Numbered from the stretch's first letter, positions 1 through 64,000 are shown. The stretch is DNA of 64,000 nucleotides from Verrucomicrobiota bacterium JB023 (GCA_030673895.1 JAUTCR010000070.1:1-64000), one strand, 5' to 3'. A program made the numbers and translations. Notes: generated by a model not told the origin, from the sequence alone.

Positions 1-166
1 AGGAGCGACCCGCATGGCTATCGCCCGCGCACTTCTTAAGTTTGATCCCGAGCTTCGTCCCGCTCTCAAGGCTGCCGGCCTCCTGACGCGTGACCCACGG
101 ATGAAAGAACGTAAGAAGCCTGGTCAGCCCGGCGCACGGAAACGTTTCCAGTTCTCCAAGCGTTAA
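1..166 (+). CDS. rpsI: 30S ribosomal protein S9, C-terminal part (gene cut by window start)
   Basis: The open frame enters at base 2 and stops with TAA at 164-166, giving about 54 residues. The tail reads as the classic S9 C-terminus: a [18 protein letters not shown] helix, then [15 protein letters not shown], and a basic end in QFSKR. S9 sits in the head of the small ribosomal subunit and its C-terminal Lys-Arg tail reaches the P-site tRNA. In most bacteria it follows rplM (L13), which would lie just left of the window. A strong terminator follows, so this is the last gene of its transcript. Confidence 0.95.
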
Positions 167-200
167 TCGCCTGGGAATCTCCACTTTCTTTTCAGGTCGA

Positions 201-227
201 AGCCGCTCTCAAGGGAGCGGCTTTTTT
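201..227 (+). terminator. Rho-independent terminator after rpsI
   Basis: An 8-bp perfect stem (AGCCGCTC at 201-208 with GAGCGGCT at 215-222) encloses a 6-base loop and runs straight into a T-rich tract ending near 227. It lies 35 bases after the rpsI stop. The 196 bases from here to the end of the minus-strand tam gene (424) hold no gene I can support. Confidence 0.92.
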
Positions 228-423
228 ATTGAATGTCAGCATCGCTCGGTCGGACCGGAACCGCGGGGTTGGACCCTTGCGTCATCAGATGCAATACCAG
301 CTTACCGATTCTGATTTTCGCGCGATAGGGTCCGAGGAATGCCTGAACCAGCGGGGCTCGATGTTCGTTGAATGAACGATTCAGGTGGAGGGTGACCGTG
401 GTCGAGGGGGGCTGAGTGTGAAC

Positions 424-3400
424 TCAGAATGAGGCACCGATTGAGAAATGAAATGCGCCTGCGGGGTCCTCATCTGCGGGGTTGAGAGCGTGTCCATACT
501 CAAGGCGGATCGGACCAATCGGTAGATCGACACGAAGGCCCATGCCGACGGCCAGCTTGGGGTCAAAGGAGGGCCAGTTGAGCGACGATTCATCGAGCGA
601 ACCGGCATCAAAGAAGGCCACGCCGTATAAGACTCCGGCGAGCTGGCGAACATACTCGACATTACCATACCAGAAGGATTGCCCACCGCGGGGTACTCCG
701 TCCGACTTTGGTCCCAGTTCACGGGAAGGAAAGGAGCGCACGGAATCGGCACCGCCCAGGAAGTAGCGGAGGTCGACCGGGAAGCCGGTGCCATCGAGAG
801 GCGAAAGGAGGCCGGTCCGCAGGTTGAAGGCCAGTCGCGAGCGATCGCCGATTGGCCAGTGGTAGGCTGCTTGCGCTTCCAGGCGTAAGAAGAGGTTGGG
901 AGTGTCGGCGCCAACGCCGCCGAATTCGGCCCGCACGCGGGAGTAAAATCCTTCGCCGGGAGAGACAGGCGAGTCCCGGTCATCGTAGATCCATGTGGCT
1001 CCGACAGTTGCTAAAAGATAGTTCGTCGCTCCCAAGGATTCGGTGGAGAGGTCTTCCCCACTGACCGTTGAGAAGGAAAGAAGCGAATCCAGCTCCAATT
1101 GATTGCGGTCGTCGATGTCGTAGCCCAGGGTGAACCCAAGTCCAGACTCCAACTTACTATATTCGTCGTATGTCCGGCTCAGAATAAAGGCCCGGGGAGT
1201 CGCGCGTAGGTCGTAACCCAGGAAAAATGGATCCGTCACTGAGACCTCGCCAAGAAAGCCGATACCGGAATATTCCGCCGCCGCATTGAAGTTGTAGAGC
1301 TTATCGAGAAAATTACGATCATAGTAGGACGCTCCGACGATGAAGCCCTCGAACGATCCGGCACCCAGGTTGTAGGAGAAACCTTGGGGATCTCCCTCCT
1401 GGAGATGGAGCGTCGCGGTGATGGTGCCATCCTCCCGATTCGTCTCCCGTTCCGTATTGACGGACTCGAACGCGCCAGTGGCTTGCAGGGTCTTTTGCAC
1501 CCGGTCGATTGTCTCCTGGTCGTATGGCTCGCCAATCTGGCGATCGAGCCGTTTCTGGACGCGGTCGAGATCGATGTCGGGAGCACCCGAGAGGACGGCG
1601 CGACGCAAGCGGTACTTGCGACCCGGGTCGACGCCCAAGGTGAGTCGGGTCTGCCCATTTTCATGTTCTGCGGCGAGAAAGGTTTCGACGAATTGAAAGC
1701 CCCGATCGCGCAAGCGGGCAGCAGGACGCTCGCGAAGCTGGCGGAGGGTGGAAGCGGTTGCCTCCCGGCCGATGTAGGAATTGAGGAGCGAGCGGATCGT
1801 TTCCTCATCCTCCGGGATCGTGCCTTCGATGGTGAGGCTTGAGATGGTGTGCAGAGCGCCGGGATTGACGGTGAGGCTTAGATCGACAGTGCGCTTGGCT
1901 TCGTCAAAGGTTGGCTCATTGATGGTGATACTGGCCTTCCAGTAGCCAAGGGAGCGAAGGTAATCGCGGGCACTGTCGGTGGCCTCCTCGACTTCCGATT
2001 GAATGTAAGGAGTCTCCGTATCTCCAAGGAGGGTACTGCCTGTATAGTAGAGAGTCATCTCCTCTTCGCTCTCATCGGGGGCTCCGATGAAGTTGACTTC
2101 ATCGATGGTGTAGCGCGGGCCGGAATCGACGGTGAGAACGATCGATTGACGATCCGCTGGGATTCGCCAAGTGAGGTTGACGGCCGAGTAGCCCTCTTTT
2201 TCCAGCAGGCGACGAACGAGAAAGTCGGCATCATCGGCGCTGGCCCGGTCCGGAGGGCGGGAGGTAATGAAGTCGAGTCGGCCCGCCAGCTGGGTGAGAA
2301 CCTCCTCCTCGGTCATTCCCTGCAGGCCAACGATCCGCACCTGGGTACGCCCTCCGCCATCTGCGGGCGGCGTTCTAGGCGATACATCGGTATCATCGGA
2401 AGGTCGATCGGGACCGCCAAACTGGAGCACATAGCGGGTAAGAAGCCGCGTGTTGTTCTCGCTATCAACCGAGGCGGAGACGAACCATTTCTCCGTTTCA
2501 GGCACGGGGACGGTGATGGAATTTCGTTTCTTTCCGGTGAAGGGATCGGAGCCGGCGACTTGGAACTCGACATCCTTGAGCGGCTCGGCAAGAGGGCGGA
2601 GATACTTGTAAGTGAAGGTGCCGGGAGGCGCGAGGCGGACTCGCTCGATGAGAAGTTGGAAGAGCTTGTTGCGCGCGGTGTCCGTATCTTCCAAGCCTTC
2701 AGGCGTGACCCCGGTGGCGAGAAGGGTGATGATTTCGTTCTCCGGCAAGGGTGGAGAAGACGTGAATGCGATCTCCGGGGAGGTTGCCTTACCGCTCACA
2801 AACAGGTCGATATCGTAGGGACTGATTCGAGACTCTGCGAGAATCTCCAGACTGGGAATGAAGCCTCCGCCGGGGGTGAAGATCGCCTGCCCTCCGTCGA
2901 TAGTGAGCTTCGAGAAGGGGAGATTGGCGGAAAAGTCGCGAATGGTGAGGGTGCCATCCAGTTGAGGGCGACCCAAGGTGCCTGACGCATTGACGGCGCC
3001 AGTTACCTGACCCTCCGTGAGGTTGCCCCGCACGAGAAAGGGGTCGGTGGTGGTAGCGCGAGCACTGATAGTCCAGGAGGCAAAGGGCTCGGGCAGTGGA
3101 ATTCGGGCTCCTCCGCCGCGCGACGGACGCCCGAGAGAGGGCAGGGAAGGCGCCTTGGGCACCGAAACCGGGACGCCAACGGGCAGAAGCTCCACGTCCT
3201 TGTAAAAAAGCGACTCGACGACACCGATCTCAGCCTCCAAGCGGGCTGAATCCATCGGCCCCCGGAGGCGAATTCGCGCGTCTGCCCGCGAGTTGATGTT
3301 ATCATCCCGCCAGACGAGGGCATTGTCGGCTTCAAGGGTCAGATCGAGGGTTGGATTGCTTGTATCAGCGATTCCCACAGTTCCGGAAATATCGAAGACT

Positions 3401-5958
3401 CCTCCCTCGGCAGCGAGCGTGGAGGGGAGGATGGTGATTGTCTGTCCAGAGAAGCGAGCGCGCAACGTTGTCTCGCGCAGGCGGTCAAAGCGGGGGAGAT
3501 CGAGGCGGGCGCGGGGCATATCCACCTCAAGCGACCCTTCAATGACAGGCGAGCGGAAGGTCCCATTGGCAGTGATCTCCACGCTGGCGGTCCCGGTGAC
3601 CGACTTCACGACCGGGGATAAGGTGGTCACCTCGCCCAGATCCACCGAGGGTGCGGAAGCTCGGAAATTGAAAGGCTCGGCAAGGAAAGAGTCGGGTTCT
3701 TCAACCCATTGCCGGGGGCGGAAGCCGGTGTTGCCTTCGATGGCGATGGTCTCCCTGCCAGCTGGTGTGATGGTGCCTCCGATGGTGAGGGATTTTCCTG
3801 CTGTGGCCCACGATAGCGAGGCGTCAGTGGGAGGAAGTTGGGAGACGGACTCATAGGTTGCGTCGTTAAGTTGAAGGCGTCCGTCGAGAGAGGGTTGTGC
3901 CGGGGAGCCGGTGACTCTCGTTTCCACCGAGACGATGCCATCGAGACCCTCCGGGACAGGAAGGGCGAAAAGGGCCGCGGTTTCAGGGATATTCAGCCTA
4001 TTAGCCGTGAGCTCGAGATTCCAAGCCTCGGTCTGGGCGAGATAGGCCTCGGGGTCGAGTTGGTCGGGATCGAGAGGGAGAGAGGCCTTGCCGGTCAGGA
4101 TTTCCTGACCTGCCTTGTCAATGGCAAGCCTGGGCACATCCAAGCGTTGGCCGTCCCACGAGAGGCTTCCGGTGAAGCGCTGGTCAGTTTGGGATAGCTC
4201 AAGAGTCGGAATGGTGACCCGGCTCAGGCCGTTGTAAGAGCCCCTCAGGTCAATTGATACCGGAGGCTGATCCTGGACAACGAGACGGGTCTCCTCGACA
4301 GTCAAAGCGCCTTGATGGGAATCCTGCTCTTGGAGCGACCCCGAGCCTTCCCAATCCAGTGAGATGGTACCGGAAAGACTGAGATCGGGGTTGGCGAGGC
4401 CAATGAATGGTTGCAAGGCATCGGCTAGAAAACGTTCCGCCTCAATGACCCCCTGATAGGTCTGCGACTCCTGCTGGTAGGTGGCTTCCGCTCGTAGGAA
4501 GGAGTCCTCGTCCTGCTCAAGGCGCAACGTGGCCTCCACGGGTGAGTCGAGGCTGTCGAGGGCGAGATTCAGCTCACCGCGCGGGAAGTCGGCTTCGCCC
4601 CAATTTAGGTTGGTGAGGTCCAGCCGGGCGTCAGTGGGCCCGAGGCCTTCTTCCGCCAAGGCAACGGTGGCGGTGAGGCTGGTAGCACCACTCGGCCAGC
4701 CGTCATCGGGAGGCGATAGGTCAAAATGAGGCTGGAGCGTCGTAAGAAGGCTGTCCACCGAAGGAATGCCGGCCTCGAGGTCGAAGCTCAGCTTTTGCCA
4801 AGCGGAAGAGGATTCGATGAGATCGGCGGGAAGCTGTGCGAGAATTGCCAGCGTAACTGGTTCATCCGACAGGGAGAACACCAGATTGGAGTTCGCTGTG
4901 AGCCCTTGTTTTTGGAGTTCGACCTGCAAATCCGGGAGGCCTCGCGATTGCCATTCGGTGGCTTCCAGTCCGAGCGAAAGCGCAGCTTCCCAGTTGGCAA
5001 AGGGTTCCTTGAAATTGCGGATTTCCGCTTGGAGAGCATTCAGGCGCGTTGTTAGCGGAGGAGGCTCGGGGAGAAATTGATAGAAAGGTTCCAGCGCGAG
5101 GGGAGGATTGGCTAGCGTCGCGCGCGCGAAAGTCGCTCCATCGCTCTGGATTTGCAACAAGCTGTCCATCAGGCGGATGGTGCCGTCCGCCGCATAAGCG
5201 GGCTGATACTGGGCGGCGAGTGATTCGATGGAGACATCCCGGGCTGCGGTGAAGGACGCGATGTCGAATTGGCCCTCTGTCCAGGTGATGGAGGCATCGG
5301 GCGGTTGGCTAACCTTGTTTTGGAAATCGGTCAGCGTTCCGTGATCCAAGGTGATGGTGTCGCTGCCCGCAGCATGCGCAAGTGAGGCTTGTTCGAGGCG
5401 ATAGTAGTTCTCCTCCGCGCGATGGATATGGAGGTCGAGAGAGCGAACTTGGATTTCGGGATGGAGTGCGATTCCCCGATACTTTTCCAGCAACTCGGGT
5501 AAGGGGGTGGATTCCTTCGGCTCCTCTTCTTCCTTGGGTGAGCTTTGCGAGAGGTCGAGGTCGATGACCAGAGAGTCTGCGGTGAGTGAGTTGAGCTTGA
5601 GATCCTTGAGTTCGAGCAGGTCGTAGTCGAGTTGCAAGTTCTCGGCTTGAAGGCTCTTCAAGGGAGAGGTTTCGGAAGAGAGCTCCAGCGACTCGATGAG
5701 CGGACCGCTCCAGAGTGAACCTGAGATCTCGAAGTCGGCCTCGAAGCCTGCTTTTTCAAGAAAGCCGGGTCCGTAGGTGTTGGCAATCCAGCGAAAACCG
5801 GGCCCACCAAGCCAGAGGATGAGTGCAATCAAGGCGAGAGCTCCTACGAGGGTGACACGAAGAAACCACTTTAGGCAGCCGCCTTTTTTCTTTGCATTTT
5901 CATCTGGCTCGGAATCAGTCACCGACGGCACTATCGCGTGAAATGTGCCAAGGGGCAA
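424..5958 (-). CDS. Giant fused TamB-TamA (AsmA/DUF490 + Omp85) envelope protein
   Basis: The 1844-residue protein begins with a short basic cytoplasmic stretch and one membrane helix (about residues 29-51), as TamB does. Residues about 60-1190 are long, beta-rich, repetitive AsmA/TamB-like sequence that ends in the TamB C-terminal domain (ANGELATGVTPE-like region and a predicted barrel-facing tail). Residues about 1205-1515 look like POTRA modules (GLQGMTEEEV, VDSGPRYTIDEV, EGDPQGFSYNLG), and residues about 1520-1844 are an Omp85 16-strand barrel with the YFLGGADSVRSFPSRELG motif and a terminal aromatic (GASF). In proteobacteria TamA (outer-membrane Omp85) and TamB (inner-membrane-anchored bridge) are separate proteins serving envelope assembly and phospholipid transport. 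Here both functions are one polypeptide that would span the periplasm. It is divergently transcribed from 6025. A GTG start near residue 13 is possible. Confidence 0.85.
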   Translation of the reverse strand: MPLGTFHAIVPSVTDSEPDENAKKKGGCLKWFLRVTLVGALALIALILWLGGPGFRWIANTYGPGFLEKAGFEADFEISGSLWSGPLIESLELSSETSPLKSLQAENLQLDYDLLELKDLKLNSLTADSLVIDLDLSQSSPKEEEEPKESTPLPELLEKYRGIALHPEIQVRSLDLHIHRAEENYYRLEQASLAHAAGSDTITLDHGTLTDFQNKVSQPPDASITWTEGQFDIASFTAARDVSIESLAAQYQPAYAADGTIRLMDSLLQIQSDGATFARATLANPPLALEPFYQFLPEPPPLTTRLNALQAEIRNFKEPFANWEAALSLGLEATEWQSRGLPDLQVELQKQGLTANSNLVFSLSDEPVTLAILAQLPADLIESSSAWQKLSFDLEAGIPSVDSLLTTLQPHFDLSPPDDGWPSGATSLTATVALAEEGLGPTDARLDLTNLNWGEADFPRGELNLALDSLDSPVEATLRLEQDEDSFLRAEATYQQESQTYQGVIEAERFLADALQPFIGLANPDLSLSGTISLDWEGSGSLQEQDSHQGALTVEETRLVVQDQPPVSIDLRGSYNGLSRVTIPTLELSQTDQRFTGSLSWDGQRLDVPRLAIDKAGQEILTGKASLPLDPDQLDPEAYLAQTEAWNLELTANRLNIPETAALFALPVPEGLDGIVSVETRVTGSPAQPSLDGRLQLNDATYESVSQLPPTDASLSWATAGKSLTIGGTITPAGRETIAIEGNTGFRPRQWVEEPDSFLAEPFNFRASAPSVDLGEVTTLSPVVKSVTGTASVEITANGTFRSPVIEGSLEVDMPRARLDLPRFDRLRETTLRARFSGQTITILPSTLAAEGGVFDISGTVGIADTSNPTLDLTLEADNALVWRDDNINSRADARIRLRGPMDSARLEAEIGVVESLFYKDVELLPVGVPVSVPKAPSLPSLGRPSRGGGARIPLPEPFASWTISARATTTDPFLVRGNLTEGQVTGAVNASGTLGRPQLDGTLTIRDFSANLPFSKLTIDGGQAIFTPGGGFIPSLEILAESRISPYDIDLFVSGKATSPEIAFTSSPPLPENEIITLLATGVTPEGLEDTDTARNKLFQLLIERVRLAPPGTFTYKYLRPLAEPLKDVEFQVAGSDPFTGKKRNSITVPVPETEKWFVSASVDSENNTRLLTRYVLQFGGPDRPSDDTDVSPRTPPADGGGRTQVRIVGLQGMTEEEVLTQLAGRLDFITSRPPDRASADDADFLVRRLLEKEGYSAVNLTWRIPADRQSIVLTVDSGPRYTIDEVNFIGAPDESEEEMTLYYTGSTLLGDTETPYIQSEVEEATDSARDYLRSLGYWKASITINEPTFDEAKRTVDLSLTVNPGALHTISSLTIEGTIPEDEETIRSLLNSYIGREATASTLRQLRERPAARLRDRGFQFVETFLAAEHENGQTRLTLGVDPGRKYRLRRAVLSGAPDIDLDRVQKRLDRQIGEPYDQETIDRVQKTLQATGAFESVNTERETNREDGTITATLHLQEGDPQGFSYNLGAGSFEGFIVGASYYDRNFLDKLYNFNAAAEYSGIGFLGEVSVTDPFFLGYDLRATPRAFILSRTYDEYSKLESGLGFTLGYDIDDRNQLELDSLLSFSTVSGEDLSTESLGATNYLLATVGATWIYDDRDSPVSPGEGFYSRVRAEFGGVGADTPNLFLRLEAQAAYHWPIGDRSRLAFNLRTGLLSPLDGTGFPVDLRYFLGGADSVRSFPSRELGPKSDGVPRGGQSFWYGNVEYVRQLAGVLYGVAFFDAGSLDESSLNWPSFDPKLAVGMGLRVDLPIGPIRLEYGHALNPADEDPAGAFHFSIGASF

Positions 5959-6024
5959 AGCGAGAGAAAGCCATTATTTGGTGAGACTTGCAGCAGAGGA
6001 GATAAGAACCTTACATGACAGAGT

Positions 6025-6444
6025 ATGGCAGTTTGCACGGGAAACCTTGAAATAGAGACGAGGGGGAAGGGAACCTACGGAATCACCGGCCAGGTGGCTC
6101 GATTCGTCGAAACCACTGGAATTAGCAACGGGACGGTCACGGTCTTCGTTCAGCATACCAGTGCCTCCCTTGTCCTAATGGAGAATGCCGACCCCAGCGC
6201 TCGGCATGACCTGCATGAGTTCTTCGAGCAATTGGTTCCGGAGGACGGGGAAGGTTACACCCACACCGACGAGGGGCCTGACGACATGACCAGTCATATC
6301 CGGATGACCTTGACGGGGAGTAGTGAGGTGATTCCCATCGTCAATGGGCGAATGGTGCTGGGGACCTGGCAGGGGATATTTCTTTTCGAGCATCGCCGCG
6401 CAAGGCATCGGCGACAGATCGTGCTCACCGTGATGGGTGAGTGA
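6025..6444 (+). CDS. YjbQ / UPF0047 family protein (secondary thiamine-phosphate synthase-like)
   Basis: The protein has 139 residues, the usual length of the family. Recognisable landmarks are the central HTSASLVLMENADP block, the conserved HDL, the MTSHIR stretch with a histidine, the LGTWQGIFLFEHR signature and the VTVMGE end. Family members form trimers with a metal- or phosphate-binding pocket lined by conserved histidines. E. coli YjbQ has weak thiamine-phosphate synthase activity in vivo, but its true role is unsettled. It starts 66 bases from the divergent tam fusion gene and is followed 45 bases later by nadC, with which it may be co-transcribed. Confidence 0.9.
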   Translation: MAVCTGNLEIETRGKGTYGITGQVARFVETTGISNGTVTVFVQHTSASLVLMENADPSARHDLHEFFEQLVPEDGEGYTHTDEGPDDMTSHIRMTLTGSSEVIPIVNGRMVLGTWQGIFLFEHRRARHRRQIVLTVMGE

Positions 6445-6489
6445 TTCTTCACTGGTCACCAGCGCGGTCCGAATCTAAAGGGAACTGAG

Positions 6490-7335
6490 ATGGACGAAGG
6501 AGTTTCCCGACTAATTGACCTAGCTCTCGCAGAGGATATTGGAAGTGGCGATGTCACCTCGGAGTATTTCGTGCCGGCCGACAGCCGGTCCCGCGCCTAC
6601 ATTCGGGCGAGGGAAGAGGGTGTCATCGCGGGGACCGAGGTAGCGGCGGAGGTCTTCCGGCGGGTCGATGGAGACACGGAGGTGAAAATCCTGCTGCAAG
6701 ACGGAGCGAGGGTCGTCGAGGGCGCACTGGTCATGGAGATTCAGGGAAGCTCCCGTAGCGTGCTGACTGGTGAGCGGGTAGCGCTGAACTTTCTACAACG
6801 CCTCAGCGGGGTGGCCACCCTCACCCGCCGCTTCGTCGACGAAATCAAGGGAACGGGTGCCCGCATCCTTGATACGAGAAAAACCACGCCCGGGTGGCGG
6901 CTGCTCGAGAAGGCTGCCGTGGTAGCCGGGGGAGGCTCCAATCATCGCATGGGGCTCTATGACCGAGCGATGGTGAAGGACAATCACCTTGCTGCCGAAG
7001 GGGGACTGGATGCCTTACAGAAGGCCATCAAGCAGCTTGGTGAGGAAATGCCCGGAGTCGGGGTGGAGCTGGAGGCCGATCATCTCCAGCAAGTCGAAGC
7101 CTTTTTGAAGTTGAAGGGGGTGGACCAGATTCTCCTCGATAACATGAGTCTGGATGAGCTGAAGACGGCGGTTTCCCTGCGACGGGGGGGGACGCCCTTC
7201 CTTGAGGCAAGCGGGGGAGTCAAGCTCGACACCGTGCGTGCCATCGCGGAAACAGGGGTGGACTTTGTTTCAGTCGGCGCAGTGACGCATTCTGCGGTGG
7301 GATTGGACCTTGGTCTGGATTTCATGGAAGGATAG
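6490..7335 (+). CDS. nadC: Nicotinate-nucleotide pyrophosphorylase (quinolinate phosphoribosyltransferase)
   Basis: The 281-residue cytosolic enzyme converts quinolinate and PRPP to nicotinate mononucleotide, CO2 and pyrophosphate in de novo NAD synthesis. Diagnostic motifs are DIGSGDVTSE near the N-terminus, LNFLQRLSGVAT, the substrate-binding DTRKTTPGWR (around residue 125), the GGGSNHRMGLYD loop, MVKDNH, the VELEAD strand, LLDNMS and EASGGV followed by GVDFVSVGAVTHS. Length and motifs match the family well. The upstream neighbour is YjbQ. The following small gene begins 54 bases later. No other NAD biosynthesis genes are nearby. Confidence 0.96.
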   Translation: MDEGVSRLIDLALAEDIGSGDVTSEYFVPADSRSRAYIRAREEGVIAGTEVAAEVFRRVDGDTEVKILLQDGARVVEGALVMEIQGSSRSVLTGERVALNFLQRLSGVATLTRRFVDEIKGTGARILDTRKTTPGWRLLEKAAVVAGGGSNHRMGLYDRAMVKDNHLAAEGGLDALQKAIKQLGEEMPGVGVELEADHLQQVEAFLKLKGVDQILLDNMSLDELKTAVSLRRGGTPFLEASGGVKLDTVRAIAETGVDFVSVGAVTHSAVGLDLGLDFMEG

Positions 7336-7389
7336 TTCGATGAACATGCCTAAGCTCGACACCGTCGACGGGGCATCTAGAATCACGCA

Positions 7390-7719
7390 ATGAGCGAGAT
7401 GGATAAGGGCGATCAGCCCTTGGATCAGTTGATGGAAAAGTGGGGGCTCGCCAATAACGAGCTGGTCGAGGCTTCCACCGAGCAATTGACCCACAAGCAG
7501 GTTCAGAAGGCCCGCAAGGGGCGACGGCTGACCCTTAAGATGATGATGAAGGTGACGCGTGCCTTCAATGTCGCCATCTGGTATCGGCTCTCCAAGGAAG
7601 AGAAGGAGGCCTACTTCGAATACGGATGGAAGCACCTCTTTAACTACGCCAAGGGTTTCGAGGCCGGGTGGCAGGACCCTAATGATGAACTGATTGCTGC
7701 CCGCAGCGATGGCGATTGA
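7390..7719 (+). CDS. Small conserved-looking protein with HTH-like N-terminal region
   Basis: The 109-residue, soluble, charged protein is not one I can name. Residues about 11-60 (LDQLMEKWGLANNELVEAS ... QVQKARKGRRLTLKMMMKV) have the spacing of a helix-turn-helix of the Cro/C1 type: a helix, the 'xxNELVEAS' turn and a 'kARKGRRLTLKMMMK' recognition-like helix. The C-terminal half (YRLSKEEKEAYFEYGWKHLFNYAKGFE) is aromatic and helical. The stop codon overlaps the start of the next gene by 11 bases, so the two are probably translated from one message. A regulatory or DNA-binding role is a guess from the fold. Confidence 0.7.
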   Translation: MSEMDKGDQPLDQLMEKWGLANNELVEASTEQLTHKQVQKARKGRRLTLKMMMKVTRAFNVAIWYRLSKEEKEAYFEYGWKHLFNYAKGFEAGWQDPNDELIAARSDGD

Positions 7720-8665
7720 GATTCGAGGAGGTGGGCTGGCCGGCTGTGCGCTTGGCTGGCGCTTGTGGGAGCGGGGCATTCCGTTCTTTATGACGGGAGA
7801 AGCGCGCCAAGGGGCCTCATGGGTCTCGGCAGGTCTGGTCAATCCAATCGCGGGTCGGAGCTTGAACCTGACGAGCGACAACCGGACTGCGATTCAGGAG
7901 GCGAAAGCCTTTTTTCATCAGGTGGAAGAGCGGGTCGGCAGACGTATCTGGCATGAATGCCCGGTGCTGCGATTCTTCGCGAATGAAGCCGAACGCCAGA
8001 AGTTTGAGCGGCGGAAGGAAGCCTTTGGTGATTGGCTTGAGGAGGTCCTCGACGAGTCCGGTTACCCCGGAATGGGTGATGCGGGTGCTGCCTTGATTGC
8101 AGGCGGCGGATGGCTCGATGTAAGAGCTTATCTTCAAGCCTCGTGGGCTTTCTTTGCACAACAGAATCAAGCCCCAGGCGCTGGCGAATCCCGGCTGGTG
8201 ATTCACTGCGGAGGGAGTCGCGATCTGACGACTGGCGTGCTGGCAACTTTGGAAAGCCGCCCCGCCAAGGGGGAGATCCTGACGGTGGAGGTGCCGGGGT
8301 GGGGGGAGAGCCGAATCCTCAATCGAGGTGGTTGGGTCGTTCCGCTGGGTAACGATCGGTTCCGGGTCGGCTCCACCTACAGTTGGGATCACTTGGATGA
8401 AGAGCCGACGGAAGAAGGTCGCAGCGAGCTGCTCACCTTGTTGCGTCAGTTCACCTCTTTACCTTGCTCTATCGTTGAGCACGTGGCTGCGGTGCGTCCT
8501 ATTGTCCGGCGTAGTGAACCGGTCTGGGGTCGCTTGGGAGAGGACGGTGACACTTATTTTTTCAACGGTCTCGGCTCCAAGGGATGCACCTTCGGCCCTA
8601 GAGCTGCAGGGGATTTGGTCGATCAGCTTGAGAAAGATAAAATATTTCCGTTAAAATCATCTTGA
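7709..8665 (+). CDS. FAD-dependent oxidoreductase, DAO / glycine-oxidase-like
   Basis: From the ATG at 7709 the protein has 318 residues and opens with a Rossmann dinucleotide-binding strand ([17 protein letters not shown]; GxGxxG variant GGGLAG), then the DAO-type [18 protein letters not shown] stretch. The C-terminal RVGSTYSWD ... RPIVRRSEP ... [18 protein letters not shown] motif is characteristic of ThiO/MnmC-C-like amine oxidases that bind FAD. The substrate cannot be read from the sequence. A start at 7694 (5 residues longer) is open, but 7709 places the nucleotide-binding strand right at the N-terminus as usual. It overlaps the preceding gene. Confidence 0.85.
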
Positions 8666-8699
8666 AATCGTTGGCCGTTGCCGTATGCACTCCGCCCCC

Positions 8700-8969
8700 A
8701 TGGCAAGAAAGTGCTGGAAAGCGAGAAACGAGCGCAAGGCGAAGACTGTCGCCCGTTATGCAGATTTGCGTGCAAAGTTGAAGAAGGAGAAAGATTACGT
8801 CGGTCTTTCCATGTTGCCCCGTGATGCAAGCCCGACGCGCTTGGTCAACCGCTGTGAGGTGACCGGACGTCGCCGCGCCTATTTGCGCCGCTTCAAGATG
8901 TCCCGTATTGCCTTCCGGGAATTGGCCAACGCCGGAATGATTCCTGGCGTGACAAAATCGAGCTGGTAA
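8700..8969 (+). CDS. rpsN: 30S ribosomal protein S14, zinc-free type
   Basis: The 89-residue protein starts [13 protein letters not shown] and ends with the universal S14 signature [27 protein letters not shown] split as N-R-C-x-x-T-G-R and the [10 protein letters not shown] tail, finishing KSSW. It lacks the paired CxxC motifs of the short zinc-binding S14, so it is the longer 'C-minus' type. An in-frame ATG at 8685 exists, but the S14 N-terminus supports 8700. The gene stands alone, away from the S10/spc ribosomal cluster where rpsN is often found, and is followed by the FmdB gene 58 bases later. Confidence 0.95.
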
Positions 8970-9027
8970 TTAGATTACTGACTCGTCGGGGGATTGCTGA
9001 ACAACAACCCAGCTTTCCCCATAACCA

Positions 9028-9288
9028 ATGCCAATTTACGAATATCAATCTCAAGATCCGGAAAATCCGGATCGAAGTTGCCGCATTTGCTCGAAGGGAT
9101 TCGAGCTGCGGCGCCCTGTCACACGTCCTGCGCTGGAGGTGTGCCCCCTTTGCAAAAATCCCGTTCGCAAGGTGATTAGCCGGGTCAATACCCCGACCAT
9201 CACCAAACCCTTTTCGCCAGTCGATGCTAAGAAGGCTGGCTTTACCGTCCTTCAGAAGAGGGATGAAGGTGTGTTTGAGAAGCTGTGA
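9028..9288 (+). CDS. FmdB-family zinc-ribbon protein
   Basis: The 86-residue protein opens with MPIYEYQ, the signature of the FmdB/CxxC_CXXC_SSSS regulatory-protein family. It carries two CxxC pairs (CRIC at about residues 18-21 and CPLC at about 39-42) that would bind one zinc. The linker between the pairs is unusually basic, and the C-terminus (KKAGFTVLQKRDEGVFEKL) is typical of planctomycete and verrucomicrobial members. Function in the family is not established; FmdB was named as a putative regulator of formamidase. The stop overlaps the next gene's GTG start (GTGA, 4 bases), indicating translational coupling to the transporter. Confidence 0.9.
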   Translation: MPIYEYQSQDPENPDRSCRICSKGFELRRPVTRPALEVCPLCKNPVRKVISRVNTPTITKPFSPVDAKKAGFTVLQKRDEGVFEKL

Positions 9289-10745
9289 ACGCGATTTTAG
9301 ACTCCTTGGCCATCCTGGCCGCAGGTGGGGCCGAAGTCTCGAAAGAATGGCCCTCATTGGGCCAGACCTTGATCTATCTTACCGGGATAGCCTTTTTCCT
9401 GCTGCTCAATGCGTTCTTCGTCGCTTCGGAGTTTGCCATCGTCAAAGTTCGCCCCAGCCAGATTGAGACGGCTGGCAAGCTTAAGGGGAAACGCTATGGG
9501 ACTGCGGAAAACGTGGTCTCGAATCTGGACGGCTATCTTTCCGCGAATCAGCTGGGCATCACCATTGCCTCGCTGGCCTTGGGCTTCTTGGGTGAGCCCT
9601 TCGTGGCGGCTATGCTAGGTCCCATGTTGTGGAAGATGGGGGTTCCTGCAGTCGTCGAGCTCGGCGTGCTGGACCTGGGATTGTTCAAGTTGGGTGGATT
9701 CGATTTTCATCTTATTCGTTCGCTCTCCTTCGGGATCGCCATCATTTCGTTCACCTTCCTCCATGTGGTGGTCGGTGAGCTTCTGCCGAAGTCGGTAGCC
9801 ATTCGAAAGTCCCTTGAGACGACGCTCGTTCTCTCCAAGCCCTTGCACGGCTTCTATGTCCTCTTCAAGTATGCCATTGCCTTCCTCAATGGCACCGCAA
9901 ACTGGCTGCTGAAGGTGATCTTCCGCATGGCCCCGGTGGGTGAGGGGGAGGTCCATAGCTCGGAGGAACTTGCGGTCTTGGTAAGGGAGAGCGGAGAATC
10001 CGAGGAAGTAACCAAGACGGAGAAGGAAATTCTGATCAATGCCCTCGAGCTGAATGACATCATCGTCAAGGAGGTGATGCTGCCTCGCAGCGAGGTGGTG
10101 GCTCTCGACCTCGAGAAGAACTTCGAGGAAAACTTTTCTCTGGCTGTGCAAACCAAGCACACGCGCTTCCCTCTCGTGCGTGGTCACTTCGACCACACCA
10201 TGGGGCTCATTCATATCAAGGATATCCTCAAACTAGTCCGGGATGACTCTCCGGATTTGCTCAAAATCAAGCGTGAGCTCAAGGTCGTTCCCGAAACGAT
10301 GCCGCTGGACGCGCTCTTGGAATTCTTTCTTCGGGAGCGAGCGCACCTTGCGATGGTCGTCGATGAATACGGCGACCCGGCAGGCCTCGTCTTCCTGGAT
10401 AATGTGATGGAAGAACTGGTCGGTGACATTCAGGACGAGTTCGACAACGATGAAGAAAGCTACACCCGGGTCAATGACGACGAAGTCGTCGTGGAAGGCT
10501 CCATGAGCGTGATCGAGCTGGAAACGATATTGGAGGATTTTGATCTGGATGTGAATGATGTGACCACGATTGGTGGCTACATCACCCAGCAGCTGGAGCG
10601 GATGCCAGAGCCGGGAGAGATGCTCGTCATCGAAGGCTATGAAGCGAAGGTGACCAGCACTGACGGTCGCCGGGTGGGGCAGGTCCATTTGAGAAGAATG
10701 AGCCCGATGGAGAATGTGGAGGCTCATCAAGCCGAGACCGCGTAA
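9285..10745 (+). CDS. CNNM/CorC-HlyC family membrane transporter (hemolysin-like)
   Basis: The 486-residue inner-membrane protein has the DUF21 (CNNM) domain at residues about 25-215 with membrane helices, including FFLLLNAFFVASEFAIVKV and the SANQLGITIASLALGFLGEP motif. A tandem CBS pair follows (about 225-395, with VMLPRSEVVALD and FPLVRGHFDHTMGLIHIKDIL) and then the CorC_HlyC FAD-binding-like module (ESYTRVNDDEVVVEGSM... to the end). The family exports Mg2+ or other divalent cations; the 'hemolysin' label is historical. It starts with GTG and overlaps the FmdB stop codon. Substrate is not determinable here. Confidence 0.9.
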   Translation: MNAILDSLAILAAGGAEVSKEWPSLGQTLIYLTGIAFFLLLNAFFVASEFAIVKVRPSQIETAGKLKGKRYGTAENVVSNLDGYLSANQLGITIASLALGFLGEPFVAAMLGPMLWKMGVPAVVELGVLDLGLFKLGGFDFHLIRSLSFGIAIISFTFLHVVVGELLPKSVAIRKSLETTLVLSKPLHGFYVLFKYAIAFLNGTANWLLKVIFRMAPVGEGEVHSSEELAVLVRESGESEEVTKTEKEILINALELNDIIVKEVMLPRSEVVALDLEKNFEENFSLAVQTKHTRFPLVRGHFDHTMGLIHIKDILKLVRDDSPDLLKIKRELKVVPETMPLDALLEFFLRERAHLAMVVDEYGDPAGLVFLDNVMEELVGDIQDEFDNDEESYTRVNDDEVVVEGSMSVIELETILEDFDLDVNDVTTIGGYITQQLERMPEPGEMLVIEGYEAKVTSTDGRRVGQVHLRRMSPMENVEAHQAETA

Positions 10746-10830
10746 ATTATCTTCCGAGGCTGGAGACCTGCTGGCGGCAGGTATTTCGCTTGTCATCGGC
10801 AGGAGGTGTGGGAGGTTCCACTTTCGATTA

Positions 10831-11703
10831 ATGAAAACCGCCCGCATCCTCAGTTCCCTCTTTTTCTTCGGTTTAGCGTTTCCTATCTCGGCTCAGGAGG
10901 CCGGTCAGGACCAAGCCGTTTCCCTGAAGCTAAATTACGTCCCGGGCAATTCCTATGTGACGGAGACCGTCATGACCCAGGAGATGACCATGGCGATGGG
11001 TGGACAGGAAATTGAGAGTAATGTCTCCATGACCATGGTGAAAACGGCCACGGCTTCGGCGGTGGACGAAGGAGTCAAGGTTTCGGAATCGACTGATCGT
11101 ATGATCATGAAAGTTGATACCGGTGGCATGCAGCTGGACTTCGACTCGGAAAATCCTGAAGGGCCGATGGCTGGAGTTCTTGCTCCGATGTTGGAGTCCA
11201 AAACCCACATCGTCTATGATGCGGATGGCGGGATTGTCTCCGTTGAGGTTCCTGAAATTCCGGGAGGAGCCGCAATGGGGATGGATCAAGAGTCCTTGGA
11301 GATTGCGGCCAAGGAAATGGCCGAAATGATGCCGGGTAAGCCGGTGAAGCCGGGTGAAAAATGGATCAGTAAATCGCAGCTTCCACTCGGTCAGCTGACT
11401 GAAGAGCCCGTCGCAATTAAATATGAGATGGTCTTTGTGGGAATGAAGGAGATCGACGGGCGTCAACTTGCTCAAATCTCCATCGATGGTTCTATCCAGG
11501 GTGGGGATGAGAACTTGAAGCTCACTTCCAAGTCGATCTCGGGTGAGATGTATTTTGATTCTGCCGTGGGGCAGGTCCGCACCATGACCATGGACGTTGA
11601 CATGGAAATTGGCTTGCCCGAAGGCGTGCCCGTCCAAGAAGGAGGTGCGGGGGTGATTCCAATGAAATCACACATCGAGACGACCCTTAAGGAAATTAAG
11701 TGA
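10831..11703 (+). CDS. Secreted protein of unknown function (DUF6263-like)
   Basis: With the ATG at 10831 the protein has 290 residues and a clear signal peptide (MKTARILSSLFFFGLAFPISAQEA, cleavage after ISA). The mature part is beta-rich and begins VSLKLNYVPGNSYVTETVM, then has long methionine-rich strands (MTQEMTMAMGGQEIES). The middle part carries PVKPGEKWISKSQLPLG and the end carries SGEMYFDSAVGQVRTMTMDVDM. This layout resembles secreted DUF6263-type proteins of verrucomicrobia and planctomycetes, a family with no known activity. A strong GGAGGT-like sequence lies in 10801-10816. The gene ends 20 bases from the convergent methyltransferase-like gene. Confidence 0.75.
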   Translation: MKTARILSSLFFFGLAFPISAQEAGQDQAVSLKLNYVPGNSYVTETVMTQEMTMAMGGQEIESNVSMTMVKTATASAVDEGVKVSESTDRMIMKVDTGGMQLDFDSENPEGPMAGVLAPMLESKTHIVYDADGGIVSVEVPEIPGGAAMGMDQESLEIAAKEMAEMMPGKPVKPGEKWISKSQLPLGQLTEEPVAIKYEMVFVGMKEIDGRQLAQISIDGSIQGGDENLKLTSKSISGEMYFDSAVGQVRTMTMDVDMEIGLPEGVPVQEGGAGVIPMKSHIETTLKEIK

Positions 11704-11723
11704 GTCTCCAAGCCTCCCGGCAT

Positions 11724-12368
11724 TCACGGAGAGGTAATCAAGTCACTCAGCGATCGCTCCTCGCGACTGAATACGGCGAGGTGGCGGTCCACGGATTTCC
11801 CCCGGGTCACCAAGATGGGGCGGGAGCGCGGATTCCTGACTGTGGTGAGCAGGTGGGCTCCCAACGTCTTGAGGGCCGAAAGCGCCAGCAGGTGCTCCCG
11901 ATCGAAGTAGGAGGTGATGATGAGCAGCCCTTCTCCGCTGAGCTGCTCCAAGGCGTGATCGAAGAGGGCTGACCAGAGCTTGGGCCCATTCCAAAAGTTC
12001 TGATGCCGGAAGAACGCCAGATGAGTCGGGCTAGGAATTTCCCGCAATAGGGGAAGCTTGGACGCATCGAGGGCGAGGAAGCGGGCTTGCAGATTTCCCG
12101 TATTATCCGACCAACGGACGGCGGCTTCATCCAGTTCGGCGGCTCGGATGTCGATGCCGGTGAATTGCGTTTCACCTCCCGGATGCCCGAAGACCTCTGC
12201 GAGGAGACCCGTCTCGTCAGAGCGGCCGCAGGCAAGGTTGAGCAAGTGCCGGTCGGCAGGGAGCTTACTGGAAAGATGGGGAAGGGCGTGAGCGGTCAGT
12301 AGGGCCCGCAAGGACTCCAGGTCTTCCGGGATTTCGCGGTAGGAGAAGGGTCTTTTGGGAAGATGCAT
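11724..12368 (-). CDS. SAM-dependent methyltransferase-like protein
   Basis: From the ATG at 12368 the protein has 214 residues. HLLNLACGRSDETGLLAEVFG fits motif I of class I methyltransferases (hydrophobic strand, then xACGxSDE), FTGIDIRAAELDEA fits the acidic strand that binds the SAM ribose, and FLALDASKLP fits the motif-III-like acidic loop. The rest (WSALFDHALEQLSGEGLLIITSYFD) resembles the later Rossmann strands. The substrate is unknown. A TTG start at 12377 is possible. It runs head-to-head with the metallophosphoesterase gene and tail-to-tail with the secreted protein. Confidence 0.75.
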   Translation of the reverse strand: MHLPKRPFSYREIPEDLESLRALLTAHALPHLSSKLPADRHLLNLACGRSDETGLLAEVFGHPGGETQFTGIDIRAAELDEAAVRWSDNTGNLQARFLALDASKLPLLREIPSPTHLAFFRHQNFWNGPKLWSALFDHALEQLSGEGLLIITSYFDREHLLALSALKTLGAHLLTTVRNPRSRPILVTRGKSVDRHLAVFSREERSLSDLITSP

Positions 12369-12422
12369 GGGTGCCAAAATTTATGGTGGGCAATTTGCTG
12401 CCGAGTGGTTCTCGTTGGGCGG

Positions 12423-13205
12423 ATGAAGAAGGTGCAGGCAGAACTGACGACGGGAAAGAGAGAACTGACTCTCCCGATTCGAATGGTTTCGGATTGGCAC
12501 CTCGGTCATCCGGCTTCCCGCCTGGCGGATTTATCTGCCGTCGGGCCTTATTTAAGGGGCGCTGGCACCTTGGTCATGGTGGGCGATGGACGCGAGGAAT
12601 TGGTCGATGGCTGGCGTCCCCGTGCTGACGCCCTTTGGGCTGAACTTCAGGACCGCTGTGCGACCCAAGGAGTTGAGTTCGTTGCATTGACAGGCAACCA
12701 TGATCCGGACAGCTCGGAGGACGGATGGCTCTTCCTTGACGGTCGGAGGATTCTCGTGACCCACGGCGACATGGTCTATGACACCACCTCGCCCTGGAGC
12801 CGTGAATTGTTCAAGCGGAGGACGGAGGTGCTCACTTATCTCGAGACCTGTCCCGCTCAGACGATGACGGATCGGTGGCAAGCCACTCGTGAGATTGGAA
12901 AAATTCTTCGCCCCGAGAAGAAGATGGCTCCCAATCTCCTGATCTATGCTAAAATTGCCCTCTGGCCACCTGAGCGACTGTTAGAAATAGGAAAAACCTG
13001 GGCAGGCTTCGTTGCGGAGAGCGGCAAGTTCTTGGACCGCTTCGCCCCCGAAGTGAATGATCTGGTCTGCGGTCACTTTCATCGGCCCGGTCAATTCAAG
13101 GTGGGGCAAAGGACGGTATGGAATACGGGGTCGATGATGAAGTTCAGCCGCGCGATGGTCGTGGAATATGATGGGAAGGATCTCCGCAAGGTGACGATTG
13201 GCTAA
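12423..13205 (+). CDS. Calcineurin-like metallophosphoesterase
   Basis: The 260-residue protein carries the metallophosphoesterase motif series in order: SDWHLGH (D24, H26), VGDGREEL (D55), GNHDP (N92, H93), THGD (H114) and CGHFHRP near the end. These residues would hold a dinuclear metal centre. The middle part (WPPERLLEIGKTWAGFVAE) is a predicted helical insertion. The arrangement recalls UDP-2,3-diacylglucosamine hydrolase-like and YbbF-type phosphoesterases, but the insertion differs and I do not assign a substrate. The start at 12423 avoids overlap with the divergent methyltransferase gene; a longer frame reaches 12363. Confidence 0.85.
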   Translation: MKKVQAELTTGKRELTLPIRMVSDWHLGHPASRLADLSAVGPYLRGAGTLVMVGDGREELVDGWRPRADALWAELQDRCATQGVEFVALTGNHDPDSSEDGWLFLDGRRILVTHGDMVYDTTSPWSRELFKRRTEVLTYLETCPAQTMTDRWQATREIGKILRPEKKMAPNLLIYAKIALWPPERLLEIGKTWAGFVAESGKFLDRFAPEVNDLVCGHFHRPGQFKVGQRTVWNTGSMMKFSRAMVVEYDGKDLRKVTIG

Positions 13206-13272
13206 GCGGGATCAATAGGCGGTTCAGGATAAGCGAGACAACGCCGCGTCTGCGACAAAGGCGAGAGGTGGG

Positions 13273-14613
13273 TTGCAAAAGGTCACCACTCCCTACAGGC
13301 TGGGCGCGGTGAAGGGACGCGAGCATATTTGGATTTTTTCGGCGCTAATTCTTGCCGTAATGTTGGCCTTGGTTTTGAGGCAGCTCCCGGAGGGGCCGGT
13401 TTTGACAGGCATTGTCGAGATCTGCCGCTTTGTCGGGGATGTCTTTAAGCAGGCGCTGCAGATGCTGATTGTTCCGCTGATCGTGTCTTCGGTCATTGCC
13501 GGGATTGCCAGTCTCCACGGCATGGAGGGGTTTGCCAAACTGGGCGGAAAGACCGTCGGCTTTTACGCGCTTTCGAGCTTTCTCGCCATTGTGGTGGGAT
13601 TGGTTTTGGTCAACCTGATTCGACCCGGCCTGGAAGATGGCCAACCGAATGAAGTCATCAAGGCTGCCTTCGACGAGTCCGCCGCTGAGGCCGGCGAGGC
13701 AGAGAAGGGGAAAATCGAGGGAGCGGGGGAGAAAAAGGCCTCCGACATCTGGGACCTCTTCAAGCGCATGTTTCCTAAGAACATTGTCTCGGCTGCCACA
13801 GACAACGGTCAGCTACTCGGTGTGATCACCTTTGCCATCCTCTTCGGAATCGCCATCACCAGGCTACCGGTCCATGAGATCGAGACTCTCCGTGGCTTCT
13901 TCCAAGGGCTCAATGATGTCATGATTGTCTTGACCCGCTGGGTCATGGCGACCGCTCCGGTAGGCATCTTTGCCCTGATTGTGCCGACCGTCTATGGGAC
14001 GGGGCTCGAGCTCTTTGCCAAAATGGGGACCTATTTTGCCACGGTATTGGCCGCCCTCGGGTTCCATTTCTTCATCACCCTGCCATGCCTGCTCTTTTTC
14101 CTGGGACGTGTGAATCCGCTGAAGCATCTGAAGGCGATGCGTACGGCGTTATTGACGGCGTTCTCAACCTCTTCGTCCTCCGCCACCCTGCCAGTGACGA
14201 TGCGCAATGTGCAGGACAACTCCGGAGTATCGAAGCGGACTTCTAGCTTCACCCTCCCACTGGGTGCGACTGTCAATATGGATGGGACCGCGCTGTACGA
14301 GTGCGTTGCTGTCATCTTCGTGGCCCAGGTGGCTGGTTTCGATATGGGCTTCGGACAACAGTTCGTCGTCGTTTTCGCCTCCTTGCTCACCAGCATCGGC
14401 GTCGCCGGAATTCCCTCAGCCAGTCTGGTGGCCATCATCTTGATTCTTCGCAATTCCGGGGTGCCATATGCCGACGTCGCGCCTTTTGCCCTTCTCGCAA
14501 TCGACCGTCCGCTCGATATGTGTCGCACTGCCGTCAATGTTTTCGGCGACTCGTGCGCCGCCGTCATCGTAGCCCGGAGCGAGGGAGAAGAGCTGGAAGA
14601 GATCCGGGCCTGA
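13273..14613 (+). CDS. Dicarboxylate/amino acid:cation symporter (DAACS family)
   Basis: The 446-residue membrane protein has the typical eight-helix DAACS layout. Key parts are the serine-rich re-entrant loop (TAFSTSSSSATLPVTM), the NMDGTALYE motif that binds sodium and substrate (helix 7), a second re-entrant segment (SIGVAGIPSASLV) and the helix-8 signature RPLDMCRTAVNVFGD. The family imports glutamate, aspartate or C4-dicarboxylates with Na+ or H+. A hydrophilic insertion at about residues 125-165 (EAGEAEKGKIEGAGEKKAS) is longer than in GltP. The best-supported start is TTG at 13273; GTG at 13309 is an alternative. Confidence 0.92.
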   Translation: MQKVTTPYRLGAVKGREHIWIFSALILAVMLALVLRQLPEGPVLTGIVEICRFVGDVFKQALQMLIVPLIVSSVIAGIASLHGMEGFAKLGGKTVGFYALSSFLAIVVGLVLVNLIRPGLEDGQPNEVIKAAFDESAAEAGEAEKGKIEGAGEKKASDIWDLFKRMFPKNIVSAATDNGQLLGVITFAILFGIAITRLPVHEIETLRGFFQGLNDVMIVLTRWVMATAPVGIFALIVPTVYGTGLELFAKMGTYFATVLAALGFHFFITLPCLLFFLGRVNPLKHLKAMRTALLTAFSTSSSSATLPVTMRNVQDNSGVSKRTSSFTLPLGATVNMDGTALYECVAVIFVAQVAGFDMGFGQQFVVVFASLLTSIGVAGIPSASLVAIILILRNSGVPYADVAPFALLAIDRPLDMCRTAVNVFGDSCAAVIVARSEGEELEEIRA

Positions 14614-14705
14614 GCGCAGAAGCGGAAGGGATCCACGGCAAGTCGATGAGATGGGTCCGCTGAGGCAAGGGCGCCACCGTGCTCCCGTGCCGAATTATTT
14701 GAGAA

Positions 14706-14743
14706 TAAAAAAAGCCCCTCACGGCGCGGCGACCGGGAGGGGC
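14706..14743 (-). terminator. Rho-independent terminator of the minus-strand RRM gene
   Basis: GCCCCTC (14714-14720) pairs with GAGGGGC (14737-14743) around a GC-rich loop. On the plus strand the stem is preceded by an A-tract (about 14706-14713), which is a U-tract when read on the minus strand. It lies about 30 bases past the stop of the 14775-15488 gene and may also insulate it from the convergent symporter gene. Confidence 0.88.
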
Positions 14744-14774
14744 GGAAGGATCGAATTAAAATTCTTGCTATCCT

Positions 14775-15488
14775 TTACTCGGAGTCAGGGACCAAGGAGT
14801 GAACTTCCTCGTTTTTAGGAACTTCTTCCTCGGAGCTCTTCTCCTTCTCTGGCTGGCTTTTCGGAGCGGATTCGTTCTGCTCCGTCTTATTAGGACCATT
14901 GGAGCGAGCTCCATTGACGATCATGCGGCGTCCCATGAAGGGCTGGTCGTGAAGCACCTCGACAGCGCGCTTGGCTTCATCCACATTGGCCATGGTAATG
15001 AAGGCGTAGCCCTTGGATTTGTGAGTGTGCTTGTTGTAAACCAAGTCAACCTTACGAACGGTGCCGACGCCCTTGAAGAGTTCCTCCAGGTCATACTCCG
15101 TCGAGTCATAGGAGAGATTGCCCACGTAGAGACGGCCTGTCTCGACGACGGTCGGCGTTCTGGACTTTTTGCCTTCACCGGAACGCTTCTTCTTCCGCGC
15201 GTCCGTTGTATTGGACTTGATGGGCGCCTTTTTGCCCTTGGCTGCGTTGCGGTTAGAAGGCTGGGGAGTCGGCTCTTTGTAGAGGCCGATAGCCTTGAGG
15301 ATTTTCTGCCAAAAGGTCAACGGCTTCGGAGCCGGCCCCTTCCGGCGGCGTGGCGGGCGATTGGCGGGAGGATTCTCGTTGGTGTGTGAGCGATTGCCGC
15401 CGCCTCCTTGGCGATTACGGTTTCTGTTACGATTGCGATTGCGGTTACGGGCGCGCTTGCGACCCGGATTCGGTGCATTCTCGGACAT
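14775..15488 (-). CDS. RRM-domain RNA-binding protein with Arg-Asn repeat tail
   Basis: The 237-residue protein holds one RNA-recognition motif at about residues 118-195, with RNP2 LYVGNL (120-125) and RNP1 KGYAFITM (159-166). Single-RRM proteins of this sort occur in cyanobacteria and other bacteria, and some bind RNA in cold stress or mRNA localisation. The N-terminus is a basic, probably disordered region with seven near-consecutive Arg-Asn dipeptides, followed by glycine-, proline- and lysine-rich stretches. The C-terminus is acidic and disordered (EKEKSSEEEVPKNEEVHS). A terminator follows. The role in this organism cannot be assigned; RNA binding is likely. Confidence 0.9.
   Translation of the reverse strand: MSENAPNPGRKRARNRNRNRNRNRNRQGGGGNRSHTNENPPANRPPRRRKGPAPKPLTFWQKILKAIGLYKEPTPQPSNRNAAKGKKAPIKSNTTDARKKKRSGEGKKSRTPTVVETGRLYVGNLSYDSTEYDLEELFKGVGTVRKVDLVYNKHTHKSKGYAFITMANVDEAKRAVEVLHDQPFMGRRMIVNGARSNGPNKTEQNESAPKSQPEKEKSSEEEVPKNEEVHSLVPDSE
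15411..15454. repeat. Degenerate 6-bp tandem repeat encoding Arg-Asn dipeptides
   Basis: About seven copies of a 6-base unit (variants of cgGTTA / cgATTG on the plus strand) make the Arg-Asn run of the RRM protein. Unit variation at synonymous positions means the array is not a fresh slippage product, yet it remains a plausible length-variable site. Confidence 0.75.
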
Positions 15489-16037
15489 TGCTTTTGTTTT
15501 CGGTTCTTGTTGTGAACCGGGACAGCCGCCGGAATGAGGGAGCGGGAGCGGACTTGAGGATCCGACTCCGATCCAAGAGAATAACGTTCAAAGTTACTGT
15601 CGATAAAGGCTCCCCCGTAGGTCATTCCGGAATTGAAGACGGGGTCCCGGTGTGTGGGTTTTTGGTCAACGCGAGGGGCGAGAGGCCCTTGTTGGGGCAC
15701 TTCTTGCCGACAAAATCCATCAACCGGAGTTGAATTCGAAATTTGCAGGCATGACGGCGTCACAGCGAACAATTCAGGGCCGTCAAGTGTTTGCATGATT
15801 TTCTCGTCTCGCGAGGTGGAAATGTAAATGCAAGTTTGGTATTTTGCAAGGTCCAATAACAGCTGTCCCCGTGACCCGTTCATCGAGGTTCTTCGGGCTC
15901 GGATATTGTCTAAGGTGACCCTCTCATACCGACTTGAGCTTCTCGGTGCCAATGACTGATCAACAAGGCAGTCATCGGCATGAACGATTGCAGCTGCTTT
16001 CGGCCGGCGAGGAGGATAGCGAAGAGAGAGGGTGCTT
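15489..16037. other. Intergenic region with no supported gene
   Basis: These 549 bases separate the RRM gene and the kinase gene, both on the minus strand. Short open frames exist in several phases but lack signal-like or family-like composition. The first 60 bases would hold the RRM gene promoter. I see no tRNA cloverleaf or U-tract hairpin. An unannotated small RNA cannot be excluded. Confidence 0.5.
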
Positions 16038-18086
16038 TTATTTGATCACGAGGGTCACGCTGGGTGGGAGCTCGTTCTCTGTGCTCAACTGGCCGGGAGA
16101 CACAATCACCTGGCGTAGGCTACGCATCTCGCGAAGAGGGGCGAGAGAGGTGATGTCTGTGTCCCGAATATCCAGCTCCATCAGCCGGAGCTCACTGAGG
16201 ATGGAGAGGTTCCAGAAATCAGTCGAGCTGAGATCCAGACTCTTCGGATCTAGGAAACGAAGGAGGCATCTGGCGGGGTTGTCCTTCATGCTCCGGTGAG
16301 ATAGGTGGAAGAAATTGCGCCCTCGGATCGTGAGTGCCCCCGATTCGGGACGGAAGTCAAAATGTCTCTCCGCCCAACGGGGGTTATTTTGCAATAAGAG
16401 CTGTTTCACGAATTTGGCTCTCTCCGTTGGCTCACGCTCATTGAGTTGATCGTAGTGAACCATTTTCTCCGCGAGCATTGAGCGATTGTAGCGATATGGA
16501 GGTTTGGTCAAGTCACGGAGAAGGCTTAGGAAGGCGTCGTCCGATAGGCAGGAAGTCGGTCCGCCCTGAGACGAATAGGCTTTGGCGAGAGGAATGAGGT
16601 CGCTGTCCGTTCTCTTTCCCGAGTGATGGATTTCCAGTGCTTGTGCAAAGTTTTGGGTGAGAAAATGAACGAAGAAGAGTTGATTCCAAATTCGGTGCTG
16701 ATCGGAAATATCGTTTGAAGTTACGGTATCAAATTCCCGAAGCATAGTGGCGACGACGCTCTCCAGATCGGCCCGGTCATTAAGGAAGTCATCGACGAGC
16801 TGATTGGAGCGCAAGGTAGTCTCCGCTTGTTGTTGAAGCTTGATTTGTGAGATCCGGTTGGCTTCTTTGAGGGATTCCAACGCTTGGACCGCTTGCGTTT
16901 TGGCTTCTTTCTCCCGAGCGCGAAGAGTTTCCGCCCGCCGTTGGGCTTTTTCGGCTGCGATTCTGGCCATGTCGGCATTGTCGCGGCTGATTTTAAGATG
17001 CTCGAAGAAAATGAATGCGGCTCCCAGGAGAACCAATAGCGAAGTGAGCGTGATGTTTGATGCTTGCTTGTTCCGGCGATAGAAAAGCGCTAGCTCCCGG
17101 CCGATCGAGCTATTTTCTGCCGACGAGCTGTAGCCGTCGTCATATCTCTCGAGATCTCGCCTCATCTCGTCCACTTCACGATAGCGGTAAGCTGGATCCG
17201 TGGCTTTGGCCTTCTCAATGATGGCGAGTAGAGTGGAGTCCTTGAGTTGAGAGGTATTCTTTCCGCTTTGCTCAGGCGTGGCGCGAACGATTTCGTCCAT
17301 AATGCATCCCAAGGCATAGATGTCCATTTGCGGAGTTTTAATCGTCTTTGGGTCAAATTGCTCGGGAGCCATGTATTGAGCAGTCCCTTCGATTTGCCGC
17401 TGCATGGATCCATACAAATCGGGGTCGAGCAGAACCTCGGAGAGCTTCTGGCTTTCTCCCTGCATAACGACTCCCAAGCCCCAGTCGCAAATTTGGACTT
17501 CTCCGTAGGAGCCGACTTGGATGTTTTCGGGCTTGAGGTCCAAGTGGAGAACTCGTCGTGAATGGGCGTAGGCAAGGCCTTCGCAAATCTTCAGCAGAAT
17601 CGCGATCCGGCGTTTGATAGGCCAGGCTTCCTGCCCGTTTCCGGACTTGTAGTCTTTAAGAATCTTGCGGAGCGAATGGCCTCGTTTGTACTCCATGGTG
17701 AAGTAGGGCCGAGCGTTATCATCGACGCCCATTCCGAAGAGGTTTATAATGCAGGGGTGCTCCAACCGGGCCGTGAGGTGGGCTTCTCGGAGAAAGGAAT
17801 CATAGTGATCCTTTCCCAGCTTACGGGACGGCTTGGCGAGCGCCACGTGGCGCGATGTCAGGCGATCATAGGTTAGGAAGATTTCTTTCATGCCTCCGCG
17901 GGCAATCAAGGTCTGGTCCATGTACCGGTCTTCCACCGAGCGGAGCGAATCATAGAGAGGGCTTAGCGGCTCCTCGGCACTGGAGCTGGCCAAATCCGGA
18001 TTGCCTTGCTCGTAAAGGGAGTCGTAGAAACTTTCCAGTCCGGTGACCTGGCGAGGAGGCTGATTCTCATTGGGATTCATAACCAC
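16038..18086 (-). CDS. Membrane-anchored serine/threonine protein kinase (non-RD)
   Basis: The 682-residue protein has a kinase domain at about residues 60-315: ATP-loop IARGGMKEIF, catalytic Lys in VALAK (K85), HLDLKPEN with catalytic D183, and DWG in place of DFG (D201). The activation segment ends EGTAQYMAPEQ. The catalytic loop has Leu where HRD kinases have Arg. After about 30 variable residues comes one membrane helix (about 345-364), a long coiled coil (370-425) and a C-terminal region with leucine-rich-like sequence (LDLSSTDFWNLSILSELRLMELDIRDTDI). Its start overlaps the end of the sigma-factor gene by 20 bases, so the two are co-expressed. Kinases linked to ECF sigma factors in planctomycetes and verrucomicrobia are thought to control the sigma by phosphorylation. 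Confidence 0.9.
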   Translation of the reverse strand: MVMNPNENQPPRQVTGLESFYDSLYEQGNPDLASSSAEEPLSPLYDSLRSVEDRYMDQTLIARGGMKEIFLTYDRLTSRHVALAKPSRKLGKDHYDSFLREAHLTARLEHPCIINLFGMGVDDNARPYFTMEYKRGHSLRKILKDYKSGNGQEAWPIKRRIAILLKICEGLAYAHSRRVLHLDLKPENIQVGSYGEVQICDWGLGVVMQGESQKLSEVLLDPDLYGSMQRQIEGTAQYMAPEQFDPKTIKTPQMDIYALGCIMDEIVRATPEQSGKNTSQLKDSTLLAIIEKAKATDPAYRYREVDEMRRDLERYDDGYSSSAENSSIGRELALFYRRNKQASNITLTSLLVLLGAAFIFFEHLKISRDNADMARIAAEKAQRRAETLRAREKEAKTQAVQALESLKEANRISQIKLQQQAETTLRSNQLVDDFLNDRADLESVVATMLREFDTVTSNDISDQHRIWNQLFFVHFLTQNFAQALEIHHSGKRTDSDLIPLAKAYSSQGGPTSCLSDDAFLSLLRDLTKPPYRYNRSMLAEKMVHYDQLNEREPTERAKFVKQLLLQNNPRWAERHFDFRPESGALTIRGRNFFHLSHRSMKDNPARCLLRFLDPKSLDLSSTDFWNLSILSELRLMELDIRDTDITSLAPLREMRSLRQVIVSPGQLSTENELPPSVTLVIK

Positions 18087-18690
18087 CTTCCTGTTCCAAA
18101 CGTATTTGCGCGACCTCCTGTTGAACCCGGCTTTTGACCCGGCTCTTGAGGACGTAAACGCTTTCCTGTCGGATATCGAGGCGGGTGCTAATTTCCTCCG
18201 TGGAGACTCCGGCCAAAGACAAACGGAGAACTTCGAAGGCTTTGCCAGAAAAGACAGGCTTCAATCGTTCGATGGCGGTCGCCACGACATGATTTTGCCA
18301 CTCTCTTTCAATCATGGTCACGATCTCCGGCTGGCAAAGATGGAGGTTCTGTGCGGCTTCTTCTGAAGCGAATTGAACGTCTTTGCCTTTCTGCTGCCGA
18401 AGCCAGTCGATGGCGACGTTTCGGATGACGGTGGCCAGCCAACTGCGGAACTTGGTCTTTTGGTCTTCCTTCCGGTAGTTGGAGAGTTGTTTCCAGAGCT
18501 TCAAGAAGACTTGCTGGCGGACATCTTCCAAGTCGGGTTCCCGAAACCTCATCTTCCGCAGAATGCTGTTGATGAAGGGCTCATAGAAGGTGAGAAAATC
18601 GGACCAGATCTCGTGTTTGGGACACGAGGCTGCTCGCTGAATCATCGAGGGACGGGTCAGCAATAGGTCGGTATGCTCATTCATCGTCAT
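18067..18690 (-). CDS. ECF-type RNA polymerase sigma factor
   Basis: The 207-residue protein shows sigma-70 region 2 (residues about 30-100: FYEPFINSILRKM, DLEDVRQQVFLKLWK, FRSWLATVIRNVAIDWLR) and region 4 (about 150-200: FEVLRLSLAGVSTEEISTRL with the HTH DIRQESVYVLKSRVKSRV). There is no region 1.1 or 3, as in ECF sigmas. It directs RNA polymerase to a specific regulon, probably controlled by the kinase whose gene begins inside this one. No anti-sigma gene is adjacent, which fits a kinase-controlled ECF group. Its target promoters cannot be read here. Confidence 0.92.
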   Translation of the reverse strand: MTMNEHTDLLLTRPSMIQRAASCPKHEIWSDFLTFYEPFINSILRKMRFREPDLEDVRQQVFLKLWKQLSNYRKEDQKTKFRSWLATVIRNVAIDWLRQQKGKDVQFASEEAAQNLHLCQPEIVTMIEREWQNHVVATAIERLKPVFSGKAFEVLRLSLAGVSTEEISTRLDIRQESVYVLKSRVKSRVQQEVAQIRLEQEGGYESQ

Positions 18691-18839
18691 TTCCTCGTTA
18701 CCGAATGTAGCTAACCTCTATCCCGGGGTAAAACTTTTTACATCGGCGCAGAAGGGGTTGAGCAGATTGGTCAATCGGGCGGGGGACTTGGGGAGAACTC
18801 GAGGGGGCCACTGACCCCCTCGGAAAATGGGGACCAGCG

Positions 18840-19634
18840 CTAGCGGCGACGTCGGCTTACGGCCAAGAGGCCAAGTCCAAGAAGGGCGGCGACCGAGGGC
18901 TCGGGAATGGAAGTCACCTCAATGCTCGCCTCGCTGATTGCGACGTCGACCCCTCCGTTCCGCTGCTGCGCGCTGAAATAGAGGAGGCCACTTCCAAACA
19001 CAGCCGTAAACTCACCGGGTTCAAAGGTATTGGAGATGTCGGGTGGAGCAGCGCCATTGTTGAGAAGAGCATCGGTGGCGGAAATGGTGTAGCCGTTGAC
19101 GTCCGCGCTGATCGTGACCGAGAAGCCGTCCGAAGCGGTGGATTGACTGACGAAGTTATTGATGGAATAGGTGTCGATCGAATTCATCAGTTCGTATTTG
19201 GAGCCATTCGCAGCGCCGCTGAACCCGAGGATTAAGTTGCCTGTGGCTCCTCCATCAAGTGCGCTGGCGGAGACGAGGCCCAATTCAATTCCGCGCGAGC
19301 GGAGCTCACCGGAGCCGCTCACGGAGCTGACGGAGCTGACGGAGCTCACGGTGAAGGTGAGGGTGACCTTGTCGGTATCTGAAAGCGGCGCGCCGAGAAG
19401 CGTGCTGATGGTGTCGGTGCTGGTGAAGCCTCCGGCGAAGAAATTGGGGCCGTCGTTGGTTAAGATGACACCCGAGCCGGAGTCCGTAACCGCGATGTTG
19501 CTTGCGGTCGTCCCACCGGAGAAGTTGTTGGAAAAGTTCGTGGTGTTGGTTGAGGAAGCCTGAAAGATGGTGGCTGCTTGGGCTGAGCAGGAGAGGGCGA
19601 GTGAAAGAAAGAAGAGTCTGTTAGCGAGTTTCAT
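18840..19634 (-). CDS. Secreted PEP-CTERM protein with unrecognised N-terminal domain
   Basis: From the ATG at 19634 the protein has 264 residues: signal peptide MKLANRLFFLSLALSCSAQA, a beta-rich body of about 215 residues, and a C-terminal sorting tail IPEPSVAALLGLGLLAVSRRRR (PEP motif, hydrophobic helix, Arg cluster). PEP-CTERM proteins are processed by an exosortase, which is not in this window. The body (TIFQASSTNTTNFSNNFSG, GPNFFAGGF, SRGIELGL, LILGFSGAANGS) is nearly colinear with the N-terminal 250 residues of the next gene (19964-22291), so the pair share one domain with different C-termini. A Ser-Val-Ser-Ser repeat interrupts the domain here. A carbohydrate-binding or matrix role is a guess. 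Confidence 0.88.
   Translation of the reverse strand: MKLANRLFFLSLALSCSAQAATIFQASSTNTTNFSNNFSGGTTASNIAVTDSGSGVILTNDGPNFFAGGFTSTDTISTLLGAPLSDTDKVTLTFTVSSVSSVSSVSGSGELRSRGIELGLVSASALDGGATGNLILGFSGAANGSKYELMNSIDTYSINNFVSQSTASDGFSVTISADVNGYTISATDALLNNGAAPPDISNTFEPGEFTAVFGSGLLYFSAQQRNGGVDVAISEASIEVTSIPEPSVAALLGLGLLAVSRRRR
19321..19350. repeat. 9-bp tandem repeat inside the PEP-CTERM gene
   Basis: Three 9-base units (ACGGAGCTG twice, then ACGGAGCTC) encode a repeated Val-Ser-Ser stretch in the 18840-19634 protein. The paralogous domain in 19964-22291 has no such insertion at the same point, so copy number here appears to have expanded recently. Confidence 0.85.
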
Positions 19635-19692
19635 GGGCAACTTTTGGAGTCGATTTTCTGGTCGTTGAGAGAACTCCTGCCTTGGCGCAAAC

Positions 19693-19745
19693 AGCTCTCT
19701 ATGCCGGTGAAACGGAGAAACGGTCCCGGAGCTTAACAGCCCCAT
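19693..19745 (-). promoter_or_regulatory. Conserved 5' leader hairpin before the PEP-CTERM gene
   Basis: Read on the minus strand, the leader runs TTTGCAATGGGGCTGTTAAG, then an outer stem AGCTC/GAGCT around an inner CCGG/CCGG stem, about 60 bases before the ATG. The leader of the paralog (22356-22410) has the same order of blocks, with a different outer stem (CTCGCT/AGCGAG). It may be a cis-regulatory RNA or a promoter region. It does not match any riboswitch I know. Confidence 0.45.
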
Positions 19746-19841
19746 TGCAAATTTTTTTGCCGAGTGGTTTTTGTGCAAAAGGAATGGAAGGGGAGAGCGC
19801 TGCTCGACTGGCTCCCAATCGCTCGAGAAACACATCGCACG

Positions 19842-19877
19842 CAAAAAGACCTGCCGCAGCAATGCTGCAACAGGTCT
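19842..19877 (-). terminator. Rho-independent terminator of the TSP3 secreted-protein gene
   Basis: AGACCTG (19847-19853) pairs with CAGGTCT (19871-19877), with an inner GCAGC/GCTGC stem and an AAT loop. On the minus strand it is followed by a run of U (plus-strand AAAAA at 19843-19847). It lies about 90 bases past the stop of the 19964-22291 gene and separates it from the PEP-CTERM gene. Confidence 0.9.
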
Positions 19878-19963
19878 CTTAGGGATTGCTGTCCGGGAAA
19901 TGGATAAAGATTGCGCAGGAGACAGGTTAAGCGGTGGGCTCGTCCTGTCAGCCTGCCTCCGGC

Positions 19964-22291
19964 CTAGGGAGCCTCCTCCAATAGATAAAACGCGGTGTCA
20001 GCTAATGGAGCGGTGTCGGTGAAGGTGTCGCCCGTTCCTGAAGGCGGCCTAGGGCCGTCCACGATGGTTGGGAAATTATCCGTCAGGTTGGCGGAGCGAA
20101 TCAGTTGGTAGGATTTTTCGGGGTCGAGTCCCTCGAATTCAATCGCCACTTGAGAGGGCGAATGGCTGATGTTCACAACGTTGATCCCAAAATCAGTGAC
20201 GACGGGTGCTTCACCTTCGCGGACTTGGATAAAGGGAATGTTCGCTTGCGTCGTGAGTCCGTCACCCTGGGTCTGCACGTAGGTGAAGTGCTGAACCGAA
20301 GCCGCAGCGGTGAAGGTTCCGGTGAAGAGGATGGCGGGGCTTTCCGCTCCTCCGAAAAAGGTGTTGGTCGAGCCGATGGGATCCGTTGGCGTGTTCCCTC
20401 CGAAGCCGTCGACTAGCTGATAGTTGCCTTCGGAGAGGGAACGGTCGTCCGCCCTGGCGGTCTGAATATGGTAAACCTCTCCAGGGGTCAGCCCGTAAAT
20501 GGTGATCCCTTTGGCCGTGTCATCACTATCGAACCAGACGGTTTCCAAAAGGGTGGAGAGGGCCGGATCTTGATCGTCGTAAATGGCGGAGTTCTCGAAC
20601 TCGAGATCCATCTGTGTCGATATGTCCTCGTTTCCTTTGTTGCCTCCCGCGACGACTAAACCAGTAAACAGGGTCCCATTGAGGGTGGTGTCTGGTCCAT
20701 TGAAGTTGTAGGCAAAAACGAGCTCGCCAGAGGAGGATAAGTCATTGGCATTATTGAACTCTTGAGCCGTCCAAGTGATCGTCGGGAAGGTGGGCGTGCT
20801 GCCAGCCTGTGAAGGGTCGCTCCCCATGATGATCTCCACAGGGTCATCGAAGCCATCACTATCGGAATCGGCCAAAAGCGGGTCGGTGAAGTAGCCGTCC
20901 GCTCCTGCGACGAGTTCTTCATCATCGGTGATTGAGTCTCTGTCAGTGTCGGCGAGAAGGGGATTCGTAAAATGCAGATCGACTTCATTACCATCGAGCA
21001 AATTGTCGCCATCGGTATCGGAGTCGTTGGGATGGGTGCCGTTCTCCTGCTCTTCGTAATTGTCGAGATTATCTGAGTCTGGATCCCCGAAGTCGCCGTC
21101 CTCCCCGAAGCCATCCGTAGGATCGAGGCCCCCTGCAACTTCGAAGGCATCCAGAAGGAGATCATCATCGGTGTTGTTGCTCAAGGGATTGGTGATCGAG
21201 CCGTTCTCCGCGTTCAGTTCCTCGGAATCGGTCAATCCGTCACCGTCACTATCGGGCGCGTTGGGGTCAGTGGCCAGACCCGGAGCGGAGGTTGCCTCAT
21301 CTCCAGAGGTCGCTGATTGGTAGGGGTTAAGAAGCCCGTTCACCTCCTCGCCATCGCTCAATCCGTCGTCATCAGAATCGCTGTCTTGAGGATCGGTTGA
21401 GTTCACCCCGCCATTGTATTCCTCCAGATTGGTCAGTCCGTCAGGGCCTCCATCGGCGTCATTGTCGAGACCGGCATCGGTGATATCATTCGGATTCAGA
21501 TTATTCGCGATTTCCCAATCATCAGGGATGCCGTCGTTGTCGGTGTCCAAGATGGGCGTGACGTCGATGCTTGCTTCGCTGATCTCGAGCGTCACTCCGC
21601 CGTTCCGCTGCTGCACATTGAGGTAGAGGTGACCGTTCCCAAACAAGTCAGTGAACTGTCCTGGCGAAAAGGTGCCGGTGAGTGCGGCGGGTTCCTCCCC
21701 GGAATTCGTTAAAACCGCGCCCGTCGATTCAATAACGTATCCGGAACTGTCGGCGGTGAGAGTGACGGTGAAGCCGTCAATGGCTGAGGCGTTGGTAATA
21801 AAGTCGCCTAGGCCCAAGGTCTCAATGGAGTTTTGGAGATCGTAGTTGGAGCCATTTGCCGCACCGCTAAACCCCAGAATCAGGTTGTTGGTGCTAACAG
21901 GATCGTTGCCGTCGATGGTGGGGGAGGAACTTAGACCCAGCTCAATCCCCCGGGACCGCAATTCACCTGCGCCACCCACGCTATCCACCGTAAACTGGAT
22001 GGTGACGGTGTCGCTATCCGTGAGGGGCGTCCCCAGAAGGGTGTTGATCGTATCGAGACTAGCAAAGCCTCCCGAGAAGAAGTTTGGGCCATCATTGCTT
22101 AGGGTGATTCCCGTAGCTGAGGCTGTCAGGTTGATATTCGTTTCGGTCGTTCCTCCTGCGTAGTTGTTGGAGAAATTAGTCGTGTTGAGTAGGTTGGCCT
22201 CAAATATTGTGGCAGCGGGTAGTCCTGTCATGGCTAAGGCCGAGAAGGACCAAGTGACAATAGAAAGAGTTTTTGAGTTACGGGTTCTCAT
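19964..22291 (-). CDS. Large secreted protein: shared N-terminal domain plus TSP3 calcium repeats
   Basis: The 775-residue protein has a signal peptide (TWSFSALAMTGLPAATIF) and a body to about residue 250 that matches the 18840-19634 protein almost block for block (TTNFSNNYAGGTT, NDGPNFFSGGF, SRGIELGL, ILGFSGAANGSN, VQQRNGG). Residues about 255-500 are about nine thrombospondin type 3-like repeats (DxDxDGxxDxxE; for example DTDNDGIPDDWE, DSDGDGLTDSEE), which bind calcium and stiffen the protein. The last 275 residues are a beta-rich region with VFAYNFNGPDTTLNGT and a terminal YLLEEAP tail, and there is no PEP-CTERM helix. It is probably an exported matrix or surface protein. It is preceded by its own leader hairpin and ends in a terminator. 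Confidence 0.85.
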   Translation of the reverse strand: MRTRNSKTLSIVTWSFSALAMTGLPAATIFEANLLNTTNFSNNYAGGTTETNINLTASATGITLSNDGPNFFSGGFASLDTINTLLGTPLTDSDTVTIQFTVDSVGGAGELRSRGIELGLSSSPTIDGNDPVSTNNLILGFSGAANGSNYDLQNSIETLGLGDFITNASAIDGFTVTLTADSSGYVIESTGAVLTNSGEEPAALTGTFSPGQFTDLFGNGHLYLNVQQRNGGVTLEISEASIDVTPILDTDNDGIPDDWEIANNLNPNDITDAGLDNDADGGPDGLTNLEEYNGGVNSTDPQDSDSDDDGLSDGEEVNGLLNPYQSATSGDEATSAPGLATDPNAPDSDGDGLTDSEELNAENGSITNPLSNNTDDDLLLDAFEVAGGLDPTDGFGEDGDFGDPDSDNLDNYEEQENGTHPNDSDTDGDNLLDGNEVDLHFTNPLLADTDRDSITDDEELVAGADGYFTDPLLADSDSDGFDDPVEIIMGSDPSQAGSTPTFPTITWTAQEFNNANDLSSSGELVFAYNFNGPDTTLNGTLFTGLVVAGGNKGNEDISTQMDLEFENSAIYDDQDPALSTLLETVWFDSDDTAKGITIYGLTPGEVYHIQTARADDRSLSEGNYQLVDGFGGNTPTDPIGSTNTFFGGAESPAILFTGTFTAAASVQHFTYVQTQGDGLTTQANIPFIQVREGEAPVVTDFGINVVNISHSPSQVAIEFEGLDPEKSYQLIRSANLTDNFPTIVDGPRPPSGTGDTFTDTAPLADTAFYLLEEAP

Positions 22292-22355
22292 GTCTGGAGT
22301 TTTTTCAGGAGACGCTTGATTCCCGCATCATGGCGATGAGGCGAGGGCATGCGTT

Positions 22356-22410
22356 CTCGCTACCCAGTGGAACGGAATCCCGGAGCGAGGCCTTAACAGG
22401 CGCTTTGCGA
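22356..22410 (-). promoter_or_regulatory. Conserved 5' leader hairpin before the TSP3 secreted-protein gene
   Basis: Read on the minus strand: TTTCGCAAAGCGCCTGTTAAG, then an outer stem CTCGCT (minus-strand copy at 22384-22389) / AGCGAG (22356-22361) around an inner CCGG/CTGG stem and the loop GATTCCGTTCCA. The blocks match the leader at 19693-19745, and the outer stems differ while still pairing. It sits about 65 bases before the ATG. It may be an RNA regulatory element; the ligand or function is unknown. Confidence 0.45.
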
Positions 22411-22571
22411 AATTCGAAAGACGGCGTCGCCAGGTTGCGGGAAGGGGCGGCGGTTTGTTCCCAAGGTTCGTAACCCGGTCCACGCAGTGACGGGATACAA
22501 AAGAATGGATACGCATCCTTCAAGCGCATCCAGACGAGCAGTTTTTAAGAAACCTACTAGCCGTTGGCTTG

Positions 22572-23720
22572 TCAGTCACCGGACTCCAGTTCGGCCTGCA
22601 ACTGCCTCCGCAAGGACGGATCCGTAATGGCACTGATACTACCGTGTGCGGCGGCGGGATTGATGCGACTGACCGAACGAATGTAGGCTGCAATGCTGGC
22701 ATCCATACGGGGTGAGGCTTCATATTGATTGAGCCAGTCCGCTGCCGAGCCGGGATCAGTGATGGTTAGGCGGCGGATGACTTCGGGCATGATGGCGAAT
22801 TTGGTTTCGTCCTCATCCGGAAGGCTGGAAGCCCATTGATAGGCCTTGCTCGGGCTTCTTTGGCTCCATTGGTTGGTTAGGCTGGTTAAGGCGAGGGTTC
22901 GTTCGGTGGAGTTATTCAGTGAATTCGCCCAATCAATACCTGAGGAAGGATCGGCGGAGAGTCCAGCTCTGGCAGCGACGCCGGCTATCGCTGCTTGCCG
23001 GAGGGCTGGCTTCTCGGGTGAAAGATCCGCCGTCCATTCGAACGCGGCTTCAGGGTCATGGGCGAGCCATGAAGGGATCAGGAGATCGAGGAAATGATCC
23101 CGAATGCGGCTTGGAGGGCTCTTTGACAGGGTGGATGCCGCTAGGGATCTGTCCTCGCGGATTAAACCCTCGAAGAGGGAAAGCATGAAAATCGGCGGAT
23201 CGATTTGGTCTCGATAGAGGAGGGAAGATAAAGAATCGGATGGAGATGATAGAGCGGCGGAGAGCAGGTCTGCTGACTGCTCGGGGTTGTTCGCCGCCCA
23301 ATGCTGGAAGGCGAGGGCGATGCGCTGGGGATGACTACGGAGCATGGGGATAGACCGAATGCCCTGCAGCGCCTCCTCGGGATCGGTGTTCAGCCAGTGG
23401 GTGAACAGGAGAGCGAGATGGCGTTCTTTCTCGGTCTTGTCGCTCCACTTGATGAGCGAGGCGATGGCCTCTTGAAAGTCGGCGCGGGTCCGGAGTCCCT
23501 CGAACTGGCGCTCGAGGGCCATCGTGCGGCTGAGAGCGGTAGGGGCTTCAGTAAATCGGGCAAAGGACGGAGGGAGGGTGGATGATGTTTCTACGGAAAC
23601 GGCCATCCCTGATTCAGGAGAATCGGTGGGAAGGAAACGACCGAGAACGAAGGACAGGAGCCAAACCGCCAAGGTGGCTGCAGCAAGAACGATACGAGGT
23701 GGAAGAGGGGCAGGCATCAT
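22572..23720 (-). CDS. Membrane-anchored Trp-Pro-Ala helical-repeat protein (unknown function)
   Basis: The 382-residue protein has an N-terminal membrane anchor (RIVLAAATLAVWLLSFVLGRFL). The rest is a set of degenerate helical repeats of about 32-40 residues, each with W followed by a DPxxAxxWxxxL pattern: HWLNTDPEEAL, HWAANNPEQSA, SWLAHDPEAAFEW, QWSQRSPSKAYQW, DPGSAADWL. Such repeats form an all-alpha solenoid like HEAT or TPR arrays and are frequent in Verrucomicrobia, but I know no function. It overlaps the upstream gene (23717) by ATGA, so the two are translated in a coupled way. Confidence 0.75.
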   Translation of the reverse strand: MMPAPLPPRIVLAAATLAVWLLSFVLGRFLPTDSPESGMAVSVETSSTLPPSFARFTEAPTALSRTMALERQFEGLRTRADFQEAIASLIKWSDKTEKERHLALLFTHWLNTDPEEALQGIRSIPMLRSHPQRIALAFQHWAANNPEQSADLLSAALSSPSDSLSSLLYRDQIDPPIFMLSLFEGLIREDRSLAASTLSKSPPSRIRDHFLDLLIPSWLAHDPEAAFEWTADLSPEKPALRQAAIAGVAARAGLSADPSSGIDWANSLNNSTERTLALTSLTNQWSQRSPSKAYQWASSLPDEDETKFAIMPEVIRRLTITDPGSAADWLNQYEASPRMDASIAAYIRSVSRINPAAAHGSISAITDPSLRRQLQAELESGD

Positions 23721-24883
23721 CGAAAATGTTGCAAGAGTTTATCGCGGATGGCTGCGGGCATGTTGGAGTCACGGTTGATGACTGCGAGGAATCCTTGGGG
23801 GTTTTTGCTCAACCAGATCCGTCCAAGCTGTTCGAAGCTTTCTTCCCTGAGGCTGTGATTAGTGATGCGGGCGATTTGAGCCAAGGCCTCTTCCGGCTGC
23901 GCCGCAATGATAGTGGAGGCCACGGCACGTTGCGCGTAATCGTAGGCCGGTGACGTCTTGTCGTCGAGCCAACGCGAGGCTGCAAAGGGAGCCTCCCGGG
24001 ACCAACCGAGGGCGGCAGCCCCGATGGCTTTGGCCCGTAGGCCGGGGCTCTTCAATTCGCTTGCCCATCGAAGGGCCTGTTCAGCATCGTGGTGAGCCCA
24101 GTGGGTGGCAAGAGTAGTGGCTGCTCCGGTTTGTTCGCTAGCGTCGGCAAGCTTTTCGATGCGACGGCTGGCTTCCGGTAATTCATCGGGGAGAAGATTG
24201 GTGAAGAGCTTCTGGAGCGCGTGTTGACGAAGCTGCTTTTCGGCTTCAGGGAGCTGGAGCACCTGATCGAAGGTGTGAGCCAGGCCTTCATTCGCCCATT
24301 CCGTGAGCAGGAAATCGAGGGATCCTCTTCGCTCGGGGCTGGGAGGAGAATCGAGGAGTTGGTCCAAGGCCTCGTTCGGGTTCACCTGAGCAAGGCCACG
24401 AATTAACGCTGCGTTCAGGTAGGCCTGGGTTTCGTTCGCTTGTGGATGATTACGCACTAACCACGAACGGGCCGCCTGAGGAGAAAGGCGGGCCCATTGG
24501 GAGAGTGCGGGGAAGAGGAAGGGGTTGCGCGCATCATCGAACTCCAAGGCAGCGAGCCAAGCGACCGCATCCTCCGGTGACTGGGCCGCCCAATAGTCGG
24601 CAAGAACGAGAAGCTGATCGTGCGCCTCCGGGTCCGGCAACAAGGTTGCCTGCTCTTGAAAGGCTGCGATGAATTCGTGCCTTGTCTCGAGCTTTTGGAG
24701 CCGCACCAACCAATCCGTATCGGAAGACGGCGGAGGAGTCGGCCTGTCGCTCCGATCGGACTTGGCTGGTTGGGAACTGGTCGGCGGCGGGTCAAGGGGC
24801 CGAGCCGCTCGGGCTGACCGCCCGAGCAGAAAGAAGCCCAGGCATCCCGCCAGTGCGACAAGCAGAACCAAGATGTGCTTCAT
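23717..24883 (-). CDS. Paralogous membrane-anchored helical-repeat protein (unknown function)
   Basis: From the ATG at 24883 the protein has 388 residues, with an N-terminal membrane anchor (MKHILVLLVALAGCLGFFLLGRS). It has the same tryptophan/proline/alanine repeats as 22572-23720 (DYWAAQSPEDAVAWLAALE, QWARLSPQAARSWL, HWAHHDAEQALRWASEL, GWSREAPFAASRWL). The two proteins are paralogs. It is the first gene of a two-gene coupled operon and its stop overlaps the next start. ATG at 24898 would add 5 residues without changing the anchor. Function is unknown; a scaffold at the inner membrane is a guess. Confidence 0.75.
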   Translation of the reverse strand: MKHILVLLVALAGCLGFFLLGRSARAARPLDPPPTSSQPAKSDRSDRPTPPPSSDTDWLVRLQKLETRHEFIAAFQEQATLLPDPEAHDQLLVLADYWAAQSPEDAVAWLAALEFDDARNPFLFPALSQWARLSPQAARSWLVRNHPQANETQAYLNAALIRGLAQVNPNEALDQLLDSPPSPERRGSLDFLLTEWANEGLAHTFDQVLQLPEAEKQLRQHALQKLFTNLLPDELPEASRRIEKLADASEQTGAATTLATHWAHHDAEQALRWASELKSPGLRAKAIGAAALGWSREAPFAASRWLDDKTSPAYDYAQRAVASTIIAAQPEEALAQIARITNHSLREESFEQLGRIWLSKNPQGFLAVINRDSNMPAAIRDKLLQHFR

Positions 24884-24930
24884 ATTTGGAATAACCATCC
24901 CGCCGCTGGTGGCAGGAAGAGTGAGGCCGG

Positions 24931-27900
24931 TTATTCACCCGGAACATAGAATTCGAGGCGGAGAAACTTCCGCCCCCCAGTCAGGGGAACGCTTGCCTTG
25001 ATGGTATCGATCCCGCCATCGCTATCCAAGAGCGTTTCCGTCATCCCGTCGCCTTCATACCTCCAGCTGCCGGGCTCCATGGTCTCGGACCACGAGGAGC
25101 GAACGGCCAACTGGCTGGTGTTCCGCCGCTGGAATTGAATGCTGAAATCGTCTCCGTCTTGACCGATTGCAGTGAAGGGGGTGTCGGCTACGAGTGGATT
25201 CGTAGCGAGGACCCATTCTTCAAGATTTGTGAAGTCATCGCCATCGGGGTTGCCCGTTTCGGTGGTGTCGTCTCCATTGGCCGCTCCGGTAAATGCTGAA
25301 GCCGCCCACTGCTGATAAGCGGAGAGAGCAGGCTCTCTGGATACGATCTGGACCGCATGAATGCCACCGTTGCCCGAGCCGCGCGTGTAAGTCAAGGTGA
25401 GCTCAGGGTTCGTCTTGCTACTAAAGACCGCGTAGTTGGCGCTTGGATAGGTGAGGCTCGTATCCGTCGTCTGGAGGTAGCTGCCGGCTAGCTCGGGATC
25501 GACGGTAGCGGTGCGGAAGGAGTAGGTCGTGCTGTCGTCACTGATGGTGCCGGTACGATTGTTCCGGTCGCTTCCGAAGTAAACGTAGACGTCGTAGAGG
25601 CTGTAGGGGATGTCGGATAGCGTGACTGTCGCCTCTGGAGTCGAGCCGTTGGTATCGAGATAACCGGACATCAGGGTCTCATAGGACGTGATGGAGCCGT
25701 TGGTGACACTCCAAGTATTGTTCATGGTGAAGGCGACGGTGGCACTCGTGGCTTGGCCTTCGCTATCGACGAGAATGTCTGCGACAGGACTATCAATGCG
25801 TCCGGTGGAACCAGACTTGCCGGTAAGAGGCTCCGTGTTGTTCCAATTCTTCTGCATGACGGCAGGGGCTCCGGCGATGGTGCCGGCGGCAAGAATGGGG
25901 CCGGATGCGGGGCCGCTGTTCGTCACAAAGTTGATGCCAATCCCTGGCGTGTTCTTCTCCGTATCAATGAGCACCACGTTATCGATGGCGACGTCCGCGC
26001 TGAACCACCGGCCGTGCTTGGCCTGGAAGCGGATGGTGACCTCGGAGAGTCCGCCGAAGGCACTCAGGTCGACGGTGGCCGAACTCCAGGGGTCGTCGCT
26101 CGCGGAGTGCTGCTCACCCTCGAGCAGGAACACCCCGGTGTGCCATGTCGACCCATCATGAACGTCGACGCTGAGGTATTGGATGTAAGGACCGAACATG
26201 TGGTAGTCGAAGGTGAGCTCGGGACTGGTGCTGGCACTGAAGTTGAACGTCCGGTCCAAGGAGGCGGTGCTATCCGGAGTGGCCGAGCCGTCATGCCCTT
26301 CGAAGTAGAGGTAATAATCACCACGGGAAGCTTGGGTAGGACCGGTCGTTCCTTCGTCGGTCGGCCCGGTGTTCCAGAGCCATATCGTTTCACTATCCGG
26401 TGACAGTTGCCAGCCATCAAAGCCGGACTCGAAGCTCGTGGCGTAAGGGAGGCCGTTTTCTGGTCCGGGGTCGAGGGCGGAGGTTGGATCGGTGGAGAGA
26501 ATGAGTACTTCGTAGCCATCGGGGTAGCCATCACCGTCGCTGTCTGCCACCTGAGGGTCGGTGCCGTAGGTGGCTTCCTCGGTGTCCGAGAGACCGTCCC
26601 AGTCAAAGTCATCAACGAGATACTCGATATGGATGTCGTCGATCGAGAAGCGACCGCCATTCTCATTCTTTCGAATCGTGAAATAGGGATCGGAGATGGC
26701 GCTCGTGGTGCGGAAGGTGAAGGTATGGAGCACTGGGCTATCCGTATTACCCAAGCCATCAGCCAAGCCGTCTCCGTTATAGTTTGGGACCTGAATCACT
26801 TGGGAGAAGAGGAAGGGGTCGGCAGCGTTGGCTGCACTGGGTTGTGCATCCAAGAGACCAAGTTCAAGCTCTCCGCCACTGGACCATGTCTGGTTGAAGT
26901 CAGCCACTTTGGCGGTGATCCGGACCGTGCTATTGGCGGGAATGGTCCCGGAGATCCCTTGGTAGATGAGGGTGTTTGCATCACCTTGGAGGAAGGGGAA
27001 ACTAGCGCTCCCGAGGGCGTAGGGAGATCCTCCTCCCGTGGTCACTTGTCCCCAGTTGGGCGGGGCGGCTGACCACGACCAGAAGCTGGTTCCCATGGCG
27101 GGGACTCGAACGTCGAAAGAATGCTCTGCGGAATTTTCAAAAATGCCGTTCTCGATTGCTTGGACAGTGAAGGTGACGATGTCGCCGGCGTCCGCGGGCT
27201 GAGGTGTCCACGACAATTGACCGGTGCTCTCGTCGATGGTGGCATCTTCCGGGCCGGCAAGAAGAGCCCATCGCGGGGTGAGGGTGCTTTCCGAGCTATT
27301 CGCCGTCAGTCGGAAGGCCAGTTCACTGCCGACCGGAACGGTTTGATCCGCGACGTCGATGCTGAGGGTGCGATTGTCTGGAATGGCGGTGATGGTGTCG
27401 TAGATCCAAGTATTATAGACACTTGTGCGGACATAAACGGTATTGGTGCCGTAGGTATTGCCCGTGCCGCCGCTGAGGACGCCGGCCACTTGGCCCGCCA
27501 GCCCGTCCTTCTCCACGTAGATAGGCGAGCCACTGTCACCATTCATGGTGCCGTATTCCAGATCGAGCGGCGTGTTGTCTCCGAAGTTGCTCTCAGAGGG
27601 ATCATTCGGGTGATCGAAGTCCGTATTGATGATGGCATTGGCGGGTGAGGCTAGCCCCTGACCTTGGATGCGGTCGATGATGTTGGTGCCTCCCCAGCGC
27701 ACCTCCCAAGGGCGGTTTGAGTTGGAGGTGTCTTCATTTTCCGGTTTGCGGCTGTTTCCGTTGCCGTCGTTGCGGTTGTTGGCTGCGCTCACTCCGTAGC
27801 CGACACGGCCAAGCTCGTCGGAGCCATTGAAGAGCGGAGCGATGCGAAGCGAAGAGCTGGCTGCATCGGTGCGGACGAGGGCGATGTCGATGGCATTGGC

Positions 27901-28422
27901 GAAGCGGGTGAAGTCATCGTCAAAGTGGATCACTTCCAACACATTGACGGCCGAAAGATTTTGGAAATTCGCTCCCGTCCATTTGGTGCCGCGCAGAATG
28001 GCCGCATTGCCCGCATCCATCCAATTGTCCACACTCCGCAAGGTGTGTCGGGCGTGCACGCCCCAGCGACTGTCGATGGCGGTGGCTCCGGAGATGCCAT
28101 AGTCGGTATCGTTTGCGCGGAAGATGGCGGTGGTGGCATTAAACTCCTCAGCCTTGCCAAGATTCTCATAGGACAAAGTGGGGACGTCATGACGAATGAC
28201 GAGAGCGGGAGCCCACTGCGTAAGGGCGGGAAGAAGAAGGAAAAACGCCGCGACTTGCTGCCTAAATCTCCTGGCATTAAGTAGCGAAGTTGAATCGGCG
28301 GCCCGCTCCGAAAGTGGCCTGTCTCCAACTTGCTCGGGCTGACTGAAGGGAATTTTGTCTCGGCGACAGATGAACAACTTGGTGAGAAGCGGTCTGTTAA
28401 ACATGAAGTAGGGTTTAACCAT
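24931..28422 (-). CDS. Multidomain exoprotein: trypsin-like protease, Ig-like, TSP3 and beta-sandwich domains
   Basis: The 1163-residue protein has a signal-like helix (about residues 52-72). The N-terminal domain (about 75-340) resembles a trypsin-fold serine protease: His in ARHTL (H126), Asp in AIDIALV (D179) and Ser in NGDSGSP (S297) give a plausible catalytic triad, though the His motif is degenerate. A putative Ig/cadherin-like domain follows (PVGSELAFRLTANS to about 430), then TSP3-like repeats (DWDGLSDTEEATYGTDP), and then beta-sandwich domains (LSFDYHMFGPY, TVRFQAKHGR). A terminal tail (LRLEFYVPGE) has no PEP-CTERM helix. It is probably exported; the substrate is unknown. The start is uncertain: the ATG at 28422 sits 3 bases from a terminator-like hairpin, so the true start may lie further in. 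Confidence 0.75.
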   Translation of the reverse strand: MVKPYFMFNRPLLTKLFICRRDKIPFSQPEQVGDRPLSERAADSTSLLNARRFRQQVAAFFLLLPALTQWAPALVIRHDVPTLSYENLGKAEEFNATTAIFRANDTDYGISGATAIDSRWGVHARHTLRSVDNWMDAGNAAILRGTKWTGANFQNLSAVNVLEVIHFDDDFTRFANAIDIALVRTDAASSSLRIAPLFNGSDELGRVGYGVSAANNRNDGNGNSRKPENEDTSNSNRPWEVRWGGTNIIDRIQGQGLASPANAIINTDFDHPNDPSESNFGDNTPLDLEYGTMNGDSGSPIYVEKDGLAGQVAGVLSGGTGNTYGTNTVYVRTSVYNTWIYDTITAIPDNRTLSIDVADQTVPVGSELAFRLTANSSESTLTPRWALLAGPEDATIDESTGQLSWTPQPADAGDIVTFTVQAIENGIFENSAEHSFDVRVPAMGTSFWSWSAAPPNWGQVTTGGGSPYALGSASFPFLQGDANTLIYQGISGTIPANSTVRITAKVADFNQTWSSGGELELGLLDAQPSAANAADPFLFSQVIQVPNYNGDGLADGLGNTDSPVLHTFTFRTTSAISDPYFTIRKNENGGRFSIDDIHIEYLVDDFDWDGLSDTEEATYGTDPQVADSDGDGYPDGYEVLILSTDPTSALDPGPENGLPYATSFESGFDGWQLSPDSETIWLWNTGPTDEGTTGPTQASRGDYYLYFEGHDGSATPDSTASLDRTFNFSASTSPELTFDYHMFGPYIQYLSVDVHDGSTWHTGVFLLEGEQHSASDDPWSSATVDLSAFGGLSEVTIRFQAKHGRWFSADVAIDNVVLIDTEKNTPGIGINFVTNSGPASGPILAAGTIAGAPAVMQKNWNNTEPLTGKSGSTGRIDSPVADILVDSEGQATSATVAFTMNNTWSVTNGSITSYETLMSGYLDTNGSTPEATVTLSDIPYSLYDVYVYFGSDRNNRTGTISDDSTTYSFRTATVDPELAGSYLQTTDTSLTYPSANYAVFSSKTNPELTLTYTRGSGNGGIHAVQIVSREPALSAYQQWAASAFTGAANGDDTTETGNPDGDDFTNLEEWVLATNPLVADTPFTAIGQDGDDFSIQFQRRNTSQLAVRSSWSETMEPGSWRYEGDGMTETLLDSDGGIDTIKASVPLTGGRKFLRLEFYVPGE

Positions 28423-28424
28423 TA

Positions 28425-28445
28425 AAACGACTCAGAGAGTCGTTT
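28425..28445 (-). terminator. Terminator-like hairpin after the alginate-lyase-like gene
   Basis: A perfect 9-bp inverted repeat (AAACGACTC at 28425-28433, GAGTCGTTT at 28437-28445) has a 3-base loop. On the minus strand it ends in four T residues. It lies about 115 bases past the stop of the 28559-29761 gene and directly before the ATG of the next gene, which makes that ATG doubtful as the start. Confidence 0.65.
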
Positions 28446-28558
28446 CTTAGAGATGTGAGCTCGAGCTGGCAGCTGGGGAGAACCCGCCAGATTGGAAGAT
28501 TCACTGATTGTTCAATCGGATGGCTAATTGCTCAAATGCTCAAGGGTGGCGCTGACAG

Positions 28559-29761
28559 TCACTCTTTTGATGAAGGGTCCGGCTCGGGTTGGCTCGCTGG
28601 CGAGGTTTCTTGCCCGAAGGCAGTCAAGGTTCCCCAGGAGACGTGTTGGCTGTGAGAACCTTCCGGTCGCTGTTCGCGGGCAACTCTCTCACTCCAAGGG
28701 AGTTCGAGTCCCCGGCGATCCCGATAATGGTGAAGGACGCGCTCATAGATGGGACGGAAGCGTCCGCGTCCCTTGCTGGATAGCTCCTCGTAGTCATAGC
28801 GGCCATCGATGCTGCGGAAGCGGCGATAGGGGACCTCTTCACCGAGATTGTACTTCGCGCTGTATTCGAAACCGAGGGCGAGGCGGTTGTCGTGTGCGGC
28901 ATAGAGATCAACGCCTTGCTTCCACGCGATTTCGCAGGCGACCCCTAGGTAGCCCAGACCCATCTGGACGTGTAGCTGGTCGCGACCGCTTTCCTGGCAT
29001 TGGCCGATTTCGTTGAGGTAATTGCCGATCGCTCCATTGCCTTCGCCTTCCCGGTAGTAGGTCACCGCGCGATCGAACATGGGTCGATCATCGAGAAATA
29101 TGCCCATCGCCATCATCGTCTGAATCATGGATGCGTCCCAATTCCCATTGGCGCTGGGGTGGAAATCTTCGATGACAGGGTAGAACACCTCACGCAGCAT
29201 CTGCTCGAAGCGCGCTTGCCCCTCATCGGGCCAATCGCCGCCCAAGTGCCTGAGAAGCTCGGCCGCATTAAGGTAATCGATGCCGTCCATCCCTATCAAG
29301 AGGCGGGCGTCGTGGCCTTTAATTGTCTCCAACGTCGCGGACCAAGCATCAATGATCTCGATGGCTTTGCGGGCGTGGTCCTTTTCTCCAGTCAGAGCCC
29401 ATTGCAGGGCATGGAGGTAGGCGGCACCGCCATCACGGGTGAAGTCCGAGCTGCCAATATCGGGACGGGCTCTGGCCCCACGCACGACGTCAGCCCGCGG
29501 CTGAGGCTTGTAGCTGAGAGAGGCGTCCGGCGACTCTTGCATGTTTTGCCAAGCTGACTGCCAGGGCTCTTCTTGTTGTGCCAATTTTGCGCGTATGAAA
29601 TCGAGTTCGTCCTCGGTGTGGAGCAGGCCAGGATGGACGAAGGGTTTCTCCAGAGCATCGTCTGCGGGAAGGGAGGGTGCGAAGAGGAAAAGTGCCAGCA
29701 GGGTGAGGAGGCTACGTGACAACACGGTCGAGAAAGTAGGTGCGAGCATCAGCCAACCCAT
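28559..29761 (-). CDS. Secreted alginate-lyase-fold protein
   Basis: From the ATG at 29761 the protein has 400 residues with a signal peptide (MGWLMLAPTF ... LFAPSLPADD). The alpha/alpha-barrel features of the alginate lyase superfamily (PF05426) are seen: FVHPGLLHTEDELDFIRAKL at the mature N-terminus, GAAYLHALQWALTGEKDHARKAIEIIDAW, IGMDGIDYLNAAELLRH, and the NGNWDASMIQTMMAMGIFL active-site-like stretch. The C-terminal region (AAHDNRLALGFEYSAKYNLGEEVPYR) fits too. Many members have not been tested and the fold also degrades other uronates, so the substrate is open. It lies just upstream of the divergent operon at 29982. Confidence 0.75.
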   Translation of the reverse strand: MGWLMLAPTFSTVLSRSLLTLLALFLFAPSLPADDALEKPFVHPGLLHTEDELDFIRAKLAQQEEPWQSAWQNMQESPDASLSYKPQPRADVVRGARARPDIGSSDFTRDGGAAYLHALQWALTGEKDHARKAIEIIDAWSATLETIKGHDARLLIGMDGIDYLNAAELLRHLGGDWPDEGQARFEQMLREVFYPVIEDFHPSANGNWDASMIQTMMAMGIFLDDRPMFDRAVTYYREGEGNGAIGNYLNEIGQCQESGRDQLHVQMGLGYLGVACEIAWKQGVDLYAAHDNRLALGFEYSAKYNLGEEVPYRRFRSIDGRYDYEELSSKGRGRFRPIYERVLHHYRDRRGLELPWSERVAREQRPEGSHSQHVSWGTLTAFGQETSPASQPEPDPSSKE

Positions 29762-29981
29762 ACGGAAGGCGGGAGGGGTGGTCTTCAAGAAATCGTGCGC
29801 TCCAGAGTGACTGCTTTGGGAACGGGCCTGGGGCCGCATCTCCCGGGGGAGAAGGGGCTGAGAAATTAGTATGTGGCAGTTAATAAGCGGACTCTCCGGA
29901 TGTGGATTTTTGCTATTTTTAAGCCCGTTATTCCGATTTTTTTGAGGTTGCAGGAGTTCGCTGTGGGTTTTTGGATAAGTT

Positions 29982-30851
29982 ATGCCAAATCCATGGACTG
30001 GTGTGGGGAATCCCTACACGAGGCAAGAAGTCGTCGAGCGTCTGCAAGATACCCTCTCCCGAGGGGAAGCTATCATCGTTGCTGGAGCCGGAACCGGCAT
30101 CAGCGCCAAGTTTATCGAAAAAGGGGGAGCGGACCTCATCATCGTCTATAATTCCGGCCGTTTTCGCATGTCCGGACATGGTTCCACAGCCGGCTTGATG
30201 GGCTACAGCGATGCCAATGCGGTGGCGATGGAGATTGGCGAGTTCGAGGTGCTGCCCGTGGTGCAAGAGATCCCGGTGATTTGCGGGGTGCATGCCTCGG
30301 ATCCGCGTCGGCGGATGTGGCACTTCCTGCAGCAGGTGAAGGGTATGGGCTTCAGCGGGGTGAACAACTTTCCCACTCATGCCATCGTGGATGGCCACTT
30401 TCGCCAGACACTTGAGGAGACTGGCATGAGCGTGAAGAAGGAGGTCGATATGATCGCTCTGGCTCACAAGATGGACATGTTCACCATTCCCTATGTGGTT
30501 TCTCCACAGGAAGCCAAGGAGATGGCGGAGGCGGGGGCCGATGTGGTCATCGCGCATGTTGGCTGCACCATCGGAGGCTCAATCGGGGTGACCGATGCCA
30601 CTGTTTCCATGGATGATGCGGTCAGCGCGGTTCAGTCCGTCTGTGATGCGGTTCATTCCGTGCGCAAGGATGCCATCGTTTTAAGTCACGGTGGGCCTGT
30701 TCTCACGCCGGAAGACGCGGCTTACGTCAATGAGCATACAGATGCCGTGGGTTTCGTCGGGGCGTCGAGCTTGGAGCGGATGGCGGTGGAGGCTCCTCTC
30801 ACCGAGATTGCGAAAGCCTTCAAGGCGATCCCAGTGAAGCGCAAATACTAG
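29982..30851 (+). CDS. TIM-barrel protein of the phosphoenolpyruvate hydrolase-like family
   Basis: The 289-residue protein starts MPNPWTGVGNPYTRQEVVERL, the typical start of PF09370 proteins. It holds IIVAGAGTGISAKFIEKGGADL, VYNSGRFRMSGHGSTAG, PVVQEIPVICGVHASDP, GVNNFPTH, IAHVGCTIGGSIGV and a terminal VGFVGASSLERM, consistent with a (beta/alpha)8 barrel. The activity of the bacterial family is not firmly established despite the name. It is the first gene of a four-gene operon (gaps of 7, 4 and 7 bases). In plants and fungi this domain is fused to the Tm-1-like domain encoded by the next gene. Confidence 0.88.
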   Translation: MPNPWTGVGNPYTRQEVVERLQDTLSRGEAIIVAGAGTGISAKFIEKGGADLIIVYNSGRFRMSGHGSTAGLMGYSDANAVAMEIGEFEVLPVVQEIPVICGVHASDPRRRMWHFLQQVKGMGFSGVNNFPTHAIVDGHFRQTLEETGMSVKKEVDMIALAHKMDMFTIPYVVSPQEAKEMAEAGADVVIAHVGCTIGGSIGVTDATVSMDDAVSAVQSVCDAVHSVRKDAIVLSHGGPVLTPEDAAYVNEHTDAVGFVGASSLERMAVEAPLTEIAKAFKAIPVKRKY

Positions 30852-30858
30852 ATTTCTC

Positions 30859-32055
30859 ATGGCAACCATCGCAGTTATCGGAACCCTTGACTCAAAGGGC
30901 GCGGAGCACGGCTTCATCGCGGAGGAGATTCGCCGCGGCGGCCATCAGCCTTTGCTGATTGATGTTGGCACTCTTGGCGAGCCAACCGTTCAGCCGGACT
31001 ATACCCGTGAGGACGTGATCACGGCTGGCGGGATTGACTTTCCAGAAGCCGAGGATCGGGGGGAGCGAGTCGTGGCCATGGCTTCGGCGGTGCCGGTCTT
31101 CCTCAAGAAGCTCTGTGATGAGGGCAAAATCGACGGCGTCATTTCCTTGGGAGGTGGTGGTGGCACAGCCATTGCGACCGCAGGGATGCGGGCGCTTCCG
31201 GTCGGCTTTCCCAAGTTGATGGTTAGCACGCTGGCGAGTGGGAATACGGCGCATTACGTCGGGACGAAGGATATCGTCATGTTTCCCAGCATCGTCGATG
31301 TGGCGGGGCTGAATCAAATTTCACGCACCATCTTCACCCGCGCGGCGGGCGCCATCTGCGGCATGGTGGAGAAGAAGGTCGAGAGTGGTGGAGATAAGCC
31401 TCTCATCGTCGCGAGCATGTTCGGCAACACCACCGAATGCGTCGATGCCGCTCGCGAGATGCTGGAGGATGCTGGATATGAAGTTCTCGTCTTTCACGCC
31501 ACCGGCACGGGGGGACGCACGATGGAGTCCCTCATTGAGAGCGGGATGGTGGCCGGTGTCTTCGATGTCACCACGACCGAGTGGGCTGACGAGCTGACTG
31601 GCGCGACCCTCTCCGCAGGGCCCGAGCGGCTCGATGCGACAGGTAAGGCCGGTGTGCCTGCCATCGTCGCGCCGGGTTGCCTGGATATGGCCAACTTCGG
31701 TGAACGGGAGACTGTTCCCGAACAATTCGAAGGACGCAACTTCTACATTCACAACCCCCAGGTCACCTTGATGCGCACCTCTCCCGAAGAATGCGCCCAG
31801 CTGGGTAAAATCCTGGCGGAGAAGGTGAACGCCTACACTGCCCCCGTCACTGTCATGCTGCCGACCAAGGGCATCAGTGTGATCAGCGCCGAAGGGCAGC
31901 CCTTCCACGATCCGGAAGCGGACGCCGCACTTTTCCAGGCCATTAAGGACAATCTCTCCGATGGCATCGAGGTGATCGAGGTGGACGCCACGATCAACTC
32001 TCCTGAATTTTCTACTGCTTGCGTGCAAGCTCTCCTGAACAACCTCAAATCTTAA
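30859..32055 (+). CDS. Tm-1-like (UPF0261) family protein
   Basis: The 398-residue protein starts ATIAVIGTLDSKGAEHGFIAEEIRRGGH, the UPF0261 signature. It has GVISLGGGGGTAIATAGMRALPVGFPKLMVSTLASGN and the second Rossmann-like half (KPLIVASMFGNTTECVDAAREML, ATGTGGRTMESLI). The tomato homologue Tm-1 inhibits tobamovirus replication; its crystal structure shows an ATP-binding site, but the normal biochemical role of the family is unknown. It follows the PEP-hydrolase-like gene after 7 bases and precedes the Dabb gene after 4 bases, so one transcript is likely. Confidence 0.9.
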   Translation: MATIAVIGTLDSKGAEHGFIAEEIRRGGHQPLLIDVGTLGEPTVQPDYTREDVITAGGIDFPEAEDRGERVVAMASAVPVFLKKLCDEGKIDGVISLGGGGGTAIATAGMRALPVGFPKLMVSTLASGNTAHYVGTKDIVMFPSIVDVAGLNQISRTIFTRAAGAICGMVEKKVESGGDKPLIVASMFGNTTECVDAAREMLEDAGYEVLVFHATGTGGRTMESLIESGMVAGVFDVTTTEWADELTGATLSAGPERLDATGKAGVPAIVAPGCLDMANFGERETVPEQFEGRNFYIHNPQVTLMRTSPEECAQLGKILAEKVNAYTAPVTVMLPTKGISVISAEGQPFHDPEADAALFQAIKDNLSDGIEVIEVDATINSPEFSTACVQALLNNLKS

Positions 32056-32059
32056 ACCC

Positions 32060-32368
32060 ATGCCTCAAGTCAAACACTACGGTTGCTTTCAATTCAAAGA
32101 AGGCGTCACCGAATCCCAGATCGAAAATTGCTTCACCACCATGGCTGACATGGTTGGCGTCATCCCCGGATTATTGGACTTTCACTACGGTCCTTACGAC
32201 TCGGATGAAGGATTGAATGACGGCTTCACTCACGGATTCATCATGACCTTCGAGAGCCCGGAAGCGCGCGATGCCTACTTGCCTCATCCCGTCCACGAGG
32301 ACGTCAAGGATGTGGTCGTTCCTTGCTTGGAGCGAATCGTGGTCTTCGATTTCAACATGCCCGGGTAA
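32060..32368 (+). CDS. Dabb (dimeric alpha/beta barrel) family protein
   Basis: The 102-residue protein fits the Dabb family: VKHYGCFQFKEGVTESQIENCFTTM for the first strand and helix, HYGPYDSDEGLNDGFTHGFIMTFES for the middle, and YLPHPVHEDVKDVVVPCLERIVVFDFN for the C-terminal His-containing strand-helix. Dabb proteins form small ferredoxin-like dimers; some are stress proteins, others are enzymes of catabolic pathways such as olivetolic acid cyclase-like proteins. Here it sits inside a tight catabolic-looking operon, so a small-molecule enzyme is likelier than a stress role, but this is inference. Confidence 0.88.
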   Translation: MPQVKHYGCFQFKEGVTESQIENCFTTMADMVGVIPGLLDFHYGPYDSDEGLNDGFTHGFIMTFESPEARDAYLPHPVHEDVKDVVVPCLERIVVFDFNMPG

Positions 32369-32375
32369 TCTCTCG

Positions 32376-33545
32376 ATGGACGATTTTTTCAGCTCCCGTT
32401 ATCCTTCGGTGGAGCATCTGCGTGCCGGCGCTCGTCGGCGGATGCCTCGTTTTGCCTTCGAATATCTGGAAGGCGGATGCTTCTCTGAGGTCAATCTGAA
32501 GCGGAATACGGAGGAGATTCGGGAGACGCAGCTGAGGCCTTGGTATTTGCGGGATTTCGCGGGGAGTTCGCTGAAGACGGAGCTGTTCGGTAAGACCTAT
32601 GACGCGCCCTTCGGGATTGCGCCGATCGGCCTGCAGGGGCTGATGTGGCCGGGATCCACCGAGATCTTGGCCAAAGCGGCCCGGCAGCACAACATCCCCT
32701 TCACCTTGAGCACGGTGGGGACGGCCAGCATTGAGACGGTAGCCGAACTGACCGAGGGCGAGGCGTGGTTTCAACTCTATCATCCGGCAGAGGAGGAGCT
32801 CCGCGATAAACTGCTCGAGAGGGCCTGGGAGGCAGGGATCAAGGTCCTGGTCATCTTGGCCGATACTCCGACCTTCGCCTGGCGACCCAAGGAGATTCGC
32901 AATGGCCTCTCGATTCCGCCACAGATGTCGGTGCGGAACGTTCTTCAGATGGTCGGCAGCCCGTTCTGGTCCTTTGGTCAACTCGCGGCAGGGGTGCCGG
33001 AATTCAAAACAATGAAGCCCTATATCCCTAAAGGGCTGAGCATGAAACATCTCGGCTTGTTCATGAATAAGACCTTCTCGGGGCGACTCAGCGCGGATCG
33101 CATCTCCGCCATCCGGGATCGATGGAAGGGCAAGCTGGTTGTCAAAGGCATCGTCAATTGTGACGACGCGGAGAAGGCGATTGGCCTGGGCGTCGATGGT
33201 CTCATCGTTTCCAATCACGGGGGCCGTCAGCTTGATTTGGGCGAATCGACCATCCGACCGCTTTCAGTTCTCGCTTCCGAATTCGGTGACCGCACGACCC
33301 TGATGATTGATAGTGGCCTACGGGAAGGCCCGGATGTGGCGGCGGCTTTGGCCAGCGGTGCAAGATTCGCCTTTTTGGGACGTTCTTTCATGTATGGTGT
33401 CGGTGCACTTGGTCAACGGGGAGGGATGCACACCATCACTCTTCTCAAGCGGCAGCTACAGCAAGTGATGGAGCAGGTGGGCTGTGAGCAGGTGACGAAT
33501 CTGCCCGATCATCTCCTCACCACTCCCTCCGAAGGCTGCAGCTGA
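32376..33545 (+). CDS. FMN-dependent alpha-hydroxy-acid dehydrogenase/oxidase
   Basis: From the ATG at 32376 the protein has 389 residues and shows the glycolate oxidase/L-lactate dehydrogenase fold: RMPRFAFEYLEGGC at the N-terminus, FGIAPIGLQGLMWPGSTEILAKAA, PFTLSTVGTASIETVAEL, WFQLYHP and KVLVILADTP. The catalytic KGIVNCDDAEKA is followed by SNHGGRQLD (with active-site His) and LMIDSGLREGPDVAAALASGA. It oxidises a 2-hydroxy acid to a 2-oxo acid using FMN. The substrate cannot be read. It ends the operon that begins at 29982 and starts 7 bases after the Dabb stop. Confidence 0.93.
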   Translation: MDDFFSSRYPSVEHLRAGARRRMPRFAFEYLEGGCFSEVNLKRNTEEIRETQLRPWYLRDFAGSSLKTELFGKTYDAPFGIAPIGLQGLMWPGSTEILAKAARQHNIPFTLSTVGTASIETVAELTEGEAWFQLYHPAEEELRDKLLERAWEAGIKVLVILADTPTFAWRPKEIRNGLSIPPQMSVRNVLQMVGSPFWSFGQLAAGVPEFKTMKPYIPKGLSMKHLGLFMNKTFSGRLSADRISAIRDRWKGKLVVKGIVNCDDAEKAIGLGVDGLIVSNHGGRQLDLGESTIRPLSVLASEFGDRTTLMIDSGLREGPDVAAALASGARFAFLGRSFMYGVGALGQRGGMHTITLLKRQLQQVMEQVGCEQVTNLPDHLLTTPSEGCS

Positions 33546-33578
33546 TCCCGCGTTATCCATTCACTTTTCCATTATCCC

Positions 33579-33595
33579 GGCCGCCTCGGGTGGCC
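33579..33595. other. Intergenic hairpin without U-tract
   Basis: GGCCGCC (33579-33585) pairs with GGTGGCC (33589-33595) around a TCG loop, between the four-gene operon and the heme-protein gene. No T-run follows on either strand, so it is unlikely to be an intrinsic terminator. Confidence 0.55.
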
Positions 33596-33616
33596 GCTTC
33601 TCAAACCAATCTATTT

Positions 33617-36600
33617 ATGAAATTAAGAAAACTCATCTTCATCTCGCTTCTGGCAAGTCTGCCGGGGCTGGGTGTCTTTGCCGAAAGTGAACAACCCGAT
33701 CCTGAAGCGGTCTCGCTCTTTGACGGCAAGACTTTGGAAGGTTGGGAATATAACGAGTCAATCTGGCGGGTGGAAGACGGGGCCATCACTGGTGGGTCCC
33801 ACGACAAAAAATTCCCCAAGAACGACTTCATCAGCACGAAGAAGACCTACGGGAATTTTGACCTTAGCCTGAAGATCAAGTGCTCGGGTGATCCTGAAAC
33901 CGGATTGATCAATAGCGGCATCCAGATCCGCAGTGCCCGGCTGCCCAACGGAAGAGTGGCAGGTTATCAGGTCGATTGCGGGGACGAGTGGTTTGGGAAA
34001 ATCTACGACGAACATCGTCGCCGTCTCATCTATCCCGAACCACTCAATGAAGCCAAACTTCTGGAGAATATCGACACCTTCGGTTGGAACGAATATCGCA
34101 TCCTTGCAGAGGGCCCACGGATACAAGTGTGGATCAATGGCATCAAGGCTAGCGACTACACCGAGAAGAATCCGCGCATCCCGCTTAATGGCATCATTGC
34201 GCCCCAGGTTCACTCCGGAGGGCACGTCAAAGTCCAAGTGAAGGACGTGATGATCAAGGAACTGCCGCCGACCAAGGACGCTCCGACTTGGGAGAGCTTG
34301 GGCGGACCGAAGGCAGCTCTCTCCAAGGTGAAACCGAATCGCGGGCAGAAGAACAATGCCAAGAAGCCAGCGGCTAAAAATGACGAAGAAGCGGCTGAAG
34401 CAGGGAAAGAGAAGAATGTCCCGAAGGCCAAGTATGTCTGGGACGGACGCGGGAAAAAAGACACGAGCTACAACAAGGTCGATGCAGACCCGCGGCCGGC
34501 GACCGAGCAATTGGAGATGTTCAATGTGGCCGACGGATATGAAATCGAATTGGTTGTCCAAGAGAGCGAAGGGATCGGCAAATTCGTTGCTGTTTACTTC
34601 GATCAGCGGGGGCGGCTGTGGACGCAGACCGCACTCGAGTATCCCGTCGATGCCAAGGACAATCCTTCCGCGGCCAACGCTCTTTATCAAAGCCACGCGC
34701 GGGACAAGGTGCTCGTTTATTCCCGGGAGTCGCTTGAGGACATCCCGGAGGGTGGGCTGACCGATCCCACCGTGTTTGCTGACGGCTTGGCCATTCCGCT
34801 AGGCATTCTCCCGTGGGGTAACGGGGACTCGGCTTACGTCTTGCACGGCCCTGATGTGATTCACTTCACCGATACGGATGGCGACGGAAAGGCGGACCAG
34901 CGCAAGGTGATCCTGACCGGGATGGGGGTGCAGGATAGCCACCTCTTCCCGCACCAATTTACTCGGGCTCCCGGCGGTTGGATCTGGATGGCCCAAGGGC
35001 TTTTCAATACCAGTGATGTGAAGACTCCCGGGGAAAAGAAAGGCACTCCTTGGCGGAAGTGCTCTCTGGCGCGAGTCCGTCCCGATGGCACCGAGTTCGA
35101 GGTTGTGACGACGGGTCCGAACAATATCTGGGGCCTTGCCATGACAGGAGAAGGGGAGACCTTCATCCAGGAAGCGAACGACTTTGGCTACCCCGTGATG
35201 CCTTTCCACGAATTCGCCTACTATCCCGGCGGGATGAGAGGTTTAAAGAAAACGTATCAACCTTCATTTCCTCCAGAGGCCGAGTTCCGCATGGGAGGCA
35301 CCAGCTTGAGTGGCCTATCCTTGCTGGAGAGTGGTCCGGTGGTTGACGAAGAGGCCGAGCACACCATGTTGGTCGCCAATCCTATCATTTCGACGGTGCA
35401 GACCCTCGGGATGCACCGCAATGGGCCTCGCTGGGACTTGGAGCAAATCCCGTCCCTGGTTTCTTGCGATGACCCTCTGTTCCGACCCGTTGCACTAACT
35501 CAGGGCCCGGACGGCTGCATCTACATTGTGGATTGGTATAATAAGGTCATTTCCCACAACGAGGTGCCCCGTAATCACCCCGACCGTGACAAGACGCGCG
35601 GACGTATCTGGCGCATCAAGCCCAAGGACGCCGGCACCTTGCCAGACTTCACCCAGCTCAGCGACGAGGACGTTCTCGCCATGCTGGGCACCAAGCCCAC
35701 TGCCCGGGCCCACATGGCGTGGCAGACGCTCGCCGACCGCGCAGAGGAAAGTGATTCGGTCAGAGCGTCTCTCCGGGGTATCGTTGGCGACAGTTCGGCA
35801 AGTGATGCCCGCCGCATCCAAGCCTTTTGGGCCTTGGATGATGCGGATACGCAGGCCAGAAGGTTCCTCGCTTCGCCCAATCGCAATGTCCGCCGCGAGG
35901 CGGTGGAAGCCGGAATCGGAGCAAAAAAGGCGGTGAACGATCCGGATTCCGAAGTCCGGTTTGCCGCTCTGACTTATCTTGGTCGTCAGCTGCCGAAGGA
36001 TGCGGAGGAGATCATTCCTATTCTTGTCGGTGCCGTGAAGCCCTCCTTGTCCGAACCGACCGTCATCTCTTCCCGAACCCGCGAGCCAATCCCGGCGGAA
36101 GATGCTTACGATCGTGAGTTCGAGCGTTACCTTATCCGTCTTTTCCTCGAGAAGCATCCGGGTGAGGTCGCTACCTTCCTTGACTCAGAGGCATCACAAT
36201 CTCTTCCTGCAGAAGGTCGCATTCTTGCTTCGCTCGCCTTGCCACCCAAGGAAAGCGCCGCCCGGGTCGCGGCCATCCTGCCCGAGCTGGACCGTGCTCC
36301 GGATAGCGAGGAGCTTCTTCGCTTGGCCGAATTCCCCGGAGCCCCGGGTGCCCAAGAGACGCTCACCAAGTTGCTGCAGAATCCCGAGTCCCGCGATCAT
36401 GTGGCCTCGCAATTGCTCGACTTGAAAACCCGTCTCGATGCCAAAAAGATGGCGACCCTGCTCACCGAGCCAGCTCGGGAGTTATTGAAGGGGGAAGCGG
36501 CTTCAACCGGCTTTGAACTGGCCGGTGCGTTCAATCTCACGGCTCTCGCTCCCGATCTTCTCGCCGCTCTCGAAGCGAAGAAGGACGAGCCAGCCGAACA

Positions 36601-38017
36601 AGTCAAAGCACTCAACGCCTTGGCTTTGCTCGGAAGCAAGGAAGTGGACAGCTTGGGCTCTCTCGCAGAGACGACCGACCATGCGGAGGTCAAGGAAGCG
36701 GCTCTCAAAGCCTTGGCGGCATCGCCCAATCCAGCAGCGGCAGACAAGCTCATCGCTCTCTACCCCGATCTCAGCTTGCCCCAACAGCGCAGCGTTCTGG
36801 CAGGTCTCAGTTCCAAGAAGGCGAGCGCCAAGAAGCTGGTGACAGCGCTTGTCGAAGAGCGAATCTCGCCGGAGGTCATTGATGTTTCCATCGCGGAGCG
36901 CTTGGCCACGGTTCTCGGAGACGACCCCGCACTTGATACTTTAGTGAAGGAGCTGAGCAATGTCTTCCGGAATATCCTGGTGCTTGATGGCACCCCGGGA
37001 GCTTCCGTTCCGACCAAGGTCACGGTGCCCGGTCCATTCACCATCGAAGCTTGGGTCCGATTGGCCCCCGGGATCAATAACCGGGACATCCTCTTAAGTG
37101 GCGCGAACAACTTCCAGCTCAACTTCAACAACACTCATCTAACGGTCCACGCCGGCAAGCCAACTGGCGATGTGGCCAAGGCTCAGGTCCCGATCTCTCC
37201 CGAGCTCTGGACGCACATCGCGGTCACTCGTGATGAGAGCGGGGAAGTTACCATCTATCTGGATGGTGAATTGGACTCCGTTGGAACGAAGAAGACGACT
37301 GACCCATTCGAGCTGATCACCATCGGCCAGCCCGGCAGATTCGCACAAAGCCAAATGGCGGTCAGCGAGTTCCGCATCTGGGGCAAGGCGCGTTCCGGAG
37401 AGGAGATTCGGCGCACCTTTGACCGCAGCTTTGTCGACGTGGCGAAGCCAGCAGGTCTCGTCTTCTACAATGCCGGAGGCGGAAGCAGCTGGCGGGAGAT
37501 GACGGAAGGAGCCCGCGTGGTGCCGACCACCGACCTGCCGCCTCTCCTGACTGCGGCGGAAGCGGAAGCTCTCGACGCCAAATTCGCCAAGTATCTGGCG
37601 CTTGCCGAACAAGGCGGGGATGTCGAAAAAGGTGCGGTGCTTGCCCCGCTGTGCACCTCTTGTCATGTCATTGACGGGCAGGGTGGGCTAATCGGGCCAG
37701 AGCTGAGTGGCGCGGGAGCGATGGGCATCGAAGGGCTTCTGCGGAATATCATCACTCCGAATGCGGCCATGGAGTCGGGCTACCGCATCTACCGGGTCGA
37801 GATGAAGAGTGGTGAGATCATCGACGCCTTCTTTGTTCGCCAAGACAAGCAAGCCGTGGTCATCCGGCAAGCCGGGCTTCCCGACCGTCGCATTCCCAAG
37901 AGTGACATTCGGAAAACAACCTTCATCCGTCGCAGCTTGATGCCGGAGGGGCTTCTCGATGGCTTGAATGACGAGCAGGTGGCTGATCTTTTGGCCTATC
38001 TGATGACTCTCAAGTAA
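33617..38017 (+). CDS. Giant PVC-type heme protein: DUF1080 + dehydrogenase domain + HEAT + LamG + cytochrome c
   Basis: From the ATG at 33617 the protein has 1466 residues with a signal peptide (MKLRKLIFISLLASLPGLGVFA). Residues about 30-220 are a DUF1080/3-keto-disaccharide hydrolase domain (SLFDGKTLEGWEY ... VQVKDVMIKEL). About 300-680 form a PVC membrane-bound dehydrogenase domain (GYEIELVVQESEGIGKF, RGRLWTQTALEYP, DNDGCIYIVDWYNKVISHNEVPRNHPDRD-like). About 700-1110 are HEAT-like repeats, and about 1130-1270 a LamG-like lectin domain (FTIEAWVRLAPGIN ... WTHIAVTRDESGEVTIYLDG). The end is a heme-binding module with CTSCH near residue 1345. A single protein carrying a glycan-binding, a glycoside-cleaving and an electron-transfer part suggests oxidation-coupled glycan cleavage. 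It opens the sulfatase locus. Confidence 0.88.
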   Translation: MKLRKLIFISLLASLPGLGVFAESEQPDPEAVSLFDGKTLEGWEYNESIWRVEDGAITGGSHDKKFPKNDFISTKKTYGNFDLSLKIKCSGDPETGLINSGIQIRSARLPNGRVAGYQVDCGDEWFGKIYDEHRRRLIYPEPLNEAKLLENIDTFGWNEYRILAEGPRIQVWINGIKASDYTEKNPRIPLNGIIAPQVHSGGHVKVQVKDVMIKELPPTKDAPTWESLGGPKAALSKVKPNRGQKNNAKKPAAKNDEEAAEAGKEKNVPKAKYVWDGRGKKDTSYNKVDADPRPATEQLEMFNVADGYEIELVVQESEGIGKFVAVYFDQRGRLWTQTALEYPVDAKDNPSAANALYQSHARDKVLVYSRESLEDIPEGGLTDPTVFADGLAIPLGILPWGNGDSAYVLHGPDVIHFTDTDGDGKADQRKVILTGMGVQDSHLFPHQFTRAPGGWIWMAQGLFNTSDVKTPGEKKGTPWRKCSLARVRPDGTEFEVVTTGPNNIWGLAMTGEGETFIQEANDFGYPVMPFHEFAYYPGGMRGLKKTYQPSFPPEAEFRMGGTSLSGLSLLESGPVVDEEAEHTMLVANPIISTVQTLGMHRNGPRWDLEQIPSLVSCDDPLFRPVALTQGPDGCIYIVDWYNKVISHNEVPRNHPDRDKTRGRIWRIKPKDAGTLPDFTQLSDEDVLAMLGTKPTARAHMAWQTLADRAEESDSVRASLRGIVGDSSASDARRIQAFWALDDADTQARRFLASPNRNVRREAVEAGIGAKKAVNDPDSEVRFAALTYLGRQLPKDAEEIIPILVGAVKPSLSEPTVISSRTREPIPAEDAYDREFERYLIRLFLEKHPGEVATFLDSEASQSLPAEGRILASLALPPKESAARVAAILPELDRAPDSEELLRLAEFPGAPGAQETLTKLLQNPESRDHVASQLLDLKTRLDAKKMATLLTEPARELLKGEAASTGFELAGAFNLTALAPDLLAALEAKKDEPAEQVKALNALALLGSKEVDSLGSLAETTDHAEVKEAALKALAASPNPAAADKLIALYPDLSLPQQRSVLAGLSSKKASAKKLVTALVEERISPEVIDVSIAERLATVLGDDPALDTLVKELSNVFRNILVLDGTPGASVPTKVTVPGPFTIEAWVRLAPGINNRDILLSGANNFQLNFNNTHLTVHAGKPTGDVAKAQVPISPELWTHIAVTRDESGEVTIYLDGELDSVGTKKTTDPFELITIGQPGRFAQSQMAVSEFRIWGKARSGEEIRRTFDRSFVDVAKPAGLVFYNAGGGSSWREMTEGARVVPTTDLPPLLTAAEAEALDAKFAKYLALAEQGGDVEKGAVLAPLCTSCHVIDGQGGLIGPELSGAGAMGIEGLLRNIITPNAAMESGYRIYRVEMKSGEIIDAFFVRQDKQAVVIRQAGLPDRRIPKSDIRKTTFIRRSLMPEGLLDGLNDEQVADLLAYLMTLK

Positions 38018-38089
38018 GAATCGGAGGCAATCCGAGTAGATTGCTTGGAGAAGGGGAGAGAAATCTCCCTTTCGCTCCTTCTTGTTTTC

Positions 38090-39637
38090 ATGAAATCACA
38101 TTCGCGTTTTTGTCAGGCACTGGCTTGGTTGTCGTTCGGGCTGATGAGCGGTGCCGGCCCGACCCTGGCGGCAGCTTTGACGCTAGGCTCACCCTTCACC
38201 GATCATGCGGTCTTGCAGCGGGGGAGCCAAGTCCCCGTCTGGGGGCAGGCGGAGGCAGGAGACACCATTACGGTGGAGTTTGCCGGTCAGAGCAAGGAAG
38301 CGAAAGCCGATGCCGGGGGGAGCTGGCGAGTCGATTTGGACCCGCTCTCCTCCTCTGCCGAGCCGGCAGTCCTTACGGTGCGGAGTGCCGGAGGGGAGAG
38401 CATCGAATGCGAGTATGTCTTGGTGGGCGAGGTGTGGATATGCGCCGGTCAATCGAACATGGTTTTCCAGGTCGGAAAATCCCCCGGAGTGAAAGCCTTG
38501 GAGCCTAAGGCGGAAAATATCCGCAGTTTCGAGGTGAAGCAGATGGTGGCATTCACGGAACAGGATCAGCTCGAAGGTGAATGGGTGAGCCATCATCCGG
38601 ATAGCGCGGTCGCCTTCTCCTTTGCCTACCATCTGGAAGAAGCTGCCGGAGTGCCGGTGGGGATCATTCTTTCCGCCTGGGGGAGTTCTTCGCTCGAGGC
38701 TTGGATGCCTCGGGACATGACCGAGACCGTGCCTCATTTCAAAACCATGATGGAGGAGTTCGACGCGGACACCGTGACCCGGGAGCGCATCAGTGATATC
38801 CTATCAGGTCCCCGTCCTTGGAGTGGGCGGGACGACATCTTTCTCCGCCGTCAGACCAATATCCTCTACAATGCAATGATTCACCCGCTCATACCCTACG
38901 CTTGCCGCGGCGTGGTTTGGTATCAGGGAGAGCGGAATACCCAGTCGTTAGAGGGAATGCAGAAAACTCCCTGGTTCTCGCGGAATTCCGGGATGCTGCG
39001 CTATGGTGACACTCTACAGAAGTGGATTCGCCGCTATCGCCAAGCTTGGTCAAATGACGAGATGCAGTTCCTCATCGTGATGCTGCCGGGTTATCACAAG
39101 TTGTTGAAAACCGGGCCGCGTGGAGGTCCCGAGGACCCGAACCCTCATTCCTGGGCTTGGATGCGCGAATCCCAGCTGCAAGCCGAATCGCTTCCGCACA
39201 CGTCGGTTGTGAACACGATCGATCTAGGTGACGTCAAAAACATCCATCCCAGTGACAAGCTGCCTATCGGCCAGCGTCTCGCTCTCCTGGCCGCCCGCGA
39301 TACTCTCGGGCAAGAGATTGAGGCGAGCGGGCCGGTTATGGAAAAGATCGAGGTGGAGGAGGAGGCCATCACGGTTCACTTCCGACATGGCGACGGCCTT
39401 CACACGACGGACGGAAAGGCCCCGTCCGCTTTTTGGATCAGTGGGGAGAAGGAACACTGGGTTCCTGCGCAAGCCGAAATCGTGAATGGAAGCGTGCGCC
39501 TGAGCTCGCCCAATGTTAAGAATCCACGCTTTGTTCGCTACGCTTTCGCAGGGAAGCCACGCGTGAACTTGGTCAATCAAGCCGGGCTGCCAGCCTATCC
39601 GTTCCGCACTGATGCCTTTGCTCCCGCTTCGAGATAA
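38090..39637 (+). CDS. Secreted sialate O-acetylesterase-like carbohydrate esterase
   Basis: From the ATG at 38090 the protein has 515 residues, with a signal peptide (LAWLSFGLMSGAGPTLAAA). After a beta-sandwich region (FTDHAVLQRGSQVPVWGQAEAGDTITV) it carries the SGNH-like esterase domain: GEVWICAGQSNM (catalytic Ser122), HPLIPYACRGVVWYQGERN and the Asp/His region NIHPSDKLPIGQRLAL. The family (SASA, PF03629) removes acetyl groups from sugars, classically 9-O-acetyl sialic acid, but in PVC bacteria it is mostly linked to other acetylated polysaccharides. It sits between the heme protein and the first sulfatase (22-base gap), which fits removal of acetyl groups from a sulfated glycan. Confidence 0.88.
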   Translation: MKSHSRFCQALAWLSFGLMSGAGPTLAAALTLGSPFTDHAVLQRGSQVPVWGQAEAGDTITVEFAGQSKEAKADAGGSWRVDLDPLSSSAEPAVLTVRSAGGESIECEYVLVGEVWICAGQSNMVFQVGKSPGVKALEPKAENIRSFEVKQMVAFTEQDQLEGEWVSHHPDSAVAFSFAYHLEEAAGVPVGIILSAWGSSSLEAWMPRDMTETVPHFKTMMEEFDADTVTRERISDILSGPRPWSGRDDIFLRRQTNILYNAMIHPLIPYACRGVVWYQGERNTQSLEGMQKTPWFSRNSGMLRYGDTLQKWIRRYRQAWSNDEMQFLIVMLPGYHKLLKTGPRGGPEDPNPHSWAWMRESQLQAESLPHTSVVNTIDLGDVKNIHPSDKLPIGQRLALLAARDTLGQEIEASGPVMEKIEVEEEAITVHFRHGDGLHTTDGKAPSAFWISGEKEHWVPAQAEIVNGSVRLSSPNVKNPRFVRYAFAGKPRVNLVNQAGLPAYPFRTDAFAPASR

Positions 39638-39659
39638 CTCGCCCAACTTAGAATAATCG

Positions 39660-41105
39660 ATGAACAGACAGAAAAACCGACTTTCCATTTCTCTCCTGAC
39701 CGGGCTTATCGCTTTGTTGGGTCCATCCATCCGGGCTGAGGAGCCCGGGGATGGAAAGGAGGCCAAGCAACCCAATTTTGTGGTCATCCTAACCGATGAC
39801 CAAGGATACGGCGACTTGAGCTGCTATGGATCCGATCATGTGACCACGCCGAATATTGATCGAATGGCGGCGGAGGGCGCCAAGCTGACCAGCTTCTATG
39901 TTGCCGCTCCGGTATGCACGCCCTCCCGGGCCGCCTTGATGACGGGCTGCTATGCTCCCCGCGTTGGCATGGGGCGGGGTTCCAGGCACGGGGTTCTCTT
40001 GGCCGGAGACGTCAAAGGGCTCAATCCCAAGGAAATCACGATCGCCGAAGTGCTGAAGGATGCCGGCTACAAGACTGGCATGTTCGGCAAGTGGCACTTG
40101 GGCGATCAGCCGGAATTCCTGCCCACCCGGCAGGGATTCGACGAGTTTTTTGGCCTTCCCTACAGTCACGATATCCACTCCTTCCACCCTCGGCAGGACC
40201 ACTATCAGTTTCCTCTTCTTCCGCTCTTGGAAGGTGAGGAAGTTGTCGAGATGGAGCCGGATGCCGACTACCTGACCAAGCGCTTCACGGAGCGGGCAGT
40301 GAAGTTCATTGAGAAAAATAAGGAGGAACCATTCTTCGTCTATCTTCCACACCCTATTCCGCATGCTCCCTTGCACGTCTCACCACCCTTCATGGAGGGG
40401 GTGCCGGAAGGCATCGTGGAAAAACTGGCGAAGGAGGATGGGTATATCGACTACCGCACGCGCGACGAACTTTATCGTCAAGCGATTGCCGAGATTGATT
40501 GGTCCGTGGGCCGCATCCTCGAGACCCTCAAGGCCAATGGGCTGTCCGAGAACACCCTAGTCATCTTCACCTCAGACAATGGGCCTCCGAGAAATACACT
40601 CTATGCAAGCCCCGGCATCCTGAGAGGAAATAAGGGCAGCACCCTGGAGGGCGGTATGCGCGAGCCCACCGTCGCGTGGTGGCCGGGGACGATTCCTGCG
40701 GGCAAAGATAATGACGAGGTGATGACCACGATGGACTTGCTCCCAACCTTTGCCAAACTTGCGGGAGGCAAGGTTCCCGATGATCGGGTGATCGATGGCA
40801 AGGATATCGCGGCGACCTTGCGGGGAGAGGCTGAGACTCCTCATGAAACTTTCTTCTACCACAGTGCGAATACCCTGCAGGCAGTGCGAGCGGGCGACTG
40901 GAAGCTGCACTGGAATAAAAAGAGAAAACCAACCCAGCTCTACAATCTGGCGGATGATCCTGGTGAATCCCAAAACCTCTTGAAGGAAAATCCGGAGATT
41001 GCCTCTCGATTGGCCGGATACATGAGAGCTTTCCAAAAGGAATTGGCTGCAAACAAACGTCCAGCCGGTTTTGTTGACCAAGCCGAGGCACTGTCAAAGG
41101 ACTAG
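39660..41105 (+). CDS. Secreted sulfatase 1 (arylsulfatase-A family)
   Basis: The 481-residue protein has a signal peptide (LTGLIALLGPSIRAEE) and a complete S1-type active site: TDDQGYGD (metal), CTPSR with C86 as the formylglycine precursor, GKWHLG, LPHPIPHAPLHV, TSDNGPP and the lysine-bearing GNKGSTLEGGMREP. It cleaves a sulfate ester from a sugar in the periplasm or outside the cell; the substrate is unknown. A rho-independent terminator follows (41157-41188), so this gene may end an upstream transcriptional unit. Sulfatases need a maturating enzyme, which I do not see here. Confidence 0.95.
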   Translation: MNRQKNRLSISLLTGLIALLGPSIRAEEPGDGKEAKQPNFVVILTDDQGYGDLSCYGSDHVTTPNIDRMAAEGAKLTSFYVAAPVCTPSRAALMTGCYAPRVGMGRGSRHGVLLAGDVKGLNPKEITIAEVLKDAGYKTGMFGKWHLGDQPEFLPTRQGFDEFFGLPYSHDIHSFHPRQDHYQFPLLPLLEGEEVVEMEPDADYLTKRFTERAVKFIEKNKEEPFFVYLPHPIPHAPLHVSPPFMEGVPEGIVEKLAKEDGYIDYRTRDELYRQAIAEIDWSVGRILETLKANGLSENTLVIFTSDNGPPRNTLYASPGILRGNKGSTLEGGMREPTVAWWPGTIPAGKDNDEVMTTMDLLPTFAKLAGGKVPDDRVIDGKDIAATLRGEAETPHETFFYHSANTLQAVRAGDWKLHWNKKRKPTQLYNLADDPGESQNLLKENPEIASRLAGYMRAFQKELAANKRPAGFVDQAEALSKD

Positions 41106-41156
41106 CCTGACCAACTAGGCGAAAAGGTTAAGCCTCCGGCGGCTTGCATCAGGAAA

Positions 41157-41188
41157 GAAGAATGCCCTAGGGTATTCTTCTTTTTTTT
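41157..41188 (+). terminator. Rho-independent terminator after sulfatase 1
   Basis: GAAGAATGCCC (41157-41167) pairs with GGGTATTCTTC (41170-41180; one G-T pair), followed by eight T residues (41181-41188). It is strong and lies 51 bases past the sulfatase stop. The remaining bases to 41371 are AT-rich and would hold the promoter of the PEP-CTERM gene. Confidence 0.93.
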
Positions 41189-41371
41189 GCAATGCCCGCC
41201 CTTAATTAGGTTTTCTGAACATGCGGGAAGAACGGGAATATTAAAAATAGATTGAGATATCTATCCCTTGATTGATTGATGAGTCGACGTGGTTCTGCGA
41301 TATGCAGAGGTTGAGTCGGAGCTGCCTATCACCTTGTTTCCTCAGCGTCCCGAGACATGAATAGGGAAACC

Positions 41372-42079
41372 ATGAAAACCCGTTTAGCTACAGTTGTCCT
41401 CACGGCGAGTCTTTCCTTGCCTCTTCACGCAGCCCTGACCGTCGGACAGACGGTTGGAATCGATTTTGGTGCCGATGCTCCAACCGGGACTGTTATCTTC
41501 AATCAATTTAATACCCAGACACTGGATACCGAGTCCGCCGATTTCGATGGCACTTTGCAAAGCACCGAGGGCTTGGACCTCTTGGGGCTTGGTTTCTCGG
41601 TAACGAACAACATGGGCAAAGATTCAGGACTGACGATTGTCAGTGGAACGAGTGGCCCAAGTCCTTTTGACCCAGCTTCGATCTATCAAGATAGCTACGG
41701 AGCCGCCAACGTCGGTAATAGCTCTCGTCCCGATTTCGGGCGTCTTCCCGCAGGTGCGAACCTTCTCTTCACTTTCACCGGCCTTGATCCGCTCCTGACC
41801 TATGATGTCACCGGTGGTTTCGACAGTGACAACGTGAACTTTAATACGACGTGGACCTCGGGCGGATTGACGGATACCACCGACCCAGCCGGAGGGTCAG
41901 GTTACGTGACCTTGGCCGGTCTATCACCCGATGGATCGGGAACGCTCGAAATAACGGTGACCAAGAGCACACAGCTTTTCGTTTCAGGTTTGACCCTGAC
42001 CGCGGTTCCCGAGCCCTCTTCAGCCTTTCTTGCCGGTCTCGGCCTGATGGGGCTTCTGGCGCGCCGCTCCCGTCGGTAA
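41372..42079 (+). CDS. Secreted PEP-CTERM protein (unknown function)
   Basis: From the ATG at 41372 the protein has 235 residues. A signal peptide (MKTRLATVVLTASLSLPLHAA) leads into a beta-rich body (VGQTVGIDFGADAPTGTVIFN, LLFTFTGLDPLLTYDVTGGF) and the C-terminal sorting tail VPEPSSAFLAGLGLMGLLARRSRR. The tail is the canonical PEP motif, transmembrane helix and Arg cluster. The body does not match the paralog pair at 18840 and 19964. It stands between a terminator and the second sulfatase, so it may be a surface or biofilm protein produced with the locus. The upstream ATG at 41357 is an alternative start. Confidence 0.85.
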   Translation: MKTRLATVVLTASLSLPLHAALTVGQTVGIDFGADAPTGTVIFNQFNTQTLDTESADFDGTLQSTEGLDLLGLGFSVTNNMGKDSGLTIVSGTSGPSPFDPASIYQDSYGAANVGNSSRPDFGRLPAGANLLFTFTGLDPLLTYDVTGGFDSDNVNFNTTWTSGGLTDTTDPAGGSGYVTLAGLSPDGSGTLEITVTKSTQLFVSGLTLTAVPEPSSAFLAGLGLMGLLARRSRR

Positions 42080-42105
42080 GACGCGGGAATCCGCAAACAG
42101 CCAGG

Positions 42106-42143
42106 GGGAGCTCGCTTTATCCTAAACGAGGGAAGAGGCTCCC
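42106..42143. other. Intergenic hairpin without U-tract
   Basis: GGGAGC (42106-42111) pairs with GCTCCC (42138-42143), around a weaker inner CTCG/CGAG pair. It lies after the PEP-CTERM stop, in the gap before sulfatase 2. Confidence 0.5.
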
Positions 42144-42315
42144 GCTGCTTCTGGTGTGACTTCTCGCTCATCGCGCCATTTTCTCTCAGTCGAGTGGATG
42201 GCGGATTGAGCGCGAAGCAGAGGCTGTTGAAAACTGGTGGCCTCTTTCTCTGTATTCCATGGGAGGTTCCACTTTCCGAACCCGTTTGTTAGGCTACTCA
42301 AATTGCTTTTTAGGA

Positions 42316-43719
42316 ATGTTTTTACCCTTTTTTAACTCATCGAAACGCTCGCTTCTCATTGTCAGCCTCTGCTTGACGGTTCTCATCGCAAGAGGAGCAC
42401 CGCCCAATTTGATCCTCATCTTCACGGATGACCAAGGCTATCAAGATGTCGGCAGCTACGGATCGCCGGACATCAAGACGCCCCGACTTGATCAGATGGC
42501 CGCGGAGGGAATGCGGTTCACCGATTTTTATGCCCAGACGGTTTGTGGCCCCTCTCGCGCGGCATTGATGACAGGCTGTTATCCTCTTCGGGTGGCGCGT
42601 CACGGGGACCCGAATTCGATCCATCCCGAGCTGCATGCTGATGAGATTTTGCTACCCGAGCTTCTGAAGAAGCAAGGTTACACCACCGGCATGTTCGGCA
42701 AGTGGGACTTGGCTGGGCACAATCCTTCCAAGTTCATCCCCGAGCTTCGGCCCGAGAAGCAAGGCTTTGACGTGACCTTCTGGACGCCGGGAAGCAATGA
42801 CGGTTACGTCAATCTTTATCGAGGCGCTGAAAAGATCGAGACCAAGGCGAATATGGCGACCTTAACCCGTCGCTACACCGATGAGGCTCTCCAGTTCATG
42901 GAAGAACAAAAGGACGGACCTTTTTTCGTCTATCTGCCGCACACCATGCCGCACACCCGCTTGGCAGCTTCCAAGGATTTCAAAGGTCAGTCAGAAGCTG
43001 GTCTTTATGGCGATGTCATTGAGGAGCTTGATCACCATATCGGTCGGGTATTGGACAAGGTCAATGAGCTGGAGATTGCGGAAAACACCTACGTCATCTT
43101 CACCAGCGACAATGGCCCTTGGTTGATCCGGAAGGCTCATGGCGGCCATGCCCACCCCTTGCGCAGCGGCAAGACCTCCTGCTGGGAGGGCGGGCTGCGC
43201 GTCCCGTGTATCATGTGGGCACCGGGCCGTATCCCGGCTGGCTCGGAAACAAGTGCCATCACGGCGACGATCGATCTGATGCCGACTTTGGTGGGCTTGG
43301 CAGGTGGGGAACCTCCTACAGACCGGGTCATCGACGGCATCGACATCCTCGACGTCATGCACGGTCAGAAGAAGCAAACGTCTCGTCCTTATTACTACTA
43401 TCAGCATGATTGTTTGAGAGCGGTACGCGACGGCAAGTGGAAGTTGATGCTGCCGCATACCGAACCGGTCAAGGGGAGCATCGCCACCAAATGGCGCCAG
43501 CACATTGCGCCTGCCGACGCCAAGCGAATTACCGAGCCCCAGCTCTACGATCTCCATGCGGATATCGGTGAATCCACTAACTTGGCCAAAGAGCATCCGG
43601 AGATCGTCTCCAAGCTGCTCTCGCTCGCTGATGAAGCGCGGAAGGATATTGGGGATCACGATCGCTTTGGCGAGAATGCCCGCCACTTCGGTGCGGAGAA
43701 GAGGACGCTGACAAAGTAG
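42316..43719 (+). CDS. Secreted sulfatase 2 with altered GKWD motif
   Basis: From the ATG at 42316 the protein has 467 residues and a signal peptide (KRSLLIVSLCLTVLIARGA). It has TDDQGYQD, CGPSR (C77), LPHTMPHTR, TSDNGPW and GKTSCWEGGLRVP. The motif that normally reads GKWHLG is GKWDLAG (K129, D131), so the conserved active-site His is Asp. A start at 42259 would give a 486-residue protein with a longer N-terminus. It may act on an unusual substrate. The next sulfatase begins 37 bases after the stop, in line with co-transcription. Confidence 0.9.
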   Translation: MFLPFFNSSKRSLLIVSLCLTVLIARGAPPNLILIFTDDQGYQDVGSYGSPDIKTPRLDQMAAEGMRFTDFYAQTVCGPSRAALMTGCYPLRVARHGDPNSIHPELHADEILLPELLKKQGYTTGMFGKWDLAGHNPSKFIPELRPEKQGFDVTFWTPGSNDGYVNLYRGAEKIETKANMATLTRRYTDEALQFMEEQKDGPFFVYLPHTMPHTRLAASKDFKGQSEAGLYGDVIEELDHHIGRVLDKVNELEIAENTYVIFTSDNGPWLIRKAHGGHAHPLRSGKTSCWEGGLRVPCIMWAPGRIPAGSETSAITATIDLMPTLVGLAGGEPPTDRVIDGIDILDVMHGQKKQTSRPYYYYQHDCLRAVRDGKWKLMLPHTEPVKGSIATKWRQHIAPADAKRITEPQLYDLHADIGESTNLAKEHPEIVSKLLSLADEARKDIGDHDRFGENARHFGAEKRTLTK

Positions 43720-43756
43720 CCCATCCTCCTTACTTTAAAACAAACCCAACGAACAA

Positions 43757-45274
43757 GTGAAAGCTTCCTACCAAGCAATTTTGACCGGTCTGCTTAGCCT
43801 TATGGGCGGCGCGGTGAATGCCGAGACGACCGGCCCGCCTAACATCGTTCTCATCTATGCTGATGATATGGGCTATGGAGACGTGCAGACACTCAATCCG
43901 GAGCGGGGGAAGATCCCGACGCCACATCTCGATGAGCTCGCGGAGGAGGGGATGATCTTCACCGATGCGCACACCACGTCGTCGGTCTGCACCCCCAGCC
44001 GGTACAGCCTTCTAACAGGTCGATACAATTGGCGGACCAGCCTCCAGAAGAGCGTTCTCTGGGGCTACAGCCAACCGATGATCTCCGCTGATACCCTGAC
44101 TCTCGGGCAGTTGCTGCAAGAGAACGGCTACGACACCGCCATGATTGGCAAGTGGCATCTGGGGATGGATATCCCGACCTTGGATGGGCAGCCGATCAAG
44201 GATGTTCGTCGTTTGCCCAAGACCTCGATCGATTGGGACGGAGAGATCAAGGAAGGCCCGACGGCAAGGGGCTTTGACTACTTCTTCGGTATCTCGGCTT
44301 CACTCGATATGGCTCCTTACGTTTATATCGAGAACGAAAAGTTCCTTGGGGAAGTGGACAACAATGCGCCGGAAGAGCCTGCGGATGGCTTTGCTCGTAT
44401 TGCCGTTTTGGATGAGTTAGGCGAGCGGTCGGCTGACTATGTTAAGGCGAGGGAAGGGGACAAGCCGTTCTTCCTCTACGTTCCCTTGACCTCTCCTCAC
44501 ACCCCGATTCTCCCGACAAAGGAGTGGCAAGGTCGAAGCGGGATCAACAAGTATGCTGACTTTCAGATGCAGACGGATGCCGTGATCGGACAGATCGTTG
44601 ACGCGGTCGATGAGGCGGGATTTGGCGAGAATACCCTCATCATCGTCAGTAGTGACAATGGCTGCTCCAAGGCAGCAAAGTTCAGGGAACTCGAGGCTGC
44701 CGGCCATTACGCCAGCGCCCAATACCGAGGTTCGAAGGCGGACCTTTGGGAGGGCGGCCATCGGGTCCCTTTCCTTGTTCGCTGGCCGGCGCAGGTGAAG
44801 GCCGGAAGCCAATCTGATGAAACAATCTGTCTGACGGATTGTCTGGCGACCTTTGCGGAACTGGTCGACTTCGAGATCCCCGCCGATGAAGGAGAGGACA
44901 GCGTGAGCTTTCTCCCAGCCCTCCGCGGTGAGGCAATTGATTCAGCTCGCAAGGGCATCGTCCATCACTCCATTTCCGGCCACTTTGGTTACCGTATGGG
45001 TGACTGGAAGCTTCTCCTCGCGAAGGGGTCCGGAGGATGGACCCGGCCCACGGAGAAAGACCTGGCGAACAAGGAGGAGGTACCGAAGGGACAGCTCTAC
45101 AACTTGGCCGAGGATCCCGGTGAAGAAAACAACCTCTTCGAAGAAAAGCCTGAGATTGTTTCGAAGCTCCTGGCTCAACTCAAGGAGGATATTGCCAAGG
45201 GGAGAAGCACGCCGGGACCGCAGCAGGATAACGATATCCCGGTCTCTGAAATCCGACTTTGGAAGAACAAATAG
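43757..45274 (+). CDS. Secreted sulfatase 3
   Basis: The 505-residue protein starts at a GTG and has a signal peptide (ILTGLLSLMGGAVNAE). Motifs: YADDMGYGD, CTPSR (C78), GKWHLGMD, PLTSPHTPI, VSSDNGCS, KADLWEGGHRVP. It is close in sequence to sulfatase 5 (47077): both have NPERG after the metal motif, FFGISASLDM and a GRSTPGPQQ/GRSTAGPEQ end with a final LWK. They look like copies of one gene flanking sulfatase 4. Substrate unknown. Confidence 0.95.
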   Translation: MKASYQAILTGLLSLMGGAVNAETTGPPNIVLIYADDMGYGDVQTLNPERGKIPTPHLDELAEEGMIFTDAHTTSSVCTPSRYSLLTGRYNWRTSLQKSVLWGYSQPMISADTLTLGQLLQENGYDTAMIGKWHLGMDIPTLDGQPIKDVRRLPKTSIDWDGEIKEGPTARGFDYFFGISASLDMAPYVYIENEKFLGEVDNNAPEEPADGFARIAVLDELGERSADYVKAREGDKPFFLYVPLTSPHTPILPTKEWQGRSGINKYADFQMQTDAVIGQIVDAVDEAGFGENTLIIVSSDNGCSKAAKFRELEAAGHYASAQYRGSKADLWEGGHRVPFLVRWPAQVKAGSQSDETICLTDCLATFAELVDFEIPADEGEDSVSFLPALRGEAIDSARKGIVHHSISGHFGYRMGDWKLLLAKGSGGWTRPTEKDLANKEEVPKGQLYNLAEDPGEENNLFEEKPEIVSKLLAQLKEDIAKGRSTPGPQQDNDIPVSEIRLWKNK

Positions 45275-45457
45275 CACGGTCGCGGAAGGCGGGCTGTTCT
45301 CCCTCAGGGTTGGCGGATCTGACCTGTCCCGAAGGGCTTTGGTGGATCCTGGTAAGGCCGATGAGGAGTCCGCTTATGCATCATCGAAGAAATCCATTCA
45401 TCTCCACCCGTTGCTGAAAGAGACTGGCAGTCTGGGCGTTGAAGATGGGTGGCCCGA

Positions 45458-45495
45458 GCGGGAAGGTTTCCTACTTTCAAGCTGCCTTTTCCCGC
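45458..45495. other. Intergenic hairpin without U-tract
   Basis: GCGGGAA (45458-45464) pairs with TTCCCGC (45489-45495). It lies in the 245-base gap between sulfatase 3 and sulfatase 4, just before the sulfatase 4 start. The rest of the gap shows no gene. Confidence 0.5.
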
Positions 45496-45519
45496 AACGT
45501 CGCTGAAATATTGATCAAC

Positions 45520-47064
45520 ATGAAACGAACCTCGATACTCACCAACGCCCTGGCACTGGCTGCCTGCGGTCTCGCCATGGGCGAGACGCCGAACGTCGTC
45601 CTCATTTTCGCTGATGACCTTGGCTACGGCGATCTGAGTTGCTATGGAGCGACGAAGCTCAGCACGCCAAACATTGACAAGTTGGCTGAGGAAGGCCGGC
45701 GCTTCACCGATGCTCATTCCGCTTCGGCAGTGTGCACGCCGTCCCGCATTGGGCTGCTGACCGGGGCCTATCCCTTCCGCGCGATGGATGGAAAAGGCTT
45801 CTGGGGGCCGGCACCTATTGAGTCGCCGCTTTTGCTTCCTCCCGATACCCACACCCTTGCCGATGTCTTTAAAGAGAAAGGTTACGATACGGCTGCGATT
45901 GGAAAATGGCACCTCGGATTCGGCGAAGGGAAGAACGATTGGCAAGAGCCTCTCAGCCCGGGTCCCAATGATCTCGGCTTTGATTATTACTTCGGCATGC
46001 CGGTGGTGAATAGCGCTCCGCCCTACGTCTATGTGGAAAATGACCAGGTGGTCGGAGGAGATAAGGACGATCCACTCGTCTTCCTTGGCAGGAAGGCGGG
46101 AGACAAAGCGACCCCGATCACTCCGATCCCCAAGGAAGCTTCCCAGCGCACCGCCAACATGTTCGGCGGAGCCGAGAAAGCGCACGAAATTTTCAATGAC
46201 TACGAAGTCGGCACCAAGCTGACCGAAAAGGCGACCGAGTGGGTGAAAGAGCGGGAGAATCCCTTCTTCCTCTATCTGGCCACCACGGCAATTCACCACC
46301 CCTTTACCCCTGCCGAGCGCTTTCAAGGAACCAGCGATTGCGGACTCTATGGGGACTTCGTCCATGAGCTTGATTGGATGGTTGGTGAAGTCATGAAGAC
46401 CCTCGAGGAAAAGGGCGTCGCCGATAACACCTTGGTCATCTTTACCAGTGATAACGGGGCAATGTTCAACCTCGGCGGACGGATGGCTGCCAAAAAGGGG
46501 CACGCTCTTAACGGCGAATTGCTGGGCTCCAAGTTCGGCGTCTGGGAGGGCGGTCATCGCGTTCCCTTCATTGCTTGGTGGCCTGGTAAGATTGAGGGAG
46601 GCAGCGTGTCTGATCAGCTGCTCAGTCTCATCGATCTGAAGGCGACCTTCGCGGCAGTGACGGACAATGACTTGGATGATTCCCGGGACAGCATCAACAT
46701 GCTTCCCGCCCTCACCGGTGAGCCGGAAGAGGCTCTACGTGACGAACTTTACCTCCTTGCTCACAGCCGTGGCCATCTCTCGCTTCGCAAAGGGAAGTGG
46801 ATGTATATCCCCAAGCGCAGTGACGGCGGCTTTCGCGGGACGAAGCCCGGGCAGCATGCATGGGGTGGCCCCATCGTAACGACTCTGGTCGATACGCCGA
46901 ACAGCGACATCGAGAATGGAAAAATCAAGAAGGGCGCTCCTCCGGCGCAGCTCTACAACATCGCCGAAGACCCGAACCAGACGGAGAATCTCTACAACGA
47001 GTATCCTGACGTGGTGAAGGAGCTGGATGCCCAATTGAAAGAGCTTCAGGCCCAAATCAAGTAA
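45520..47064 (+). CDS. Secreted sulfatase 4
   Basis: From the ATG at 45520 the protein has 514 residues with a signal peptide (LTNALALAACGLAMGE). Motifs: ADDLGYGD, CTPSR (C72), GKWHLGFG, AIHHPFTP, TSDNGAM, GSKFGVWEGGHRVP. The HxPH site is IHHPF, a common variant. Downstream gap is 12 bases to sulfatase 5, so co-transcription is likely. Substrate unknown. Confidence 0.94.
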   Translation: MKRTSILTNALALAACGLAMGETPNVVLIFADDLGYGDLSCYGATKLSTPNIDKLAEEGRRFTDAHSASAVCTPSRIGLLTGAYPFRAMDGKGFWGPAPIESPLLLPPDTHTLADVFKEKGYDTAAIGKWHLGFGEGKNDWQEPLSPGPNDLGFDYYFGMPVVNSAPPYVYVENDQVVGGDKDDPLVFLGRKAGDKATPITPIPKEASQRTANMFGGAEKAHEIFNDYEVGTKLTEKATEWVKERENPFFLYLATTAIHHPFTPAERFQGTSDCGLYGDFVHELDWMVGEVMKTLEEKGVADNTLVIFTSDNGAMFNLGGRMAAKKGHALNGELLGSKFGVWEGGHRVPFIAWWPGKIEGGSVSDQLLSLIDLKATFAAVTDNDLDDSRDSINMLPALTGEPEEALRDELYLLAHSRGHLSLRKGKWMYIPKRSDGGFRGTKPGQHAWGGPIVTTLVDTPNSDIENGKIKKGAPPAQLYNIAEDPNQTENLYNEYPDVVKELDAQLKELQAQIK

Positions 47065-47076
47065 TCGAGACAAATC

Positions 47077-48585
47077 ATGAAAGCATTCCTTCCCATCCTC
47101 AAGAAACATTTGGTCTGCTTGGCCTTGTTCGGCGCTGTCCCGGCAGTGGCGAATGAGGAGAAGCCTAACATTGTTTTTATCTTCGCTGACGATATGGGCA
47201 TCGGCGATGTCCATGCCTACAATCCGGAGCGGGGCCTCATCGAGACTCCGGCCATGGATCAAATGGCGGCGGAAGGAATGCTTTTCACCGACGCGCACAC
47301 GAGCTCGTCGGTATGCACCCCATCCCGTTACAGCTTGATGACGGGACGCTATAGCTGGCGATCCAGACTCCAGCGGAGCGTGATCTTTGGATTCGGCAAG
47401 CCTCTGATTCCTACCAGCCGGCTCACCGTGGCGGGGCTCCTCAAGGAGCAGGGCTACGAGACCGCGATGGTGGGGAAATGGCACATCGGGATGGATTTCC
47501 CCCCGGGTAAGGGGATGAAGAACATTGACTGGAAAGGGGAGATCAAAGGTGGCCCCGCTGACCTGGGTTTTGACAGCTTCTTCGGTATCTCGGCCTCGCT
47601 CGATATGCCGCCTTACATCTACATCGAGGACGATCGATTCGTTGGCGAATGCACGACGACCAAGACCTTTCACAAACAACGGCACGGGCCCGCGCATGCC
47701 GATCTCGAGGCCGTCGATGTTCTCGACGACCTTTTGGAACGTTCCCAAGACTACATCCAGGAACGGCAGCCAGAGAAACCCTTTTTCCTCTACATCGCCT
47801 TGCCCTCGCCGCACACCCCCATTGTCCCCAGCGAGAAGTGGCGTGGCCGCAGCGAATTAGGCCCCTATGGTGACTTCATGATGCAGACGGACGACTTCGT
47901 CGGGCAGGTGATGAAATCGCTGGATGAGAACGGTCTGAGCGAGAACACCCTGCTGATTGTCTCCAGCGATAATGGCTGCTCGGCAGGGCCATCCAATGCG
48001 GAGAAATTGATCGAGCAGGGACATTACCCCAGCGCGCAATATCGCGGCTACAAATCGGATCTATGGGAAGGAGGGCATCGGGTGCCCTTCATCGTGAAGT
48101 GGCCGGCCAAGATCAAGGCAGGAACTCGCAGCGACGAGACCATTTGCCTCACCGATTTCATGGCAACCTGCGCCGACCTCACTGGAGCCACCCTCCCACC
48201 CAATGCTGGGGAAGATAGCGTGAGTTTCCTCCCCGCTTTCACTGGCAAGACGATCGAAACCTCGCGCAAGGGGATCATTCACCACTCCATCCGGGGGGAA
48301 TTCTCTTATCGCAAAGGCAAATGGAAGCTGCTTCTCGCTGATGATTCGGGCGGGTGGTCGCGGACTGGGAAAAAAATCACGACGGAGGGCCAGCTCTACA
48401 ATCTAGAAAAGGATCCCGGAGAGACCGAGAATCTCTACGCCGCGAAGCCCAAAATCGTGGAGGAGTTACTCGCCGATCTCAAAGAAGATGTCCGCCGCGG
48501 CCGCAGCACCGCGGGCCCGGAGCAAGCCAATGATGTCGAGAACATCAACCTCTGGAAAGGGCGCAAGGGAGGGAAAAACAAGTGA
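47077..48585 (+). CDS. Secreted sulfatase 5 (paralog of sulfatase 3)
   Basis: The 502-residue protein has a signal peptide (LVCLALFGAVPAVANE) and motifs FADDMGIGD, CTPSR (C80), GKWHIGMD, LPSPHTPI, VSSDNGCS and KSDLWEGGHRVP. Sequence and C-terminal GRSTAGPEQANDVENINLW match sulfatase 3 closely. The stop TGA overlaps the GTG start of sulfatase 6 (48582-48585), so translation is coupled. Substrate unknown. Confidence 0.95.
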   Translation: MKAFLPILKKHLVCLALFGAVPAVANEEKPNIVFIFADDMGIGDVHAYNPERGLIETPAMDQMAAEGMLFTDAHTSSSVCTPSRYSLMTGRYSWRSRLQRSVIFGFGKPLIPTSRLTVAGLLKEQGYETAMVGKWHIGMDFPPGKGMKNIDWKGEIKGGPADLGFDSFFGISASLDMPPYIYIEDDRFVGECTTTKTFHKQRHGPAHADLEAVDVLDDLLERSQDYIQERQPEKPFFLYIALPSPHTPIVPSEKWRGRSELGPYGDFMMQTDDFVGQVMKSLDENGLSENTLLIVSSDNGCSAGPSNAEKLIEQGHYPSAQYRGYKSDLWEGGHRVPFIVKWPAKIKAGTRSDETICLTDFMATCADLTGATLPPNAGEDSVSFLPAFTGKTIETSRKGIIHHSIRGEFSYRKGKWKLLLADDSGGWSRTGKKITTEGQLYNLEKDPGETENLYAAKPKIVEELLADLKEDVRRGRSTAGPEQANDVENINLWKGRKGGKNK

Positions 48586-49946
48586 GAGGTTCCTTACTTC
48601 TCGCCGTCTTTCTCAGTCTGGGCGCTCTTGTTTCTGCTGCGGAGCGTCCCAACATCATCCTCATTTTTGCTGACGACCTTGGCTATGGCGACTTGGGTTG
48701 CTACGGCGGGGAAGTCCGCACTCCCGGGCTCGATCGCTTGGCCGAGGACGGCTATCGGAGCACGGATTGTCTTGTGGCGGCGAGCGTCTGCGGACCATCG
48801 CGGGCTGCGCTGATGACGGGGAGATACCCGATGCGATGTGGTCATCCCATCTCCCGGCACGCCACGCCGAAGTACGCTCAATACGGCATCGACCCGGAGG
48901 AGGTCACCATGGCCGAGCAGTTGAAAAAGGCAGGCTATGCCACCCACCTTGTTGGCAAGTGGCACCTTGGCCTCGAGGTCGAGGGGAGCCACCCCCTTGA
49001 TGCGGGTTTTGACAGCTATTACGGCATCAGTGGCAATCCTGGCTCGGGTCATCCGCTGATGCGCGACCGCGCGGTTGCTGACGAGAAGGTTCCCGGAGAC
49101 AAGATTGCCGGCCTCTATACCGAGGAAGCGGTCAAGCTCATCATGGAAGACCGATCCCAACCCTTCTTCCTCTACCTGGCCCACCACATTGCCCACCTCC
49201 CGCTCGTTCCCAGTGCCGAGTTTCGCGGCCGTTCGGGCAAAGATGTTTATGCCGATTTCGTGCTCGAGCTCGATGACAGTGTGGCTCGGATCCGGCAAGC
49301 GGTGGAGGCCAAGGGCCTTGCTGAGGAGACGCTCATCGTCTTCCTCTCAGACAACGGACCGGCTTATCCCGGCTCGGCGGCTCCATTGAGCGGGGGCAAG
49401 TATGTGACCATGGAGGGAGGCATGCGCGTGCCGGCTATTTTTCACTGGCCGGGCCGAATCCCCCGGGGGCAGGTCTCCGATGCGCTCATTACCAGTATGG
49501 ACTTGTTTCCGCTATTCAGTGCCTTGGCCAAGGTGCCGCTGCCCGAGGGAGTGACTCTGGATGGACGCAATATTATCGAGCTGCTTGAGGGCAGGACTCA
49601 GGAAAGCCCGCACCGGCATTTTCTGTATTACAATGGTCTCAATTTGCAGGCGGTGCGTGATGAGCGGTGGAAATTGCACTTTCCAAGGAGCCTGGATGAC
49701 CAGCCTTATTGGGCGAAGCGGGCTGGGGCGAACCGGAAGAAGATTCACCTTAAGCTGGAAGAACCTCTTCTCTTTGACTTAGTTGCAGACCGTGGAGAAA
49801 AGCGTAATGTGTATTCTCGATATCCTGAAGTTGTGAGTCAGTTGAACAAGATCGCCGCCAAGGCACGTCTGGAGATTGGAGATGTTGACCAGACCGGCTC
49901 TGACCAAAGGCCTCATGGTCTGATTCAACCGAACTTGAAAAACTAA
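48582..49946 (+). CDS. Secreted sulfatase 6
   Basis: The 454-residue protein starts at GTG 48582 inside the stop of sulfatase 5. Signal peptide (LLAVFLSLGALVSAAE); motifs ADDLGYGD, CGPSR (C70), GKWHLGLE, LAHHIAHLPL, LSDNGPA, GGKYVTMEGGMRVP. It resembles sulfatase 7 in its middle and C-terminal parts (for example EARKxIGDxxQ/GSxQRPxG). The overlap is a sign of tight co-expression. Substrate unknown. Confidence 0.95.
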   Translation: MRGSLLLAVFLSLGALVSAAERPNIILIFADDLGYGDLGCYGGEVRTPGLDRLAEDGYRSTDCLVAASVCGPSRAALMTGRYPMRCGHPISRHATPKYAQYGIDPEEVTMAEQLKKAGYATHLVGKWHLGLEVEGSHPLDAGFDSYYGISGNPGSGHPLMRDRAVADEKVPGDKIAGLYTEEAVKLIMEDRSQPFFLYLAHHIAHLPLVPSAEFRGRSGKDVYADFVLELDDSVARIRQAVEAKGLAEETLIVFLSDNGPAYPGSAAPLSGGKYVTMEGGMRVPAIFHWPGRIPRGQVSDALITSMDLFPLFSALAKVPLPEGVTLDGRNIIELLEGRTQESPHRHFLYYNGLNLQAVRDERWKLHFPRSLDDQPYWAKRAGANRKKIHLKLEEPLLFDLVADRGEKRNVYSRYPEVVSQLNKIAAKARLEIGDVDQTGSDQRPHGLIQPNLKN

Positions 49947-49959
49947 ACCCCTCCCTCCT

Positions 49960-49989
49960 GCTTCACCAAGCCGCCCCGGCGGTTGAAGC
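49960..49989. other. Intergenic hairpin without U-tract
   Basis: GCTTCA (49960-49965) pairs with TGAAGC (49984-49989), with a CCAA bulge and an inner GCCGCC/GGCGGT stem. It sits between sulfatases 6 and 7. A GC-rich stretch follows, no T-run. Confidence 0.6.
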
Positions 49990-50033
49990 GGGACGCCCGC
50001 GCGAGTCGTCACCATGACAAGGCTCTCAAACCT

Positions 50034-51506
50034 ATGAATAACTATCCCACCAGCTGCCGGATCAAAGCGGTTCTGCCCGCTCTCGTTGCCTGCCTCATCG
50101 CCCTGGCGGGAGGGAAGGCTGATGCGGCAAAATCGCCCAATGTCATTTTCATCCTCATGGACGACATGGGTTACAGCGATATCAGTTGCTACGGTGCCAA
50201 GACGGTGGAGACCCCGAATATTGATCGGATGGCGGCGGAGGGATTGCGGTTCACCGATTTCCATGCGGCAGCTTCCATCTGTTCTCCATCACGAGCAGCC
50301 TTTTTGACCGGGGCCTATCCCCAGCGTTGTGGTCTCTACATGGGCATCAATCCCAAGCGAGAGGCTCACTGGTTCCTGGGTCTCAATCCCGACGAGGTCA
50401 CCATCGCCGAGCAATTTAAGAAGAAAGGTTACACTACGGCGATGGTTGGGAAGTGGCACCTCGGGATGCAGGAGAAGTTTCTCTACTTCCACCAGGGTTT
50501 TGACCACTACTATGGGGCACCCGAGAACATGGGTCACAGCTGGAACTTCCGCGATGGCAGGGAAGTGATTTATGAGAAAACTCCTCTCGCCAAACTCAGC
50601 CAGCTCTACACCGAGCGGATGGTGAAGCATATTGAGGACTTCAAGGATGAGCCCTTCTTTATCTACTTCGCCCACAATTATCCCCACACACCATTTAAGG
50701 CAGGCCCCAAGTTTCGCGGAAGCTCGAAGGGCGGCGTCCGTGGAGACGTGATCCAAGAGATTGATTGGGGAATTGGCCGTATCCTGGAGGCTTTGGAAGA
50801 GAATGGCATTCTCGAAGACACGCTTGTCATCTTTTCCTCCGACAACGGGCCGGTGGCGAACAAATTCGCGCAGCCATACAGCGGCACCAAGTATGTCTCC
50901 CTGGAGGGCGGGCATCGCGTGCCCTTCATCCTCTATTGGAAGGGGGGAATCACCCAGCCGGCGGAGCTTGATGTCTCGGTTAATGCGATGGATCTTTTCC
51001 CCACCTTGAGCGAGCTGATTGGCGCGGAGCTTCCCTCCGACCGCACCTACGATGGGGTGAGCCTGACACCGCTCTTCACGGGCGGCTCTATCGAGCGTCC
51101 TGCCGACGAGCCATTCTACTACTACAATTGTGAGAATCTGCAGGCGGTGCGGGTCGGTGATTGGAAGCTCCATGTGCCTCGAACGAAGGAACAGATCCCC
51201 TTCTGGGCACAGTCAAAGCAGAAGCCGATCAAAGCCCCTCGACTCTTCAACCTGGCACAAGAGCCTGCCGAAGAAACGGACTTGGCCAACGATCATCCGG
51301 AACGAGTCGCCGAGATGATGTCACTCGTTGAGCGGACGAGGGAGAAGCTCGGTGAATTCCGGCAACGGGGGTCCGAGCAACGGCCAACTGGAACCTTATT
51401 CCCCGAGGTGCCCATCCTCACCAATCAGAAGCAAGATTGGGACAAGCTGTCTGACGAAGAAAAGGGCCGGGCCCGGTCCGAATTCAAACGCATGAGCAAG
51501 CCCTGA
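50034..51506 (+). CDS. Secreted sulfatase 7
   Basis: From the ATG at 50034 the protein has 490 residues with a signal peptide (VLPALVACLIALAGGKADAA). Motifs: MDDMGYSD, CSPSR (C83), GKWHLGMQ, AHNYPHTPF, SSDNGPV, GTKYVSLEGGHRVP. It is the closest relative of sulfatase 6 in this locus by eye. The C-terminal end (EEKGRARSEFKRMSKP) is longer and basic. Substrate unknown. Confidence 0.94.
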   Translation: MNNYPTSCRIKAVLPALVACLIALAGGKADAAKSPNVIFILMDDMGYSDISCYGAKTVETPNIDRMAAEGLRFTDFHAAASICSPSRAAFLTGAYPQRCGLYMGINPKREAHWFLGLNPDEVTIAEQFKKKGYTTAMVGKWHLGMQEKFLYFHQGFDHYYGAPENMGHSWNFRDGREVIYEKTPLAKLSQLYTERMVKHIEDFKDEPFFIYFAHNYPHTPFKAGPKFRGSSKGGVRGDVIQEIDWGIGRILEALEENGILEDTLVIFSSDNGPVANKFAQPYSGTKYVSLEGGHRVPFILYWKGGITQPAELDVSVNAMDLFPTLSELIGAELPSDRTYDGVSLTPLFTGGSIERPADEPFYYYNCENLQAVRVGDWKLHVPRTKEQIPFWAQSKQKPIKAPRLFNLAQEPAEETDLANDHPERVAEMMSLVERTREKLGEFRQRGSEQRPTGTLFPEVPILTNQKQDWDKLSDEEKGRARSEFKRMSKP

Positions 51507-51526
51507 TAGACCTTCCGATCCAATCT

Positions 51527-51547
51527 CCGCGCGGTCCTGAGGCGCGG
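51527..51547. other. Intergenic hairpin without U-tract
   Basis: CCGCGC (51527-51532) pairs with GCGCGG (51542-51547) around a 9-base loop, between sulfatase 7 and the second heme protein. No U-tract follows. Confidence 0.55.
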
Positions 51548-51580
51548 GTCCCGATGACAAATTTCCACCAAAAGTTATTC

Positions 51581-54500
51581 ATGAAGCCTAGTCTCCTAGT
51601 TATTCTAACCACCATTTGCGCTCCTCTCGCTGTCGAGGCTGCGCCGAAGAAGAAAACCCAATCCCAGCGGGCGGAAGTGCTCTCCGCCGAGGAGCAACTG
51701 AAGACCTTCGAACTACCCGAAGGTTTCGAAATCGAACTGGTTGCATCCGAGGAGAACGGACTCATCAATCCGATCGACCTGTCTTTCGATGATGCCGGGC
51801 GCCTCTGGACGCAGACTGCCCGCATGTATCCCATGGATCCGGTGCCCAGCAAGGTGGGCCGGAGACACTTGGCCAACATGGATCCCAGCGCGGAACCTTT
51901 CGAGAAGATGCGGCGATTCTATCGTCTGGAGAAGGAGGGCGAGGACAAGATCCTGATCATTGACGATCCGACGCAGCCAGTCGAGGGAACGATCCCGGCC
52001 TTTGCGGAAGGATTGGCCATCCCGCAGAGCATTCTTCCTTACAAGACGGGCGCCTTTGTGGCGCATGCCTCCGAGATGCTCTACCTGGATGATACGGATG
52101 GCGATGGGAAGTTCGATAGCCATGAGACCGTCCTCTCCGGATTCGGGATCTTCGATACCCACACCATGTCTCATACCCTCCTGAGGGGGCCGGGCGGCTG
52201 GGTTCATTTCTCCCACGGGGCGCTGAACAAAGGCGAAGTCGAGGTGGTAAAAACAGGGCAGAAGGAGAAAATCAATTTCAGCAAGATCGCCCGCTTCTCC
52301 TTGGCCGGGGATAAGCTGGAGGTCCTCAACAACGGGCTGAACAATATCTGGGGCTTCCACCTCAAGGACAACGGGCAGTGGTATGGCACGGAAGCCAACG
52401 ACCTCGGTTGGAGCCTCGTGCCCCTGCATCCGATGATGAGCTACAAGGGCATCGGCAATGACAAGTTCCGCGACTATCAACCTATCCCACCCGTCTTCCA
52501 CAAGCTTCGCGTTGGGGGAACGGGGATTTCCGGCTTGGCCTACGATGAGAATGGTAGCAGCGGCTTCCCGGAGGAGTGGAAGGAGGGCGGCTTCCTGGCT
52601 AATCCCATTACCAGCACCATCAATTTCGTTGTGGCTGACCGAGCCCCCGACGGCAGCGTCATTTCGAAGCACATGCCTGATTTCCTCAAGTGCAACGATG
52701 ATTGGTTCCGTCCCGTCAATATCGAGTTCGGCCCGGATGGCTGTCTCTACGTAGTTGATTGGTATAACAAGATCGTCTCCCACAACGAGGTTTCTCGTAC
52801 TCACCCCGATCGCGACAAGTCCCACGGCCGTCTCTGGCGCATCCGCCATCGGAGCCAGACCCCGCGTGAGATTCCTAACCTCAAAACCACGGCGACCCAA
52901 GATCTCGTGAAGCATCTCCAGGCCGAGATTCAGTGGGAGCGCCGTGCGGCTTGGCATCAGATTGCCGACCGCCAAGCGACAGAACTGGCCCCTCAGCTGA
53001 AGGAGCTGGTGCTCGATACGACGCAGAAGCTGGGAACCCGCGTCGTCGCTCTCTGGTCATTGGAGAGTCTCAATCTTTTCGATCAAGAGGTGATGCGCCA
53101 GCTGGCCCGGGATAAGGACCCTGATATCCGACGGGAAACAGTGCGCGCTCTCAGCAGCCTCAAGCCCGGCGTGGAGGCGGTGGTCTCTCTCGTCGAGCCG
53201 TTGGCCGAGGATCCTCACTACATGGTGCGGGAACAAGTCCTCCGCACCTTGGCCGAGATTGAAGAGGCCAATCAGGATTCTATCCGATTACTTGTTTCGG
53301 CCTGTGTGCCCGGCGCCAAGGACAACAAATGGGGCGGCGGCTACGTGGCCAACTTCCGGCGCTTCCTTGCTCGCAAGGCTCTCGAGCAATACCCGAGCCA
53401 GTTGGTTACTTTCCTCCAATCGCCAGCAGCGAGCAAGATTGCCGACGCCAAAATCGATTGGGCTTCGAAGGCTCTGGAAGGCAGCAAGCAAGCCAAGCTT
53501 TTCGTCGAAAATTGGAAAAAGGGAGGACGAACTCTCGACGCGGAGACCTTGGTCTCTATCGCTCCCCAGTTGAATAACCCCACCGTCTTTGAGCTCCTTA
53601 AGCCGGAGTTCGGCTCAAAGGAGTTCGTTCAGCTTGCCCTTGAGGTTCAGCCGCGTCTCAAGTCGTCTCACCTGCATAAGGCGTTGGTGCCGGGGTTGAA
53701 GAAATTGATGGCTTCCTCCTCACCCGAGGATCGGGAATTGGCCATCGAGGCTGCCATCCGGTTCAGGACTCCAGTCATCAACAACGAGCTTCGTGAGCAA
53801 ATCAAGGTGATGGCTCTTGAGGATGTCGACAAGCAGCTGGTCGAGGCTCTGGCGATAGCTCCTAAAAAGAACGAGGACATCTTGGCTGCATTGGCGGGGA
53901 ATGAAAAAGTTGACCAAGCGTTGCGTTTGGATGCCGCAGGGCGCATTTTCTTTTCTTCTCCCCCCAAGGCTGCTGCTTTGACGATGGAACTGCTCGAACC
54001 GCTCTCGACCTCCGAACGCAACAGCATCGTCCAAGGAATGGCGAAAACTCATCAAGGGTCCGCCCTGGTCCTGAAGATGATCGAGAAGGGCTTGGTTACT
54101 CCTGAATCCGTCGAGCTTGCAGATGGCGAGCGCATTCTCAATCTGTTCCCTCGCCTCAGCGGGGCTCTCGAGCTTCGTCCCGTCATTAAGCAAAAGGCCA
54201 AGGAAGCCGACGCTGCGGCTAATCAACGCCTCGCCAATTATCAGGAGGCTCATGCCAAGCTGGAGGGCAACCCGACCGTCGGACAGGCGATCTTCAGCTC
54301 CTGTCTCGCCTGCCACGCGGTGGGTGACCAAGGGTTCGATATCGCTCCGGCCTTGGATGGCTCGGCCAATCGCAATGTGGATCACCTTCTCACCGCTATT
54401 GTCAAGCCCGACGAAGCTATGGAAGGGGGATACCGACTCTATCGAGTGGTGAAGAAGAACGGAGACATTCTGGAAGGCTATTTGTATCGCAGCAACGATT

Positions 54501-54667
54501 ATGGCGTCACTCTGGCCTTCATGGGTAATGGCAAGATCTTCGTTCCGCGGGAACATATCATGAAGGAGAACATTGTTTACGGCCGTTCCTTCATGCCCCG
54601 TCACTTTGGCGAGCTACCAGAGCAAGCGATGGTGGACCTCATCGACTACATCCAGACTCTTAAATAG
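51581..54667 (+). CDS. PVC-type heme-binding dehydrogenase-like protein
   Basis: From the ATG at 51581 the protein has 1028 residues with a signal peptide (MKPSLLVILTTICAPLAVEAA). The N-terminal half (about 40-430) is the PVC membrane-bound dehydrogenase domain (LPEGFEIELVASEENGLINPI, GRLWTQTARMYP, WFRPVNIEFGPDGCLYVVDWYNKIVSHNEV). About 440-870 is a HEAT-like helical array, and a heme-binding module with CLACH near residue 905 closes the protein (SCLACHAVGDQGFDIAP). It has no DUF1080 or LamG part, unlike the 33617 protein, so the two heme proteins are related but not equal. It probably passes electrons from glycan oxidation into a respiratory chain. Substrate unknown. Confidence 0.88.
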   Translation: MKPSLLVILTTICAPLAVEAAPKKKTQSQRAEVLSAEEQLKTFELPEGFEIELVASEENGLINPIDLSFDDAGRLWTQTARMYPMDPVPSKVGRRHLANMDPSAEPFEKMRRFYRLEKEGEDKILIIDDPTQPVEGTIPAFAEGLAIPQSILPYKTGAFVAHASEMLYLDDTDGDGKFDSHETVLSGFGIFDTHTMSHTLLRGPGGWVHFSHGALNKGEVEVVKTGQKEKINFSKIARFSLAGDKLEVLNNGLNNIWGFHLKDNGQWYGTEANDLGWSLVPLHPMMSYKGIGNDKFRDYQPIPPVFHKLRVGGTGISGLAYDENGSSGFPEEWKEGGFLANPITSTINFVVADRAPDGSVISKHMPDFLKCNDDWFRPVNIEFGPDGCLYVVDWYNKIVSHNEVSRTHPDRDKSHGRLWRIRHRSQTPREIPNLKTTATQDLVKHLQAEIQWERRAAWHQIADRQATELAPQLKELVLDTTQKLGTRVVALWSLESLNLFDQEVMRQLARDKDPDIRRETVRALSSLKPGVEAVVSLVEPLAEDPHYMVREQVLRTLAEIEEANQDSIRLLVSACVPGAKDNKWGGGYVANFRRFLARKALEQYPSQLVTFLQSPAASKIADAKIDWASKALEGSKQAKLFVENWKKGGRTLDAETLVSIAPQLNNPTVFELLKPEFGSKEFVQLALEVQPRLKSSHLHKALVPGLKKLMASSSPEDRELAIEAAIRFRTPVINNELREQIKVMALEDVDKQLVEALAIAPKKNEDILAALAGNEKVDQALRLDAAGRIFFSSPPKAAALTMELLEPLSTSERNSIVQGMAKTHQGSALVLKMIEKGLVTPESVELADGERILNLFPRLSGALELRPVIKQKAKEADAAANQRLANYQEAHAKLEGNPTVGQAIFSSCLACHAVGDQGFDIAPALDGSANRNVDHLLTAIVKPDEAMEGGYRLYRVVKKNGDILEGYLYRSNDYGVTLAFMGNGKIFVPREHIMKENIVYGRSFMPRHFGELPEQAMVDLIDYIQTLK

Positions 54668-54685
54668 GTAGCTCATTCCGGCCCC

Positions 54686-54748
54686 GGCGGCATTGTCTCC
54701 AGAGGATGCTTGGAGACTGCCGCCGCCCATCCTCTCGTGCGACGAGAG
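54686..54748. other. Two consecutive intergenic hairpins without U-tract
   Basis: First stem: GGCGGCA+GTCTCCA (54686-54701) pairs with TGGAGAC+TGCCGCC (54711-54724) with a TT bulge and a 9-base loop. Second stem: CTCTCG (54732-54737) with CGAGAG (54743-54748). They lie between the heme protein and the GH97 gene. The pairing is far stronger than in other gaps, which suggests an RNA-stability or processing site. Confidence 0.75.
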
Positions 54749-54790
54749 ATTGACCAGACTGGTCCGTATTATAGCTTTAGCAAAACCCAC

Positions 54791-56761
54791 ATGAATCATT
54801 CACCACTTCGCTATTTTCCTTTCTTGGCCCTGTCGGTAGGCAGCCTTGATGCGGCATATCTCAGCTCTCCTGATGAGCGGATCGAAATTGAAACCCGGGA
54901 GGCGGACGGCGTCCTGACTTATTCGGTTAAGTTCCAGGGCAAGCCAATCATCGACGACTCCCGCCTTGGCGTTGCGCTCAAGGGTGGCGCCTTCTCTGGA
55001 GGCTTGGCGGTCACGGGATCGGAAATGGTCTCACACGATGAGACTTGGGAGCCAGTCTGGGGACAGACCGCCGAGTATCGGGATCACTACCATCAGCTGA
55101 CGTTGGATCTGGTTGAGACAGGGGAGACCAAGCGGGAGATGAAGGTCATCTTCCGTGCCTACAACGATGGCATTGGATTCCGCTATCACTTCCCAGCACA
55201 AGAGGGCCTCTCCCAGGTCGATTTCGCCAAAGAGCTTTCCCAGGTTTCGATCATCTCCGAGTCTCCCGTCGCGTGGTATCCCAAGGGATCGACGACGCTT
55301 TTCAGTGAAATTCCTTTCGAGAAGCTCAAGAAGTCTAGCCGGACTCCTTTCACGATTCAGGCTTCCGATGATTGCTTCCTCTCCCTCCATGAAGCTGGCG
55401 TCGTCAATTCGTCCGATGCGATGCTTGGCCTTGGTAAAGATCAACGAACCCTGACCTACTCTTGCTCGCTCAAGCAAAAGGGTGAGGTGACGACCCCATG
55501 GCGCTCGATTCAGATCGCCTCTTCTCCGGCTGGTTTGATTGAGTCTTCCCTGATTCTTAACCTGAACGAGCCGAACAAACTCGAGGACACAAGTTGGATC
55601 GAACCCGGAGTGAGCCTGTGGGACTGGCGTAATCATGGCGGCAAGGCCGACGATGGATTTGTCTATGGCATCAATACCGAGAGCTATCTCCGCTACATTG
55701 ACTATGCGGCGGAAAAGGGCTTGGCCTACCTTCTCATCGATGCGGAGTGGTATGGTGATGAGCATAGCCCGGAGACGGATCCGGTGACCTACGAGGAAGA
55801 AGTTAATATGCCGAAGATCGCCGATTACGCGAAAGAGAAGGGCGTCGGCCTCTGGCTCTATATCAACGATAAGGCGCTTAAGAATTTCGATCTCGATCGA
55901 ACCTTCTCCCAATATCGGGACTGGGGCGTCAAGGGGATTAAGCACGGATTCCTGGGCGGGGGGAATCAGGTCAAGAATGCCTACAGCGTGAAAATCCTCG
56001 AGAAGTGCGCGGAATACCAAATCATGTATGTGCTCCACGAGCCGAACAAGCCAACGGGTCTTACCCGGACTTACCCGCACTATATGTCCAGCGAGTATGT
56101 GAATAGCATGCTCGATGCCGCCAATCGTCCACCGGCTACCCCCAGCGAGATCGCCGTCTTTCCCGTTGTTCACAACCTTGCCGGTCCGGTGGACCGGAGC
56201 TGTGGGCTCTTCGACATGGATCAATCCATCGAGCGAGCCAAGGTTCACAAGCAGATCCCTAGCACGGTTGTCTCACAGACTGCCCAGTGCCTGCTATTCC
56301 CTAGTGGAATCCTGACGCTGCCTGATATGCCGGATGCTTACGAGAGGAAGAGCGACCTCTTCACCTTCATCCAGCATTTGCCGATGGACTATGACGAGAG
56401 CAAGGTGCTTGCGATGGAGATCGGCAAGCATGTCACGATGGCCCGACGCGCGGGCGATACGTGGTTCGTCGCCTCCGTTGCTGACGAGTCAGGACACGAG
56501 CAGGAGATCACGCTCGACTTCCTCGACGCGGACGTGACCTATGCGGCGACCCTTTACGAAGATACGGCAGAAAGTCATTACGAATTCCCCGGCGGATGGA
56601 ATAAGGGAGATGCCAAGAAGAAAGGCGTTCCCTTCCGGCCGGTGGAGACGAAGCGTGAACTCTATCAGGTCCGTGAGATGGAAGTGAAGAAGGGGGACGT
56701 GATTGCCGCCAAGCTCGCGCCAGGTGGGGGGCATTGCCTCTTACTCAAGCCGAAAAAATAA
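54791..56761 (+). CDS. Glycoside hydrolase family 97-like protein with altered catalytic positions
   Basis: From the ATG at 54791 the protein has 656 residues with a signal peptide (FPFLALSVGSLDAAY). The beta-sandwich N-terminus (SPDERIEIETREADGVLTYSV) is followed by the TIM barrel: ISESPVAWYP, WRNHGGKADDGF, YLLIDAEWYGDE, HGFLGGGNQ, LHEPNKPTGLTRTYPH and LAGPVDRSCGLFD. By my recollection of SusB numbering, HE417 matches the Glu base (E508), E435 the calcium ligand (E526), and L441 lies where the general acid (E532) should be. G386 stands where retaining members have the Asp nucleophile. So it may be inactive or unusual. It is an alpha-galactosidase/glucosidase-type family by fold. Confidence 0.85.
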   Translation: MNHSPLRYFPFLALSVGSLDAAYLSSPDERIEIETREADGVLTYSVKFQGKPIIDDSRLGVALKGGAFSGGLAVTGSEMVSHDETWEPVWGQTAEYRDHYHQLTLDLVETGETKREMKVIFRAYNDGIGFRYHFPAQEGLSQVDFAKELSQVSIISESPVAWYPKGSTTLFSEIPFEKLKKSSRTPFTIQASDDCFLSLHEAGVVNSSDAMLGLGKDQRTLTYSCSLKQKGEVTTPWRSIQIASSPAGLIESSLILNLNEPNKLEDTSWIEPGVSLWDWRNHGGKADDGFVYGINTESYLRYIDYAAEKGLAYLLIDAEWYGDEHSPETDPVTYEEEVNMPKIADYAKEKGVGLWLYINDKALKNFDLDRTFSQYRDWGVKGIKHGFLGGGNQVKNAYSVKILEKCAEYQIMYVLHEPNKPTGLTRTYPHYMSSEYVNSMLDAANRPPATPSEIAVFPVVHNLAGPVDRSCGLFDMDQSIERAKVHKQIPSTVVSQTAQCLLFPSGILTLPDMPDAYERKSDLFTFIQHLPMDYDESKVLAMEIGKHVTMARRAGDTWFVASVADESGHEQEITLDFLDADVTYAATLYEDTAESHYEFPGGWNKGDAKKKGVPFRPVETKRELYQVREMEVKKGDVIAAKLAPGGGHCLLLKPKK

Positions 56762-56773
56762 GAAGCTGACGGC

Positions 56774-58126
56774 ATGAAAAAGACCCTCTTCTTCCTTTGC
56801 CTGACCTTACTACCCAACCTTCTCACCGCTGATGACCGGCCGAATATCGTGGTGGTGGTGGCCGACGACATGGGGTGGGGGGACTCCGCCACTTATGGGC
56901 ACGAAATCATTCAAACGCCCAACATGGATAAGCTGGCCTCGCAAGGGGTCCAGCTCATGCAGTGCTATTCGGCTGCCGGGGTTTGTTCGCCCTCGAGGTC
57001 GGCTATTCTAACAGGTCGGACGCCTTACCGTAATGGCGTGTGGCGTCACCTCTCGGGTAACGGTCCCTCGCATTTGCGGGAGAGCGAGATCACTTATCCG
57101 GAGGTGCTGCAGGAGGAAGGCTACGAAACCTGTCACGTTGGCAAATGGCATCTTCTGTCCAGACAGCAATTCAATCAGCCGGAATTTCCGCAACCGGGCG
57201 ATCACGGCTATGACTACTGGATGGCGACGCATAACAACGCGTCTCCCAGCCACGAAAATCCTGACAACTTTGTTAGAAATGGTGAGGCCGTCGGAGAAAC
57301 CGAAGGGTATTCAGCGCAACTTGTCGCGGCGGAGGCCGCTCGCTGGCTGAAGGAGATTCGGAATCCGGAAAAGCCTTTCGTGCTTTCGGTCTGGTTCCAC
57401 GAACCTCATTCGCCGATCGCCACGGATTCTCGCTTTCAGAAGCAGTATGGCGACCACGAGAACAGCCTCTACATGGGCAATATTACGCAGCTGGATCATG
57501 CCCTCGGCATGGTGATGGATTCACTTGAGAAAGAGGGTGTCGCTGACAATACGTTTCTCTTCTTCACCTCGGACAATGGTCCGGTCCCCCAGTTCGGCGG
57601 TGACGCCGGAGGCCTGCGGGGCAACAAACGGAGCGAGTATGAGGGCGGCATTCGCGTGCCGGGGCTCGTGCGGTGGCCGGGTCACATCGAGGCGGGGACC
57701 CGTAGCGAGGTGCCTGTCATCGGGACCGATATTTTTACGACGGTCTTGAGTATGCTCGAGCTGCCTCTTCCCGAGGATCGGACGATTGATGGCGCCAATG
57801 CTCTTCCCGCATTCTCGGGTCGGGAGGTGGAACGAGCCATTCCTCTTTTCTGGCGGACTCATGTATCTCCCCCTGAGCAGCGGGTGGCAATGAGGGTGGG
57901 GGATTGGAAGCTGGTGGGAGACGAGTCTTTGAGCACCTTCCAGCTCTACAATGTCCAGAGTGACTGGCAGGAGAAGGCTAACTTGGCCGACCAGCATCCG
58001 GAACGAACGAAGGAGATGGCCGAACAATTGCGAGCACTCTGGGCCGATATCAAAAGGGAAGGACCCAACCAGTGGTGGGAGACGGAGCGACAACGCCCAT
58101 CAAAAGGAGGGAAGCTCAACTACTAG
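56774..58126 (+). CDS. Secreted sulfatase 8
   Basis: The 450-residue protein starts 12 bases after the GH97 stop and has a signal peptide (LFFLCLTLLPNLLTADD). Motifs: ADDMGWGD, CSPSR (C71), GKWHLLSR, WFHEPHSPI, TSDNGPV, GNKRSEYEGGIRVP. The FHEPHSPI variant gives the expected His pair. Placement beside GH97 suggests desulfation of the glycan that GH97 or others then cleave; this is an inference. Substrate unknown. Confidence 0.95.
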   Translation: MKKTLFFLCLTLLPNLLTADDRPNIVVVVADDMGWGDSATYGHEIIQTPNMDKLASQGVQLMQCYSAAGVCSPSRSAILTGRTPYRNGVWRHLSGNGPSHLRESEITYPEVLQEEGYETCHVGKWHLLSRQQFNQPEFPQPGDHGYDYWMATHNNASPSHENPDNFVRNGEAVGETEGYSAQLVAAEAARWLKEIRNPEKPFVLSVWFHEPHSPIATDSRFQKQYGDHENSLYMGNITQLDHALGMVMDSLEKEGVADNTFLFFTSDNGPVPQFGGDAGGLRGNKRSEYEGGIRVPGLVRWPGHIEAGTRSEVPVIGTDIFTTVLSMLELPLPEDRTIDGANALPAFSGREVERAIPLFWRTHVSPPEQRVAMRVGDWKLVGDESLSTFQLYNVQSDWQEKANLADQHPERTKEMAEQLRALWADIKREGPNQWWETERQRPSKGGKLNY

Positions 58127-58131
58127 AGATT

Positions 58132-59643
58132 ATGAAATTCACGAGGGTGCTGTGCCTACTCTTGGCTTCCGTTCTTACCCTGCAGAGCAAGGAGAAGCCG
58201 AACATTGTCTTCATCCTGGCCGACGACCTGGGCTGGCAGGATGTGGGCTTCATGGGAAGCCGGTATTTCGAGACTCCTCATCTTGATGCCTTGGCCAAGG
58301 AGAGTCTGGTCTTCACACAAGCGACCATGTACCCGACCTGTTCACCCTCCCGGGCCGCTTTGCTGACGGGGCGGCAATCCTTTCGCACCGGATGCTACGG
58401 GGTCCCCGTTCTTGAGAGAGGAAACAGCAAGGACAATATCTTCTCCCGCTGGACGATCGGGACCGAGCATCCTCTCTACTCCGAGCCTCTCAATGAAGCT
58501 GGCTATCAACTCATCCACCTCGGGAAGTGGCACATCGTCGGGCCCAATCCTGCCATCGAAGAAGAGCGGCTGCCCGACCAGAAGCTGAGCCAGCCTCCCA
58601 ATGGTGATTTGAGTTGGCTGCCAGCGCATCGTTCTCCGGAGATTCAGCGTTTCTATCCTGCCGGTCGTGGCTTCCATCGCAATGTGGGTGGCACGTGGTG
58701 GGGCGACCCCGCCCGAGGGTATGACAAGGGCTACAATGCTCCCAGCGGCGGCTATATTGCTCCTTTCAAGAATCCCTTCATCGAAGAGAAGGCGGGGGAT
58801 GATTGGTTGACGGACCGTCTGACCACGGAGGCAATTTCATTCATTGATTCCCATAAGGAGGGACCGTTTTTCGTCAATCTTCACTACTATGCCCCTCATC
58901 GGCCGTCTGTCGCGCGAGATGAGGAAGCGTTGCAGCATTTTCTGGAGAAGGAAGGAGACCCGGGGACCGGGCAAGGTATCGTCAAAGGGAAAAATGCCAA
59001 GAAGGCCAAGGAGGAGATAGCGGCCTACGCGACCATGGTGCGATCGCTTGATGAGAATGTGGGCCGCTTGGTCGCCTACCTTGATGACGCTGGACTGCGG
59101 GAGAACACTCTGTTGATTTTTACTTCGGACAATGGATTCAACGGAATCCAGAGCCGCAATCGCAATCTGCGCGGAGCGAAGGGGAATGTCTATGAGGGAG
59201 GACTGCGGGTGCCGGCCTTGGTCAATTGGCCTGGCTCGGTCGAGGCTGGGCGGTGCGATGTGCCTATCCATTGCGTGGACTACTTTCCGACCTTCCTTGA
59301 ACTCGCGGGGATCGAGGAGGCTAGCGGCCTCCTGGATGGAAAAAGTCTGGTTCCTCTCTATCGGGGGCAGGACAACAAGCTACGAGATAGGCCGTTGTTC
59401 TGGCATCTCGCCAGCACCTACAAGGATCCACCCTGTTCGATTATCCGAAAGGGAGATTGGAAGTTGATACAGTTCCTCAAAGAGGGGAGGCTCGAACTTT
59501 ACAATCTGCGCAACGACCTCGCCGAGCAAGCCAATCTGGCGGGCCAACAGCCAGAAATTGCCAGTGAGCTCCTCGCTGAGCTCGTGGCATGGCGCCGGGC
59601 TAATGACGTTCCCCTCCCGCCAAGTTCTCAATTGAAGCATTAA
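58132..59643 (+). CDS. Secreted sulfatase 9
   Basis: From the ATG at 58132 the protein has 503 residues with a short signal peptide (MKFTRVLCLLLASVLTLQS). Motifs: ADDLGWQD, CSPSR (C70), GKWHIVGP, HYYAPHRP, TSDNGFN, GAKGNVYEGGLRVP. Five bases separate it from sulfatase 8. A Lys/Glu-rich insert (VKGKNAKKAKEEIAA) lies between the HxPH and DNG motifs. Substrate unknown. Confidence 0.95.
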   Translation: MKFTRVLCLLLASVLTLQSKEKPNIVFILADDLGWQDVGFMGSRYFETPHLDALAKESLVFTQATMYPTCSPSRAALLTGRQSFRTGCYGVPVLERGNSKDNIFSRWTIGTEHPLYSEPLNEAGYQLIHLGKWHIVGPNPAIEEERLPDQKLSQPPNGDLSWLPAHRSPEIQRFYPAGRGFHRNVGGTWWGDPARGYDKGYNAPSGGYIAPFKNPFIEEKAGDDWLTDRLTTEAISFIDSHKEGPFFVNLHYYAPHRPSVARDEEALQHFLEKEGDPGTGQGIVKGKNAKKAKEEIAAYATMVRSLDENVGRLVAYLDDAGLRENTLLIFTSDNGFNGIQSRNRNLRGAKGNVYEGGLRVPALVNWPGSVEAGRCDVPIHCVDYFPTFLELAGIEEASGLLDGKSLVPLYRGQDNKLRDRPLFWHLASTYKDPPCSIIRKGDWKLIQFLKEGRLELYNLRNDLAEQANLAGQQPEIASELLAELVAWRRANDVPLPPSSQLKH

Positions 59644-59652
59644 CAATATTTC

Positions 59653-61032
59653 ATGAAAAAAACGCTCCTCCGTTGTCTCATTACGACATTCGCCCTGAGT
59701 TGGGCTTCGTCGGCTCAAGCTGACGTCGATAAGCCCAACATCGTCTTCATTATGGCCGATGATCTTGGTCCCGGCTGGGTGGACTACGATGGCAGTGATC
59801 CCGAGATCAATACGCCCAACCTGCAGCGTCTGGCCGAGTCGGGCATGGTCTTCACCCGGGCTTATGCTGCTGCTTCGGTTTGTTCGCCCACACGTGCCGC
59901 CTGCTTGACGGGCATGTCACCGGCCAGTCTGGCTCTGACCACGCACATTCCCGGTAAGGCGGGCAACGAGCGCCCCGGGCCTAAAGGTTATCCCCGGGAA
60001 GCTGAATCGCGCAAATTTCTGCCTCTCGATATGCCAAGCTATGCTCGCGAGCTGAAGGGCCTGGGTTATGAGACGGCCTTCATTGGCAAGTGGCACCTCG
60101 CCGGGGAAGGCTCCATCGCTACCAAGAATGGTGTCGTCGACCGCAAGTATCACCCCGAGCACTACGGCTTCGATACCAATATCGGTGGCTGTGCCTACGG
60201 GCAACCGAGGTCCTGGTTCGATCCCTATCGGAACGCGACGATCGAGAATCGGAAAAAGGGAGAGTACCTGACCGATCGATTGGGAGACGAAGCTGCCCAG
60301 TTCATTCGCGAGAAGGAGGGGAAACCCTTCCACCTGACCTTGTGGCCCTATTCTGTCCACACCCCGATTCGAGCCCCCAAGGAGCTCGTCGAAAAAAATG
60401 GAGGCAAGGCCTATCTGGCCATGCTGGAGAGTCTCGACAATGCTGTCGGGATGGTCTTGGACGCCCTCGAAGAGACTGGGGCGCGGGAAAATACTCTCGT
60501 CGTTTTCTACTCTGACAATGGGGGCCACATTCCTACTGAATGGTTGGCGGACCAGAAGGGATCACTCCTGGAGGGCGGCTTGAGGGTCCCCATGGTGGTG
60601 TCTTGGCCGGGCGTCATCGCCAACGGAACCCGTAGTAGCGAGCCGGTCACAAGCATGGATTTCTTCCCGACCTTTGTCCACGCGGCTGGAGGCTCGACAA
60701 AGGAAATCGAGGAGCTTGAAGGGCTCGATCTCCGGCCTCTCTTCGAAGGCAAGGAAGAGCTGGAGCGGGATGCCCTCTATTGGCATTTCCCTCACAACCG
60801 CGTCGAGGTGCAGTATTACATGGGAAGCACCATTCTGGAAGGTGACTGGAAATACTTCAAAGGTTACGGCACGAAGCCGGACGCCCTCTTCAATCTGCAA
60901 GCTGATCCCATGGAGAAAACGAATGTGCTGGGCGAGCATCCCGAGCTCGGCAAGCGCCTTCGTCAGAAGCTGGAAGCTTGGCTGGAGGAAACCTCTGCCA
61001 AGATGCCGAGACCGCTTAAGAAGAAATCCTGA
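59653..61032 (+). CDS. Secreted sulfatase 10 with CSPTR signature
   Basis: The 459-residue protein has a signal peptide (LITTFALSWASSAQAD). Motifs: ADDLGPGWVDYDG, CSPTR (C77, Thr for Ser in CxPSR), GKWHLAGE, WPYSVHTPI, YSDNGGH, QKGSLLEGGLRVP. The metal motif reads GPGW rather than GYGD. Both changes are known in some S1 subfamilies, so it is probably active. It is the last gene of the plus-strand run; 27 bases separate it from the convergent AraC gene. Confidence 0.94.
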   Translation: MKKTLLRCLITTFALSWASSAQADVDKPNIVFIMADDLGPGWVDYDGSDPEINTPNLQRLAESGMVFTRAYAAASVCSPTRAACLTGMSPASLALTTHIPGKAGNERPGPKGYPREAESRKFLPLDMPSYARELKGLGYETAFIGKWHLAGEGSIATKNGVVDRKYHPEHYGFDTNIGGCAYGQPRSWFDPYRNATIENRKKGEYLTDRLGDEAAQFIREKEGKPFHLTLWPYSVHTPIRAPKELVEKNGGKAYLAMLESLDNAVGMVLDALEETGARENTLVVFYSDNGGHIPTEWLADQKGSLLEGGLRVPMVVSWPGVIANGTRSSEPVTSMDFFPTFVHAAGGSTKEIEELEGLDLRPLFEGKEELERDALYWHFPHNRVEVQYYMGSTILEGDWKYFKGYGTKPDALFNLQADPMEKTNVLGEHPELGKRLRQKLEAWLEETSAKMPRPLKKKS

Positions 61033-61059
61033 GCCATTTCCTCTTCGCCAGGGCTGGAT

Positions 61060-61950
61060 TCAGCCCTTGGCCGAGCGGCTACGGTGTTCGGAAGGGCGCC
61101 AACCTACCCAATTCTTGAAGGTGGTGGAGAAGGTGAAGGGGCTCTGGTAACCGACTTCCCGCGCAATAGTTTCGATCTTCTCATCCGTGGTCGCCAGCAG
61201 ATGGCTCGCTCTCTGGATGCGTAGGAAGGTCACATGTTGCATCGGGCTGCGTCCCAATTCCTTCTTACAAATCCTGCGCAGATGCTCCTCGCTGACCGAG
61301 GCGATGGAGGCGAGCTCGGCGAGGGACCAAGGATTGCCGGGATTTCTCTCCACTTCATCCCAGACTCTCCAGAGACGGCTGTCGTTTTGGTAAGGTTGCG
61401 CGAAGCGATTGACATAGGTCTGGATGAGGTCGACCCAGAGCTGCATGGCCGCAGGACTCGCTTCGGCCAGGGTTTCGGCTCGCAAGCCTTCGATTGCCCG
61501 CCGGAGTGGGTCTGGAGAGAACTGGCTCGATACCGGCGAATGCGCGGAGACGATCGGATTGACGTTGCGGGATTCCAGATAGCGGACCCATGAGAACTGC
61601 CAGGATTGGCCGACTTCGCAACGGAGGGAATTTTGCACGAAGGGGGGGAGCAGACAGGCCTCGCCCGCCTGCAGTCGCTGCCAAGAGCCATCCACCAGGA
61701 TCAGCCCGGAGCCCCCGTAGCAGGAGAGCATGAAGGTCCCTGACTGATTGTGTCGGGTGACTTCGAAGGGGGCCTCCGCGCTCATGATGCCGACATGCGC
61801 AATCTGATGGTGATCGAGAATGGGGCAATAGGGTTGACCTTCCAACCAAGCTCTGCGGTCCAAATGTGTGCCCTGAACAACCTCGAACTCCGTCTGAGGT
61901 CCCAGAATGTGACGGTCAGGAGGGGTGGAAGACTTGGAATCAGAGACCAT
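61060..61950 (-). CDS. AraC/XylS-family transcriptional regulator
   Basis: From the ATG at 61950 the protein has 296 residues. The N-terminal cupin-like sensor (FMLSCYGGSGLILVDGSWQRLQAGEACLLPP) precedes a C-terminal double HTH (SLAELASIASVSEEHLRRICKKEL and HLLATTDEKIETIAREVGYQSPFTFSTTFKNWVGWRPSEHR). AraC regulators usually sense a sugar and activate catabolic genes. Its position, convergent with the ten-sulfatase run, makes it a candidate regulator of that locus. The open frame extends to 62199, but the extra residues are AT-rich and unlike the family. Confidence 0.9.
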   Translation of the reverse strand: MVSDSKSSTPPDRHILGPQTEFEVVQGTHLDRRAWLEGQPYCPILDHHQIAHVGIMSAEAPFEVTRHNQSGTFMLSCYGGSGLILVDGSWQRLQAGEACLLPPFVQNSLRCEVGQSWQFSWVRYLESRNVNPIVSAHSPVSSQFSPDPLRRAIEGLRAETLAEASPAAMQLWVDLIQTYVNRFAQPYQNDSRLWRVWDEVERNPGNPWSLAELASIASVSEEHLRRICKKELGRSPMQHVTFLRIQRASHLLATTDEKIETIAREVGYQSPFTFSTTFKNWVGWRPSEHRSRSAKG

Positions 61951-62665
61951 TGGCGGATCGAAAGATAAGAAGCCATCGACTTTCTCAAAAGTTCTAAATC
62001 GATATTTCTCTTCTGAAAATGTGGTTTTCGAATATCTTGTGGTGTGCCTATCGTAGTTTGATATCGGTGCGTTCCTCTCTACTAAGCACTTCGACTGCTT
62101 TAGGAGGCCAAGCTTGGCAACGTTACGCTTTGTGCGGATTAGATAGAACATTTGCGTGTTGAGAACTCGCCAAGGCTTCTTCCGACGAGGAACGCCCATG
62201 CCGTTGGCGATGGCTTGATTAGCGCGAGTCGATTGATGGTCAATCAGTTCACTATCGAGTGACGGGGGCGGTAGTCGGGGGCCTTACCGAGGGCAAGAGG
62301 GATCAGCGTGGAAATTCGATAGGTTTTGGTGTGAGCCTGGCAGTTGTGTTCTCACGAACTCGCAAGCTAGTGTTGTCACTCTCATACGCGTGAAAAGTGA
62401 ATTCATTGTGCCTTCAGAGGATATTCAATCGCTTGCTGGTTCGGGTGGATTCGCGACGAAGCGTGGAAGAGAGAAGAGAGCGAGAAAATTGCCTTTTCAA
62501 GATCGAGCAACCTGGAGTTCCGCTGCGATGGCACGAAACTCGGAAACGGCAAGATTCTCGGCCTACATCACTTTGCGGGGCTCAATCCGCAGAGGATGCC
62601 TGGTGACCCAACTCCTTTAAAGAGACCCAGTCTCTCAGAAAGGCTGACCTCTGAAAACCAAACCC
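61951..62665. other. Intergenic region, AT-rich, no supported gene
   Basis: These 715 bases lie between divergent genes (AraC on the minus strand, the TSP3 gene on the plus strand) and should hold both promoters. The part at about 61980-62160 is visibly richer in A/T than its neighbours. Short frames exist (for example 62390-62620 on the plus strand) but show no signal or family sequence. A small AGAGAC/GTCTCT hairpin lies at about 62618-62633. Confidence 0.5.
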
Positions 62666-64000
62666 ATGAAAAAAAATCCACTTATTATCAACACGCTGGG
62701 CCTCCTTGCCGGAGTCACTAGCTCCCAAGGCGCGATCATCGCGGGTTATGACTTTGATACGGGAGATGACGTGCCCACCACCGAAGTGACTGTTCGCGAT
62801 CCTTTCGTCGATGTGTCTTCCTTCGGTGTGGGTGCTGGCTTGATCGACTTCATCAACAGCAATAACGCGAATAGTCTTTCTGAAGATACCGATGCCGAAG
62901 GGAATGTCTTCGGTACCGCGAACCCGCACTCCTATGGAAGTGCGCAAAGCAACTTTGGGTTCGAGGACATGGACGATGCCGATGACCTCCCGGGGGCCAT
63001 GACGGCAGAGGATTACATGACCTTCACGGTTACGCCGCTCGAAGGACAGTCCATGTCTTTTTCGAAATTCACGTTCCGGACAAAAGCCAACAATCTGGGA
63101 AATGCCGCCGAGCGTTGGGCTCTCTTTTCGTCAATCGATGGGTTTGAAGTGGAGAACGCGATTGAGATTGGCGAGACCACGGAGGCTGGACAGTGGACCA
63201 ATGTGGTGATCGATTTGTCCGCTTCCCAGTTTCAGGGTGTGAGCCTTCCGGTTGAATTCCGACTTTATATTTACGGCGGGAATGCTCCTTGGAGCTCGGC
63301 TACGACTTTTGACAAGGTTATCCTCGACGGTGTCGTTAGTTCGGACGCGGAACCTGACTCGGACAACGATGGTCTGTTGGATGCGTGGGAAAACTTGAAG
63401 GCTGGTAATCTAACGGATTTGAGCGGCCTCGGAGAAGCAGATTTCGATAACGACGGACTGACCGATTTGGAAGAATTTGACCTCGCGGTCACCAACCAGG
63501 TCTATCTCAATATCGATCCCACGCTCGCGGATACCGATGCGGACGGGGTCGATGATGGGGTCGAGGTGAATGATCGCGGTTCTGATCCGACTGATCAGGA
63601 TTCGGACGACGACGGACTCTTGGACAATGTGGAGACCAAGACCGGAATCTATGTCGATGAGAATGACACCGGGTCCGACCCGACCTTGGCGGATACCGAT
63701 TCCGATGGACTGGACGATCTCATTGAGACCTATATCAGCTTCTTTGGCTACAATCCCAATGTTGATGATTCTGAATCCGATTTTGATGATGACGGTGCTA
63801 CCGTCGCGCAAGAAATCGCCATGGGAACTGACGTGACTCTCGAGGACACGGATAGCGATGGCTACTATGATGGGGCCGAGACCAATACGGGAACCTTCGT
63901 TTCTTATGACTTCTCTACCAATCGCGGTGATACCGGGACCAATCCCCTTGAGGCTGATACCGATGGAGACAGTATCAGGGACGGAGCGGAGACCGCGACC
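62666..64000 (+). CDS. Secreted TSP3 calcium-repeat protein (cut by window end)
   Basis: The frame opens at ATG 62666 and runs to the window edge, 445 codons. Signal peptide: MKKNPLIINTLGLLAGVTSSQGA. A beta-rich domain (about 24-225; IIAGYDFDTGDDVPTTEVTVRDPF, MSFSKFTFRTKANNLG, FRLYIYGGNAPWSS) precedes repeated TSP3-like segments (DSDNDGLLDAWE, DFDNDGLTDLEEFD, DTDADGVDDGVE, DSDDDGLLDN, DTDSDGLDD, DTDSDGYYDGAE, DTDGDSIRDGAE). These repeats bind calcium in the extracellular space. The C-terminus is missing, so the anchoring mode is unknown. It is probably a large exported glycan-binding or structural protein. Confidence 0.88.
   Translation, partial: MKKNPLIINTLGLLAGVTSSQGAIIAGYDFDTGDDVPTTEVTVRDPFVDVSSFGVGAGLIDFINSNNANSLSEDTDAEGNVFGTANPHSYGSAQSNFGFEDMDDADDLPGAMTAEDYMTFTVTPLEGQSMSFSKFTFRTKANNLGNAAERWALFSSIDGFEVENAIEIGETTEAGQWTNVVIDLSASQFQGVSLPVEFRLYIYGGNAPWSSATTFDKVILDGVVSSDAEPDSDNDGLLDAWENLKAGNLTDLSGLGEADFDNDGLTDLEEFDLAVTNQVYLNIDPTLADTDADGVDDGVEVNDRGSDPTDQDSDDDGLLDNVETKTGIYVDENDTGSDPTLADTDSDGLDDLIETYISFFGYNPNVDDSESDFDDDGATVAQEIAMGTDVTLEDTDSDGYYDGAETNTGTFVSYDFSTNRGDTGTNPLEADTDGDSIRDGAETAT

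Follow-up and report, generated by a model that had tools for sequence, protein, structure and literature searches.

A candidate catabolic operon around the UPF0261/PF09370 gene pair at the head of a sulfatase-rich tract in Verrucomicrobiota bacterium JB023

Proteins of the UPF0261 (Tm-1-like) and PF09370 (TBST, TIM-barrel) families are common among bacteria and occur in nearly all land plants. Bacteria, archaea and fungi generally keep them as two separate genes, and 97.4% of TBST-bearing bacterial genomes also carry UPF0261. The two families co-evolve and are fused in plants (streptophytes) as the Tm-1-like protein, of which the plant Tm-1 protein is a virus inhibitor (Yang et al., 2016; PMC5028733). 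A search of the literature for UPF0261, COG5441, COG5564 and PF09370 yielded the 2016 paper on their evolution and otherwise only brief mentions, and no assignment of a joint reaction was found.

Four described proteins stand closest to those of the locus analyzed here. Tomato Tm-1 (3wrw, 3wrx, 3wry) has the fold and family of the JB023 UPF0261 protein (Z ∼44, 39% identity) but differs in carrying its own C-terminal TIM barrel and is known for inhibiting ToMV replication. Saro_1862 of Novosphingobium aromaticivorans (9mpy, with bound acetovanillone) is the nearest solved non-Tm-1 structure; the 22 positions at which 28 UPF0261 proteins, 9mpy and Tm-1 included, show no variation are all kept in the JB023 protein. 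Its identity to that protein is, however, only ∼33%, and it appears to lie outside the clade of PF09370-associated proteins. Mesorhizobium Mll9387 (2p10) belongs to PF09370 and is 47-49% identical to the JB023 protein over the barrel, but is without the N-terminal extension of the latter; on pMLa of Mesorhizobium the related pair sits with a cupin and a Gfo/Idh/MocA oxidoreductase, unlike the JB023 layout. Pseudomonas (S)-mandelate dehydrogenase (6bfg, 1huv) has in common with the JB023 dehydrogenase the FMN_dh family, the catalytic segment and an extra (membrane) segment, whereas the JB023 protein reaches no NCBIfam subfamily cut-off.

The window analyzed was a stretch of 64,000 nt from Verrucomicrobiota bacterium JB023 (order Verrucomicrobiales; GCA_030673895.1 JAUTCR010000070.1:1-64000). 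As in the published pairs, which co-occur and co-evolve, both families are present; in JB023 the pair additionally has a Dabb gene, an FMN_dh gene and a PVC heme protein gene attached. The features were as follows.

28559-29839, minus strand: divergent alginate-lyase-like gene (PF05426)
29982-30851, plus strand: PF09370 'PEP hydrolase-like' TIM barrel, 289 aa (Pfam E 3.5e-108)
30859-32055, plus strand: UPF0261 / Tm-1-like ATP-binding protein, 398 aa (N and C domains, E 3.2e-60 and 1.9e-93)
32060-32368, plus strand: Dabb (stress-responsive dimeric alpha/beta barrel) protein, 102 aa (Pfam E 1.3e-23)
32376-33545, plus strand: FMN-dependent (S)-2-hydroxy-acid dehydrogenase (FMN_dh), 389 aa (Pfam E 2.9e-114)
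33590-38017, plus strand: fifth gene, DUF1080 (3-keto-disaccharide hydrolase) + DUF7133/PVC-type + HEAT + LamG + cytochrome c CxxCH
38050-38073, plus strand: terminator-like hairpin with a 10-bp stem, 3' of the fifth gene
38090-61032, plus strand: co-directional downstream tract with esterase, sulfatases, PEP-CTERM, DUF7133/cytochrome c and GH97

The initial annotation described a four-gene operon from 29982 to 33545, and the four co-directional genes were confirmed with Pfam matches far above the cut-offs and intergenic gaps of 7, 4 and 7 nt. The distances of 4 to 7 bases given there for Dabb and FMN_dh hold (4 and 7 nt) with the FMN_dh start at 32376. A mechanical ORF from 32271 would overlap Dabb; the ATG at 32376 was preferred because the matches of relatives begin there, at residues 1-6 of this version, and FMN_dh and Dabb are therefore free of overlap. 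The order given for the plant protein, Tm-1 then TIM barrel, agrees with PMC5028733 and is the reverse of that in JB023, where the TIM barrel precedes UPF0261. The same annotation had treated the separateness of the two genes as notable; bacteria, archaea and fungi are already known to carry separate genes as a rule (PMC5028733), and this feature of JB023 is therefore not a finding.

Although the four-gene layout is real, the unit is larger than was first described. The overlooked fifth gene follows FMN_dh after 44 or 74 nt, depending on which of two candidate starts (33590 or 33620) is used, the ATG at 33620 being the likely one as judged from a signal-peptide-like N terminus. It runs to 38017, and only beyond it does a strong hairpin follow, at 38050-38073 (z-score −3.4 for the enclosing 91-nt stretch), which probably marks the end of the first transcription unit; the next probable gene start is at 38090. 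The four genes and the fifth would thus form a single transcript. The divergent PF05426 gene occupies the spot where many relatives carry a divergent AraC regulator.

The sources of PF09370 loci were the window's order and phylum, a scan that covered ∼85,000 species genomes, and annotated plasmids. The sample comprised 119 loci at which a main-clade PF09370 gene was present, together with 20 annotated plasmid regions, some of which belong to both sets. Expected counts were based on copy numbers in the window's own genome, and the 119 loci include near-duplicates, so the enrichment probabilities are too small and serve as a guide only. Of the 119 loci, 77 had UPF0261 no more than 6 kb from PF09370, on the same strand in 75 of these 77 and with a gap below 150 bp in 64; the other 42 had none in that range, some of them being ended by contig edges. 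The PVC heme/DUF7133 gene was near PF09370 in 52/119 loci (5.0 expected), Dabb in 25/119 (1.2 expected) and a cupin in 26/119. An AraC gene was present in 38/119, in 34 cases on the opposite strand. Glycerate kinase occurred in 6/119 loci (0.4 expected), always within 1.5 kb of PF09370 or UPF0261; in Luteolibacter pohnpeiensis the locus combines it with the cupin. We read Dabb and cupin as alternatives for one role because loci share both only once, against 24 with Dabb alone and 25 with cupin alone (Fisher p 0.014). The set of UPF0261, PF09370 and cupin was found in Rhizobium, Mesorhizobium, Haloterrigena, Haloarcula, Bacteroidota and Verrucomicrobiota.

The conserved set therefore consists of PF09370, UPF0261, a cupin or Dabb, and the PVC heme protein; a divergent AraC gene usually accompanies it. 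The strict order PF09370-UPF0261-Dabb-FMN_dh, which had been expected to be conserved in unrelated phyla, was found nowhere outside Verrucomicrobiales among the 119 loci and 20 plasmid regions. Taken as a whole, the four-gene unit does not represent a conserved pathway; what surrounds the known pair is a real conserved catabolic gene set, here in a new combination. Of the metabolic gene set originally proposed, the Tm-1/TIM core and Dabb (the latter once fused to UPF0261) are borne out by the survey, and the case of FMN_dh is different, as described below.

Downstream of the hairpin all predicted genes of at least 150 codons between 38090 and 61032 lie on the plus strand. They encode a SASA-type esterase, ten sulfatases, a PEP-CTERM protein, a second DUF7133/cytochrome c protein and GH97, so that the PF09370 unit opens a run of co-directional genes 31 kb long that includes these ten sulfatases. 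The PF09370-led operon looks like the front part of a sulfated-glycan locus because this sulfatase-rich tract follows it on the same strand to 61032. Sulfatases were also considered as specific partners of PF09370 and rejected: 18 were observed where the count in the genome itself predicts 21, and the association is therefore background, although the tract of the window is unusually rich.

Of the order's 190 genomes, 61 had an FMN_dh orthologue (at least 67% identity), 106 had main-clade PF09370 and 40 had both, the last figure being a hand count from two lists. In 6 genomes out of these 40 FMN_dh and PF09370 were at most 11 kb apart, where the expected number was 0.16. The contiguous order PF09370-UPF0261-Dabb-FMN_dh was seen in the window and in genome G539, UPF0261-Dabb-FMN_dh at a contig end in G534, and PF09370-UPF0261-FMN_dh without Dabb in G480 and at locus L068. 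The G-coded genomes with FMN_dh at the pair belong to two families of one order, and a spread over unrelated phyla was therefore not found for FMN_dh. As a member of the proposed pathway it is thus sporadic and was seen only in the window's own order, but it is associated with the pair more often than by chance.

The FMN_dh protein exceeds the Pfam gathering score for PF01070 (382.2 bits) and keeps the SNHGGRQLD catalytic segment with the FMN/substrate His-Arg. It missed the cut-offs of the LldD-type L-lactate dehydrogenase models (NF008398, 285.6 against 376 bits; NF033901, 249.2 against 550 bits) and reached that of no other NCBIfam subfamily. Its nearest solved structure is (S)-mandelate dehydrogenase, and the alignment spans a long segment that is missing in the soluble form; it resembles the membrane-associated mandelate/lactate dehydrogenase type. 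It is possible, though we consider it the less probable course, that FMN_dh is a passenger, namely a lactate-type dehydrogenase for lactate derived from a sulfated-glycan sugar such as fucose, with PF09370, UPF0261, Dabb and the PVC protein forming one pathway without it. This would suit the 34 of 40 genomes in which it lies away from the pair, the orthologues that stand alone beside sulfatases elsewhere, and the sample-wide count of only 3/119 loci with FMN_dh near PF09370 (0.8 expected). The tight 7-nt junction argues against it, as does the repeated adjacency in two families (G000, G480, G534 and G539) and at L068, loci without Dabb included. Glycerate kinase and FMN_dh were never found at the same surveyed PF09370 locus, and we speculate that FMN_dh here and glycerate kinase elsewhere are two routes for using a 2-hydroxy acid.

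The PF09370 protein passes the gathering score of 33.8 bits with 361.3 bits over profile positions 1-267 of 267, and has the N-terminal extension MPNPWTGVGNPYTR, which is common to its Verrucomicrobiota and Bacteroidota relatives. The best match of its model, which is weak in the loops (mean pLDDT 71.6), was 2p10 (Z 28.5), followed by the phosphate-binding barrels IGPS, TIM and TrpA (Z 16-18). It carries a nitronate monooxygenase (NMO)-like stretch, and a weak FabK stretch was its only NCBIfam match. From the model it may be a phosphate-binding TIM barrel acting on a phosphorylated product; a role as lyase would follow from the fold only. Assigning a function by fold alone was rejected, as TIM barrels of many kinds score alike. 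The title of 2p10 and the PF09370 family name would make the protein a true phosphonopyruvate or PEP hydrolase in an operon for phosphonates or PEP, and distant Foldseek matches to methylisocitrate lyase and PEP phosphomutase point the same way. We regard this as improbable: the family name was based on fold only, no curated NCBIfam hydrolase or mutase model was matched, and none of the neighbours seen had a phosphonate-metabolism annotation.

The UPF0261 protein passed both Pfam gathering scores (PF06792, 203.6 bits; PF23189, 312.1 bits) as well as the NF002674 subfamily cut-off. Its model (pLDDT 90) matched Tm-1 (Z 44) and 9mpy (Z 32.5) in Foldseek/VIA-align. Catabolism of acetovanillone in N. 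aromaticivorans is described as beginning with MarK, a single-component kinase (PMC13101465), and from title, organism and ligand MarK is probably Saro_1862. In a tree the JB023 protein clustered with PF09370-associated proteins and 9mpy with the rest, at an open fork (87/94) with long branches. The genes for acetovanillone breakdown are missing from the JB023 cluster: no carboxylase, phosphatase or CoA ligase of that pathway was found among the five genes or in the tract to 61 kb, and specifically no biotin carboxylase. UPF0261 genes lacking a PF09370 partner adjoin, in Thermus, a class II aldolase and, in Shinella, a HAD-family hydrolase, which suits a kinase. By analogy this suggests that UPF0261 is a small-molecule kinase. 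An enzyme acting on sugar nucleotides or resembling an epimerase appears quite unlikely; its Rossmann N-domain is like that of non-hydrolysing UDP-GlcNAc 2-epimerases (VIA-align Z 10-12 across ∼150 residues of the N-terminal domain), but the match is limited to one common domain fold, Tm-1 and 9mpy are closer, and the ligand of 9mpy is an aromatic ketone.

A kinase followed by an enzyme for the phosphorylated product is the most economical reading of the pair because of the 9mpy/MarK precedent, the likeness of PF09370 to phosphate-binding barrels and the aldolase and HAD neighbours. We consider it an evenly balanced proposition that the four genes and the DUF1080/DUF7133/cytochrome-c gene are one catabolic transcription unit of this kinase-then-lyase type, heading a sulfated-glycan utilisation locus. 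In the sequence of steps that we infer, with the kinase and lyase roles and the nature of the acid, UPF0261 would phosphorylate a hydroxyl of a small carbon substrate with ATP, and the PF09370 barrel, which has a phosphate-binding-type loop, would cleave or otherwise convert the product. Dabb would contribute a small accessory step of isomerase/cyclase type, which a metal cupin would perform in other loci, and FMN_dh would oxidise a 2-hydroxy acid arising on the way and pass the electrons to the membrane. That the pair instead regulates the glycan locus, as the older annotation ('TIM-barrel signal transduction') and the virus-inhibiting plant protein (PMC5028733) might suggest, is very unlikely, given that no DNA-binding or signalling domain was found with Pfam, that an AraC gene often lies adjacent and mostly on the other strand, and that the neighbours (glycerate kinase, cupin, aldolase) are enzyme-like.

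If the kinase-then-lyase reading is correct, the Verrucomicrobiota operon, with Dabb or cupin and FMN_dh or glycerate kinase, would lay open the remainder of the pathway of the pair. Through the kinase precedent and the conserved neighbours (cupin/Dabb, PVC heme protein, glycerate kinase, FMN_dh), what was an annotation gap becomes a question for assay, namely which hydroxylated compound is phosphorylated and converted by the pair. The plant Tm-1 protein may in essence be a metabolic enzyme of an ordinary kind, and the substrate of the pair, once found, would also tell the role of tomato Tm-1 in the absence of virus.

The Dabb protein exceeds the PF07876 gathering score (25 bits) with 83.9 bits over profile positions 1-95 of 96, as one full domain. 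The His and Tyr positions of olivetolic acid cyclase, which we take to be the catalytic ones, are retained in it. In G539 a single 515-aa ORF between PF09370 and FMN_dh joins UPF0261 and Dabb in frame; this assembly is fragmented into hundreds of contigs, and loss of a stop codon or an error in assembly could account for the fusion. It nevertheless agrees with the gene-neighbourhood data in linking the two proteins.

Downstream of the operon, a run of co-directional genes covers 23 kb (38090-61032) and includes ten of the genome's roughly 55 sulfatases. Together with the AraC gene that follows, the tract has the appearance of a sulfated-glycan utilisation locus. Its further features, and the several large proteins upstream (18843-24898, minus strand) for which a Pfam search returned no match, are as follows.

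18843-19862, minus strand, large protein, no Pfam match
19967-22291, minus strand, large protein, no Pfam match
22575-23720, minus strand, large protein, no Pfam match
23720-24898, minus strand, large protein, no Pfam match
Within 38090-61032, SASA-type esterase gene
Within 38090-61032, GH97 gene
Within 38090-61032, a second DUF7133/cytochrome c gene
61060-62199, strand opposite to the tract, AraC regulator

A second PF09370 and UPF0261 pair, a divergent one, was located on contig C10 of the same genome (locus L164, 12115-14271). An AraC-type regulator, a sulfatase-family gene and an SDR all lie close by, and the PF09370 profile score is about half that of the first PF09370 gene.

In a related genome a single 515-aa ORF spans UPF0261 and Dabb (L170, 4520-6067, minus strand) and is flanked by PF09370 and FMN_dh. 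In Variovorax (L060, 5705-7957) the UPF0261 match falls within a protein of roughly 750 aa annotated as an ABC transporter permease, an apparent fusion.

Four loci (L041, L051, L054 and L157) carry main-clade PF09370 with a cupin or the PVC heme protein and no UPF0261 nearby; the barrel may therefore also use a partner kinase encoded elsewhere. Some UPF0261 proteins of Rhodobacterales and Shinella (L189, L190 and L192) have no PF09370 partner; their neighbours include aldehyde dehydrogenases along with class III aminotransferases, and in L190 and L192 phosphotransferases as well. A Thermus plasmid (L188, 7415-9278) has a class II aldolase gene whose start is overlapped by UPF0261, which would suit a kinase plus aldolase arrangement.
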